Positions 1 to 64,000 of a stretch of DNA of 64,000 bases are shown here, one piece after another. This DNA comes from Nymphaea colorata (lineage: Eukaryota > Streptophyta > Magnoliopsida > Nymphaeales > Nymphaeaceae). A program made the translations under genes and the position numbers. The notes beneath the pieces are model-generated. The model was not told the DNA's origin, did not search any database, and saw nothing but the letters and a program-made list of their open reading frames with translations. Position 1 is the stretch's first letter, and each line of letters begins with the position of its first letter. The stretch covers positions 38,617,115-38,681,114 of the forward strand of contig NC_045138.2 of the NCBI RefSeq assembly GCF_008831285.2, given 5' to 3'.

Positions 1-656
1 GCCAGAGCCGCCGGAGGCAGCGACGCCGTAGCTCAAGAACTCGCTGTCGCCGACGTTCACGTCCGGCACATAGGACGAAAACGAATCATCGTGGCGGGAC
101 GAGTCGCGGCTGTACCGCGTGAAGGAATTGGCGGCGACGTTCGCGTTCTCGGAATACTTCTTGAACGAGTCGATTCCGCCAGTGGAGCCGGACCGGTAGT
201 TTGAGAAGTTACGGCCAGAGTAGGAGGTGAAATCGACATTAGACTCGTGCTTCTCAAGGCTGGGGGAGGGGTCCGGGAAGCAGAAAAGGTGCGCGGCGTC
301 GCACAATGTGGGGAGATGCAAGGCGAGCGAGCTCTGCTCGGCGTAGCGCCGGAGAACAGACGAGTGGAGGGCGTCGAGAGGGGAGGCCTTCTCCATCAGA
401 AACGCCGGTTTCGGCGTGTTGGGTATGTGCACGTTCCAGTAACGGAGAACGGAGGCCTTCGCAGAGAGAGGGTTCAGGCCCGGAACCCCGCCGCTTCCCG
501 AGGCGATTGCCTGCAAGACCAAGAAAAGGATGAGAGAAATCTTTGTGAGAGAAGCAATTCTGAAGACTACCCAATTCAGGAAACGGGGAAAATTCGAGAA
601 CCCACCATGAGAAATTGCAGAAGGAGAAGCAGAAGCCAAATGCTGAGGGCCGCCAT
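1..656 (-). CDS. Polygalacturonase 1 beta-like BURP-domain protein, N-terminal part
   Basis: Cell-wall glycoprotein of the PG1-beta (AroGP) branch of the BURP family; members associate with polygalacturonase and affect pectin breakdown. Seen: the start codon at 656-654 opens a hydrophobic signal peptide (MAALSIWLLLLLLQFLM). Exon 1 is 606-656. A 95-bp GT-AG intron (511-605) keeps the frame at phase 0. Exon 2 (1-510) continues off the window. The mature part has the family opening with an RYW motif (VLRYWNVHIPN), a conserved KASPLDA block, a CDAAHLFCFPDP cysteine pair, and then the FxxY repeat region (FTSY, FSNY, FKKY, FTRY, FSSY, FLSY). The C-terminal BURP domain lies outside the window, so the family call rests on the N-terminus and repeats. 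The exon is markedly GC-richer than its surroundings. The first 17 codons run into a stop if not spliced, which supports the intron. Confidence 0.88.
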
Positions 657-671
657 TGATGGAGCTCCCTT

Positions 672-701
672 TCTCTCTCCTCTCTCTCTCTCTCTCTCTC
701 T
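672..701. repeat. CT microsatellite in the 5' leader of the BURP gene
   Basis: An almost pure CT tract (GA on the coding strand) lies directly upstream of the BURP start codon, in the presumed 5' untranslated leader. Such tracts are common in plant core promoters and leaders. No separate function can be claimed. Confidence 0.7.
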
Positions 702-761
702 GTAGCTTCCTTTCTCTCTCTTTCACGAGAAGGCGAGTGTGTGGAGAGGGAGGTGGAGGGA

Positions 762-771
762 ACTAAATAGA
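762..771 (-). promoter_or_regulatory. TATA-like box for the BURP gene
   Basis: On the minus strand the sequence reads CTATTTAGTT about 105 bp upstream of the start codon, at a plausible distance for a TATA box with a short CT-rich leader. This is a consensus match only; no transcription start is visible. Confidence 0.3.
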
Positions 772-1340
772 GTGACTGAAGGGGTTTTGTTTTTGTTTTT
801 GTTTGATTTGAAATTTTTCACTGCCTTTTTCAAATACTCATCTTAAAAACGGAGAGAAAGTGATGAACAAATAGTTTAAGAAGAAGAAAAGGTCAAAATT
901 ACCCTTGATTCTTTTCTTAAATGACATCTATGTTTCCCAATCTTTTCACTTAAGTGACCAGTATACCCTTCAAGAAGCTGATTTTTTGACGTCTTTTGAA
1001 AATGAATGTAAGACATCTGTATTACAATTTCTGCAAGAGTCAATAATTCTTTGCTTTTAAGATGTTCCTTTTCAGTGAGAAGCTTTTGAAGATTCTGAAG
1101 TTAGAAACAATGCTCCCGTTTGATATATCTTACTTGGAATAGCATCTTGCATTTCATTTTTTCTTTGGAACAATTCAACTACTCGTCGGAGTGGAAGCCA
1201 GTGATGTTTTTTCTTGTTTTTTTTTTCTCTTTTTTTTTATTAGAAAGCTGCAGTTAGACAGACCTCTACTTAGATGACGCCAAAAGATGTGCAGTCCCAA
1301 TATTATTAAGCTATTGACCTTCAAATTGAAAGTTTTAAGA

Positions 1341-3475
1341 CTAACCCCTCAGCCAAGTCGACAGAGATTTTGCGGGCGGAAGCCATGATACATCAGGTTT
1401 GAATTGTTCTTTCATTAGTTCAGACAGTCTCTGATCCTGGTGTACTCCAAGTGCAGAAAGACCAGTCAGGCCTTCAAAGTTGATGGTGGAAAGTTTTCAA
1501 GATTAAAGAGATCGAAGGCTTTTGGTGGGAACAAAAGGACTAGAACTGTACATATTCCATGGTGAAAAACTAAAATGTTTCAGGAAGAGTTCCCCAGCTT
1601 TTGACGCCCCAGTGTGCGGTAGAGAGAGACTTCTCCAACCAAGAACACCTCAAAAACTTTTTCCTATTCATCAAACACAATAATTAAGGATGGCAAACTG
1701 GAAAGCATGCTGGAGCTTGAGCTCATAAGTGAATGGTGAAGCAGCTTTGAATTCTCTGGCAGGCAAAGGGCACCTGAATCTTTGCACTCAAGGAGCTTAT
1801 TGCTGCTTTTAGAGAAGGTTCAGGTTCGATTTTCCTTGTCGTCCCACTCATTTTGAAAGAATTGGGAACCTGAGTTTTCATGGCAATGTCTTGATCGGAG
1901 AGACAGCCTTTCCAATCTACCCAAAAAAAAAAAAAAAAAAAAGGAAAAAAGCAAAACCGCAAATGAATCAGAACTATGGTGGGGATTTTGCCATCCACTT
2001 TGGCATGAATTGGGAATCTCATCTTAGAGTGAAGCGGATATCCCAAGATATCCCATTAATCCTCTTAATGGGGATCTCCAGTATTACATGATCAGTAATC
2101 CCAAGGAGCTTAGGTACGACCTTTTTGAATGAGTGGTCACTGTTCATTCTCCATTCTGCAGTGGGACAATGTGAACTCTGCAGTTACAGTAATTGAAAAG
2201 GATGAACGAAGAAAATATCGCACATTTTGGAAGATATCACATTGGAATGTGCGATGAGATTCAGAAAGCATGAAGCAAGATTCGAATCGGAAGCAGGGAA
2301 GCATTCGAAAGGGGCAAGGAGCTGGTTGATTTTCTTGGTAACCATGGTAAATTCATTCTTGGGATGAATCTGCTACGATGTTCTGTCATCGAGCAGTTTA
2401 AGATGAATAGATGCACGCCGGTGGTCAACTAAAGACAACTTGTTCTTCTTCTTGAGGACAAGTACAATTTTGCTTTCAACTGTGATCAAATCTATGTAAC
2501 AAGGACAAATCAGTTCCTCGTTCCTGTGGTTAAGGACAGAACATGGCATGTAGCACAACCTCGAACTTACAGCCAATTCTTTTGTTTTTCAAGCCCATCT
2601 CTAGCCTCTTCGTGACATTTTCTATTAATTTAAGCACACTTTTACGTATTAGGATAACAGGAGCAATTTTGAACCAATAACCTTGCAATGTTGCAGCATT
2701 ATAGTCCTTGCTTGTGTCTTTCTGAGTAAATAATCGTAGGAACTGTTTGCTTCTCCAATTCTCTATCACAGAAGCTACAAAGTTAAAGGTTCCTGTAAGA
2801 ACAACTGAATGCTTCCTTTTAGTATGCCATGTTACTGAACTAGTCATTCCTTGTAGTTCCTTTTTAAAATAATGTGTCTTTTTTCAGAAAAAAAAGAACA
2901 AGAACAGTCCTCCGCTGCATACAGATCAGGAGGCAGTGGCTTCTTTCTGCCATTTTTGTGGTATCAGTTCTCAACGAGCAAAAAGTTAAGATAAAGGCTG
3001 TATCAAAAGTATCAGAAAGCCTGGCGCAAATTGCCATCTGCTTTGAACCCCATTTGTTAAAAAAGTCCCTTGAAAGTAGTCTTGATATCAAAACCCAGGT
3101 TACATGCTTTTAGCTCATCAAAAGGGCATCTGAAGTTTTCTGATAGAATAAAAAAATTTCATGAGGAGTGCTAGAGTTATCATAGTTTTGTCGATCCTTT
3201 CCTTTAAGTTCTCTAATGGGCTGCTTGAAATAAGCCAGAACGATGTTAGAATCCTGATTTAGCATCAAACCAAGCTTTTTCAGAAACTAATTTTGGTTCT
3301 ACAACTGTGTCTGCAACACGACTTTAGTAGCATCCAAACAGGTTGTAGATCTTTCGCCATGTTCAGAAGGATCACTACGTAGCTTTTCAAGCTTTACGCA
3401 ACTACCAAAATCTGGTAAAAGCACCAGTTGAGATCCTGGGAAAAGTTCTTCTGAAACATGAAAGACGGTGCAGTC
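1341..3475 (-). pseudogene. Fragments of an unidentified, frame-broken protein gene
   Basis: I do not recognise the family. Reading the minus strand gives several coding-like stretches in order, interrupted by stops and frame changes. About 3475-3299 is open for about 57 codons (contains FHVSEELFPGSQLVLLPDF) and ends in a stop. From 2345 it is open for over 50 codons (MVTKKINQLLAPFECF). After a stop it continues in the same frame with KVVPKLLGITDHVILEIPIK and NGISWDIRFTL to about 2030. Near 1650-1610 it reads FEVFLVGEVSLYRTLG. From 1494 to a stop at 1341-1343 it reads GLTGLSALGVHQDQ and ends SWLPPAKSLSTWLRG. Amino-acid composition is protein-like and the pieces share one strand, but no complete exon-intron model joins them. 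Best read as a decayed gene; a many-exon real gene is possible. Confidence 0.3.
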
Positions 3476-4467
3476 CTGTCACTCTTTCCAAACCTCACCG
3501 GAAGACTACTTCCCAAAAACGAACTTTCCTGGCCTCACAACTCCCCTGTCGACTTCCACTGTTGCTTCTCGTTGGTTTCTCCTTGGTTCTTTCTAAACAT
3601 GGCTCATGTTTTCACCAGTGCACTTTTTAAACCTTTGGCTTCTTGCCACACTTTAAGTACCTTCTTACTGCTGTGCTCGATCACATCTCAGCAACACGTT
3701 CTCCTAGAAACCTGAAGAAGAAAACAGACTCTTTATATCCCTCAGTGAGACACTCTTGATCTCAGTGAAACTTGATTGCAGCATTCAAGAATGCTTGTTA
3801 CTGCAATTAATAGCAGTAGGTAGCCTGGATGAAATGCTTCGACGCCATCTGAGAATTTCAGGAAAGGTTTAACATGGTTGTCTTTAGAGATCATGAGTGA
3901 GAGAGAGAGAGATGAACTCTTATTAAAGGGGCTATCATCATGACATTTTGCAGGTCTAGCCTAGTACATCAAATGGACTCTTAGGGGGTAACTTGTGCAG
4001 TCTGCTCCTGGTTTCCTGCAGTCATGGAGCCAGAAATGTTTGGTTAATGGGTACGACAGTTCAAAATTTAAACTTTAAGGGGCACTTCTGTATAAATAAA
4101 AAAATAATTAAGGAGGGAGGTACCCATGTATAAATAAGGTAATTTTTGGGGGGCTGGTGTGGGCAGTGTGCCTACATCAACCCACACCTGCCTCAACTTT
4201 GGGTTTCCTGCATGCTTGTCTGCTTTTTATAGATCGGGTGTCATGTTGGATCTAAGTCACACACCTCCATGATTTCAGCCTGGTTCAACCCCTAGATCAA
4301 TGACGAAACATATTGGGAATAAACTCTAGGCATATACTCTTGTTATCTTATGCATAGTTTAAATTCAATAAGAAAAAAATTCCAAAATCCTTGGTTGTTA
4401 ATGTTACTTTCTATTTTGCATAGTTATGTATCTAATATTGTGAAGAAATTTAGGGGACGTATGGACG

Positions 4468-4596
4468 ATGTTAAATAGTTGGTTGTCTTAGTTTTAGTCT
4501 TGTAGGTGCTGAAAACAAAGCTGTTAGTTGGGATCTGCCGGACCAAGGACTTGAGCGTGATGTAAATGGGTCGAGTCTTTATAGTGGTATCAGAGC
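4468..4596 (+). mobile_element. LTR end plus tRNA-Met primer-binding site remnant
   Basis: Positions 4585-4596 read TGGTATCAGAGC, the standard primer-binding site complementary to the 3' end of plant initiator tRNA-Met that follows the 5' LTR of many plant retrotransposons. The roughly 115 bp before it (4468-4583, ending TTTATAG) resemble the tandem LTR-like unit at 62.8-63.3 kb: both contain a TTAAATAG-TGGTTGTC block, an AGTCTT-TTAGG-GCTGAA block and a GTGGG/ATGGGT-to-TTATAG end. No gag or pol reading frame follows, so this is a fragment. Confidence 0.5.
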
Positions 4597-7500
4597 ATGT
4601 TCAACACTTGGGCTTGAAGTTCCACACACACAAGTGCGTATGACTTAAAAGTGGTGAATTGTAATGCCTCAGTTTGAAAAGTTTAGTCTCGTATGTGCAC
4701 GAATGAATGTAGTAGTGATTAAACATGTACTAGTGATGCAACAAACACCTTGAATATGGAAGATTCTTCTGTGCCTTCCATGTATAATTCTTTTTCATGT
4801 CATGGTAAACCATGGAAAAGAACATCAAAACGGTGTCCTTGAGGGGAAACACTATAAAGGGATCGCCTAGACGCGTAAACACTGTCCCTTGTTTGCATGT
4901 GCCTACAGGCCCCACGGGAACACCCTCACCCCTTTTGTTCCACATGCTCCGAATGCATATCAAACATCCTTCCCTGGCCCAGAATTGAATTCTTTTCGGC
5001 GAGTTTGAAACTTGTGACATCCCATCAACTTGGTTATTGGATGCTTTCGGCATGTTTCAAAAACTTGTGATGTTCCATCAACTTGGTTAGTTAAAACAAG
5101 TCGCGATTGCCGGACAAGCAGAGCCCTTGTGAGTGGAACAAATCTAAAGTTTGTACATCTAGTGATTGAGGAACGGCATTATATTTCGTTATATTGTGCT
5201 AATTTTGTCTTGGCAAGGTAACATCAAACACAGTTACGTGATCAATAATGGGAAAGAAATCATGGGATCAAAGCAGCCAAATGGAACAGGGCCCTTCTCC
5301 AGCTAATATAAGAGCTCTAGTTGGATTCTTTTGGATCTAAATCTCAGATCAAATTATTCTCGGATTAAACTACTCCGGGTCGATTGCCAACTAAATATTT
5401 CGGACTTATGCCTAAGTTTTCCGCAGAAAGAACCGCACGGGTTCCTCACATCTTTTTTCTCTGGGAAAACGGGTACTAGATTGTGGTCTAGGACTGGGAG
5501 GGAACCGCAAATCCAGATCTGAAGATGTTCTTCTGGGTTGCAATTCAAATCTGTTCATTAGAAGCCAATACTGGATCTCCAGATCCAGATCCAGATCCGA
5601 AACCCGTCTTGAGCAGCCTGCATCAGCTACCATGTTGGTCACAAGTGGAGCGACGGCCAAAAGAGGTGAAGGGCATTTTGGGAAAGCGAAAAATATTCCA
5701 CATATGTGAACTATTGTGAAGTGGTAGTGGTTGTCTTTTCTGCATTGACAAAGGAAAAGAGGGGTGGCTTTCAGCAAATACCAGAAAAGTGATTTAAAGT
5801 TTTCCTTTTGTTGGCTTTACTAGAAACCGCGTTGAGATGTTAGAAGACGCGTTCTCTTTCTCTCTCACATATTTTTTTATAATAAGAAAAGTCCAAAAAT
5901 AAAGGAAAGAAAAAAAAGGGTTGCATCATTGGATGGATGCTGTGAGGAATGTGGGAATGGAGACAAAAGAGCAGTACCTTCACACATTTACTGCTCACCA
6001 CACACATTTCCTTCTCATTCTTTTGGTGTTTATTGTATTGGTGGTTCTATTTTTCCTACTTTGGGTCATAGCTAGATTCAGTGGCAATAATCAATGCACC
6101 TAAGTTGCCAATATTGTTGAAAATATATCTAAGTTTTTAAGACACTAGTGCAAACAGTTGGCTTCCTCAAGAATTAAATGCAGCTTGCAAAAATGGAATC
6201 CAGAATGATAAGTCCCTCATTTCAAATTCAAGAACCAGCGGTCTCTAGTTCGATTCCTATAGCTGCAAGTCGATGCAGCTTTAGACGAACCTAGGGCAGG
6301 CGGCAGAGCAGGAGAAGAGAACCTTGGCTTGTAGTTGCGTTGCGTGCCGGAGAATGAGATGTAGACCCATGATCATATCCGCGATTAAGAACCTGCTAGT
6401 TCCAAACTTTGGAGTAGAAAAGTGGGACTCTAACGAAGAAGCAGTAATGGAATTTGAGAGTTGTTGCAAATGCATGGTATTGCCAATGTTCATCCTCTCT
6501 CACATGTCAATTTACTGTACTCATCTCCATGAAATGCAGGTTTCTTTTCCCCTTTGAATAGCTTATCTGATAAGTGTTGCAGAAGATAAAAGACAAAAAA
6601 GGGGGCGGGGTAAATTAAGGGGTAAAATTTGAGAGCAGCATTGGAAACACGTAGGGACAGCGGATTTCTTAGGTCCTTTCTCTACATCCAGTTGCATTTT
6701 GTGTGTGTGTATATATATATATATTGGATTTTTCCTTTCAGTGGAAAAATTTTTCAGCTTTTCACATCCCCGATGCATTGTATTGGGCAGTTAGGCAGAG
6801 CTGAACATGATTGGAGAATTTTCATTATATATATATATATATATTGCAACATTGAAAGCAACGATTCAGGTAAGAAAAACTCATAAGGGTGAAGACGAAG
6901 CACATTAAGATTGGACAGGGTGAGATATGATCCGACAGATTCCTTGCCAGTTCATCGAACAAAGGAAAAAGCAGGCCAATGTGATTAGTCGCCAAAACTA
7001 GACGGCTAGATCTCCAAAAGTTCTTTTATTTTTTATCGGTTAAAAAAAGAGTTATTTGCTTTTTTAAGAGAACTAGGAGTATCAATAGTCCCCGCTGGTT
7101 CATGACCCTTTTCTGATCGACAAGTCCTGATTCTCCATATTCATTTGCAAATGCAAATGGTTCTTGTCGGATCTTCTTTGATTGGATATGGGTTCAAATT
7201 TGAATGTCTGAAGTACAATCCAGATCCAACAGGACAAAGATCCAACTTTTGCATACAATCGGGTCAATCCTTGTCAGATCTGGATTTAATTTTAGTCGCT
7301 CAGACCGTACAACGAATCCGAGTTTGATTAAGAATACTCAGACCCAGTTTTTCGACATACTCAGTCCAAGACGGTTAATCAACGTTCAAATGAAAAGAAT
7401 AGTCTTTCGACATCTTAGTTGGTGTTCGCCTAGAACGTAATATAGCTGGGCACATGGACAGTTTGATTCCTGTGGGCACTATTACCTTAGGACAGCATAC

Positions 7501-7812
7501 AGTGAGATCGCCAACACCAACTTAAGGATGTATTGTATCCGACCTAGGTCTCTGATACAGTCCAAGACCCGCAGAGACAGGATGAATGGAGGGTCCTTTG
7601 TGATTCTTTTTTGGTGGTGGGTTGTTAACTTCATGTTCATCCGAAACATCTAATTTTGCAACAGTAAAGCAGAAGCTAGTTGTGAACAAGAAGCTCCATG
7701 CCAAATTTTGGAACCAAAACTAGGACTAATGAATAATTGCTTGAAGGCAAGAATTGGAATCCAATGTTTCAATTATGTGGTGAATGAAAGGACTCTTCTC
7801 AAAGTGTGTTTC

Positions 7813-7965
7813 TCAAGCATGCAATTGAAGTGGGTCCTTGAACCTTGGTGTTCTAGTGTTTGCACCTCCATTATTTGCTGCACTGCTCTCACTAGATCCC
7901 CAAGCTGTACTTGCTGAGGAGTACTGCAACCCCTGTGAATTTCCAGCAGACTCACATTGCCATTG
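7813..7965 (-). other. Possible orphan terminal exon, unidentified
   Basis: A 51-codon open stretch on the minus strand starts right after a plausible acceptor (TTAGCAG, 7967-7966 being the AG) and ends at a TGA (7815-7813). The peptide is Ser/Asn/Gly rich (QYSSASTAWGSSESSAANN) and ends TPRFKDPLQLHA. I do not recognise it, and no matching upstream exon was found. It may be a gene fragment or chance. Confidence 0.2.
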
Positions 7966-8990
7966 CTGCTAACCTAATTTTCTTGATCAATTAAGTTGCG
8001 AATATTGAGGCAATGACAAGTCATAATTTTTGTCGCTGTTTTCTTGCGATCGAAAGGGAATCTTTCGGGCCTCTACATGCAAGATGGCAGCATTTCACAA
8101 AAGACTTAGACTACGCAGTCCAAAGCCATGAATGAGGCATGTACCCCGAGCATTGAACTCTTGACCTCCTTCAACTTGAAAGTTATAAGGTCTAACAAAT
8201 CTAATTAGACAAAAGAGTGTTGTTACTGTTAGTAAATGAAATCATCAACCAGCAATTTGACGTGTCTCGGTTTTACCTCACTAGTTGTGTCATTGCACAA
8301 GAATCGCCACATCTTCTAAAAAGTTCGGTGCGAACTTTTCACGGCGAAGCTTACGACGACAACAGTGGAATTCGAATCCAGACCTTATAGTAAGATCAAT
8401 TTACTTATGATTCTGCACAACTTGAGGCCCCATGGTTCTGATAGTACCATACATGAAGCCCAACTTTTACATTGAGAGCTTGATGCATGGAATATGAACT
8501 CGAGGACTTTCTAATGTATGTGGTATCTCTACTATGTGGTATGGCGGGCTATCCATGTAATTTCAGTTTTGATTCTTGTGGGTGCTACCTTTCTGTATTA
8601 CAAACAATGACATGCATGACACTCGAGTTGAAAGATATATCATACAACTACCAAGGGCCCGAAGCAGTTCTAGACTGGAGAGGTTTCACAAATTAGTCCT
8701 TTGGGTTTACTAAAGTAGTTTCTAGATATGCACCAGGGCATACACAAAATTTTCACACCAAGGTAGAGGACGAGTGGTGCCAATGATGTATTGTCAAGAT
8801 GACAAACTTCATCCAAGTCAAAAGCAGATTAAATGGAGAGTTCTAGCTGCTCAAGTTGTCATTCGACTAGGCATGGGCGTGCGCCCACGCTCACGCCTAG
8901 TCTCGCCTATATGTGATTAGGGGTGTCTGCGCCCAGTCCATAAAACTCGAAGAGACACTCATCTAAGTGCTTAAATTGTCACGTGATTTA

Positions 8991-9360
8991 TGTTTCATAT
9001 TTCATTGATATTATTATGTAATATTCTGTTTATATCCATCTTCTAATCATGTTTCACTATATTCTGTAAAACTAAAAAGTCTGATTTCTCGTTTCTGTTT
9101 CGGATTTTCAGTTAGCTTTTAAGTCGTCATACGATGTCTGTTTCATATTTCATTGATATAATTATGTAATATTCTGTTTTATATCTATATTCTAATTATG
9201 TTTAATTATATTCTGCAAAACTGAAGTCTGATTGCTCATTTCTGTTTCAGACTTTTATCTAACTACTTTGTTACATTATTTCTGTTTCATATGTCATTGA
9301 TATGATCACATAATATTCTGTTTATACCTATATTCTGATTATGTTTCATTATATTCATAT
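8991..9360. repeat. 148-bp minisatellite, about 2.5 copies
   Basis: Three successive copies begin with TGTTTCATAT at 8991, 9139 and 9283 (periods 148 and 144 bp). Each continues through a TCATTGATAT block, a TAATATTCTGTTTATA block and an AT-rich ATTCTGCAAAACT region; the third copy stops around 9360. The array is bordered by GC-richer sequence around 8875-8940 and 9685-9710, so it may be the interior of a larger transposable element. Confidence 0.75.
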
Positions 9361-10414
9361 CACTAGGTTTTCTTTGTTATGATTTATGAATTGAAGTGGA
9401 CATTTGAGTTAGAAACTTCTTGTATTGATTTTTAGCTTCTTGGATCTTCAAGGCTATAAACTTTACATTTGATATTCCATATACAAATAAAATATAAATC
9501 ATATAATATTGACTGCCACTGATTGTTGTTATATCACTATTAGTCATATTATATAACTCAATAGTTAATCACTTAGTGTATATATATAATAGTTGTTTCC
9601 GAACTTTTTAATATATATACATATATTAAGTATTATATAATATTTACTTTATGTAAATACATACAACCATAATGAATTGAACGGTCGCCTAAGTGCCCCC
9701 AGGCACCATATCGACTTTATGTAATACACTCTCGCCCTTCTTTACTTTATATAAAAGGATATCGAGAAGATAATGGAAAAGGCAATCTCAGATTGCATTC
9801 TCAGTCGGTGGGATGAAAGAACACATTGAACTACCTTACTGCAAAACTACATATGCTATCTCTTTCATAATCACCAAATACATTCTTACTGTCATGGCGG
9901 ATTTTAGCACGGTGCCCAAGATGCCACAAAGACAATGGGGACAAGCATCAAGAAAAAAAATGAGGCCTTGTGATTACTTCATATATAACCAGATGAAAAC
10001 AGTGACATAGAGGAAGAGAAAACTATGCATTTCAAGAGAGACATCATCGAATAGCCTTGTAGCATACTGTAAAAACATCACACCATATGACGATAAAAAC
10101 ATAAAGCTCAGTTCTCAAGTACCATTAATAACAAAAACTTTAGGCGACGAGTAAACCAAAGTTACTAGTCGTGTGTACTGGTGCAATCATCTGCCCAATT
10201 TATCTAGCAAATCCAGCCAGAAGCAATCACAGTAAACCATTGATGTTGGCCACTCATGACCCCTTTCCAATAGCTTTTCAAGATTGTAAACGATGATTTC
10301 TCTCTCCATTTTCCTACCAAAGATATTTTCTTACTGTGGCATGCCACAACTCAAAATCCCTGTATCGCGTCATCCCCTTCTTTCAGCAACTAACAGCGGC
10401 CAGCAGAGAGTCGT

Positions 10415-10993
10415 TTATTCTTCAACCACATTCACAAGTTCATACTCAACTAGGGAAAGATTGTTATCTTCTTTAACTATGAATTCAGCAGGATCAGTGA
10501 CCTCCACACGGCCCCATTTATCAACGGCCAGCCTCATTGACCCTTTGAACATGTCGATTTTTGCATTCCTCAGTATTACAGTTGCATCAGGTTTCATCAG
10601 ATCCACTGGAGAAGAACAAAAGGTAATAAACCGTGAGGTCGAGGAGGATAATTAACAAAATCAAAAATGAGGAAAATGGATGATTAAATATTAGTCATCC
10701 CTATAATACCCTATCCTTCCCAGAGTAAAACATAATTAACATAGACAACATATTCAATCATGAATGCCATGTAGCATCGTTAGAATATGGCAACATTCAG
10801 AAAAGGTATGGTGTTTTAACGTGCCTCCACGCTACATCACCTGAGTGGAGGTGCACAGGTGCGGATCAGGCAATTTTTTTAAAAAAAAAATAGGTAAGGG
10901 TGTAGCGAGCTATGTTACAAGGGTGCAGGGTGTGGATGCGAGATGCAACAAGTTCCAAAAAAAATTGGATGCAGGGGTGCAACGACAGCATAA

Positions 10994-11029
<36 letters not shown>

Positions 11030-14000
11030 ATCTGTTATATATAAGTAATTTTATTTGTCTATATTTTTAAACTTTTTTAATGAAGGTTACCTTAATCTCA
11101 TATAAAATTCAAAGTTTTATTAAATAAAATAGGGAATGAAAGAGAGAAGAAGAGGGGAAAAAGGAAGACGACATGATAGGAACAGGAAAAAAAAGAAAAA
11201 AAAAAGGAAAAGAAGAACGGGTGCAGTCAGCAGCACCCGACTTGGTTTGACTGAGTCGGGTGCTGTGTCAGGCCACCCACACCCGAATCGACGCAGGTGC
11301 ACCACGATATTTGCGCACCCATGTGACTTAGGCGGCGAGGGTGAAAGGGTGTATACAAATGTGTGTAAAACATTTTTTACATAGTTATTTAACTGTTTAG
11401 TTGCCTTATTTATATTTAACTTTGTATTAAAGATAATTTAGTTATGTCCACATTTAAAATGGTCAGTTCTGACTCGGTTCGGTAAGCCGAACCGAATGTG
11501 CTATGTCAGAGAAGCACCAGCATACACATGGGTGCAGCTGCCATTTAGAAGCACCCATGCGACATAGTCTCCAGGTGGTAAAACCAACAAATCAACTCCT
11601 GAAGCTTACCCAATGCAAGATAGGAGGGGAAAGACAGTATGAGAGAAGATATGCAGAGAAAAAAAAAAGATGCTTTAAAAAATGGAGAATTTTCCTAGGA
11701 GAAATTTAGAACAGCATATTGTACTGTTTTGATGCCTGCTGTCATTGTACTGTTTTGACGCCTAAAGTGTCCTATAGCCTCCGATTTGCACGATATTCAG
11801 TTGCATGAGTAAGACCTCCTAAAATAGCATCATGCAGAAAGGTATATGCCCGTTTATTATCTACTGAATTTTAGTTTCTATCAAGAAATTTTTAACAAAC
11901 TAAATTAAATTAATATTTAAATAATCAAAACAAATAAAAGAACAACTAAGCCATGCTTTTCCAAGACAAGGCCAGACAATAAGAACTCGGGTCGTTTTCA
12001 GAGGATGATTTTCATCACACAGTTTCTTTCGCCATAGACCTGTATTAACTTATCTTCCTGCAAGGAACTTGAAATTATCTGTAACTGTCGGGGATTCAGG
12101 TAAGTGGATTGGGTTGTATCCATACCAACTTTGGATAGACAGCTATCCATTTTCAGGTGTTTCTGGGCTTTGGAGGATCTTTATTCCCAATATACAAGCT
12201 AAAGTTTTCCTGTTCTTCCATCGCATTTATAGCAGTTATGAGAAATACTTTATTATTGTCATTCTGTGTTGCAGATAAGCAGCCACTTCCAGAAGATGTG
12301 AATCAGCAGCATCGATGCACACAATTTTTTGCATGCTGAAATGAAGTTAAGTGGAGCCATGGATTGGAAGAGACTAATAAAAAGTTAAATTGACTCATAA
12401 AGCCATTACTTCATAGAATCACTCAATGCACAGAGGCTTGGAACATGGAATGAACTGTACTTTGGGAATAAACTGCATTAATACCGTTGATGAAGACAGC
12501 GAGCAAGAAAACGTCCTAGTACAAAAGTTCATTGAAGATAGAAAATTTAAGCGTAAAATGTAATATCAAGTAAAAAATGTCAATAGACTTAAAAACATGT
12601 GCAATTCTCAAAAAAATTACTTAGACCTCCATATGCTTACAAAACACAATGATTGAATACTCAAAGAATAAAAGAACAGTTCATTTGCTGAGTATAAGAA
12701 TTATTTGCTTTGCTTATCATTGTCAGAGATGCAACATCAGCTTAAACTGATTAAAGAGGGACCCTACAAAAGACAAAGCATTTTCTTGAAATATTTTGAA
12801 GACCAGTTGCTCATTGACTGCTAAATGTCGAAGATCCCACTGACTACTACTGACTTCTGCAACATTTGTCAAAAATGCCTATGATATGGTGATCTCTCAA
12901 AAGTTTAAAACTAGCGTGCTCCAGATTAAGGCAAGCACCTATACGGATATACCTACTAATTCTGAGAAGAAATGGCATTTTGCAATTTTTATATCCGTGA
13001 CTTCTCAGAGTATCTCAGATGCAGCAACAGTGCGACCATGCAAGACAGCTCAAAAGAAATTGGACATTCAAAGAAAATATAAAGTGAAAATATAACGTTT
13101 GCTCCAAGTTAAGATCATTAAATAATAAATAATCTATTTGTTTCCACCACTGTTGGTATAGATGCAAGGTGAAGCCAGTCAAAACCACATCTCAACCAAC
13201 CACCAGCAAGGAAAACAAAAAAAAGAAATTGCACTTTTCTTTTTATATTCAGCAGATTGCAGGCCATTTTCAGACACCTGCAAGGCAGGAAATGGACCAG
13301 CCATCATTGCCCGTGTTGAGCAACCAGGCCTGCACATATCCTGGCTAAGAGTTCATCTCACAGCATTTTTCTGCTTTTCTTTACAGCTTGGTTGGCAAAA
13401 TCCCTACTAGTTGGTTGAGACAGTTATCAACTGGCATATGTTTCAAACCAGCGATTAGTTGGTACTTAGTTAAACTAGTCAACTAGAGTAGTCAGCCTAG
13501 TTGTTGGTCGGCTGACTAACACACCCACATTTATATAGAATTCATAAATATATATGTTTCTGTAATTCTTTTCCATATAAATATATGTATTGCTTATCTA
13601 TTTGTTAATCAACCTCGACTGAGTTGAACTGGCCAATTCTGGTTAGTCTCTTTAGGGTCTCAAACAACCAGTGTCCAACTTCTGATTCCCATGATTCAGT
13701 TCTACAAGAAATTGTCAAGACCAAGTAACCCACATCAAAAAACCATAATGAGCAGTGAGCCAGGAAAGAGCCATCAAATTCTTCTTCTTTTCTTTTTGAT
13801 AAGATGAATTTAGGGTCTTTTTTCTTTATTTTTTTAACACAATGGTCACAATGAATCTTGCTGGTTGTAAAAGTGTAAAGTCACTTTACAGAAGAAATAA
13901 CTGGATACTGACTAAAGTGATTGGAAAAAAAAAATAGAAAAGGAATGAAGAGTAGTACCACCGTCAGAACTAAAATATTACATCATCAAGAAATCTTATG

Positions 14001-15084
14001 AAACTCTATGTACTTTAAACATGCTGCCTAGGCGGTCTTACTCACAACATAACAAAGGGGAAAAAATAAAAAGGGAGAAAAAAGGAGGAACAAGATTCAA
14101 ACTGAGGGTTTTCAAAAAAATCCACCTCAATCAATATGCTGGAAGGTAGAAGAAACAAGAAATAAATAATTTTTAAGATATGTCTTTTTTAAAACCATAT
14201 TTTTGTGTTTGAATTGATTCAATTGAACTGCTAGGTACCTCAAATATATGTGTTTAGGGTACTGTCTAGCGCCTAGGCAGGATCCTAAGTGTGCTTTCCA
14301 CTTGTAATCTGGTTATGCTTCTGGAACATATTGATGCAATGATTGCAATCCAATCTTCCCAAATTCAGCTTGAATCAGCCAATGGGTTGGTGGCAAAATA
14401 GTTTGATTCAGTTGCTGATTCAGTAGTGCCACATGTAACGCTTTGTTCATTTACTATTAATATTATTTTTATTTTTATTGTTATTATTATTTAATTCTTC
14501 AAAGTTTTCCTTCTTAAAAGTTTCCCTTTTAATTTTAATAACGTCAGAACAAAGCCTTCTTTTTCACTTTTCATGAACATCAATTTGCAATTGTCATTGA
14601 TATATATAGTATTATTTTTTGCCGCTCCAATTTAATTCACCTGATCCTGGGCAGCGGCTTGATTTGATTCAAAAATTGATTTTATTGGCACTGCCGCAAT
14701 ATACAAAGACCATGCAGGAGCTGCATTTACTCCTTCTCCAAGGCCCCCAATAGACAGATTTTCCCAACTCTTTGATATAAACAATAGCATAGACATCAGT
14801 GCAAAGTGCAAACAGCCAGAATAAGCAATTAAACAACTCAAAAGCTCTATGGCGCCATTACCTTGCTCATTCCTGGCAGTGAAGACAATACTTCCAGTCT
14901 CATCTCCAACCAAGCATTCAGCAATACGCATCTGGCGAACAAGTGGTCTATCAGGACGACCTTTCTGTAATACCATGTTGGAGCTCACGACCTTCACTGT
15001 CAGCGTATGGCCGCCAGTCCCAGGCCTGAGCTGATCAACCTTAGTGAAAACAGGTTTCCTCATTCCAGGTTTTGCTTGAGACAT
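10415..15084 (-). CDS. OB-fold single-stranded nucleic-acid-binding protein, SOSS-B/hSSB-like
   Basis: Small OB-fold protein of the plant family typified by Arabidopsis At4g28440, related to the SOSS-B/hSSB single-strand binding proteins; the cellular role in plants is not well defined. Coding exon A is 14862-15084 (start at 15084-15082; begins MSQAKPGMRKPVFTKVDQL and contains GHTLTVKVV, RIAECLVGDETG, IVFTARNEQ). Coding exon B is 10415-10605 (VDLMKPDATVILRNAKIDMF, DKWGRVEVT, EDNNLSLVEYELVNV). The GT donor (14861-14860) and AG acceptor (10607-10606) join a split valine codon, giving 137 residues, close to the family's usual 150. The intron is 4256 bp and holds repeats. A 5' untranslated exon is likely: a good donor (GAG^GTAAAA) lies near 16252 and an acceptor at 15103-15102. 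The stop codon overlaps an AATAAA motif (10419-10414). Confidence 0.9.
11000..11026. repeat. AT microsatellite in the OB-fold gene intron
   Basis: Uninterrupted AT dinucleotide run of about 27 bp inside the 4.26 kb intron, beside sequences repeated at 10.85 and 11.25 kb that mention the same GGTGCA and CACCCG motifs. Confidence 0.8.
11231..11265. repeat. Perfect 12-bp inverted repeat (hairpin)
   Basis: CAGCACCCGACT (11231-11242) is repeated as its exact reverse complement (11254-11265) across an 11-nt loop. It lies inside the OB-fold gene intron, within a GC-rich patch unlike the surrounding AT-rich DNA, and probably belongs to a transposon terminus. Confidence 0.75.
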
Positions 15085-16399
15085 TGTGCTTTGACAAATC
15101 CCTAGTTCCGTCCATAAGAAAGACACATTACGTACAATGTCATTACAGCAACAAGAACCAAAAACTTATTGACAACTATCGAGGCATAATAAACGAGAAA
15201 ATTTGAAAGAACAAGAACATGAAACACTTGACAAATAAATCAACTGCAAAAAGAAGCCAAAAGTTAAAGTCGTCTCAATGAATATCACAATGAAAAGAAA
15301 AGGAGACGAATATATACAAAAGCAGGGCAATTTGCAAGCCCACAAGGCACTCAGAAAGGTTAGCTTTAGGGCTTTGCTCGTTAGATCAAAGCCCTCGCAA
15401 AGCCTTGTCCAACTAAATTTTGACAGGCAAAGCCCACAAAGCATACCAGAATCGGTTTGATGGAATTAAGGCTTCACAAGATAGACTCATGCTACACATT
15501 TAAAGACACCGGAGGCGACAGTGACCATAACAGGTAAAAGTAATGCACAGTAACCAGTTCATCAACCAAATCTAACGGAAATGGAAGATCAGCAGCAACA
15601 ATAACCAGCAAACCAACAGATCTAGCCAGAAATGTCTTAACAAAATTGCACAACTAGAGAACACATCCATCCTTCAAGGAGAAAAAATCGTAAAACTACA
15701 TTACCAAACAACCAGCATTGGAACATCCAAATTCGAAATTTTCATCAAAGTAACCCTTGAAATTTTAGAAAAGAATAAGCTGACACCAGGAACATCCACA
15801 CTAAGAACAAGAACGTCGGTCACATCAACCGAACCTCCAATCCAGTGATCCTAGAACCCCATGAAAAAAAAAAAAAACAAAGGACAAACCATGACAGCCG
15901 AAAAATTTCAATCAAAACTTAAAAGCTGAAAAAAAGATTGATCAGCCTTCACCACAAAATGGATTCACAAGGTGCCGCCGACAAAAACACCGACTCGACT
16001 TCGCACGACAAATTTAGCCGCCCCTACCCCCACCCCAGATTAAACTAGCAGAACCTAATGAAAATGCCCATGATTCGACACGACGTAAACTGGCATCAGA
16101 ATGAAACAAACGATTAAAACAAACAAACAACAACAACAACAACAGAAGCAGAGCAAAACCCTAAACCTGCAGACCGATGAAGGGCACAAATCGAGATCAC
16201 GAAAAAGAAGAGGACTGCAACGGATTAAGGAGGCAAGATTAAACTTTTACCTCGGGACAGTAAGCAAATCGAACGAGATGAGACGAAATGGTCAGACTCC
16301 AAAAACGAAAATGTACTTCTAGAGGAAGGAAGCAGGAGGAGGAGGCCATCAGAGTCGCCTTAAGAAAGAAAAAGAGCGCTCCCTCTGTACCGTCCGATC

Positions 16400-19300
16400 C
16401 AACGGTATCGACGGCGGTCCACCCACCTTCCATTCTCGTCCGTCCATCTTCTCTCCCCACCACGGCTGGGAAAAAAAGAAAGGCGTTTCTGGGAAGTGGG
16501 AACCCGTATCGATTCCACGGTCCCAGAAATGCCCAACCACTCTCAATAAATTACAGCTCTTGAATCGCGTCGATCGCTTGCTTGGAGAAAAGTCGACGGT
16601 TTGGATTTGAGATTTTGGATCCACCGAATAGATCTAATTCGTTCAGTAATTGATCCGGGTCCCGTACCCAAAATTTGCGTTTGGATATGTAAGCAGATCC
16701 AAATATGGTCTGGATCTGGCAGATATTCCAAGTCCAATACACATGTATCGTATCCAATTTATCTAGTATCCAAATCAAGGTTTGGTTAAGCTAAAACTAG
16801 ATTTGTGATGTTTGCTCGCGCCATGCAATGAAAATGTGTTTCGAGGGATATAGCATATTTGATCGGCTGCCTATGTGCGAACATCTTCAATTAAATTAGA
16901 TTTTTTTTTGTGTTATTCTTTGACTGCAATCAGTGACATGCACAACATTCGAATTAAAGTATATAATGTGAACGCAATGGAATTCAATAAAGTGGTGTGA
17001 AGAATAAAGTAAAATTAAAGGGAGGAATGGAATTTTTTAAAAGGAGAATTTGCTACCCACATTATAGAATTGAATGTATGCTATCGTCTCATTGATGCGC
17101 AAACATAGCAACTATGTAAATCGAATCAGCTGAATATTGAGTTATATAACTACTAAATAAAAATTTTGAAAATTTTTTAACAGGGTCAACCCCGATTTTT
17201 CTTTTAGTTTTATGGGGACAAACTAAAATTTATGAAAAATTTAACACAGAAATTGAATAATGGCCAACACGTCGAACTTGTCAGGGTAAGGGTAAGAAGA
17301 GATGCTGAATAAAAAATTTGATTTTTCAACAATGCATAAATTAAAATAAGGTCTATCTGGGGCAATGCATCATATTGGCTCTTGGGTTACTCTAGGAGTT
17401 GCCATCTTTGAAACTAGAGAGACAATTTGTCAAGCTGAAAATTTTGTCGTGAAAAAAATGCAAACACGAGTATGACAGTCTTTTCAATAAACAAAAAACT
17501 CGAGTACTTGGATTCAATATTTCGAGAAAACTAAATTGCTTTTAAATTATAGAAGAGATGAGTCCATCCTTGGGAACATCTCGCATCAACCTTATAAAAT
17601 CGAGCATTTGAGATAAGTGATTTATTGGACATCATATCATGATGATCCATGGTTTGCGGGGCTCTATGTGTAAAATTACTTTACAAATATAAATTTATGT
17701 TGTAGTTTACCTTATATAGAAATGTAACTGCTACTACTTTATTAGTCATCAATCAAGTTGATTGAGCATATTACATATAATATATGTGTCACATGAATAT
17801 GCTCCAAATATTAAAGTAAGTTAATTAGTTATCAAACGACTCATAAGGGCCTGTCAAACAACCTTTTAAGGAAAATTTAGTAACACGATTACCATGTTAA
17901 TGAACCCATTTAGATGTTTGGGTTTGCTCTAATCTTCGGGTTAGATTCATTGAACAATTCTCCCTCTATGGGATGAACAATACATGAGGTCGTTTAGATA
18001 GGATCATTGTTCAGTTACCTAATGGTAGCGAGTTGCGCGGTTGCAGTGAGAGACGACACCTCGCCTTCTACCCCTCTTTTTATTTTAATTTAAAAAATGA
18101 ATTTCAATAAAGAGAGAAAATTTGTTATTAGTTTGAATGAATATTTTAATATTCTGTTTATGAACATAACAGGTGTCCCCATGTTGAAAATGGCCAAAAT
18201 ACATTTATTAGTTAAATGGATGACCCTTCCCCATAAATGCCAAAATATAATTTAATTTGTTTCTTATAAAATTACCAAGTGCCCCTGCAATAAAATATGG
18301 GAACATTCATTCTCATTTTAATTGCATAATATGGAAAGCACCTTCGGCCGCAAGCAGATTATATGTTATGCCCTCTATTTGATGTGTTGATGCTGCTGTT
18401 GTTTATTAATATATAATATGTTATGGCTCTTAGGGGCAAAGCCAAAGTGCAGAGGCCCTGGCTCATCCTCAAAAAATAATTTTAAAAAAAAAAATCATTT
18501 ATTATATGTAACAGTTTTAAAAAATTATATTTTGACCATGGTTAAAAAATTTGAAACTATAATTAGTTCATTTCATGAAAAAAATTTTGATCCACCTCTT
18601 ATGGCACCTATTCCCATTTTTTTTTCTATATATATTTATGTCCAATAATTAACATAAATCGCCCGTCATCTAAAATCGGAGACTATCAAGCGCATTCATG
18701 GTGTATTATAGTTTATAATTAGTAAAAAAATGCAACGTCATCAATATCCAATTTGGAATGGGTGAAGAATGTTATTCTACGTAGCTATCACCATATTTAA
18801 CTAATCAAATATTAGGGATCGATATCGGGCACGGGTACCTGGCTTGGACCTTAAAAAATCAGTTCGGGTCGGCCCGATAAGGTATCGGGCCAGTCCAATA
18901 AGGTCTGATTCAGCTCGAATTATTTTTATTTAATAATATATATATATATATTATTTTATATTTAAAAATATTGTTTTTTATTTTAGTCTGGCTAAGCCCA
19001 GACTCAAAAGTTGGGTATCAAACCGAGGTCAAAATCGATTTTCAGGTGTTGGGGTGACCCGGCCCGATGCCTAAGCCTATAAGCCTATCCTGACTAATTT
19101 TAAGTCAAATTGAATTAAATGAGGTATTTGACAACATGAATACCAACACAATGTTCCAACAAATACACTTTGTGTTAGTGTTCTTGTTGCCAACGCTCCC
19201 AAAAAATACAAATTTAGATTTCCACATTAGATATCCATATTATCCACAACTGGATATCCATGGGATGTCGATGGAAATGTTTTTATTTTTTGTCACATTT

Positions 19301-20560
19301 AAATATTATTAATTGTAGATATTTTTTTCATTAAAAAAATCCGCTAATAAAAAAAAAAAAACACAATTGGATGTAAATAGAAATGCGGGCTAGCCAAGCC
19401 AGCTGGGCCAGGCATTATCTTTCGTGGCAGAGTTGTTGCTGTGTCCTCAACTTTTCGGAGTAAAGCCATTGGCCGTTTCAGATTTATCAGGATAAGGCTT
19501 CTTCAAAAATTCATATACGCATTTATTTCTTGCAATAGACAACTAGCTTGTTTTTTTTTTTTTTTGGGACTTAGTAATAGTAACTTTTCTTTTTATTCGA
19601 GAAAAATATCCAAAATAATAAATTCACGTGATAAAAATATAACCGAAACATTGAAAAATATCAAGTGCAAAAAAAAAAAAAAAACTTACAATTCCTTCAA
19701 AAAAATGGACTCATAAGTTCATACCAGGATACAATGGACTCGTATGAATTTTACCATTATAAGTCTAATTTGCAATGTCGTTTTTGAACACCAGGTTATC
19801 GAAAAAAGTTATGATAATTTTAGCATTATATTTGGCGTCAAGCAAAAGGGTGTTAGGTAGAATGGGTAGACGGCATGAGATCAAATTGAAGGTCAGATAT
19901 ATGATTGTTTCTCAGATTTGAGATCAATGACATCACCTTTGTAAGGATGTGTTTGAGATTCATGAATTTAAGGTCGGACCCTCCTCCAATTCGACTTAAT
20001 TAAATCCATAGTTTTTACTCGTAATATGGATTTGAGATGTATGTCAATGAGATGAGCAGTTTAAGATCTTCTAAACCACGTCTTTTAATGCAGCTTTGGC
20101 TCTCATCAAACGCCATCTAAGTGTCTTAAAATCACAATTCTAAAGGCAGACTCTCTCTCCCATTGAAATAGTGAGAGGGAGATCTAACTTTTCGTTCACT
20201 CGATTTTGAAGTTTAAGTACATTTTAGTGAGAACACAAAAGGAAAACAGAACAAAAGAAGAAGATCCATTTTGTTAACTTTGCAATAACGGCAGTATCCA
20301 CGAGGATAAGGTAATCAATGGAGTGGCCGCTTAGGAGGAAAAACCTCGGCGGTCATCAGTCCAGGGTACCCAGGTGCTCTGATCGGCGGGAGCACACATC
20401 ATCATCTGGTCGATTGATTGGTAATCGCATGTCGTAATCCAACGATCAAGTTGAACAGTTTGGAGCTGCGATCTCATGCAACCTTACCGCTTAACTTATC
20501 CAAACTGGGGATATGCACACAGAAAAGCCGAGCGGGAGAGCGAGCGAGAGAGAGAAACAG
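16400..20560. other. Intergenic stretch between divergent OB-fold and CYP38 genes
   Basis: The OB-fold gene (minus) and CYP38 (plus) are divergently arranged around this stretch. Apart from the degenerate MITE at 18.8-19.1 kb and a GA tract at 20531-20575 in the CYP38 leader, I see only AT-rich sequence, poly-A/T runs and no supported gene. Confidence 0.55.
18813..19079. mobile_element. Degenerate hAT-type MITE
   Basis: The left end reads TAGGGATCGATATCGGGC and the right end, reverse complemented, TAGGCTTAGGCATCGGGC. The interior is AT-rich and shares TTTTATATTTAAAAATATT with the intact MITE at 62293-62595, so both belong to one family. The GC-rich arms carry repeated GGCCCGAT-type motifs. 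No convincing target duplication remains, which fits an older insertion. Confidence 0.5.
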
Positions 20561-20582
20561 AGAGAGAGAGAGAGAGGTGTGA

Positions 20583-23384
20583 ATGGCGTTCCTTCAGTGT
20601 CTTTCCCCTAGCTTCACACTTCCACTCAAACCCAAGTCCCACAATGGCGACTCAACTCCTTTCCTGCATGCTTCCAACTCCCTCTGCGGATACCCACTTG
20701 ACGATTCATCCCATTCTGGTATGGAACTTGTTCTGCTAACCTTTTTTTTTTTTTCCCTATATTTTTGAAGACAGCACCATAGGCTTGAACCGTTATTTGG
20801 GTTGTGTGGTGACTAAAGGGATTCTTCCTCGGTGGAATGTTATTATGTGCAGAACCATCAATGAGATCGTTCAGGATGGGTGGAACGAAAGCTTCAATTG
20901 TTTGCAGTGCTGGTTCTGAAGAGAATGCCCAAAGGGACGGGAGGAATATATATGTCAACAAGGATAAACGCCAAGCTGAGGTTTGCATTGAGAAGGTGCA
21001 ACGTTTCCATGTGGTTTTCCTTTTAGTACAATTTTGACTTTTTGTTTTGTAATTTTTTGGTCGAGCGATTTTCTTTTCTGCTGTCCTTATTCGTTAGCAT
21101 TGTTCGTCTGACGTTTCTTACTTCCATACATTGCCACATCAATACCCAAAATTGTCATTAAGATTGTTGAGTCCCAGGGTGGAACAAACTGCTCTCCTCT
21201 TTATATTGTGGTGTTGATGTAGTACAATTTCATTTTCGCTTTTTATGTTGGATTTTTAATAAATCGTATTAGTTATCCTGTTTTCTTTCTTAGTCTCCAC
21301 TTTTGGCTTCTGATCCCTTCAAACGTTTCTTGATTGGCTGCTCCTTTTCGTCCTTTCTCAATGACTTTGTAGTCACTTTTCACTGAACGGGTCCTATTGC
21401 TGTCGATCAAGTGCCAGAAACTATACTTCCTGAACCTGTATTTAATTTATTGTTATTCAAATATTCATCACCTAGTTAGAAGTTTGAAGCTTATATTCTG
21501 ATTTTGTTTTTCTGGTGAAGCAGAATACAAGCTCATTTTGCTTAAGAAAATGTGCAGTATCGCTAGCACTCTCTGTTGGCCTGATTTCTGGAATACCTGC
21601 TCTTCAATCACCTGCTTATGCGAGTGAAGTTGCTGGCCCTGCGCTTCCTGATCTCTCTGTGCTGATATCTGGGCCTCCCATTAAAGACCCAGGCACCTTA
21701 CTAAGGAATGCACTGCCTATTAATAACAAAGCCATTAGAGAGGTTCAAAAGCCACTCGAGGACATCACGGAAAGTCTTAAAATTGCAGGCACCAAGGCGT
21801 TAGATTCTGTTGAGAGAGTATGTTAGTTGAATCTGTATTCCCATATTAAATTCCATTTCCATGTTGTCATTACCTATTCTTCCTTTACTATTTTTCATCA
21901 CATTTTAGTGACATGTAGTCACTGCAATCCACAATTTGAATACAAGGACCTCTCTGGTGTTGAAATCAGTTTTTTTTCTTTCCTTCTTTTATTTTCCGAT
22001 GGCAGAATGTGAGGCAGGCTTCCCGTGCTCTTGCTCAAGGAAGATCTGCCATTTTGGCTGGTCTGGCTGAGCCAAAAAGAGAAAATGGTGAGGAGTTACT
22101 TGATAAGTTAGCTGTTGGACTTCAGGAGCTTCAAAGAATAGTGGAAGACAGGAACAGAGATGCAGTAGCACCAAAACAAAAGGAGCTTCTTCAGTTTGTG
22201 GGAACGTAAGTGTCTCAGGATACTTAGTTTACCAGCTGCACATGCTTCACTATCATGTCCAATCAATACACCTGTATCCCCTGTCTTGTTTATCATTAAC
22301 ATGTTTGGGCACCTCATTTGGAATGCAGCAAAAGTTTTGGTTAGAAGAATCAACATTTCCATTTTCTGTGCACAGCATCATTTATCCAAATGCATAATGT
22401 TCCATTGAACAAAGCAGGTTGCCCTTGTTCTTGCTAATGTTGAAGATGATTCAATTTTCATGGAGAAAAACCTGAAGAGTATTATGCGGGATAAGCTAAA
22501 GAAAGATGGAACTGTTTATAGTTTGCAGTTATTTCCTCGTCGTTCATGGGATTCTTCCTTCTTTGGCTTAAACATGATTGCTGCAATGTTTCCAGTATAT
22601 TAGCATCTACAAGCTTGGTAGAAGAAAACTTGATCATTAGTTAAGCTTAGTGTAAAGGGACCCAATACCCAAGGATGAGACTCACAAAACTTTTTGACTA
22701 CCTTGGTCTGTCTTAATGCATTCATATCTATAAAGAGTTTATAGTGTCACAGTTTGGGAATATTTTTCTGCTTGTAGTTGTGAATTTGCATTTGCCCCAC
22801 AACTAAAAGTGCCAAAATCAAGAAAAGTGGTTTACTGTCATGAGTAATACCAATTTGAATAGTATATAAATGGTGAAAATTTTCTATGAAAGAAAATCTA
22901 GAAAACGATAATGAAGATTTTGGACTATGAATATGAAATGTCAGCAGATATACATGTCCCAACAACTCAACAGGAGACATATGTAATGTGGAACGTCTTC
23001 TTGTTAATTGATATAGACACCCGCATTGTCTCTGTATTTTATTTACAAACTGTCATTGAGATATTAAAATAGAAGCGAAAACGTGAAAGTTTAACTAGTC
23101 TGCATGAAAAAAATCACAGAACACACGAGAGAAAAGAGTATGTACATCTAAGAGTAACACTCGGCATAGGATCCCAATACTTAAGTTTTTTCACTGCATT
23201 AATTTTATGTGCTTGAACAATGTTAATTATTTTTTGTCATGTCATTTTGAGATAATCTCTTGTCATCTTCCATGAATGCAAACATCTCTTTTCATGCAAT
23301 TGCTTGACACCTAGTCAAGCCTCCTATGTCATAGTATAGTAAATGCTATCTGAATCTTACTTGTTAGTGCCTTATTCCTCAAAA

Positions 23385-23422
<38 letters not shown>

Positions 23423-26172
23423 AACAAGCTCTTAAAGTTCACATATGTGATCCACCTTAAGGGTTCAGATACAAATGGAAAAAGGAAAATGTGCTGAAAA
23501 ATTCCTATGTTTAGTGCTTAATTATTTCTTTCCTTCTTTTTCTGTTTGGTTAAAGTTTCCACTTGTGTGGTTATTAAAAGATGTACCTCTTTCTTATGGA
23601 TTTATCCTATTGCAATGTTCAGGATTTAGTTAAATAGGTGTACGGGTGCAGCATATCTTCATATACTGAAGGAACATATTGATTTTAAAATTGCTGTCCT
23701 TGTTTTGGTAGTTAGTAGAGATGCTAATCAATCATGCTATTTATTTGAAAGTCTGTTGTTGAATGATGCTGTTAAAAGAAATAATCTCATAAAAATAACT
23801 TGTCCACTGCAGCTGATCTTCCTGGGAATTGGATTTCTGCAGTGTTGAAGAAGATATGGTAGACAGCTTCCCATATGAAGTCCCTCAAGAGTACAATAGC
23901 ATGCCTCTTTTGAAGGGTAGAGCAACTGTGGATATGAAGGTCAAGATTAAGGATAACCCCAATATTGAGAACTGTGTGTTTCAAATAGTTCTGGATGGTT
24001 ATAATGCTCCTGTAACAGCAGGAAACTTTCTTGACCTGGTGGAACGACATTTCTATGATGGAATGGAGATACAAAGAGGTATTTTTTTTGTACTACTGTC
24101 ACATTTGAAAATAAGTTCTTGCATTGTAAGAGATAGAAAGGTGCAGATAATTGCCAATACAAAAAATCCTCTTCATATATTTGGATAGGATGAATCCATC
24201 TCTTTGTGATTTTGAACCTTTGTTTTGATACGTTGTGGTTTTATTGCAGCTGATGGTTTTGTTGTTCAAACTGGTGATCCTGAGGGGCCTGCTGAAGGTT
24301 TTATTGATCCAAGCACTGGTAAAACAAGGACAATTCCACTGGAACTAATGGCTGTTGGGGACAAGATGCCTGTTTATGGTGCAACACTAGAAGTAGGTCT
24401 CATCAATCTATAATGCTTGAAATATGAATTGACCTCATGATTACTGCGTATTTTTTGGTGCAAAATCACTTTGTGTGATCGATGTAAAACTTCATGAGAT
24501 CTTTGTCATTGAATGCTTTGGAGAAGGTAATTACAGCAGACACTCCAAAATGCATCTAAAATATGTTACTTGAGTTCCATATCATATAGCACATGCAATA
24601 AATGTTCAAGTCCCTTGTCTGTGTAGGGATAGACAAGTGAATGGGTACTTCAAGTTTTCAACCTTGGAAATTATGTCCATACATTTACCTATTTCATGTA
24701 AGATGAGGAAAGGAACTATGCATCTTTCACCGGTTGTTATGGGACCTCCTTTCCTTATTATAAAAGATCGATTATGTTGGTGGAAATTCCAGGTTCTATG
24801 TTATATTATGGTACTGCGTGATGAACGGAAAAACCTTCCTCCTTTTTGTCTAAGAATTTATCCCAAATTCAGCATTTCTGTTTAGTCTTTATTTTCTTAC
24901 CACTAATAGCATATAACCTCTCCATGTGTTTGGTTCACCCTTTGGGGGTTTCTTATAAAAGTTACTCTCACGAGAATAATGAGGGCTGGAGGTATGAGAT
25001 GCCCCTTGTGTCTCTTTGTTTCTGATTTTCTGATTGAATGAATTGCATGATGGTCACCCTGAGAACTGTAATCTGCACGTTTTCCATTATGTCGGGAAGC
25101 GTGGTTTATGAGAGGATGATTCTCGTGAGGGGGGTCAAGTAGGTGTGAGTTTAAATTCTCAAAATGCTTAAACGGCATGTGTGATAATTGTAAATATATA
25201 AATATAGGCAAGCAGCTACTGTTCAACAAATCATTTTGACCTGTAAATAAGTCATAACACTAGAATACAACTGATATGTGCCTGTTGCTCGTGAGTTTCA
25301 TGTAATGAAAATAAAATGAAAGTTATCTTCTGAAATATTTGTATAGAATTTATTCTCCACACATGTTAGCATTCCATGGGGTAATAGGATCTGTTCTACA
25401 GTAGCAGCATGTTCTTGTTATTATGCTAGTATGTGAACATGCAAATGGGTGAAACTATGCAACTATTAGGCTTCATGGTGGTCCAATGCTCAAAATCTTG
25501 CAAGTGTATACCTGGGCACAATTGATCGGACTAGTGTTATTTATCATTGTGAACTAAATAAACCTAGGATGTTTGCTCCAGGATCCCCTTGGTAGGTCCG
25601 TCATTAGAAAAGGTGAAAAAAAAAAGTGAAGAAGTGCGTCGTTACATGTAAAGGTTTCATCTTAAAATAGTTAGTGCTGGTGCTAGTGAATGCTTTTGGA
25701 TTTCTGAACGGTATATGAATTGACTTGATTGTTGACTTCCTGTAGGAGCTTGGACGATACAAGGCACAAACAAAACTTCCATTTAATGCATTTGGAACAA
25801 TGGCAATGGCTCGTGAGGTAAGTCCTCACGCAATTTTCAATTTTCTAATATTCTTTACTCTGATCACCTGCTCTCTGTGAATTTCAGAAAAAGTTTTTCT
25901 GTTTGTATAAATGTTTGGCCACAACTTTGGTAAATGTGTTGCAGGAATTCGAGAACGACTCTGCTTCAAGCCAAGTATTTTGGCTACTAAAAGAAAGTGA
26001 GCTCACTCCGAGCAATGCCAACATATTAGATGGGAGATATTCAGTGTTTGGATATGTCACAGACAATCAAGATTATTTGGCTGATCTTAAGGTAGGTGAT
26101 GTCATAGAGTCAATGCAAGTTGTATCTGGTCTCGAAAACCTTGTCAATCCTAGCTATAAGATTGCAGGATAA
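20583..26172 (+). CDS. CYP38: Peptidyl-prolyl isomerase-like protein CYP38/TLP40, chloroplast thylakoid lumen
   Basis: Lumenal multidomain cyclophilin that helps photosystem II assembly and repair; the Arabidopsis protein is reported to act as a folding/assembly factor rather than an active isomerase. Eight coding exons: 20583-20718, 20853-20980, 21524-21817, 22006-22205, 23843-24078, 24250-24392, 25746-25817, 25945-26172. They total 478 residues (Arabidopsis about 437); all junctions preserve frame. The end of exon 2 is uncertain: a donor at 20996 would add five residues. Exons 1-2 encode a chloroplast transit peptide. Exon 3 starts with a hydrophobic thylakoid-transfer segment ending in SPAYA. 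Next comes the helical domain ([42 protein letters not shown]). From about residue 256 follows the cyclophilin domain ([62 protein letters not shown]) to the typical end [15 protein letters not shown]. Confidence 0.95.
22418..22603 (+). other. Open reading stretch inside CYP38 intron 4
   Basis: A 61-codon open stretch begins directly after a CAG acceptor-like trinucleotide and ends at TAG. It starts [20 protein letters not shown], contains [19 protein letters not shown] and ends MIAAMFPVY. Composition looks protein-like, but I do not recognise it and CYP38 proteins have nothing at this point. A possible donor (GTATAT, 22595) would make a 177-bp cassette. If spliced into CYP38 the phase-2 junction would read it in another frame with an early stop, so it would act as a poison exon. 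Confidence 0.25.
23387..23420. repeat. AT microsatellite, CYP38 intron 4
   Basis: Uninterrupted run of about 17 TA/AT units in the 1.6 kb fourth intron. Confidence 0.85.
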
Positions 26173-26498
26173 GATCTGCAATCAATATTCTTTATTTCGT
26201 TGAGGGTCCCCATAGGCCAATCTCAACACATCGGCTGTGTAATTTCCTTTGAGCTTGATTCATCTTGTGTAATCTACTGCCTCACCACCCAGCATGGAGC
26301 AGCATGACTTGGTTTTGATTTGTCTAACTATCAAGGAGGTCATGAATCTTAAGAACACTAGCTTAGCTTGTATCTATGAAGAAGTTATGTCTCTCTCTCT
26401 TTTTCTGTACCAACCACCTGATTGTCCATGGGTCTCTGGATGTTTAAATGGTAGAATATATTTGCAAATGGTTTTAGTAGTATTCCTTTCATGTCTTT

Positions 26499-26504
26499 AA
26501 TAAA
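26499..26504 (+). terminator. Putative CYP38 polyadenylation signal
   Basis: AATAAA lies 327 bp after the CYP38 stop codon, a plausible 3' UTR length. It is a consensus match only; plant signals are often degenerate. Confidence 0.35.
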
Positions 26505-26509
26505 AGCGT

Positions 26510-28311
26510 TCGTGAGAGAAAACAACAAGCAAAAAATGGTTAAGAATCAAGATGGATTTTTACACCTTAATGCTCATTTCTCTTTTTCTGTTGGAACTTC
26601 ATGCTTCATGTTGTGGGACACACGCTGGTGTGGTTCCATGGGCAGTCTTTCTTCAAGTGCATGGAATTTTCCCTATAAGTAATCATAACAAGCTTTAACC
26701 GCAACCGCCAAAGCAATTGTTTTTGTATGTACCCTTTAGCTGCAAAAACCTGTTGGGATTCGATCTTTTTTCAAATTTTTGGGTTCATAGTGACGCACTA
26801 TAATTACTGGTTTACAATATTGGTCATATGCATATTATATTCTTTATAACTTTTAAGATTCAAAATTTTGAATAAGCCCCACCAGTAAGCCTTGTAAGGA
26901 CAATGTCCCGAAAAAACTTAAGCAGCTGAATGGCAAGGCTGATGCTTCATAAGGGCTGAAGCTAGTGAGTGAGTTGAAAAAGAATATTTTGAAGAATAAA
27001 AAACTACTCTCTCTCTCTCTTTACACACACACACACACGTGTAACATGGAACTACTGTGAATCCCGATAAAGTTTCATCTTTGTGTCACCAAACTCCAGG
27101 ATATGAGGCTGTGTATGCCTTCTTCTGAGTGTTTGTAGTATCATTCTGTCTCTGCTCGTATCTGTTGATGCACATTGGACCATTATCATGTAATTGAAAC
27201 AATAAGAGACTATTTTTTAACTGGAACACTGTATCTGTGTTTCATGAATATGTTCGAAAGGTTATGGCAGATTCACATAACACTAGAATCCAATGTTTCA
27301 TATACAGATTCATATAACACTAACATAACATGTCTATTATCAAATGCCCCTAAAGAAACCAAACCCCACTCGGAACATGCTAATATAAGGCCGGTATCAT
27401 TGGCCTATATTCGTGCTACAGTCCCATATCGGCTGATACATTAATAATACAACAAAATAACAATGACAGTAATAATAATAGTATAATAACCAAGTTTTAG
27501 TTTGTACTTGATCTGCTAAGGCTGATACTAACGACCCAACTTGGCATTTTCTGATGAGCCTGTCGACATGTGTTCCTTTCACAGTTTGACAAGTGCAACG
27601 CCACAATCATTGGGTCTAGGGATGCAAATGAATCGAATCTGTCATTTTTCAGCCGATATTAGGTTTGCTTCTGACCTGACCTGACCTCTAATGCAGCTAA
27701 GTAAGCTGTTTTCGAGTCCAACACTCCGTATTCTTACTACTTATAAAACACACGACAAATGAAGAATTTGGTTCTCAACTAGATCCATATCATTTTCTAT
27801 ACGTGATTCACGTGTATAACCCCTTAATAAGATGATACAAAATATGTCATTTCAAAACAGTGGTAGAGGCTTCTTTGGTTTGGTATGACCAATTGCGGCA
27901 TTGCCCACATCAATCCACATAAGAGAAACCTTATTTTATATATTGATATCTCATTAATGGGTGGAGTTCAAGTTCAACATTGAACAAATGCTAATTTCCG
28001 GCTTATAAAGTTTTTATGGCAAATTTCAATCTTCCTTCCTTCCATACAATTGCTTTTTGACATAAGAACTTAAGTCACGACAATCTTTTGTGGTTGAAAC
28101 AAACGGGAACTTACGGCTTTAGGAATTTCATCTTAAAGTTTTAGATTAGTTGGATCCTGCGTGCGGCTGCTAATGCACCATTCGGTCATCCTTAACGTGG
28201 TATTTGTTTTTAATAGAAAAAAACCACATAATTCACATAGATTAAGTATATTTATCATACTTTTACAAGATTACACGAAGAAACTTGGATAAATAGTTCT
28301 TGTTAATATTA
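26510..28311. other. Intergenic stretch downstream of CYP38
   Basis: No gene is supported. It contains a CT run (27008-27021) followed by a CA run (27025-27038) and a short TAA/AAT-rich patch near 27.45 kb. Confidence 0.5.
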
Positions 28312-28558
28312 GCGGCTAATAGGGCTGCACAACGAGGCGAGCCAACTCGAGCTCAACTCGAGCTCGAGCTTGACTTATTTATAAACGAGTCGAGTTGGAG
28401 CTGAAAGTTAAACTAGAATCAATAAACGAGTCCAGTTCGAGTTGCAAGAACTGAACTCGACTCGGTATATTAAATAAATTGAATTGAATGAACCGGTTCG
28501 AGAAACCGGTTCAAAATTCTTTTCATTCCGCCATTCGTTCTCCACTCACCGTCTGCTC

Positions 28559-28722
28559 TCTCTCTTCCGCTGGACTGCTGCTCTCAGCCTCTCACCCCTT
28601 CCGCTGGACCGCCGTTGCTGCCCTCTCTCGCCGTTTGCTTTCTCTCTTCCGCTGGACTGCTGCTCTCGCCGCTTCTGCTGGACCGCCGTTGCTGCCCTCT
28701 CTCGCTACTGCTGCCTCAGACG
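28559..28722. repeat. 82-bp tandem duplication in the hAT-like element
   Basis: TCTCTCTTCCGCTGGACTGC occurs at 28559 and again at 28641 (period 82 bp), each followed by GCTGGACCGCCGTTGCTGCC. The unit is CT-rich and lies in what would be the element's 5' leader. Confidence 0.75.
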
Positions 28723-29929
28723 CTGCGACGCACCTGCTCCCTTCACGCCAGGAACCAAGTAAGATGTTTTTATTGTAGTGTCGATCTTTTGAGATTTTTT
28801 TTGGTGGATTTGTAGATTTTCTTACGGCTGTCTGTTCTTCCTTTGGACATTATATTGTTTAGAATCGTGCTTCTTGCTACCTTTCCCCTTCTCTCGCTGC
28901 TGCTGCCTCACAGCCTCAGAGGCGTCCCTCTCGCTCTTGCTGGACTCCTGCTCCCGCCTTCACGTACCCCTTCAGCCTTTCTTTCATCTTCTCCTTGGTT
29001 GTTCTTCTTCTTCCTCCTCCTCCCAACTGATTTTGCCCAAATGCTGCCAGAAATCACTGCTGCTGCCTGCTGCCTTCTCTTGCCGCTGTTGCCTCAGACG
29101 CCATCAACGCTTGCATTTCATATCCAGTACGTTTTGATTCCTTCCTTTATATCATATATGTGGAGGCTTAAGAGGTTTACTCTTTCATATCCAGTACGTT
29201 TTTCAGATGATTACTCTTTTAAGAGGTTTACTATATATGCATATTAAGTGTTTGTTTAATTTCTTATGAAATTCATGTGGAGGTGAAGTCTACCTCACAT
29301 TTTCTTCCCGTCAACAGAACTTTTCCCTTCTATATGCAAGCATAGTAAAAGTCATCTAACCTGCCTGTCTTATAGCCACTTTCATTTGTTGGTATGACTA
29401 TTGTGAGTATGTGAATGCACATATGATGTTATTCTTTATTGCGCCATCACGTGAGTAAAACATCATCATAGCATGTCCAAGTTGAGGCTTCTTTATTGTG
29501 AATATGTAAAAACAAAATAATAGTTCAGAACAGTAATGTCCGACCATCTCTGCCCTATCTACAAGAGGCAGCAACGTTTTCTCTGCTTGATCAAGTGAAT
29601 GCTAAACCAACGATAGGAAGGGGGAGAGAGAGAGAGAGAGAAGGCATATGGGTTTCAGCTGGCGTGTGCCACCAGTGGCTTGGCTGGTAGACAGATGTGG
29701 CATGAGAAGGGGACTGCATCTTTGTCAACCCAAAACCTTAAACCTCTAAAGACAAGATAACAGGTTGCGTTTGATGGGTGGCTGGACCATTTCTCAGAAA
29801 CTAGGAACGAGAATTCCAGAATTTTGATTATTTTGTGTTGCGCAATGACATTGAAATTGGTTTTGAAAAGTACGAAGGTGGTTTAGGAAATCCGACTCAT
29901 GATGCACAAATGCTAAGGCTGTTCAGCAA

Positions 29930-30300
29930 TCTGAGGCCATTATCTCTTTGTAGTTTTCTTTATAAGATCATTTTTAAGGTGTTAATTATCGATTTAAAAT
30001 TGTGTTGAGCATAATTATAATCATAGAACAGAGTGCTTTTCTCCTTGGAAGAAGTTGATTTGATAATGTTATTAGAGCTTATGAAACTGTCTAATCTCTT
30101 AGCATGGATAAAACTGGGGGAATTCGCTTGAAGCTGGACATTAATAAGGCATATGATAAAGTAAACTAGGACAATGGGCTAGGGCTTTTGGAATTTTCAA
30201 AGAAATGGTCAGATGAAGTGATGGCTTATGTCTTTTCAGCCTCAATGTCTATTACGGTGAATAGTTAAGTGGGTTCATGTTTTGACAATAGCATTAATAT
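29930..30300 (+). mobile_element. LINE (non-LTR) reverse-transcriptase relic
   Basis: Plus-strand translation in pieces gives the ordered RT landmarks of plant L1-type LINEs. NLRPLSLCSFLYKIIFKVL corresponds to the RPISL-LYKIIAKVL block, EQSAFLLGRS-FDNVIRAYE to the QSAF-GR-DN-AHE block, and GGIRLKLDINKAYDKVN to the LKLD-KAYDRVNW block, followed by FSASMSITVNS. Several stop codons and frame changes break it, and the W after KVN is replaced by a stop. It is an inactive fragment with neither the endonuclease nor the catalytic YxDD region. Confidence 0.75.
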
Positions 30301-30680
30301 TAATGGAACATTTAATAAATGGGGAAGTTGGTTGGCTGCCACTATAGCTTCTCTTATCAAGGGAATCAGATAACGATGTGCAGACTTGGTTTCTTTGTGG
30401 CTAACAGCAGCATGATGATGTATGTGCAGACTTGGTTTTTGATTTGGCTACTCTCAACCTTCACTTTATAATCTTTGATCTGGCATCTCAACAATGTTTA
30501 TAAAAGGAAGCCTTGTTATTACTAAAGTATCAATCCCTATCAAACCATTGAATGTGTTTTGTTTCATATCTCTCTGTGCAGATACTGTGTGTTCCTATTC
30601 TTTGAGATAAGGCATGCTTTTACCTGTTTTTGTTAGTTCCAATACCATTAATGAACAATATTTTGCATCATGCACTATTG

Positions 30681-30683
<3 letters not shown>

Positions 30684-30742
<59 letters not shown>
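30684..30742. repeat. AT microsatellite
   Basis: Nearly pure AT run of about 59 bp with one GT interruption, inside the truncated hAT-like element. Confidence 0.85.
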
Positions 30743-30743
<1 letters not shown>

Positions 30744-31819
30744 GATGATCTGCTATGTAATGTATTTGCTTATTTTTTGTTTGTGCGTTGTTGTTGGTTG
30801 CATGTCTTTAATTCTTTCTTATTTTAATTTGTTTTTACGAAAGAAGCATTGTGAATTTAAGAAATGCACTATATAACTTTAGGTAATTATTGTATTACAA
30901 ATTAGTCCTTTTATCTACAGAAGAAGAATGTTTTCACCGAGAGAAAATACTATTAGTAAAGACAAACAAGTATTATGCAGTTCAGGAGCAGGTTCAACAG
31001 AACCACATAATGTAGGAAGCTCTACACAACAGTCTATAACTCATGACAGTTTAAATTCTACTAATACAAGGTCTGTTGAAAATGAGGATGTAACTGTGGG
31101 TGGTATGAAAAGACAAAGAGCAAGAACTTGTTCAATTTGGGATAAAAACCTTTCTGATCAAGCTTTTGCAACTCAAGATAAGATTATAATAATATCAGAA
31201 CAAGTCTATGCTTAAGCCAACGAATGAAACTTGTATACCATATATATATATGACCTCACTAAGACCAAAACTGAAAAGATATGTCCCGAAATTAGTTTGA
31301 CGGATGTATCATATGCATGTTCATTTGTATTACGTGTGGCGAAATAGCAAAGGATACTGTACGAACTGGTTATATTCTATGAGACAGACTTGGTGGAAAA
31401 AGGGGTCTGGACTCCAAACACACTTTTTCTATTTTGAGCTTTAAAAGCCCCAAACGACTGACTACAACACACTCTTCAGAGCAGAATGTGAGGGAGCTCT
31501 TGTATGTTTGAGGAGAAAAACATTGATTAGGGGCCAATTTCATGTACGGAAGACTGATGTCATATTGAAACTTGAAAGTACAGGACTTTCACAAGTTTCA
31601 TCATCAATGGTATAAAATTGTTAACCATTAGTGTAGATTTTGTTTTAGAAAATCTTAGTTAAATGACTGTCATATATATTTTCTTGGCAATATTATGACA
31701 CACTCAACAATGGCTGAACTTTTTGGAAGATCTGATGATCTTGCACATCAATGTTCTTAGACAGGCATGACCAAAAGAATTGCAATATACATACATATAT
31801 AAATGTATATAGAGTGAGT

Positions 31820-32048
31820 GAACGATGACTTTGGTTATCTAAAGTCACGCAACCATCTTACCAGTGCCGCCATCTAAAGCAGATGAATGGTAGAGAGAAA
31901 AATAAAGAGAAAAAGGTATAAACTAATATTAGATGATGAAAATGCCCCTCACCTCTTTATCGGTGTTTTTCTCTTAATTGTCCATCATGTTGAATTAGAT
32001 GACCCATATTAGATAGCTAGGTGACTCTGAAAGCCAGAGTCATCATTC
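31820..32048. mobile_element. Foldback MITE in the left arm
   Basis: A roughly 229-bp unit has terminal inverted repeats (GAACGATGACTTTGG at the left; GAATGATGACTCTGG when the right end is reverse complemented). Each end is itself a small palindrome (TGACTTT...AAAGTCA and TGACTCTG...CAGAGTCA). The same unit sits in the right arm at 36413-36641, so it inserted before the duplication. Confidence 0.5.
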
Positions 32049-32350
32049 AATTTACCGATGTATTTATGGTATAAACTCTCATAGTTCATACTTTTAAGTT
32101 GCATCTGATTGGCCAACTAGATGGCAACCCATCCTGTGTGCCACCATGCATTTACATGAAAAATATTACACCAAAACTTTACGAACTATTGCAGAGGAGT
32201 TCATGCAGACGTAGCCAAGGCTTGCAATTGACAATCTAAAGCTACTTTTGCCAAATATTATAATTCCAAAAATCAAGAAGATACATTAAAAATCTGATAG
32301 TCTTTGGTTCTAAAATGGGGCTGTTGCAGCAGAAGCATCAACATCGGAAG

Positions 32351-32683
32351 TTATATGACTATATTAAGGAGGTTGGTTCTTGCCTTGTAGACTTGATGAG
32401 CAATGGGTACAAATTCAGGGATGAGCAACCCATTGTCAGGTGGTTCAAGGGTCCTACAGGGGTTCAACTTCCTTGCTTCTTTCTCCAATTTTGCCCTCTG
32501 TATAAGCACTTTCACGGGGGTTGGATATGACTTCCTTTTAGATTTGTCCCTAGCTGGCCTAGGAAGGTCAACATAGGCCAGATCCTTGTGGGTATCTGAT
32601 GAAAAGAAAGATCGAAAATACAGGAAAAGCCTTCCTCTCGTGCTTGCAATCTTTTGAGAGGACCACATATAGTAGTATCTCAT
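32351..32683 (-). pseudogene. Inverted, truncated copy of APO3 exon 1
   Basis: Minus-strand reading frame of 110 residues nearly identical to the first exon of APO3: same mitochondrial presequence (MRYYYMWSSQKIASTRGRLF) and same APO N-terminal region (LAYVDLPRPARDKSKRK, LIQRAKLEKEARKLNPCRTL, LEPPDNGLLIPEFVPI). It departs from APO3 after ARTNLL, where a deletion fuses the exon to intron sequence and adds NIVI before a stop. Both cysteine motifs and the second exon are absent, so it cannot make an APO protein. The frame is still open, which argues for a recent event. Its promoter-side sequence is also duplicated, so transcription antisense to the locus is conceivable. Confidence 0.92.
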
Positions 32684-33128
32684 CTGTGACTTGCAAAATC
32701 AATTTCTTATCATCAGATATCCTCTTAGAACTCAAAAGCATAAACTGGAAGGTTAAACTTCTCAATTTCATTTATCATTTAATGAAATGGAAATGCCACT
32801 GCTGAGAAACACAAAAAGAATAGATTCCAAGACTCCGTTTAAGTCGTGCATGCAAAAAATCACATAAGGAACACAAAAGTATAATATGCAAGCACATACG
32901 ACAGAACCAACAGAATAGTATTTAAGACACAAGAAAATTATTCTAATCTTATTTCCCCGACAGCCCGACATAGGCTCTAGAAAACGATCAATGGGCTTAT
33001 AGGCTTCCAGCACAACACAAGAATATATTCATGCTTTTGCTTCTTTGAACTACTACACAAATTGCGGAAACACTCACAGGTTTTAAGCATGCAGATGCAG
33101 ACGCAAGTTTGTGGTTCTCATGGACAAG

Positions 33129-33794
33129 CACAGAAGTAGATGCCGATGTAGCAGGAGGAGAATAAACAACAGATGGATGATCAAGTCTCTGCTATGAAAT
33201 GAAAAGGAAAGGCTTAGTGAGGTAGACGAGGTTTTAGTGGATTGTCTCCCGTTTCCCTCTCTCTTCGTGATCGGCAATTCCTAGCCCCCGCAATCTCGTT
33301 CAACTGTCCTTGTTGGTTTGGAGATCTTCTATATTAATTTTGTATTGTATCTTGAGATTCTGATTCTATGCTTCTGAGTCCACCTGCGTGGTCTTCGCTC
33401 TAGTGCAGACTGTGATTTTCTTGCCGGAACTTCATCTAAGTTCATTGTTTCATGCTTTGTAGGTTGGAAATTAGTTCTAAGAAAGAGCTAAAATTCATTG
33501 CTAGGGTGGTTTAGTTTTAATTTTCTGTCACAATGCTGATGTAGAAATTACGATAATTAGCCACATGCTCTTCAGTTACTCTGAAAATTTTGTGCCATCT
33601 GCAGTGGAATTTGGCCGAACGTTGGTAGACATGCTCGCACGACAATGGCTTTTTGTTACCTCGATGAAGATTGGTGAACGATAGTTACGAGTTCTAAAGA
33701 TTGATGAACGAGAAGGCTTTAGCGTTACTTTCTTCTAGTTGTAGACTAGAGGGAATCAGCCCAGCTCCATTAGATTCGCTAAGTTTACTCAATT
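33129..33794. other. Spacer between the inverted-repeat arms; possible APO3 promoter/leader
   Basis: About 666 bp of unique sequence between the two arms. It contains a CT-rich patch (33253-33268) and an intron-acceptor-like TTTGTAG near 33.46 kb, and could hold the APO3 promoter and a 5' untranslated exon. It could equally serve the antisense copy on the left. No reading frame is supported. Confidence 0.3.
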
Positions 33795-34557
33795 CTTGTC
33801 CATGAGAACCACAAACTTGCGTATGCATCTGCATGCTTAAAACCTGTGAGTGTTTCCGCAATTTGTGTAGTAGTTCAAAGAAGCAAAAGCATGAATATAT
33901 TCTTGTGTTGTGCTGGAGGCCTGTAAGCCCATTGATCGTTTTCTGGAGCCTATGTCGGGCTGCCGGGGAAATAAGATTCGAATAATTTTCTTGTGTCTTA
34001 AATATTATTCTTCTGATTTATAGGATTTTAGGCACTGAACGTGATCTAGTTATATGGCAATGAAGGGAAGCCTCATTTGTACGATTTGAAAAAATATGCA
34101 ACGTACAAAGTTCTTGATTGAGTGGTAAATTAGTAACATATAGTTATGCCTATCAAAAGTTTGTCGAAACGCGCAACGAATCTCTGGCTTCAAGGACCAA
34201 GTGTGGTAGGCTACTAGCTTAATGCTTCTTTGCTAGGATGAATTGTGCATTTTTTTTGTAACTCTTATATATGGTTTCCAGAAACTGTACTCACATAGCA
34301 ATTCAATGTTGTAAAAAGCGTATTGTAAGCCGTATCGGTCTGGCATTAAGATACGCTGTATCGTAAAATATCGTAACGTATCGTAACCGTATCGTTTTTT
34401 TTAATAAATCAGAAAAAATAGGAAAAAAATTGAAAAAAAATCAGTAAAAAACAAGAATAATATGTTCTTCATGAAAAACACATAGATTTATAAGCCATAA
34501 GGTCCATAAGTCTATGAGATACCACATCAAAAAACAAGTTTTAGATGTTATGTATTA

Positions 34558-34743
34558 CATCAGATACCCACAAGGATCTGGCCTATGTTGACCTTCCTAG
34601 GCCAGCTATGGACAAATCTAAAAGGAAGCCATATCCAACCCCCGTGAAAGTGCTTATACAGAGGTCAAAATTGGAGAAAGAAGCAAGGAAGCTGAACCCC
34701 TGTAGGACCCTTGAACCACCTGACAATGGGTTGCTCATCCCTG
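34558..34743 (+). pseudogene. Partial third copy of APO3 exon 1
   Basis: 186 bp matching 35054-35238 of the real exon in the same orientation: SDTHKDLAYVDLPRPAMDK through LEPPDNGLLIP, then unrelated sequence and a stop. It lacks the presequence and everything after the APO N-terminal block. Two residues (LAYVDL and TPVKVL) agree with the inverted left-arm copy rather than with the functional gene (LSYVDL, TPMKVL). Confidence 0.9.
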
Positions 34744-34966
34744 TTTTGTCGTATGTGCTTGCATATTATACTTTTGTGTTCCTTTTGTGATTTTTTGCAT
34801 GCACGACTTAAACGGAGTCTTGGAATCTATTCTTTTTGTGTTTCTCAGCAGTGTCGTTTCCATTTCATTAAATGATAAATGAAATTGAGAAGTTTTATCT
34901 TTCAGTTTATGCTTTTGAGTTTTAAGAGGATATCTGATGATAAGAAATTGATTTTGCAAGTCACAG

Positions 34967-37900
34967 ATGAGATACTACTATATGTGGTCCTCTCAAAAGA
35001 TTGCAAGCACGAGAGGAAGGCTTTTCCTGTATTCTCGATCTTTCTTTTCATCAGATACCCACAAGGATCTGTCCTACGTTGACCTTCCTAGGCCAGCTAG
35101 GGACAAATCTAAAAGGAAGCCATATCCAACCCCCATGAAAGTGCTTATACAGAGGGCAAAATTGGAGAAAGAAGCAAGGAAGCTGAACCCCTGTAGGACC
35201 CTTGAACCACCTGACAATGGGTTGCTCATCCCTGAATTTGTACCCATTGCTCATCAAGTCTACAAGGCAAGAACCAACCTCCTTGATGGTTTGTCAAAGC
35301 TATTGAACGTTGTTGATGTAAAAAGGTGCAGGTAATTTTTTTTTTTTTTGCATTTAAACAATTTGATGAAATTGCTTTCAAATTATTCTCAATTTTTCTT
35401 TTTCTTTTTCTGAATTTTATTTGTTAATGAATTACAAAGTGGAATGATTGCTACATTAGGTTGGACCTACTACACAAAGTACATATAGGGCTTCAAATAT
35501 TTTCTTTGAAGCTTTTAAGTGAAATGTGGACTATCTTCAATTATAGTATTCTTTTTTCATTCTATTTTTTTAATATCTGTTGTTATTTTTCAAAATGCTG
35601 TCAAATCAAGATATTTCAAACAGTTTTTAAGGGAAACATTCTAAAGTTCATAACTTAGTCCCCTAACATGTATTGGTTGAATCGGAAGTTAGATACATGA
35701 TGTAAGATAACATAATAGAAAAAGTTGCCACTTTTTACTACAAAATTTCATGGAAAATTTAGAAAAGATTAGGAAAAGGTAAAAAAAAAAAAAAATCCCC
35801 ATGAAAGAAAATGAATTGCATAACCATAAGTCACATAAGAAATAACAATGGCAAACATGGAACACATTTCAATAGAAATATAGTAATCAAGATGCATCCA
35901 TTAACTAAACTTGAAATTATAGTCCCTAACACAAAAGTCTGAGAGTAAAACCTGAAGTAGCATAATTTCAAAGTTCAAATGCCTAATAACAAGGTCCTTA
36001 GACTAGTCAAATTAAGAACATATATCTGTGATAAAAATTTGATATCTTCGTTAAGTTCTTTGCTCCATTAGGTTCTCCTCCCCACAAGTTCTCTTAATAT
36101 AGTCATATAACTTCCGATGTTGATGCTTCTGCTGCAACAGCCCCATTTTAGAACCAAAGACTATCAGATTTTTAATGTATCTTCTTGATTTTTGGAATTA
36201 TAATATTTGGCAAAGGTAGCTTTAAATTGTCAATTGCAAGCCTTGGCTACGTCTGCATGAACTCCTCTGCAATAGTTCGTAAAGTTTTGGTGTAATATTT
36301 TTCATGTAAATGCATGGTGGCACACAGGATGGGCTGCCATCTAGTTGGCCAATCAGATGCAACTTAAAAGTATGAACTATGAGAGTTCATACCATAAATA
36401 CATCGGTAAATTGAATGATGACTCTGACTTTCAGAGTCACCTAGCTATCTAATATGGGTCATCTAATTCAACATGATGGACAATTAAGAGAAAAACACCG
36501 AGAAAGAGGTGAGGGGCATTTTCATCATCTAATATTAGTTTATACCTTTTTCTCTTTATTTTTCTCTCTACCATTCATCTGCTTTAGATGGCGGCACTGG
36601 TAAGATGGCTGCGTGACTTTAGATAACCAAAGTCGTCGTTCACTCACTCTATATACATTTATATATGTATGTATATTGCAATTCTTTTGGTCATGCCTGT
36701 CTAAGAACATTGATGTGCAAGATCATAAGATCTTCCAAAAAGTTCAGCCATTGTTGAGTGTGTCATAATATTGCCAAGAAAATATATATGACAGTCATTT
36801 AACTAAGATTTTCTAAAACAAAATCTACACTAATGGTTAACAATTTTATACCATTGATGATGAAACTTGTGAAAGACCTGTACTTTCAAGTTTCAATATG
36901 ACATCAGTCTTCCGTACATGAAATTGGCTCCTAATCAATGTTTTTCTCCTCAAACACACAAGAGCTCCCTCACATTCTACTCTGAAGAGTGTGCTGTAGC
37001 CAGTCGTTTGGGGCTTTTAAAGCTCAAAATAGAAAAAGTGTGTTTTGGAGTCCAGACCCTTTTTCCACCAAGTTTGTCTCATAGAATATAACCAGTTCGT
37101 ACAATATCCTTTGCTATGTCGCCACACGTAATACAAATGAACATGCATATGATACATCCGTCAAACTAATTTCGGGACATATCTTTTCAGTTTTGGTCTT
37201 AGTGAGGTCATATGTATATATGGTATACAAGTTTCATTCGTTGGCTTAAGCATAGACTTTTTCTGATATTATTATAATCTTATCTTGAGTTTGCAAAAGC
37301 TTGATCAGAAAGGTTTTTGTGGATTCATGAAACATTTAAGTGGTATCAATTTTATTACAATATAAATGTCATTTTTTTATTGTTTGGATTAAATGTCTTC
37401 TTTGAATTAATGTTTTCTACTTCTAAGTTATGCTTAGTTCTTAATTGAGATTTCATGCTAAAAAGCAATGTACATTTCCAATTAACCAGCAAGAAAATCA
37501 TAAGCAGATTCATGGTGCAGCTACCACTTTCATCAAATTTTCCAGCCCAATATTGGGTCAATTGGATGGCAAGGGCCTTTCTGTTGATTTTTAAGATGGT
37601 AGAATGGGTAAATGGGTTCATGTGCTTTAATTGTGCAGAAAAGAATTCTGCCATTTTCATTTGTTATATGCCTTCAAACTTTGAAGGAAGGATCTTGAAG
37701 AAGTTTGCCATGATTTTGCTTTTCGTTACAGTAAAAGTTGATGTAGTGCTCCTGTTCTTTATGTACCATTGCATGTTAAACCTTTATGGAAAATATATGC
37801 AAGAGTCACAGGACCACCACATGTTTCTCTCCAAGGAGGGTTTCTGTGTGTCTGTTGAGTATATGTGGCTGTTCATTGTGTTTATGCATCCTTGCAGGAA

Positions 37901-38987
37901 ATTCATATCTCTGGCTGCCTTAGCTTTACATAAGCTAATGCAAATCTTCTTGTTTCATTGTCTAGTGGCTACGTGGCATCTCATAAAGGATTTATTCTTA
38001 AGTGAACTTTTTATACCCATTAGGAGTGCCTTTCTTTCCCAAGTGTAAACTGGTTTTTGGTGTACAAGAAAATGTGTTTAGCGGTGTCTGTTTTTAAGTT
38101 GCACAATGGCATAATTCAGACTAATGCTCTACAGTGTCTTATTCCTGTCATCCTTCATGTTCAGATTTTGCTCAGAAGTTCATGTTGGCCACGTGGGTCA
38201 TGAAATAAGAACATGTACAGGCCCAAGAAGTGGTCTAAGAAATGCCATGCATGTCTGGACCAATGGGAAAGTTGTTGATGTTGTTGGATTTCCCTTGTGC
38301 TTCCATCTAGATGATAGAGCTAAGAAACCAAGAGTTGTACATGATGAGAGATCTACAGTCAAAAGGCTGCCTGCCATTGTAGAGCTCTGCATTCAAGCTG
38401 GATTAGACCTTCCAAAGTATCCAACTATGAGAAGAACTAGGCCTGTCCACTCCATTGAGGGAAGAATCGTTGAATTTGATGATGATTCAGCCTCAAACAA
38501 TGACATAAGGGATGAGGTCAGCATGGATCTCCCTGGTAGTGAATGTCTTGATTCTGAAGAACTTACAGGTGACATTACTGAATTGAGCATCAAGATTTTA
38601 GAGTCTTGGTTCATAATGAAGAATGGAGCAGAGGAACTTATGAAAAAGTTTTCTGTCCAGACTTGCGGGTATTGCCCTGAGGTCCAAGTTGGTCCTAAAG
38701 GGCACAAGGTGAGGATGTGTAAAGCTGCTAAACACCAGTTTCGTGATGGCCTGCATGCATGGCAGGAGGCAACCATTGAAGACATTATAGGAATGAACTA
38801 CGTGTGGCATGTGCGAGATCGTGATGGTCCTGCTCTGAGGAATGAGCTCAAGAGGTACTATGGTAAAGCTCCAGCTGTTGTTGAATTATGTGTACAGGCC
38901 GGTGCTCCCATTCCTGATGAATTCAGGAGCATGATGAGGTTGGATGTAGTTTCTCCTGACCGGGATGAAGTGGATCTTGTTGCTTGA
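34967..38987 (+). CDS. APO3: APO protein 3, mitochondrial
   Basis: Member of the plant-specific APO (accumulation of photosystem one) family of zinc-binding RNA-splicing factors; the APO3 branch is predicted mitochondrial. Exon 1 is 34967-35331 and exon 2 is 38165-38987, joined across a 2833-bp GT-AG intron within a split Arg codon, giving 395 residues (Arabidopsis about 400). Seen: an Arg/Ser-rich presequence without acidic residues (MRYYYMWSSQKIASTRGRLF), then PRPARDKSKRKPYPTP and LEPPDNGLLIPEFVP. The first APO motif is C121-x2-C124 with VGHVGHEIRTC; the second is C289-GY-C with VGPKGHKVRMC. The protein ends in the APO3-like MMRLDVV...DEVDLVA. A leader intron may end just before the ATG (CACAG^ATG). 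Exon 1 and part of the intron are duplicated in inverted orientation upstream. Confidence 0.94.
36413..36641. mobile_element. Foldback MITE in the right arm (APO3 intron)
   Basis: Reverse-complement partner of the unit at 31820-32048, with the same double-palindrome termini (GACTCTGACTTTCAGAGTC at its left end). It lies in the intron of APO3. Confidence 0.5.
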
Positions 38988-40550
38988 TGGAGCCCATTTT
39001 GTTTTCCTGCACCAGCCTTTTATGAGTTGGATGCAGAGGCCTGTGTTGACAAGGATTGTTACCACCAACTCTCACCCATGTAAAATATGCTCTGAATTTA
39101 ATTCGAAGGAATACATTATATCTAAAATTGTAAAGTATTTGAGCAGATTTTACGATTTCACTAAGTTGTGTGATTTTATTAAGGTCAAAATTATGAATCA
39201 CATGCGTTGATGGATAATTGATGAAATGAAGAGCATGATGCAAGTTGGCTAAATATTTCATCAATTACGTGGGTCTGTCGTTTGATAGTTAGACCGGTTT
39301 TGCATGTAACATACTGTAAGTTAGGTTACGGAATTAACCATGAAGAAAACAGTATGATAAAAGGTTCTGTGTAACTTATGAACGCATATCATATATTATG
39401 TTAATTGTAACATAACGTATAATTGCACCTTAACATAAAGACGCATAAGAAAATTGAACCTAAAACTATAAATTTCTTAAAGCTGAATGTCTTCTTCATC
39501 ATGGAGAATGTTTACTTCATCATGGAAATATTGTTATAAATTTTAATCCAGAAAAAGATTTAGACTGATTTCATGCAATAAAGTTAGATTTTTCATCCTT
39601 TTTTTTTCCTGGAAAAGCTTATGTCAGTTCTCCAAAATGAAAATTTTCAAGTTTTATGATTTTACCACCATTGAGTCGCTTGAAGACTAAAAAATCGTGT
39701 CATTCACAATGAAACCTTCTCCATTCTAATGCTCATTTAAGTATTAATAGCAATTTTAAGTGATTAATTTTGATTATTTCTAATTAAGGTGTGCATGTTG
39801 GATCTTGGAAGCAACATATAATTTTTTTTTTTGTATTTTATGCAACTCATGTTTTCACATTGGAACTTTTCTTACTTCCCATTTTTTCTTATATTTTGTA
39901 TTCGTTTTCATTTTTAAATGTCTTGGTATCATTAATATTAAAAAAAAAAAATCCGTAACCTTTTGCCTGTCCAACTTTAAACCAGACAGACACGGTTTTA
40001 TTGTAGTTTTACAAAGTTGGCTTGGGCATTAACTTAGACAGAAACTCACGTTCCCATTATGTCTTCTGCAGATTTCTGGCACAACAGAATTTTGAGAATC
40101 TTTTATGGAGACCAATGAGAAAGAATACATCTTACTGGTAAAGACAGCCTAAATTAAGTGAAGAACCTTACTCTATGGAGGTGAAAATATCAATAGAATC
40201 AAAAGACGTAGAGATATTGAATGGTGGGTTCTACGTGAAGAAATAACCTTGATGGTTAAAATGGATGAACCCTTGTAAGATAACAGCTGTTGTTAATTAT
40301 TTCTGTCTGCAATCAGCAGTCACTTCCCAGCAAAAATTTTTCAAGATTAATTTTTTATGGTCAGCGAATCAGGTATGTTGTGAAATTCATTAGTCTTCTG
40401 ACCGATTTTTTGTTATTTTGTTAAAAAGAATGTGGATAATGGCTCATAGTCTTCAGTAGCTGAAAATGACAATCTTATCCTGACGTTAAGAAATTTTTTA
40501 CAGCATTTTGAATATATGACAGAGGATTCAAATTTGCCGGATAATTACTG
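38988..40550. other. Intergenic stretch between APO3 and the HD-domain gene
   Basis: AT-rich sequence containing the APO3 3' UTR and the start of the next gene's upstream region. I see no gene, transposon end or RNA gene. Confidence 0.5.
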
Positions 40551-40932
40551 GACAGTTAGAAATTAAAAATCTGTCACTAAAAACACCTTAAAAACATAGC
40601 CGTGGATGCGCAACGAGATTCGGAAATTCGGAGTTGCCAGTTGCCACCATCTGGTGGCTGGAGCTTGTTCCACAGGCCTCGACTTGATGTCACCTACCGA
40701 ATCAGACTCCCCAAAGAAGAACCGTATGGTGGCACGACTCCGAGGACTGCATTTCAGCCCCATGTGTGATTCTCATTTTATTTTTAAGACAGCGTTTCCC
40801 ATTCTTGCGCAAGAAACTACGGACTCCCCACCTCTCTCCGTTCTTAACGACATTTGAGAGAAAGCGTGGCATCATCTTCGGAGGAAGCCATTCTCAGAGG
40901 CTCTTAAGAAAACCCATCAACTCAGAGAGGTC

Positions 40933-40994
40933 GATCTCCCAAGGCAAGAACCTAAAGAAGCAAGATCTCCCTAGGCAAGAACCTAAAGAAGCAA
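40933..40994 (+). repeat. 31-bp tandem duplication abutting a start codon
   Basis: GATCTCCC(A/T)AGGCAAGAAC... occurs twice in succession (40933-40963 and 40964-40994) with one mismatch. The second copy ends on the A of the ATG of the HD-domain gene, so the duplication lies in its 5' leader. Confidence 0.85.
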
Positions 40995-43900
40995 TGGGTC
41001 TGAATTCCGCACTCTCCTCTTCTTCTCTTTTCTACCAACCATTCCCATCTTCATCGCCATCGTCATCTTCTTCTCATTCGTTCCCTGCCCATCATTCCTT
41101 TTTGGTTACACCCAATTCGTTGAAGCTCCTCATGCACAAGGGGAGTTTGTCACCTGCACCCATATTGATCAATCTCACCAAGAAGTCTTTCTCACGGTTC
41201 TTTGCTGCTGCCAGTGGGGATTCGACATCTCACCGTGAATTCCCAACTACTGCATGCGGCAACGGAGCTCCGCTGTCATCGTCATCCTCCGCCATAGATT
41301 TCCTTACCTTGTGCCACCGGCTCAAGGTTGCGTCCCCGATAATATGATCTCTGTTCTTTCATTTGTTTCCTCTTCTTTTGGCGGTCTTTGATGCAGAAAA
41401 CTTGTTATGCATGGGAAAATTGATCGTTTCATTTGTTTGCGTAACTTGTCGTTTTACTTTCTTTGATTTCCCTTTCTATCATGCTTTGGTCCAAACAATT
41501 AGCGTGAAATTCATGCGGATCAACACAAGCTTGTGGGAAGTGTTTGAGTTTCTGATGGTACGCTTAGATCAGGTTGTATGTCCAATATCTGTATCTCGCG
41601 CATGAAGGTCGTGATCGAGGGCAATCATTTACCATTGCAACTACGAAACAATCAAGTGCAACCACATTTTATTGCAGCTAGGAAATAATCTAGACAAATG
41701 ATAGCAGAGGATCCAGCATCTAGCAAAAACAAAAAAAATTCGAATTCACGACTTAAGAGATGTTTTAGTCTAATCTGTTTCGTAACTTTTGCACTAGAAC
41801 ACCCCACTAAAGTATAATTAGTGATCGGCATTGTGATGATTGTGATTTCTTTTATTTATTGATGCAACCTACCAGCTAGTGCGGTTTTGTCTGGAGTCTT
41901 GGTTCATGGGGGTTTGTGAAATGCTGAACGAGATGTTATCTGACGTTGAACCAAATTGTATAAATATGCTATAGCACTTACGATTGTCATATGGCTGATC
42001 AAATTATCCTCTATCCTTTTGGTATCATTATCATCTCAGTTAGTTTTCCTCCATATATGCAGAAATTACCAAGACCTTTAAATTCTGTAACACTTCCTTT
42101 GATGTTATGTGATCCTTTTCTCACTCGTATTGATTTATGTTTGTGAGTGGTGATGAATTGAAAGGTTTCTAAGTATTGATGATAGTAGGAGATATCTTCA
42201 TCTTCTGTTAAAACTTGAAGCGAAGGATTTTTGCAATATGAGGTGGAAAATTGAATGTTTTCAGAAATGACCAGTGAAGACAGGGCTAAAAGATGAATGA
42301 AGTTGGCTGCTGTTTTGGAAAAAAAATGGAAACAACATATGCTGCATAAAGTATCATCTTCATTAAGAAGGACTAATACTGGTCTACAGGTAATACACAA
42401 CTTGGATGTGGCATAGTTTTCGAACTTCCAAGTTTTAATGCAGGGGTGCTTAAAAGGAGTCAAGTACATCTCAGATTTTTGAGCAATAAAAGTCTTTCAT
42501 GATTCTTTGAGTTCACCAATGTCCACCTCTCTAGAATTCATATCTAAACTTGTTTTTTTTTCGTTCTTGACACATACTCTAAATGCGCAACTCATTTTCC
42601 TTGTGGGTCCTTGTAAGGGAAAGAAAAAATTTGGAATGTTACAATAGAGGACAGATGATTTATGTTTTAACCTTTTCAGTCAGGAAGAAATTAAACATAA
42701 TATCAGTTGGACAGAAATGATACTCATGTCCAATGGGAGGTTCAATCCCATTCGGAAAAGGAGTAAGGGAAGACAATGACTGTAACCATCTGGTCATCAT
42801 GACATCTTTTGGAAAAGTATACTCTATCTAATGGAGAAATTCGAGATTATCAGATATGCTGCTACATGATCATATCCCCGATCAGTCTATGATCTTATTG
42901 TAAATCAAAGTTTTATATGTTGCTGTGCAAAGGTAGCTTCCCATCCTTACAGAAACCATCACCTGAAAACTGATCTATTCACCCTCTTTGGATAAGGTGT
43001 TTGTTCATTTGAAGTTATACTGTTGAACCACTTATAGATTGGCAACCCTGAACTCCAATCAACTCTCTGATGTATTATTGTCAATCTCTAGCAGCCATGG
43101 TCTTGATCAGTCCGGAGCTTGACCATGGCCTGGTTTGCTGCATAAGATTTGTTGAAGTTTGACTAGAGAAGTTATGCAAGTTATTCCACCATCGTTTCAC
43201 TTGAGCAAGCTGTAGGATTGCAACTTGCTGGAGTCTGTTCTCTCTTCGCAGCCACAACTCCGTACAAATGGCTGAACCTCCTAACCAGGGACCCGATGAT
43301 GGAACACCCGCAGAAAAGCAAATGGGTTGACAAGCTACTAGAAGATAAATGTGTGAAACTATTTTATTGAAGTATAGGTTACATGTTGTCTTCTGTTTTT
43401 CTCTCTGCAGTATCCGTATTCTAACTTTAGCTTAAAGTTTCTCTTATGCTGGTATTCAGTGCTTGTGTGGCAGTTTCCTTTGGCTTCTGATACATATACT
43501 TTTCAATTCTTTGTCAGACTACCAAAAGGAAGGGATGGATTAACCATGGAATAAAGAATCCTGAATCAATTGCTGATCATATGTATCTCATGGCAGTTAT
43601 GGCATTAATTGCAAATGACATTCCTGGTGTGGATAGAGAAAGGTGGTAGACCCCACTCTGAAACTGGAACTTCAATTTTATGGCCTATTAATGTGTATGT
43701 GTAAATGCACGTGAACACTTACTTCTATGATCCCCAAACTGGCATAGCATGATTATCAAATAATTTTAAAATTGGAGTTTCTTCCTTTCTTGTTGCATTT
43801 ACACCTGCTGATTTGAAGATTAAGATTTATTGTCCAAAGCCTCACCCTTCTATCATGTCCTATTTTTTCTCTTTCCATGTTGTTGTTTGATGCAAAGTAA

Positions 43901-46786
43901 TGTCTTATTTAATGATGCTCTACACATCCATCTTACTAAGCAGTTTTGTCTGTTTCATCCTTTTTCTTCAAGCAGATGCATAAAGATTGCAATTGTGCAT
44001 GACATTGCTGAAGGTACTCTAAGGCTTTGATTTATTTTTTATTGGACTAGCCATGCAATTCGATGGATATTTTTCATCATATGAAGCACTTAAACCGTTT
44101 GTTATTACTGGCCTCCACTTAATAGCTATTGTTGGTGATATCACACCATCTGATGGGGTCCCCAAGGCAGAGAAGAGCAGGCGAGAACTCGAGGCTTTGA
44201 CTTACATGTGTGAACTTCTTGGGGAACAAGCTAGGGGTAATTGATGTATCTGGGATTTGTAATATTTATGTACTTTCAGTTATCATTTCCTGCCATCTTT
44301 TGCATGATTTAATGGTGGCTGCTGTTTTCTGCAGCTGATGAGGTAAAAGAACTTTGGGGAGAATATGAGAACAATTCTTCTTTGGAAGCTAAACTTGTAA
44401 AAGATTTTGACAAGGTGAGTCACGTTAAAACCTGAAGTGGGCAGACCATATTTAGAAAGTTCATCTTTTGGTTTGAAGAACTTCATTGGTTTAAGCATGG
44501 AATGAAACTCTATGCATGTGAAGTTTTGTACATGTGTTCATCAGTACAATTATATGTTGCTGGGACTCACATATGTGCAATGTTCTGATTTAACTATAGT
44601 TTAATTTGAGAAGCACCACATATTTTTCACTTCTTTTTTCTTCCCCTCTGAAGACTTCATGATATGGCTTATTCATAAGGAATCTTCTTAAAATGTATTA
44701 AATACACGTTCAGTTTTCATGATTGCTGTGTTAGACTTTTACTTCTGAGAACTGCCATTTCTGTAACCCTATTATTCATGATATCATTTCCCTTTTTTTA
44801 TAAAGAGTAGTCAAGCAGTAAATAGATTTTCTGCTGGGCATTTCAATTGACATCACACAAGCTCGTGCATGCTCTGTGGGAATGTTATAATTTGTCAAAC
44901 ATTGTATCAGTTCAACAATTTTTTGTTCTCACTAGAACCATCTGTTATTAAGTTGCTCAACCATATCAGCAGATGCAGAACCTCAATATTTTTCTATTGG
45001 GGTTATTAAAAATATATATGTTTAAAAAAATCCAAGGGTACCGTGTGCTTGGGACCAGCTCTGCCACTTCCTGCAATTCAGCTCCTGCCTATCAGTGAAA
45101 AGTTTACAAGGCAAAGCTGCAAGATGAGAAATGAATTTGTTCATTTTCTCGAATGACAGTTCAAGCAGTAGAATACTTAATCTGCTATTTACTAATAAAG
45201 AAGATTCAAGAGAAGATAATGGGATATGATAATAAAAAGAATTGTGTAGGATGACAAGGCGTATGTACAGATTCATATGCCAAGAATGCCAGTTCTGTTG
45301 TTTCCCTTCCCTTCTTTGTTCATAATTTATGACTGAAAATAGCTGTTGGGTTTCATTTTGTGGTTTTCCCTGGTGCATTTCTATTTACCATTGCATATGG
45401 TGGCTATCGAACAGTGCATGTTATGGGGAGACTTACTCTAAACTCTAAAGATAATTTTTTGTCTATGCACCACACTGTGCTTCATGAGTTCTGTGAATTT
45501 TCTAGAAGTGGGAACAAAATTCGGGATCTATTAATAGCAATAATAAGATGATAAAAAAAATATTTATGCCTGAAAAACGTCAGTTGATGGTCTGCTATAG
45601 CCTATAATCTAAATGTAAGTCATGTGCTTCATTGCTATTAGAACATTATTATAGCTGCCAGCATTACAAGGTACTGGAGTTATAGTGTGCGAATTCTTGG
45701 AAAGACATGGTCACAGCTTTACTTTGTGTTCTGAGGAGTGAGGAGCACATTGCCCATTGATTTTGTAATGTTTCTGTGAATATTTTGATCTGATCATCCA
45801 TGTGTTCATAGGCCTTTAAAAAGAGAAGACACATTATATTTTCAGGTTCTGATACATGAATTCGATAATTTGAAAGCATCAAGCTTTCATTAACTAAAAA
45901 AGTTCATTTTTGTATGGAAGTAGTTAGATCCACAGCATTGTTCTGCCGATCAGAGGTACCTGATCATCTAAATAATGCATGCAGCATGATTTCCCACTGC
46001 ATAGTAAAGTATATCAAAAGACAAGACCTTGTGGCGAGCATGATGCGAGCATTAATTTTTCTTTGTGTGTATAGGAGCATATGAACAATTGGGTAAATAT
46101 TTGAATTTTTCACTAAGGCAGTCAACAATTTGCAGGTGGAGATGATCCTGCAAGCATTGGAATATGAAGCTGGTATCTCTCTGAATTCAATAAAACCTTC
46201 TTCAGAATTGGCTTCTCGGTCCACCTATTGTTGGGGACTTAAAGTAGAATAACATGTTCTTCTGTTTTCTAGACTAACTGAGAATGCTTAAGCTTGACCT
46301 CTTATGGTTAAGGTGATAAATAATTTCCCTGTTTCCTCTTTTTTGGCAAGACAAAAGAACTGTGGTCCTGAACCACCATAGTCTATGGTGGAAAACAGTT
46401 GATTTACGTCATCTAATCTCCAAAAGTGAATTAATTGTTGAATCATGTTCAACATCTTTTCTCTGTTAAATTGATTTATGTCTGACGTAAAATGCTTGTT
46501 GACTATCATCAATGTTAACTATGGTTAATTCGTTTATGGTTTGTTTTGCTTTGTTCTAATTTGATGCAGAGCATGGCAAGGTCTTGGACGAATTCTTCCT
46601 TTCCACGGCAGGTACTTTTCTTTCATTCTCCTGAGTTGAACGCTACATGTTTTCTCCGCAGCATTGAATGTATTTGTCTATTTATTATTATTTTTTTTTA
46701 TCACAGGGAAATTTCAAACTGACATCGGAAGGAGGTGGGCTGCGGAGGTGACGTCAAGAAGGAACAGAAGACTCGATGGAAAGTGA
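40994..46786 (+). CDS. HD-domain 5'-deoxynucleotidase, HDDC2/YfbR type, organelle-targeted
   Basis: Homologue of human HDDC2 and E. coli YfbR (Arabidopsis At1g26160/At2g23820), metal-dependent phosphohydrolases that remove phosphate from deoxyribonucleoside 5'-monophosphates. Eight exons: 40994-41326, 43518-43642, 43976-44013, 44126-44236, 44335-44414, 46136-46172, 46570-46611, 46707-46786, total 281 residues with frame kept at every junction. Exon 1 is a Ser-rich transit peptide (SSPSSSSSHSFPAHH) ending in the domain start (IDFLTLCHRLK). HD-domain residues: H132 (ESIADHMYLMAVMA), H161-D162 (IAIVHDIAE), E165 and D170 (IVGDITPSDGVPK). Then KAEKSRRELEALTYM, ELWGEYENNSSLEAKLVKDF and DKVEMILQALEYE, and the C-terminal LDEFFLSTAGKFQTDIG. 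The plastid-like transit peptide is inferred from composition. Several exons are only 37-42 bp. Confidence 0.93.
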
Positions 46787-49036
46787 AAGTTTTGAGATGC
46801 CACTCATCAATTTCTTCAATTTTTTTAAACGATTTTCCTTCTGTGCTTTCGTATTATGTACCATATCCTTGGATTCTGGAAAAACGGTGCTCAATCGTGA
46901 GATAACAGCATGCCCTTGTCAAAAGCGTCTGAGAAAACATCAAATTGATTAGATCTATTCTGGGTTCACCATTTGTCATCAATACATCTGTTCTACAGAT
47001 GAAATTTGCGACACCAAGAGGACATCTTATTCTGAAAGTCATCACGTAGAAAGAAAGGGAGAGATGAATGTTAGTGCTGGCTCCAGCGTTAATCAATTAC
47101 TCGATCAAGTGACTGTGGAGGAACAGAGCCTGCATTTCAACGTGCACCTATAATTTGTTGGTGAACCAAGTTTCAGGGTAAGGATGGGTTGGTGGATTAT
47201 GGGCATCCATGAGATTAAAATTTTGAAACTATAGTTTGGCCTTTGCGACAAAAAATTCATGGCTCGGCCCGGCCCCTGTTGAGGTGGGTCTCACATTATA
47301 TCAACTTCGATCCATGGTAGGGATCCATGGTAGGGTAGTTCAGATCCCCCTTAGGAAAATTTGGTACGCCAACCAAAATCTCGCAACTTAATTCAAAACA
47401 TACCTGCATCGGATAGAGAACAGATAACGACGGGTATAGGTCCATGTGAGATTGGCGAGTCACTCGGACATGATATCCCTGGAAAATTGAGATCCGAGAT
47501 TTTTTAAATTCTCGTTTGGGATTTGGAAGAAAAAAAAATCCCATATCCAGTCTTGACCCCACGACCTGCTTGACCAAGCCTCCCCTCACAAAACTGGAGA
47601 AGAAGGGGCAGACTTTTCCACCAACTGAAAAGGGGGCGATTGGGTGTGGGATTATGGATATGGGCCCGGACACAGTTTATGGTGGACCCGAATGAGCTTC
47701 AAGAAATTTGAATGTTCAGACTTGAGTTGATAGACAAAGATGTGCTCCTATCTTTGTCTTGAGCCCCTGTTTCTATAGATGATGTGGACTGAAAATCACA
47801 GCCACAGACATTGACAAAATAAGATTTTAGATTTTCTTAAAAAAAGTGATGTTTTGGGGTCACAATCTAGATCTTTCAAATTATAGAAAGATTCATGGGG
47901 TCCTGTAATTTCACTAGAATGAGATTGTGACTGCAATTCTTGGGCTTTCAAGTGGGCTCAAGGCGAAGACCGGAGAACGCGGCCATGGCACCATATTGGC
48001 GTCACCTCGCGCCGGACTGGCCGAGCAACCAGGTGGGTAGCCTGCCTGAACCCGGCCGGGGGGTAGCTGGTGCTGGTGCTGTTGCTGGTTGGGGAAGGTT
48101 AGATGGTTAACTGCAAGAAATGCACATGAGTTTCACAAGACGGGAAGCTAGTCCACACATCATTTAAGCCTCAACCTCTCTCTTTCCCTTATGTCGATAT
48201 CCATTCAATGCACGTCAAAGGATGGATCTGGATTCTGGACCCACTTCATTGAAGTATATCCAATCCTATCTTTCAAAAGAGAAGTAAAAAGCTAAACAAA
48301 TGTAAACCTGAGTGATCCAAATCCGAAAATCGGGTTGAGATCCAAAAAAAAAAAAGGGACATGATATCTACCAACCGGTCCAAACCAAACAAAAGAACAA
48401 CGTGGTGGGGAGGTTGGTTGGTGTTTTAAGCAAATATGGTTCAGAACGGATCCAGATTTAAAAGCAGGGTCTCATTTGGACTTGTTCGGTCCATAACATC
48501 CAACTTTGATATTAAATCTTCTAAAATTCTTTACATTCTCATATTCTCATATATTATATGTATTTAGAAACACATGTATCTAAGATATATTTGAAGATGT
48601 AAACGGATGATATACACATATTGAAAAGATTATTAATATGAAGCAATTGGACTTATGAAATTTAGTACATGACATATGAAGCAGTTGACTGCGTGCCTTA
48701 TTTTCATTTCAAAAATTATAAACTAAACATTCACATCAGCAGTTCAGGCTGACAATTTCTGTCCATGAAATACATGATCAAATGGATAATATTCTTAGGT
48801 TTTAATAATTTAATTTAAACTGAATTTGGGTGGTCAACGTCACAAGAAAAAAAAAAAAAACCTTAATTCTCTTTGGATATGGTCCCCAACTATGCATAAA
48901 GTCTCTCTCTTTCTCTATCTCTGTTTTGCGTGCACACAAACGCATGTACAGTGATCGCTCTCTCATATAATCCTTCAATAGTGACTCTGGATGTCCAATC
49001 ATTTCCATTTCCATCAGGCGCCCTTAAGTTCTTTAA

Positions 49037-49217
<181 letters not shown>

Positions 49218-51347
49218 GAGAGTGAGAACAAATAAAATGAGAATATATAACAAAATTTGAGGACAAGAGGTCCCTTAAATACAAAAACAATCCACAAAAA
49301 CAAAAACAAAAAGATGAAATATACAATACAAAACACAACACAGTAAAATAAGAGAGGCGGGGAGAGAGAGAAAGAGAGAGTTGCAACAGCAAATTCATAG
49401 TATTTGATATATATATATATATATAAAGAGAGAGAGAGAGAGAATTTTTACAAACAGCAAATTTAAAGTACTTGATATAGAGACGGCATAGTTAATTTTC
49501 AATTTCTTTCATTAACCACGTTTGATCAAGTATTTTAGGTGGTTAAAATAAAAAATATATTTTAATATGTATATATATAGTCGTCAATGGGTTATTGTTT
49601 TTTAACAGTATGCCGTTTGGTACATTGGCAGGCAGATAATTAATCGCTTTAATAGCTAATTAAGAAGACTTAACTTTTTAATCAATTGCATGTTCCTTCT
49701 CTTTATATTGATTTATTTGGGGAGAGGAAGACCGGGTCAAAGGGAGAGGCGGACCCGTTTCTGGAAGTTAATTTGGACCAAATTAATGTTAATGTCGGTT
49801 GGTACCAGTTGATGCAGGCCAGGTAGAAAGATACTGCTTCAGATTGGCTGGTACATTAATGAACTAATAATAATAAAATAATTTTATATTAATAGTTTGA
49901 TATAAAATATAAAAAATGATATTTACAAAAACATTGAGAAGATAAATGAGGTCGAAATGCATATTAGTTTCCAGAAAGAAAATAAAAAAGAAGGGAAAAT
50001 TCGATGTTTTGGTTCCTAATTCGGGTCAAATAAAGATGGATCCAGATTTTGGCCCGGCCCAATTAATTTTCCTTTTTGGATCCATTACTTTTTTTATTGT
50101 GGTCTTGGGTTGGGTTAGAAGGAAAATTCCTCAATGAAGGTAGATTTTGGATATGGGGAAATGAATATACTTATTCGACCCGAGGGAGCAAGGGACATTC
50201 TTTTCTGAAATGGACATGGAAGAAAAGGATCAGAACTTGGAATTGTTTGATAAAGATGCAGCTGGACCGGGTCAAATCCAGAGTCAGACCCGATTAGGCT
50301 CCCATGACAATCACACTAGACCTCTTAAAAAAAATGCTTACCATCTACGCAAAAAACTAGTCACTTTTCAACTTTTAAAAGTGGACGGATCGACACCCCG
50401 TCTTTGAGAAATATATTATTTATTTACAACCATAAAACGAAGAATGGCATCATTTAATTTTCATGTAAAAGGTTAATATGTTTTGCTGGTAGACAACTCT
50501 TTAAGAATTTCTTTCAAAAGCTGAGCACCAATTTGTATTAACTTTGAAACGCGACATTACTTTGTTATTTGCTCATATGTTAGGTTTTTTCTTGTAATTT
50601 TTTTTTTTTTATATCATTTACACCTACCTTTTACTAAATAATGGGCTTGAATTAAATTTTATAAAACCGAAACCAAGCACCGTTTAATTTATATTCAACT
50701 TGCTACCTGTACTTATCCTTTACGCTATCATGATCTCGAATAGTGGTGCTTTTGAGAGTCAGTAGCTTGTCTTATTTCTTATATCATCTTTTGTCCCCAT
50801 TTTTCCGATTTTTTTTTTTAAAATAAGAGGACACGTGTCTTGTTCTCATGGTGCCGATAATATATCTCTCTCTCTCTCTCTCTCTAATCAGAACAATTTT
50901 TTTTTGTTTTTTTCTTTTATTTTATTTTTTATGTTTTCATAATACATACCTATACATAGACATATATCTAATAATTCCTTCCTTCTAGAAGATACCGACA
51001 ATTAAGAGTGATGGCGCCTTTTTCTCTCCTAGTAGATGGCCACCCACATATCATCCAATTATTTCAATGAAGAAATGCTAGGAGGTAGGCTTCTTACCTT
51101 TTATTCATATTATTGATTTACTCATTAGGAACCGTGTGACATTAAGAAAAAGAGAGGAATTTTTGTATATATATATATATATTCATTCAATTGTTATGAG
51201 ATATTCAACTGATTAAAAACAAAAGAATTATCGAAATATAATAATAAGAAATAGAATAATATTCAGTTTGGCTGTCTTACTCGGAAGAAATTTATTAGTC
51301 GCCTCTCTTTTGTTAGCTAGCAATTGTTTTTATGCAAGACAACCTGC

Positions 51348-51350
<3 letters not shown>

Positions 51351-51400
<50 letters not shown>

Positions 51401-51419
51401 ATATATATATATATATATA
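51351..51419. repeat. CT microsatellite followed by AT microsatellite
   Basis: Twenty-three CT units (51351-51396) pass directly into about eleven AT units (51397-51419), the same CT-then-TA order as the tract at 49.05 kb but without the GA arm. Confidence 0.9.
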
Positions 51420-53961
51420 GGTAATGAGTAGTTAAACTCAATTTGCTTTGGGATATCTGGTCCAAATTTGAACCGATAGGATTTGGATCATCAAGGCCTA
51501 AACATGCGGCAGAAGCGATTCTTGCGTGCACCGAAGATGAGCTTTCACCCGGTTTTATTATAATCAGTACGTCAAATTTGAAATTGGATCTAGAAGAGCA
51601 TAGATTCTGGATCCACGATCCGATAGAACATTGCTTGAAGGCGATGCATCTGGACCGTAGATCCATGGGGAAGCATACTAGAGTCAACCCTGCACCAGCT
51701 CGGACCTGCCCGCCAAACAAGATCTCCGGTGACGCCAGATCCAATCTCACCTTGAACAGCGGGTCTTGGAATGATTTGGATTCAGGTCGGATGTTTGATT
51801 ACCTCAACCTGATGGGAACTTCAAATGCTTAGATTTTCAAACCCCTGAATATAAAATCAGATCATGCGCCCCCTCCTCCAATCTTATAAGGGTTTTTTTT
51901 TTTTTTTTTTTAAATGGAAAATTGTAAGATCTTTGATCAGAGTTCAAGTCTGACTTGACTTATTCGCTTTGTTAAACCGTTGACTGCGTCGGCACATCAG
52001 ATCCACCACGGATTTGAGTTCGGCGATATCTGAAATTCGTGTTGGATTTGGAGACTTCCTTCCAAACCCATCAATTCTTAGGTCCTGGTTTTTGACATTA
52101 CCTGGATCTAGAATTTCTTGTATTCAGATTATCTTAAAATGGTTCAAATAGATAATCAGCCTCCTCATTTGATCTGAGGTCCAAGTTCGCTAAGCCTCTA
52201 GCGTTTTCAATTTTGACTGGGTGGATCTAAAATTCTTGTGAACCTCATATCTAATCCTTCTCGTTTGAAAAAATGTGCTTAGCAACAATTGATTATTGAT
52301 CAAATTTAGATTCAAGATAAGTTGCGCAATTGAGTTTGAATAAAAATTTAACGTAAACATATTAGATCGTCATGAAATTTCTAGCTAATGATTCAAAAAT
52401 TTAAACCCGGAAATTTTAAAACAAGATCACACTCGCTTCTACCAAATTAGCGTCCACTCGATTAAGACGAATTTGGCAAAGAGTAGCGCCCACGGGAATC
52501 AGAACTGTTAACTTCACTTAACGAGAACAAAAGGTTGACAAATCTAAATCGGACCCATCGGCGACGCCAAATTGAGAGGTCAGCCAACGGTTAGTGTTTA
52601 AAAACAGAACGGAACAAAGTTGGTAGCTGAGAAAGAGTGGTTCCCAAGAAATGTAGTGGTAAAGGAAGGGGGGGAAGATGACGAAAGTGTGAGCACATCA
52701 TGAAATCCAGAAAAATTGGAGACCCGAGTTTGTAATTTTGGGTTAGAGTTAGGTGGACCTGTGAAAATCTGGCCCCTCGCCGGCTGTTGGGAATCGGGTG
52801 ATTGAGCAGGTGGAGGAAAAGGAGGCGCTGTCGCCGTGGGTCTGCAGTGTTTGACCAGCCAATCGCCGGTCAGCTGACTTTGCCACGTGGCACGGTGATC
52901 CTAGTCGTCGTTCTTCGGCTTGGCCTCCCTCTCTGCCGGCGTGTGATCGGTTTTCCGTCTGCTCTCGTTCGATGGGAACCGAAAGAGCCACTGGTTCACT
53001 GCTACCAACGGTTCGTTTTCTCTCAGAAAACGCACTTCAAATTGATCCATGGGGGAAGGAAGAAAGAGAGACAGAGAGAGATGCGCCTGTGTCTTCATGG
53101 TTTCGTGTTAATCACCCCTCCTCTTAAACAACAGTAGTTCCCTGCTCCCCACGTTATTTATGTTTGCAATAGTTTAGTCGTTTTTAAGCCAAATTCACGT
53201 GCTTACCAGGGAGAAAGAGAAAGAGAAAGAGAAAGAGAGCAGAAGTTTTTTTTTGGGATTATTTTTTGTGAGGTCCTTTGAGTTTTCTCTTTCGTTTTTG
53301 TGTGGTTTTTTGAGTTGGGGGGGAATATTAAAATCGTGATTTCTTCGAGTAAACTTCTAGAGAACTACGTCAGCTACTCTCTCTCTCTCTCTCTCTTTTT
53401 TTTTTGCTATTTCAAATAAATGGGTCTTCATTTATTGGTGTGGCTGTGAGAGATCAAGGGAAGGATGTAGGTGGGAAGAAAGGTGGTTGGATTTTTGATT
53501 TCTACTTGCGTCAAAATCCAAACCTAACCCTTAGAAATGCACCCCGTTTCGTGACTTCTTTTCGGTTCCGTCGTCACCGTTTCCTCTACTCATGCTGAGA
53601 GAAGTCACGCCTACTCGAACAATTCTCTGGTCAACGAAGCTCCCCATGAAGCAGCCTCCTTTCTTTGACAAAGAATTCCATCATACTGCAGCTTCCATTT
53701 GGAGACCTACATTGTCTGGGCGTCTTTGGTTTTTTGATGTAGGTTTATGGTTTTTGACAGAGACTGGTAGCTTTTCTTTCAATGCTTGAAGAAAAGTCCG
53801 AGGGAGGTGAAGAAATCTCCTTCCTTCTTGTTATAATTTTCTTTAGTTCGGAGGAGAATGAAGAAAGGTTTCTGCTTCAGCAAGGTATATTGAGATAGGA
53901 CCAGCAGGCTTCCCTTCTGCTCCCCTTCTTTTCTGAAAGTGGGTGCTGTAAATTTGAAGAG

Positions 53962-56900
53962 ATGGGTGGCGGGGGCGGCAGGAAAGGGGTGAATTTTAGC
54001 AAGATCTACACATTTGCTTGCGGCAAGTCTTCTCTGAAGAACGACCATTTAGAGATTGGAGGGCCGGGCTACTCGAGAGTAGTCTTCTGTAATGATCCTG
54101 ACCGTGCTGAAGCTGCTCTCAGAAATTATGCCTCCAATTATGTGTCTACGACAAAGTATACATTGCCTACTTTCATACCCAAGTCATTGTTTGAGCAATT
54201 CAGGAGGGTGGCGAACATTTACTTTCTTCTTTCTGCTTGTTTGTCGTTCGCTCCATTTTCTCCTTATAGTGCTGTTAGTTCTGTCTTGCCTCTGCTCTTT
54301 GTTATTGGCGTCACCATGCTCAAGGAAGCTGTGGAAGATTGGAGGAGATTCGAACAGGTATATAATTATATCTCTGCGTCCTCCCCACCTGTAGATTCCT
54401 ATTCAGAGTAAACCGACCTCCATCTTGAAGCCAAAGGATTCAAATCGATGAAACTGTTGCTTGATTTCGTCTGATTTTGCTTCCGATGAATCTCTCTGTC
54501 TCTCTGTCGCTCTTTCTGTGCTTTTATTAATTATTAATGATATAGTCTGGTGCGTGGCAGGATGCTCATGCAAAAGCTTTATTATGGCAGATGTCATTTT
54601 TTACTGGAGGTTTTAAGACTTTAAGCTATAATACTTTCGTTTCATAAAATTTTACGATACCCTCTAAGCTATTTATGTCAGTGGGTTAGGCTGATCGGTG
54701 ACGAAAAAAGGCGTCCGTGTATCTGCCAACTAATTCACCGTGAAGGAATTTCATGCTGCTGGTCCCCGTTTCTTTCCTTTCGTTCTTACAGAATTGGAAT
54801 GTAACAGAGGAACTTTCAGAGCTTTACAAAAAGTTAATGTCTTCTTGGTCCCATTCGTGTCCATAGCCTAATAATTTTTATGATACGAGAGTCGTCTGTG
54901 GCACCATTAGCTAATATTTGATGTCTGAAAGTGTCGCAGGATATTGAAGTTAACAATCGAAAGGTTAAAGTGCACCGCGGGGACGGAAATTTCGAGTACA
55001 CTGAGTGGAAAAAATTGAAGGTTGGAGATGTTGTGAAGGTGGAGAAGGATGATTTCTTTCCGGCTGATCTCCTATTGCTTTCATCTAGTTACGAAGATGC
55101 AATATGTTACGTGGAGACGACGAATCTTGATGGTGAGACGAATTTGAAGTTGAAGCAAGCACTAGAGGTGACTTCTAGCTTGAACGGAGAATCTAGTTTC
55201 ACCCAATTTAAGGCGGTGATCAAGTGTGAAGACCCAAATGCGAACCTCTATTCCTTTGTAGGCAGCATGTACTACGAAGACGAGCAGTACCCTCTGTCAC
55301 CTCTGCAAATTCTTCTTAGGGATTCAAAGCTCCGTAACACTGATTACATCTATGGTGTTGTCATTTTCACCGGACATGACACAAAGGTGATTCAGAATTC
55401 TACTGACCCACCTTCCAAAAGGAGCAAAGTTGAAAGGAAAATGGATAAAATTGTTTATTTTCTGTTTGCTATGTTAGTTGTGATATCTGCTATTGGCTCC
55501 ATCTTTTTTGGCGTCTGGACACATGAGGACCTCAGGAACGGGAAGATGAAGAGATGGTACCTCAGACCAGATATAACCACGATATATTATGATCCAAAAA
55601 GGGCAGCCGCAGCAGCTCTCTTCCATTTCCTCACAGCCTTGATGTTGTACAGCTACTTTATCCCCATATCCCTCTATGTGTCCATTGAAATTGTTAAAGT
55701 GCTTCAAAGCGTTTTCATCAACCGCGACCAGAAAATGTATTATGAGGAGTATGACAAGCCTGCACATGCTCGAACATCAAATTTGAATGAGGAGCTTGGT
55801 CAAGTTGACACTGTACTCTCCGACAAGACGGGTACTCTGACATGCAATTCCATGGAGTTCTTGAAGTGCTCTGTAGCTGGTGTAGCTTATGGCCGTGGCA
55901 TAACAGAGGTTGAGAGAGCCATGGCCAAAAGAAAAGGATCACCCATTACACAAGAGATCTCATCATCGGAGACTGGAGATGATGACAGTATGGATACAAA
56001 ATCATCGGTTAAAGGCTTCAATTTTAGTGATGAAAGGATTATGAATGGCAGCTGGATTAATCAACCACATCCGGACATCCTTCAGATGTTTTTTCGCGTA
56101 CTAGCCATATGCCACACTGCCATTCCTGAATTTGATGAAGGGACTGGCAAGGTTACTTATGAAGCTGAATCACCAGACGAGGCTGCTTTTGTGATTGCAG
56201 CAAGAGAGATAGGTTTTGAGTTTTTCAAAAGGACACAAACAAGTATCTCATTGCATGAGTTGGATCCCATATCTGGAAATAAAGTTGAGAGGTCAGAACT
56301 GCATTTGATTCTTTTACTCTGAATTGTTTCCTTTTGTGCACTCTTGTTTTTATTAGTTTTAATAATGTAAGTTAAGGCTGTGATTGACTTTCTTTCTATA
56401 GGTCATATACGCTGTTGAATGTTATAGAATTCAGCAGCTCTCGGAAGCGAATGTCTGTAATAGTTAAAAATGAACAAAACCAGATACTTCTTCTCTCCAA
56501 GGGTGCTGACAGGTTAGTGAAAATGTGCCAAGAGGTCTATTCTGTCAGTACTGTTTTTCAGTGAAAACAGCTGATGTTTTTTTCTTGTCCTTACTCTCCT
56601 CTTTGTAACTACTCAGTTTTTAACATGTCCATGAGCAGTGTCATGTTTGAAAGACTTGCAAAAAAGGGACAGGATTTTGAGGAGAAAACAAGAGAGCACA
56701 TCAATGAGTATGCTGATGCGGGTTTGAGGACTCTGGTGGTTGCATATCGTGAACTTGATGAAGAAGAGTACAAGAACTTCAGTGAAGAACTTCTTCAAGC
56801 TAAGAATTCGGTCAGTGCAGATCGAGATGAGAAAGTTGACGAAGTGGCTGATAAAATAGAGAGGGATTTGATTCTTCTTGGGGCAACTGCTGTGGAGGAC

Positions 56901-59358
56901 AAATTGCAGAAAGGGGTCTGCAACTGATCTGATAAATGCATTTAAGCAGTTTTTTCTGTAATTTTTATAGTTTATTTATTTATGTTCTTTTTTATTTTAG
57001 GTTCCTGAATGCATTGACAAGCTAGCTCAAGCAGGAATCAAGATATGGGTTTTAACTGGAGACAAGATGGAAACTGCAATCAATATTGGGTATACTTACA
57101 ATCATTTTGAGTGACTGTAACCATAATTTTTTGTCAAATCTTTTCTCACATTTTCACTGCTTCTGGTATGTTTCCAGCTTTGCATGTAGCCTGCTGAGGG
57201 AAGGAATGGAACAAATAATTATCACTTTGGATGCACCAGACATAATACAGTTGGAGAAACAGGGAGACAAGGATGCAATTGCTAAGGTATGTAATCGGAT
57301 GCTTGCATTATCAGGAAGATGTTTGTACTTTTATGTGGCCCGTTGTAGTTTATCAACTCATTTTTGGCAGCTAAACCTGGCTCCCTAACGCAATCTGGTT
57401 TCCTACAGGGCATAGCCGTTCACTATTGAGTTGTTAGGGGTGTATGAGATCCTTTGAGGCATCTGCTATGGGATATTAGTGATAGAATCTTGTTTCTCGT
57501 TCAACTCATTTGATGAGGACATTATTTCATGTTATTGTTAACTGCACACTTCTAACTTGCCAATTTTGTGGACCCTGTCAGGCGTCAAAGGAGAGTGTAG
57601 TCCAGCAGATAAATGCAGGGAAGTCTCAATTAGTATCTTTGGCAGAAAGTACAGATGTATTTGCATTGATAATTGATGGAAAGTCCTTGGCATTTGCTCT
57701 CGAAGAAGACACCAAAGACAAATTTCTAGAAATGGCTATAGGCTGCACATCAGTTATTTGCTGTCGTTCATCCCCTAAACAGAAAGCACTTGTGAGTAAA
57801 TTTATGACGCTGCTTGTCATAATGCATCTAATCACTGGCTAAATACCTATACCATGACAAAAATTTATTCAGGTCACGAGGCTGGTCAAAGAAGGAACAG
57901 GGAAGACAACTTTAGCCATTGGTGATGGAGCTAATGATGTGGGTATGCTCCAAGAAGCAGACATTGGAGTTGGAATCAGTGGTGTCGAAGGAATGCAGGC
58001 AGGTTATCCTATATTTTCAGTGTCTTCGTGTGTAGATTCAATTGCTTAGATTCTAATCTGTGAAAGTTCACTTCTGTGTGTACCTTTTACCTGCTATTTT
58101 GCTTCCCTCGCTAGAATTACCTCCCTTCTCAGCTCGTCCTTTTTTCCTTTTATGATCTTTCTTGGTGACGAGTTGTTAAAAATATCAGGCAGTAATGTCG
58201 AGTGATGTAGCTATTGCCCAGTTCCGTTTTCTAGAGCGATTACTGCTGGTCCATGGACATTGGTGCTACAGGAGAATCTCTTCAATGGTACATCCGTTTG
58301 CAAAACTGAACTAAAAATTTTCTGTACCACTGTGTTCCTTTAATGATACGTTGTTACTGATACATTGCAGATATGCTACTTCTTTTATAAGAACATCGTA
58401 TTTGGTTTCACACTTTTCCTGTATGAGGCTTATGCATCATTTTCGGGACAAACTCTCTATGATGACTGGTATCTGTCATTTTACAACGTCTTCTTCACGT
58501 CGCTTCCTGTTGTTGCCTTGGGTGTTTTTGATCAAGATGTTTCAGCACGGCTTTGTCTTCAGGTAAGTTCAGAGCTCAGCATTGGACAGATCAAAATTTT
58601 GCATAAGTTCAGAGCTTAGCATTGGACAGATCAAAATTTTGCACATCTCGAAAAGGAACTGCACTTTTAACAGAATTCATTAATTTGCTGTCGTGAGATC
58701 TTGATTTTTTGTTAATTGGTGTTTGCAGTTCCCACTCTTATACCAAGAAGGGGTCCAAAATGTTCTGTTCAGTTGGCTTCGGATTCTCAGCTGGGCTCTA
58801 AACGGAACTTACAATGCCATAATTGTCTTCTTTTTGGGATCAAGCGCCTTTCGGTATCAGGCCTTCCGAGAAGGTGGTGAAGTTGCCGGAAGGTATATCT
58901 TTGGCACGGCCATGTACACATGCGTAGTGTGGATTGTAAACTGCCAAATGGCACTTGCTGTGAGCTACTTCACATGGATACAGCATTTGTTCATATGGGG
59001 AAGTATAGTAATATGGTACCTTTTCCTTTTGGCCTATGGCTCAATGACACCAACGATATCTACTGGTGCATACCAAATATTGGTGGAAGCTTGCGGCCCT
59101 GCACCTTCTTTCTGGCTCGTTACCTCCCTCATAATTGTCTCTGCTCTCATTCCATATGTTGTATATTCATCCATTCAGAGGAAATTCTTCCCCATGTACC
59201 ATGAAACAATCCAAAAGATAAGATTGGAAAGGACATATGATGACCCAGAGTACTCTGAGTTGGTGAGATCGAGCTCCTCCAATCTGAACACTGTTGGTTT
59301 CACTGCAAGACGAGAGGCAAAAGCAAATGGCAAGAAGAAAGTTCAGGAGAAGAAATAA
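53962..59358 (+). CDS. P4-type phospholipid-transporting ATPase (flippase), ALA8-12 group
   Basis: Aminophospholipid flippase; plant ALA proteins move lipids to the cytosolic leaflet and need an ALIS (CDC50-like) partner. Eleven exons: 53962-54357, 54940-56291, 56402-56512, 56639-56915, 57001-57089, 57178-57286, 57582-57791, 57873-58002, 58193-58287, 58371-58562, 58729-59358, total 1196 residues, full family length. Seen: N-terminal [20 protein letters not shown]1-2 in exon 1 ([27 protein letters not shown]); actuator motif DGET at 196-199 (P4 form of TGES); TM3-4 and the phosphorylation site DKTGTLT with D427 in exon 2; nucleotide-binding [16 protein letters not shown]; the hinge [22 protein letters not shown]5-10 in exons 10-11; and a basic tail (KKKVQEKK). 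The exon 8/9 junction sits in a CAGGCAG repeat and can be drawn as GT-AG or GC-AG with the same protein. The close relation to ALA9/ALA10 is from overall sequence, not a tree. Confidence 0.96.
58565..58644 (+). repeat. 40-bp tandem duplication at the start of flippase intron 10
   Basis: AAGTTCAGAGCTCAGCATTG... (58565-58604) is repeated at 58605-58644 with one early mismatch. The first copy begins within the donor site GTAAGTTC; the second has ATAAGTTC, so the donor was not duplicated. Confidence 0.9.
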
Positions 59359-60333
59359 TCATTGAACACCACGGCTGTTGTACGTATTTTGTAAATGACG
59401 GCAGACTCAGCGTCTGGGCTCTTCTGCTTCTGCATGATGCCACTATTGGTCCTTGAATAGATGCTTCAGAACCGTCGTAGGTGGGGACGCAGATGAAGAG
59501 AACAGGCCCATTGGGTTCGGGATGTTGTACATTAGTAGAGAATTTTTTTTGTCGCACCCTTTGAATTGGGTTGCACCTTTTTTTATGAAGTGGGCATGGA
59601 GTAAATCCCCACAAATTGTATTTTTTTTCTATTCGAAATCAAATGTCATATTTTTACTGCAAGAGGGTGGTGAATGTTCTGGTAAAGTTATCAGGAGCCT
59701 GAAGGATATCTGCATTAAGTTGAACCAGTTGCCAAGCGATCATGTTCATATTCTGCCAGTTTGAAATGAAAAAAAGTAGAAGAGAGATTTGAATTTACTC
59801 TTTGGAGAAGGGTGGTAGTAGTACAACCCATACTCGCAGTGGTACAAAGCACACTGCGACTCTAACCATTGAAGTAAAAAAGGAGATAGGGAGGCGGTTG
59901 GGGATGGTCTTGTTCATTAATGGTTTCCAAAGAGGACGGCGCCTTCCAATTAATTGTTCACCACTTCATTTGAGCTAGACGACGAGGACTACCAAATTTT
60001 ACCATGACTTGATCCTGTGACGAAATCAATTCGAAGTTTGCCATAGTCCTCAGTCACGACTCTGAGAATGGTCTCCAAGATTATGGGCAGCTTAAGTTTA
60101 CCTCAGTCACTACTGTGAATGTTATACTCCTATATTTCAACCAAATAATATCCTAAATTTCACAAAACGACGCTAAAAAGGCATGTTAGGGATGTTTAAC
60201 TTTAACATTTTTTCGATGCAAAAAGTGTGAAATCTCCCCATCACTTTCTAAACTCGGAAGTAAAATAGACTCAGCTCCTACAGAATGGTACACCAAATTG
60301 CTTTCATAAACTCAAAAGAGTAAACTCATCTTT
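59359..60333. other. Flippase 3' region and intergenic DNA
   Basis: Contains the presumed 3' UTR of the P4-ATPase. No further gene is supported, although a coding-like minus-strand stretch (contains SVGAESILLPSLESDGEIS, about 60325-60210) may belong to the broken gene to its right. Confidence 0.4.
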
Positions 60334-60939
60334 TTATCTTTTCTTTGAATCATTGAAAGCTTTAGCTATGACATGCATTGGCTGGCCTTTGATTGGTAAA
60401 AAGATTGAGGTCCCTTGGTTCACTAAAGGGTATAACCAATTCGAACTTCCGGCAAGAGATGCTATCCCGGAGCTTTAATTGCTCTTATTAGATGAATAAA
60501 AGGTTCAATTTTTCAAAAGGAGATATGTGGCTTCTTTTTCAGAATGATCCTTGACGATGGCAACTTTAGAATAGAAACATGTATTTGGTTTATCCTTTAA
60601 CAAAGAGATCTTCCCCACCTGCGTTCCCAAGAAAGCGAAGGAGTCCTGCAACATAGATTATGTGAGGGTAACCATGGCCGAGGATTGGCTACACTGAGAT
60701 GCCTCAATGGCACCACTACAGTCACAGTTTTGCAAATGGGACGGATCTGGTCGGGAAGACAACCTCAACATGCTCAAGCCCTAATGAACAAACATTATAT
60801 TACCAAAAAATTGGTCGCGCAATCTCACAATCTTCCCGGATATACTGAATATTTGTGTTATACAAAGAGGATCAACGGGACATATGCCGCACTTTGAAGG
60901 TAAAACAAGCCCAAGTTTCAATAGGTCACATTTTACCAC
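60334..60939 (-). pseudogene. Broken, unidentified protein-coding gene
   Basis: I do not recognise the family. On the minus strand, 60939-60781 is a 53-codon frame starting directly after a good acceptor (ACAATTCAG) and reading VVKCDLLKLGLVLPSKCGIC then KIVRLRDQFFGNIMFVH. A second stretch, 60645-60334, also follows an acceptor (TATGTTGCAG) and is one frame of 104 codons broken by only two internal stops: DSFAFLGTQVGKISLLKDKP, KVAIVKDHSEKEATYLLLKN, then SSGIASLAGSSNWLYPLVNQ and QPMHVIAKAFNDSKKR. Between them lies LEHVEVVFPTRSVPFAKL. Upstream pieces (KGRKILKVILDDKGYAKS near 61.0 kb, FLSDGPSEKEDLLLLQ near 61.25 kb) may be further exons. The open length and splice-like edges support a decayed gene. 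Confidence 0.4.
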
Positions 60940-62292
60940 CTGAATTGTAAACAAAAGAGATATTTAAATGTGATTGATTTTGCGTATCCTTTGTCGTCGA
61001 GGATGACTTTTAGGATTTTCCTACCTTTACTCTCATCTTGGACTAGATTTTTCGCTATGAATTTGGTTAGAAAAGGTATATAAGGATAAAATTAACACTT
61101 GAAATTAATTCCCATGTCCGGTTTGTTATTCTTTCAGTGCAACCTGACCAAGTGCAGAAAAAGAATGACAAAATCTTATGCAATTACAGGCAATAGCATG
61201 AGGAAATTTTTAATAGCTACTGGAGAAGAAGGAGGTCTTCTTTCTCGGACGGGCCATCTGATAAGAAACTATATGTTTGCACACATTTAGAGGAAGTGGA
61301 AGTTTGACGAAGTGCTAATGAAAATCACCTACCAAGAAGTTCCTGTTATCTATCATTCATGGTGGTACTTGGGATAACAGACCTAATTGATTTTAACAAT
61401 TCCAACGATGAGTTCACAGCCTATAAAACTGTGAAATAACTTGTTTTGTAGCTAGCATTGTTGGTTTCGAAACTCATCGCAATTCTTGAATCTGCCTTTT
61501 ATGTTGGCTTTGCTTTATTTGTTGCTATTATTGTAGCTAATGTAAGTACTGCCCGCCTGCAACAGCTATTACATGAAATAATGGACAAAGTATCAATAAC
61601 GAAGCCAAAAAATATGATTTCCAACTATATATGGGGCTCGCAGGCAAAATCATATCTTTTAAATGGTCTTCTGTAAAAATAAAGTTTCTATCTTATTTAT
61701 TTTTAAGAAAATTCTGTTTAGGTCGGTAGGGATGTCGATGGATCTGATATGTCCAATTATCGTTCGAGATTCAAAACTATTTAGTTGGATCTGGCAAAAA
61801 GAATTAGATCCAACTACTAATCGGTTTCATATTCGGTAAGCATGCAGTTTGCAACAAGGTCCAATACCAGTTTGAGATTTAATAAAGATTTCACCTGATC
61901 ATGCTAGTCAGGTCCAGATTCTACTTTTAAAGATGGTGACCTAATCTGAATTCAAATTTGAATCGAATCTAATCAATTCAATTCAGTAACGGCTGGTTTT
62001 AAATGGATGTCCAAGTCAAGAAGCATTGAAGATCAGGTCTATATGGCTAAGGGCTGTTCAATATTTCTAAAAAATTTTATCTTATGAAAAGTAAATATAT
62101 TGTGAAATTTTAGCGCAATTACATTACACCGGATTTGTGGGTCCTCCCACATGATCTAAGAATTCCTATGTAGTACTAACAGTCGGTAGCAATGAGTTGG
62201 ATTTAACAAATAAGTTGCGACAACAATAGACAGAAGTTCTGGCAAGATCCAATGTTTCGGTGTGAGCATATCCTTAATTTGGATCTTCCAGG

Positions 62293-62595
62293 TAAGGGTG
62301 GGCGTCGAGCCGGGCCGCCGCCGGCCCGGCCCGGTTGGGCCCAGGCCCGATAGGTCGGCCCGGCCCGTTTAAGTTTTAAAAATACATATATATTTCAAAT
62401 TTTTTGTTTTAATAATATATATTTATTATTAATAAATATATTTTATATTTAAAAATATTATTTTATGAATAAAAATGTTTTTTTATTTTTAAACGGGCAG
62501 GGCCGAGACCCATGCTATCGGGCCGGGCTGCCCGGCCTGACGGGCTGGATCGAGCCGGCCTTTACCGGGCCGGCCCGACCCGATGCCCAGCCCTA
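62293..62595. mobile_element. hAT-type MITE with perfect 8-bp target duplication
   Basis: Begins TAAGGGTGGGCGTCGAGCC and ends in the imperfect inverted complement (GACCCGATGCCCAGCCCTA). It is flanked on both sides by the identical octamer CTTCCAGG (62285-62292 and 62596-62603). It is 303 bp, with very GC-rich arms built of GGCCCGGCC-type repeats around an AT-rich core, and encodes nothing. The 8-bp duplication and short terminal repeats are the hallmark of hAT insertions. The intact duplication suggests a fairly recent event. Confidence 0.8.
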
Positions 62596-62634
62596 CTTCC
62601 AGGCCCACATGGTTCTGTTTTTGAACGAAATTTG

Positions 62635-63284
62635 TAGCTGTTTAGTTAATTTACCTTTCATTTGATCACATTGTTAGATCATCTAAATAAAATGATCATC
62701 AAGGTCGCCTCAAGAGGCACAACATATGATGCATAGACGGCACGTTCTGTAACACCCTGAAAATTTAGTCATGTATTAAAGATTATGATGGATCTTTAAG
62801 AGCTTATAAAAAAGTTATTAAATAGATGGTTGTCCTGGTTCCTAGTCTTCTTAGGGGCTGAAGCCGAAACTGATAGGAGGCGTATTGGGATCCATCGAAT
62901 CAGGAGCCCGAACCTATGAGTGGGTTAAATTGTTATAGGTCCGTGCTTCAATTCCTATGGGTGAAGATTTTAGATGTTTAATTAATTTACCTTTCATTTG
63001 ATCACATTGTTAGATCATCTAAATAAAATGATCATCAAGGTCGCCTCAAGAGGCACAACATATGACACATAGACGGCATGCCCTGTAACACTTTGAAAAT
63101 TTAGTCCTGTATTAAAGATTATGATAGATCTTTAAGGGCTTATAAAGGGGGTTACTAAATAGATGGTTGTCATCTAATCTTTTTAAGGGTTGAAACTGAA
63201 ACTGATAGGAAGCAAGTTGAGATATACCGAATCAGGAGCTCGAGCCTATGAGTGGGTTGAATTGTTATAGGTCCGTGCTTCAAT
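62635..63284 (+). repeat. 336-bp tandem duplication of an LTR-like unit
   Basis: Copy A (62635-62970) and copy B (62971-63284) match closely over about 315 bp. They share TTACCTTTCATTTGATCACA, an AAATGATCATCAAGGTCGCC block, an LTR-like TGTAACAC start (62749 and 63084), a CTGATAGGA block and the end GTTATAGGTCCGTGCTTCAA. The second half resembles the sequence before the tRNA-Met primer site at 4585. No coding sequence is present. It may be head-to-tail solo-LTR debris or a short terminal-repeat retroelement. Confidence 0.85.
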
Positions 63285-64000
63285 CGGACTAGTCCGCCTT
63301 TTGTCAAGCTGATGGCGGCTTGCTGCCCATCCACGCCCCTGACGGCTCATCTTTATCATAACCGGGAAACCAAATACGGACGAGTTGCTAAACATAGATT
63401 CATTGAGAACGACTCTAGTCTTGTTCTAGTTCTAGTTCATCCCTTGGATCCTAATTCTTTGTGCAGTGATTCCTATAAGATAAGTCAATGGCACATTAAT
63501 GGGTTGCTTCCAGCATTAGGCCACCTTCTGCTAACAAGCAATTTGAAAGGGACTATAGAATTCACAACTTGCTCCATCCTGCTGCAACAGCCCAATGACA
63601 TTATCATGAGACACCCAACATCATAAATGTAGTGCGTTATTGTACCTTGTCCTAGATGAAAACATTGGCAACTTGTTTCAATTGTGCTGTTAAGACCCCA
63701 CTCTTCTCCAACAAAATTATTCAAGGGTCCTCAACTTGCTCTGAGTTAGGTTATGATCAAATATTTACTGCCCATCTGATGATCACTATAACATGCTCGG
63801 CCGCCTCGGCCTACATCTAAGTTCGTTTAATAAATCTTTCTCCTAGATCATGGGAAGGGTTTTGACTTCGGCTCGGCTCTACGAAAAGAGGTCACACCCA
63901 GAGGGGGGCCTACAGGGGCCTTGCCTACCTCCCCCTCATCCTTCATTTTTTTAAAAAATTTACATGTAAATTTTAGAAAATTCCACTTGTTCTATATAAA
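63285..64000. other. Right-edge intergenic DNA
   Basis: No gene is supported. A GC-rich patch at about 63895-63945 (GAGGGGGGCCTACAGGGGCC) followed by A/T-rich sequence resembles, in reverse complement, the GGGGCAAAGCC...GGCCCTGG patch at about 18431-18465 and is probably another transposon fragment. Confidence 0.4.

Follow-up and report, generated by a model that had tools for sequence, protein, structure and literature searches.

A gene-derived inverted repeat at the 5' end of an APO-family gene in Nymphaea colorata

The window, the whole 64-kb stretch of Nymphaea colorata DNA analyzed here, contains an intact plus-strand gene of two exons (34967-35331 and 38165-38987), which join at GT-AG splice sites in a single frame of 395 amino acids. 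The spliced frame matches Pfam PF05634 (E = 2e-102) in two stretches, representing two APO RNA-binding motifs in one protein, and by this profile match the gene is assigned to the APO family. APO proteins are organellar RNA-binding proteins, and APO1 is a chloroplast intron-splicing factor. To our knowledge the family is confined to plants, so relatives elsewhere were not expected; none was confirmed among three pattern-matching stretches from viral contigs and 50 from genome contigs. The first exon lies within a large inverted repeat, whose parts are as follows (positions in the window).

31144..33128, minus strand: left arm, a truncated duplicate of the APO gene in reverse orientation, matching its 5' region, exon 1 and some of intron 1 (96.8-98.1% identical to the opposite-strand right arm)
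32351..32683, minus strand: truncated exon 1 copy with ATG at 32683, lacking exon 2 and the native splice donor (PF05634 match and frame)
33129..33794, no strand: unique spacer of 666 bp, 5' of both exon copies and single-copy in the window
33795..37318, plus strand: right arm, taken as the original copy, with the working gene's 5' region, exon 1 and some of intron 1 (alignment; runs on into exon 2)
34012..34742, plus strand: 731-bp insert found in the right arm only; on the left, 4 bp without a partner (32908-32911) occupy the corresponding spot
34555..34743, plus strand (that of the gene): third, partial exon 1 copy of 189 bp, sharing 97.4% identity with the left copy and 96.8% with the working exon
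34967..35331, plus strand: coding part of working exon 1, with a GT donor at 35332
35288..36092, plus strand: 805 bp absent from the left arm, comprising the exon 1 end, splice donor and intron start
35332..38164, plus strand: intron 1, GT-AG, 2833 bp, with a left partner for 36093-37318 only
38165..38987, plus strand: coding part of working exon 2 with the stop codon, beyond the repeat (PF05634 search and frame)

An earlier note on this DNA had described, by eye, an inverted duplication with arms of about 2 and 3.5 kb separated by about 666 bp, and had proposed self-alignment of the window as a check. Self-BLAST with base-by-base realignment recovered both arms (1985 bp on the left, 3524 bp on the right) in three collinear blocks. 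Right-arm positions 36093-37318 pair with left-arm positions 32368-31144 at 98.1% identity (20 substitutions and 3 gap positions in 1227 columns), 34743-35287 with 32907-32363 at 97.2% (15 of 545 bases differ), and 33795-34011 with 33128-32912 at 96.8% (7 of 217). Altogether, 42 substitutions separate the arms over 1986 aligned bases (K2P 0.0215). Inverted pairs of 16-mers number 1432 within the locus and 4 in the rest of the window, with very simple words removed from both counts; the repeat is therefore not a product of chance. The right arm is longer because its 805-bp and 731-bp segments have no left partner. The note's anatomy thus stands, as does its working exon 1 in the right arm, which is continuous with exon 2, and its identification of the gene at the level of the APO family, within which APO3, the note's name for it, is one candidate beside APO1, 2 and 4. 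The locus is a large, gene-derived inverted repeat with a unique center. Divergence between the arms is uneven, with 15 differences in 441 bases of the upstream part and 20 in 1224 of the intron part (Fisher p = 0.033).

The left exon 1 had also been described as antisense and still open. Its frame is indeed open for 110 codons, but its agreement with the gene's protein ends at residue 106, after which come four other residues and a stop. The segment 35288-36092, missing on the left, includes the splice donor as well as coding sequence, so the deletion lies in the left copy. The bases CTT are shared at this deletion join only; the joins of the duplication itself need the ancestral sequence to be judged. 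The left copy was rejected as the original, since only the right copy joins exon 2 and the left has lost coding sequence. Over 318 bp of exon, the copies differ by four amino-acid-changing and two silent substitutions (pN 0.016, pS 0.028). These rates are not distinguishable (Fisher p = 0.62), so no protein constraint is detectable between the copies, six changes giving little power. The left copy is most likely a non-coding pseudogene fragment now.

The 731-bp insert appears to record a later event. No flanking direct repeat of at least 4 bp was found around it, and its first 543 bp have no second match anywhere in the 64-kb window, against which its identity as a repeat was rejected. The third exon 1 copy agrees with the left copy against the working exon at three bases (35072, 35077 and 35135). 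At 35135, the working exon's Met scores 1.2 bits better than Val on the family profile (250.9 vs. 249.7), whereas the Ser/Ala difference at 35072 is not polarized (250.9 vs. 250.8 bits). The shared bases and the fit at 35135 weakly suggest left-type sequence as the source of the third copy.

The two main exon copies stand head-to-head, both pointing away from the spacer, and the start codons of the left and working exon 1 are 2,284 bp apart. The spacer probably holds the promoter or 5' leader of the working gene. Given this orientation, a transcript born in the spacer would, whichever way it ran, read the APO exon in the sense direction and traverse a single arm, and so could not fold back. 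The note's route to a hairpin from a spacer start is consequently not supported. At the border of the left arm and spacer, an open minus-strand stretch (33077-33191) with acceptor-like and donor-like edges gives a faint hint of a leftward exon.

The reading we prefer, with a probability of roughly 0.7, is that part of the APO gene's 5' end was duplicated in inverted orientation, that the left copy is now a pseudogene fragment and that transcription through both arms is occasional or absent. Template-switching repair would probably have placed a partial inverted copy of the working gene's 5' end upstream of it in head-to-head orientation, next to sequence that, on inspection by eye, resembles the remains of old transposons. 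The left copy would have been shortened by a deletion that removed the last part of exon 1 along with the splice donor, and it is nowhere joined to an exon 2 now. In a later rework, the right arm may have gained the 731 bp with a second, direct exon 1 piece, apparently copied from left-type sequence. Ordinary rightward transcription starting in the spacer is the most likely mode of expression for the working gene, and double-stranded RNA would arise only when a transcript crosses both arms. The direction and order of these events are provisional, being read from few sites at one locus without an outgroup. At 6.5e-9 substitutions per site per year, the arm divergence would correspond to about 1.7 million years, and to longer at slower tree rates; it is not claimed as a date.

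Hairpin silencing at the locus is possible. For a hairpin to form, a transcript would have to enter from beyond one arm and run through both, or else start in antisense within an arm. In the corresponding reading, which we consider unlikely, transcripts from left of 31144, antisense transcripts from within an arm, or antisense transcripts from right of 37318 cross both arms, and the folded RNA is diced to siRNAs, which in turn adjust the activity of the APO gene and bring about methylation of the locus. The pairing itself is strong, and the note's expectation that RNA of both arms would fold into a long duplex is borne out by computation for the unspliced plus strand. Folding of 31144-37318 gives 1953 left-right pairs among 2613 (minimum free energy -3995.9 kcal/mol, a value without a shuffled control), and the arms share 1184 perfectly paired 21-nt windows. 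A plus-strand read-through, if spliced normally at the GT-AG sites, would be expected to lose intron 1 together with its 1226-bp pairing block.

Base changes in the arms could also speak for the siRNA reading. Transitions affect 11 CHG sites and leave 99 unchanged (11/110), compared with 16 changed and 557 unchanged CHH sites (16/573; Fisher p = 0.0016). Past non-CG methylation, hence silencing, could leave such a trace. However, the excess rests on 11 sites and is one of three tests run, and two control repeats show no comparable CHG rise; one of them has more CG change instead (8/11 sites). The head-to-head orientation, which prevents spacer transcripts from folding, likewise argues against an active locus. 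Across the window, Rfam gave 0 matches at the gathering score, a scan that a new family could escape.

Published loci bear on this question from both sides. The closest case found is VIM4-VIM2 of Arabidopsis thaliana Cvi, described as a head-to-head repeat of about 6 kb with first exons and first introns in its arms, yielding Cvi-specific siRNAs and antisense starts at a structurally variable locus (PMC13213937). The Cvi repeat has a unique center of 50 bp and start codons about 96 bp apart (about 2.8 kb in Col-0), far closer than the 666 bp and 2,284 bp here, and its siRNAs are observed, whereas those of the APO locus are hypothetical (PMC13213937). Moreover, VIM4 and VIM2 are almost identical to each other (99.86% between start and stop codons), while here one member is a truncated fragment and the arms are 97-98% alike (PMC13213937). 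Arabidopsis PAI1-PAI4 is likewise an endogenous gene duplicated in inverted orientation, one of whose copies yields no functional enzyme, but it is arranged tail-to-tail, with a heterologous upstream promoter driving transcription through PAI1 into PAI4 (PMC3203196). The soybean I locus, an inverted CHS1-3-4 cluster, is also a natural inverted gene repeat, although it spans 27 kb and its siRNAs are said to act on other family members (PMC3804491). The model in which MIRNA genes arise by inverted duplication (Allen et al., as outlined in PMC3237417) likewise begins with a divergent inverted copy of the target gene adjoining its target; the spacer and arms here are far longer than in a MIRNA and the duplex long and near-perfect. 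The note's newborn MIRNA/siRNA configuration is right about an inverted gene copy beside its target, but a 2-kb duplex at 98% identity could represent no more than an initial, siRNA-type stage and would not be a MIRNA. A more speculative proposal, less likely again, places the APO promoter in the loop of its own 5'-end repeat, with the further exon piece in the upstream region, where weak antisense starts in either arm would give hairpin RNA able to methylate the gene and lower its activity. The result would be a self-targeting, dose-sensing siRNA locus for an organellar RNA-binding factor, built on a truncated copy and not on two genes.

An assembly artefact, in which two haplotypes or a fold-back read were joined inverted, is improbable. 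The roughly 2% divergence does lie within the heterozygosity range of outcrossing plants. Yet a fold-back read should give near-identical arms, and these differ by 2.1% and by the two large arm-specific segments. A haplotype misjoin should extend into homologous flanks, but the best match between 27000-31143 and 37319-41500 is 22 bp (E = 0.18), and no related partner for the outer flanks or the spacer was found in the window. With unrelated flanks, a misjoin would need two clean joins, and the 64-kb window contains no N. Even less credible is a functional left copy, as a 110-residue peptide or as a divergent promoter or regulatory element for the working gene: its open frame retains the start codon and the beginning of the APO domain (PF05634, 5.6e-20 at 32354-32698), and near 33.2 kb the T-A skew switches sign, as it would at a bidirectional promoter, but the match is confined to positions 10-83 of the 200-position profile for one APO motif, nothing of exon 2 is present, and pN and pS are alike. 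A transposon with long terminal inverted repeats is unlikely, since the arms are gene sequence and the outer ends have in common only GGAT (4 bases, shifted by 2, an easy chance match when shifts are allowed); around the left arm alone, no target-site duplication was found.

A head-to-head partial gene copy is an already known and rather ordinary kind of duplication. Among the titles listed in full-text searches of open-licence papers, none concerned an inverted repeat at an APO gene, the exact combination of terms not having been queried. If silent, the locus offers a clean example of a plant gene acquiring an adjoining inverted fragment of itself, at a repeatedly rearranged site. If small RNA is made, it would open to testing an early step on the way from gene duplication to an siRNA or MIRNA locus, in a family in which APO1 was, according to a 2022 review, the only member with a reported function (PMC9497791).

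Self-comparison of the window shows its dominant inverted repeat where the earlier note had placed a duplication of APO3 exon 1 and intron. Inverted 16-mer pairs number 1432 within the locus and 4 in the rest of the window, very simple words being removed. The features are:

21488-24185, neighbour gene, CYP38-like cyclophilin (PF21329 at 21488-21823, PF00160 at 23817-24185)
31144-33128, left arm of the repeat
32683 (ATG), minus strand, start of the left copy, a truncated inverted copy of exon 1
33129-33794, spacer
33795-37318, right arm of the repeat
34555-34743, direct orientation, third exon 1 copy (189 bp), at the end of the right-arm insert, its last base common to the arm
34967-35331, plus strand, exon 1 of the working APO-family gene
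38165-38987, plus strand, exon 2 of the same gene, beyond the repeat
54922-56319, neighbour gene, P-type ATPase (PF00122), by eye a phospholipid flippase extending to about 59.3 kb

Realignment resolves the arms into three collinear pairing blocks (98.1, 97.2, and 96.8%). Over 1986 aligned positions they differ by 42 substitutions (31 transitions and 11 transversions; K2P 0.0215), which fall in the intron (20/1224), the exon (7/321), and the upstream part (15/441). No second copy of the spacer was found within the window, and the outer flanks (27000-31143 against 37319-41500) show no relatedness. Near the two outer ends of the repeat, GGAT is the only sequence in common. Judged from the sequence, an assembly error behind the repeat is unlikely. 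The left flank (30095-31143) looks by eye like old transposon debris, presumably including a decayed LINE reverse transcriptase-like stretch. An open stretch at 30883-31212, which we take to resemble the start of a hAT transposase, has no Pfam match at E 0.01.

Spliced together, the two exons of the working gene give a reading frame of 1188 bases; the intron borders are GT-AG, and a single stop closes the frame. The 395-aa product matches Pfam APO_RNA-bind (PF05634) in two stretches (2e-102), which supports the gene family; the member number 3 is the earlier note's own. As described in one review, the family carries two APO motifs and comprises APO1-APO4 in Arabidopsis, of which APO3 and APO4 are predicted to be mitochondrial and APO1 is the only member with a reported function (PMC9497791). 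The T-A skew changes sign at about 33.2 kb (-0.21 at 33150-33249, +0.20 at 33200-33299, and +0.44 at 33250-33349). Such a switch would suit a promoter at this point that drives the gene rightward, perhaps with weak initiation to the left as well. On the minus strand, an open stretch at 33077-33191 crosses the border of left arm and spacer. A pyrimidine tract resembling a splice acceptor precedes it, and it ends in a GTGAGT donor; the right arm carries the same GTGAGT at 33846. The open stretch may represent a leader exon, either of the APO gene or of its copy.

The left copy was said to be still open. It is open for 110 codons, and gene-like only to residue 106, beyond which exon 1 passes straight into mid-intron sequence. 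The missing 805 bp (right-arm 35288-36092) include the last exon 1 coding bases and the splice donor, and CTT is common to both sides of the join. What remains matches one APO motif over its initial portion (profile positions 10-83 of 200; 5.6e-20). Over 318 bp, two silent and four replacement differences separate it from the working exon, and nothing in them points to protein constraint (p = 0.62); a seventh difference, 35285, is situated at the deletion join. We read the left copy as a probable pseudogene fragment.

At 34012-34742, the right arm has 731 bp where the left arm has 4 bp. Apart from the exon 1 piece, this insert has no further match within the window, and direct repeats of at least 4 bases flanking it were sought and not found. 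Imperfect repeated GTATCGTA-like words lie at 34318-34400. Across the 189 positions, the three exon copies vary at eight sites: the third copy agrees with the left against the working exon at three, the left alone deviates at two, and the third alone at three, one of these at its edge. At 35135, Met (working exon) outscores Val by 1.2 bits on the family profile, and at 35072 Ser and Ala are only 0.1 bits apart. This pattern weakly favours left-type sequence as the source of the third copy, as would be expected if the left arm had served, with jumps, to repair a break in the right arm. All three copies may instead be of near-simultaneous origin, or an allele difference may lie behind the pattern.

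Both exon copies point outward from the 666-bp spacer, their start codons 2,284 bp apart. A rightward spacer transcript would be the normal gene, and a leftward one would again be sense for exon 1. Thus, a spacer-born transcript in either direction never holds both arms, and the proposed hairpin fails for a start in the spacer. In a computed fold of the unspliced plus strand only, run without a shuffled control, 1953 of 2613 pairs join left to right (-3995.9 kcal/mol). By a separate count, 1184 21-nt windows pair perfectly between the arms. An unspliced both-arm transcript, if one exists, would therefore pair almost fully; splicing of intron 1 on the plus strand would remove a 1226-bp block. 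Foldable transcripts could come only from starts left of 31144, antisense starts inside an arm, or the minus strand from right of 37318. No known RNA family (Rfam, gathering score) occurs within the window.

Sequence traces of silencing are slight. Arm-to-arm transitions affect 11/110 CHG, 4/60 CG, and 16/573 CHH sites, counts that omit two unchanged sites at block edges (CHG vs CHH, p = 0.0016; CG vs CHH, p = 0.11; CHG + CG vs CHH, p = 0.0015). The CHG excess could hint at old non-CG methylation. Plain counts show no CHG rise in two other window repeats, both direct (62632-63284, 87% over 322 columns, and 8971-9356, 81% with overlapping copies): one gives CHG 4/16, CHH 22/95, and CG 3/16, and the other CHG 3/16, CHH 15/36, and CG 8/11. 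CG observed/expected in the arms (0.40 and 0.48) is somewhat below the window (0.56) and the 5-kb left flank (0.57). However, intron 1 directly right of the repeat (37319-38164) is far lower (0.12), so CG scarcity is not peculiar to the arms. CHG observed/expected in the arms (0.98 and 0.92) is slightly below the window (1.08). The C state lies in the right arm at 19 sites and in the left at 12, no significant difference (p = 0.28).

The nearest case found is the Arabidopsis Cvi VIM4-VIM2 repeat, likewise head-to-head and, as described, about 6.4 kb long with a 50-bp unique centre and start codons about 96 bp apart (PMC13213937). Its siRNAs are described as Cvi-specific, with antisense starts inside the first exons, and the Col-0 start codons are about 2.8 kb apart (PMC13213937). 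This case shows that head-to-head repeats can yield siRNA, but with in-arm starts and a very short centre; the present spacing is closer to the Col-0 arrangement than to that of Cvi. In Ws, the PAI1-PAI4 repeat has a tail-to-tail layout, and a heterologous promoter upstream drives transcription through it (PMC3203196). The MIRNA birth model, as presented, admits convergent or divergent inverted copies (PMC3237417), so the likeness drawn to a newly born MIRNA holds for the starting configuration but does not make the locus a demonstrated MIRNA. The locus is a real, well-defined structure of an already known kind. There is a minority chance that it is a source of self-targeting siRNA; most likely, the working gene has a defunct inverted fragment next to it.
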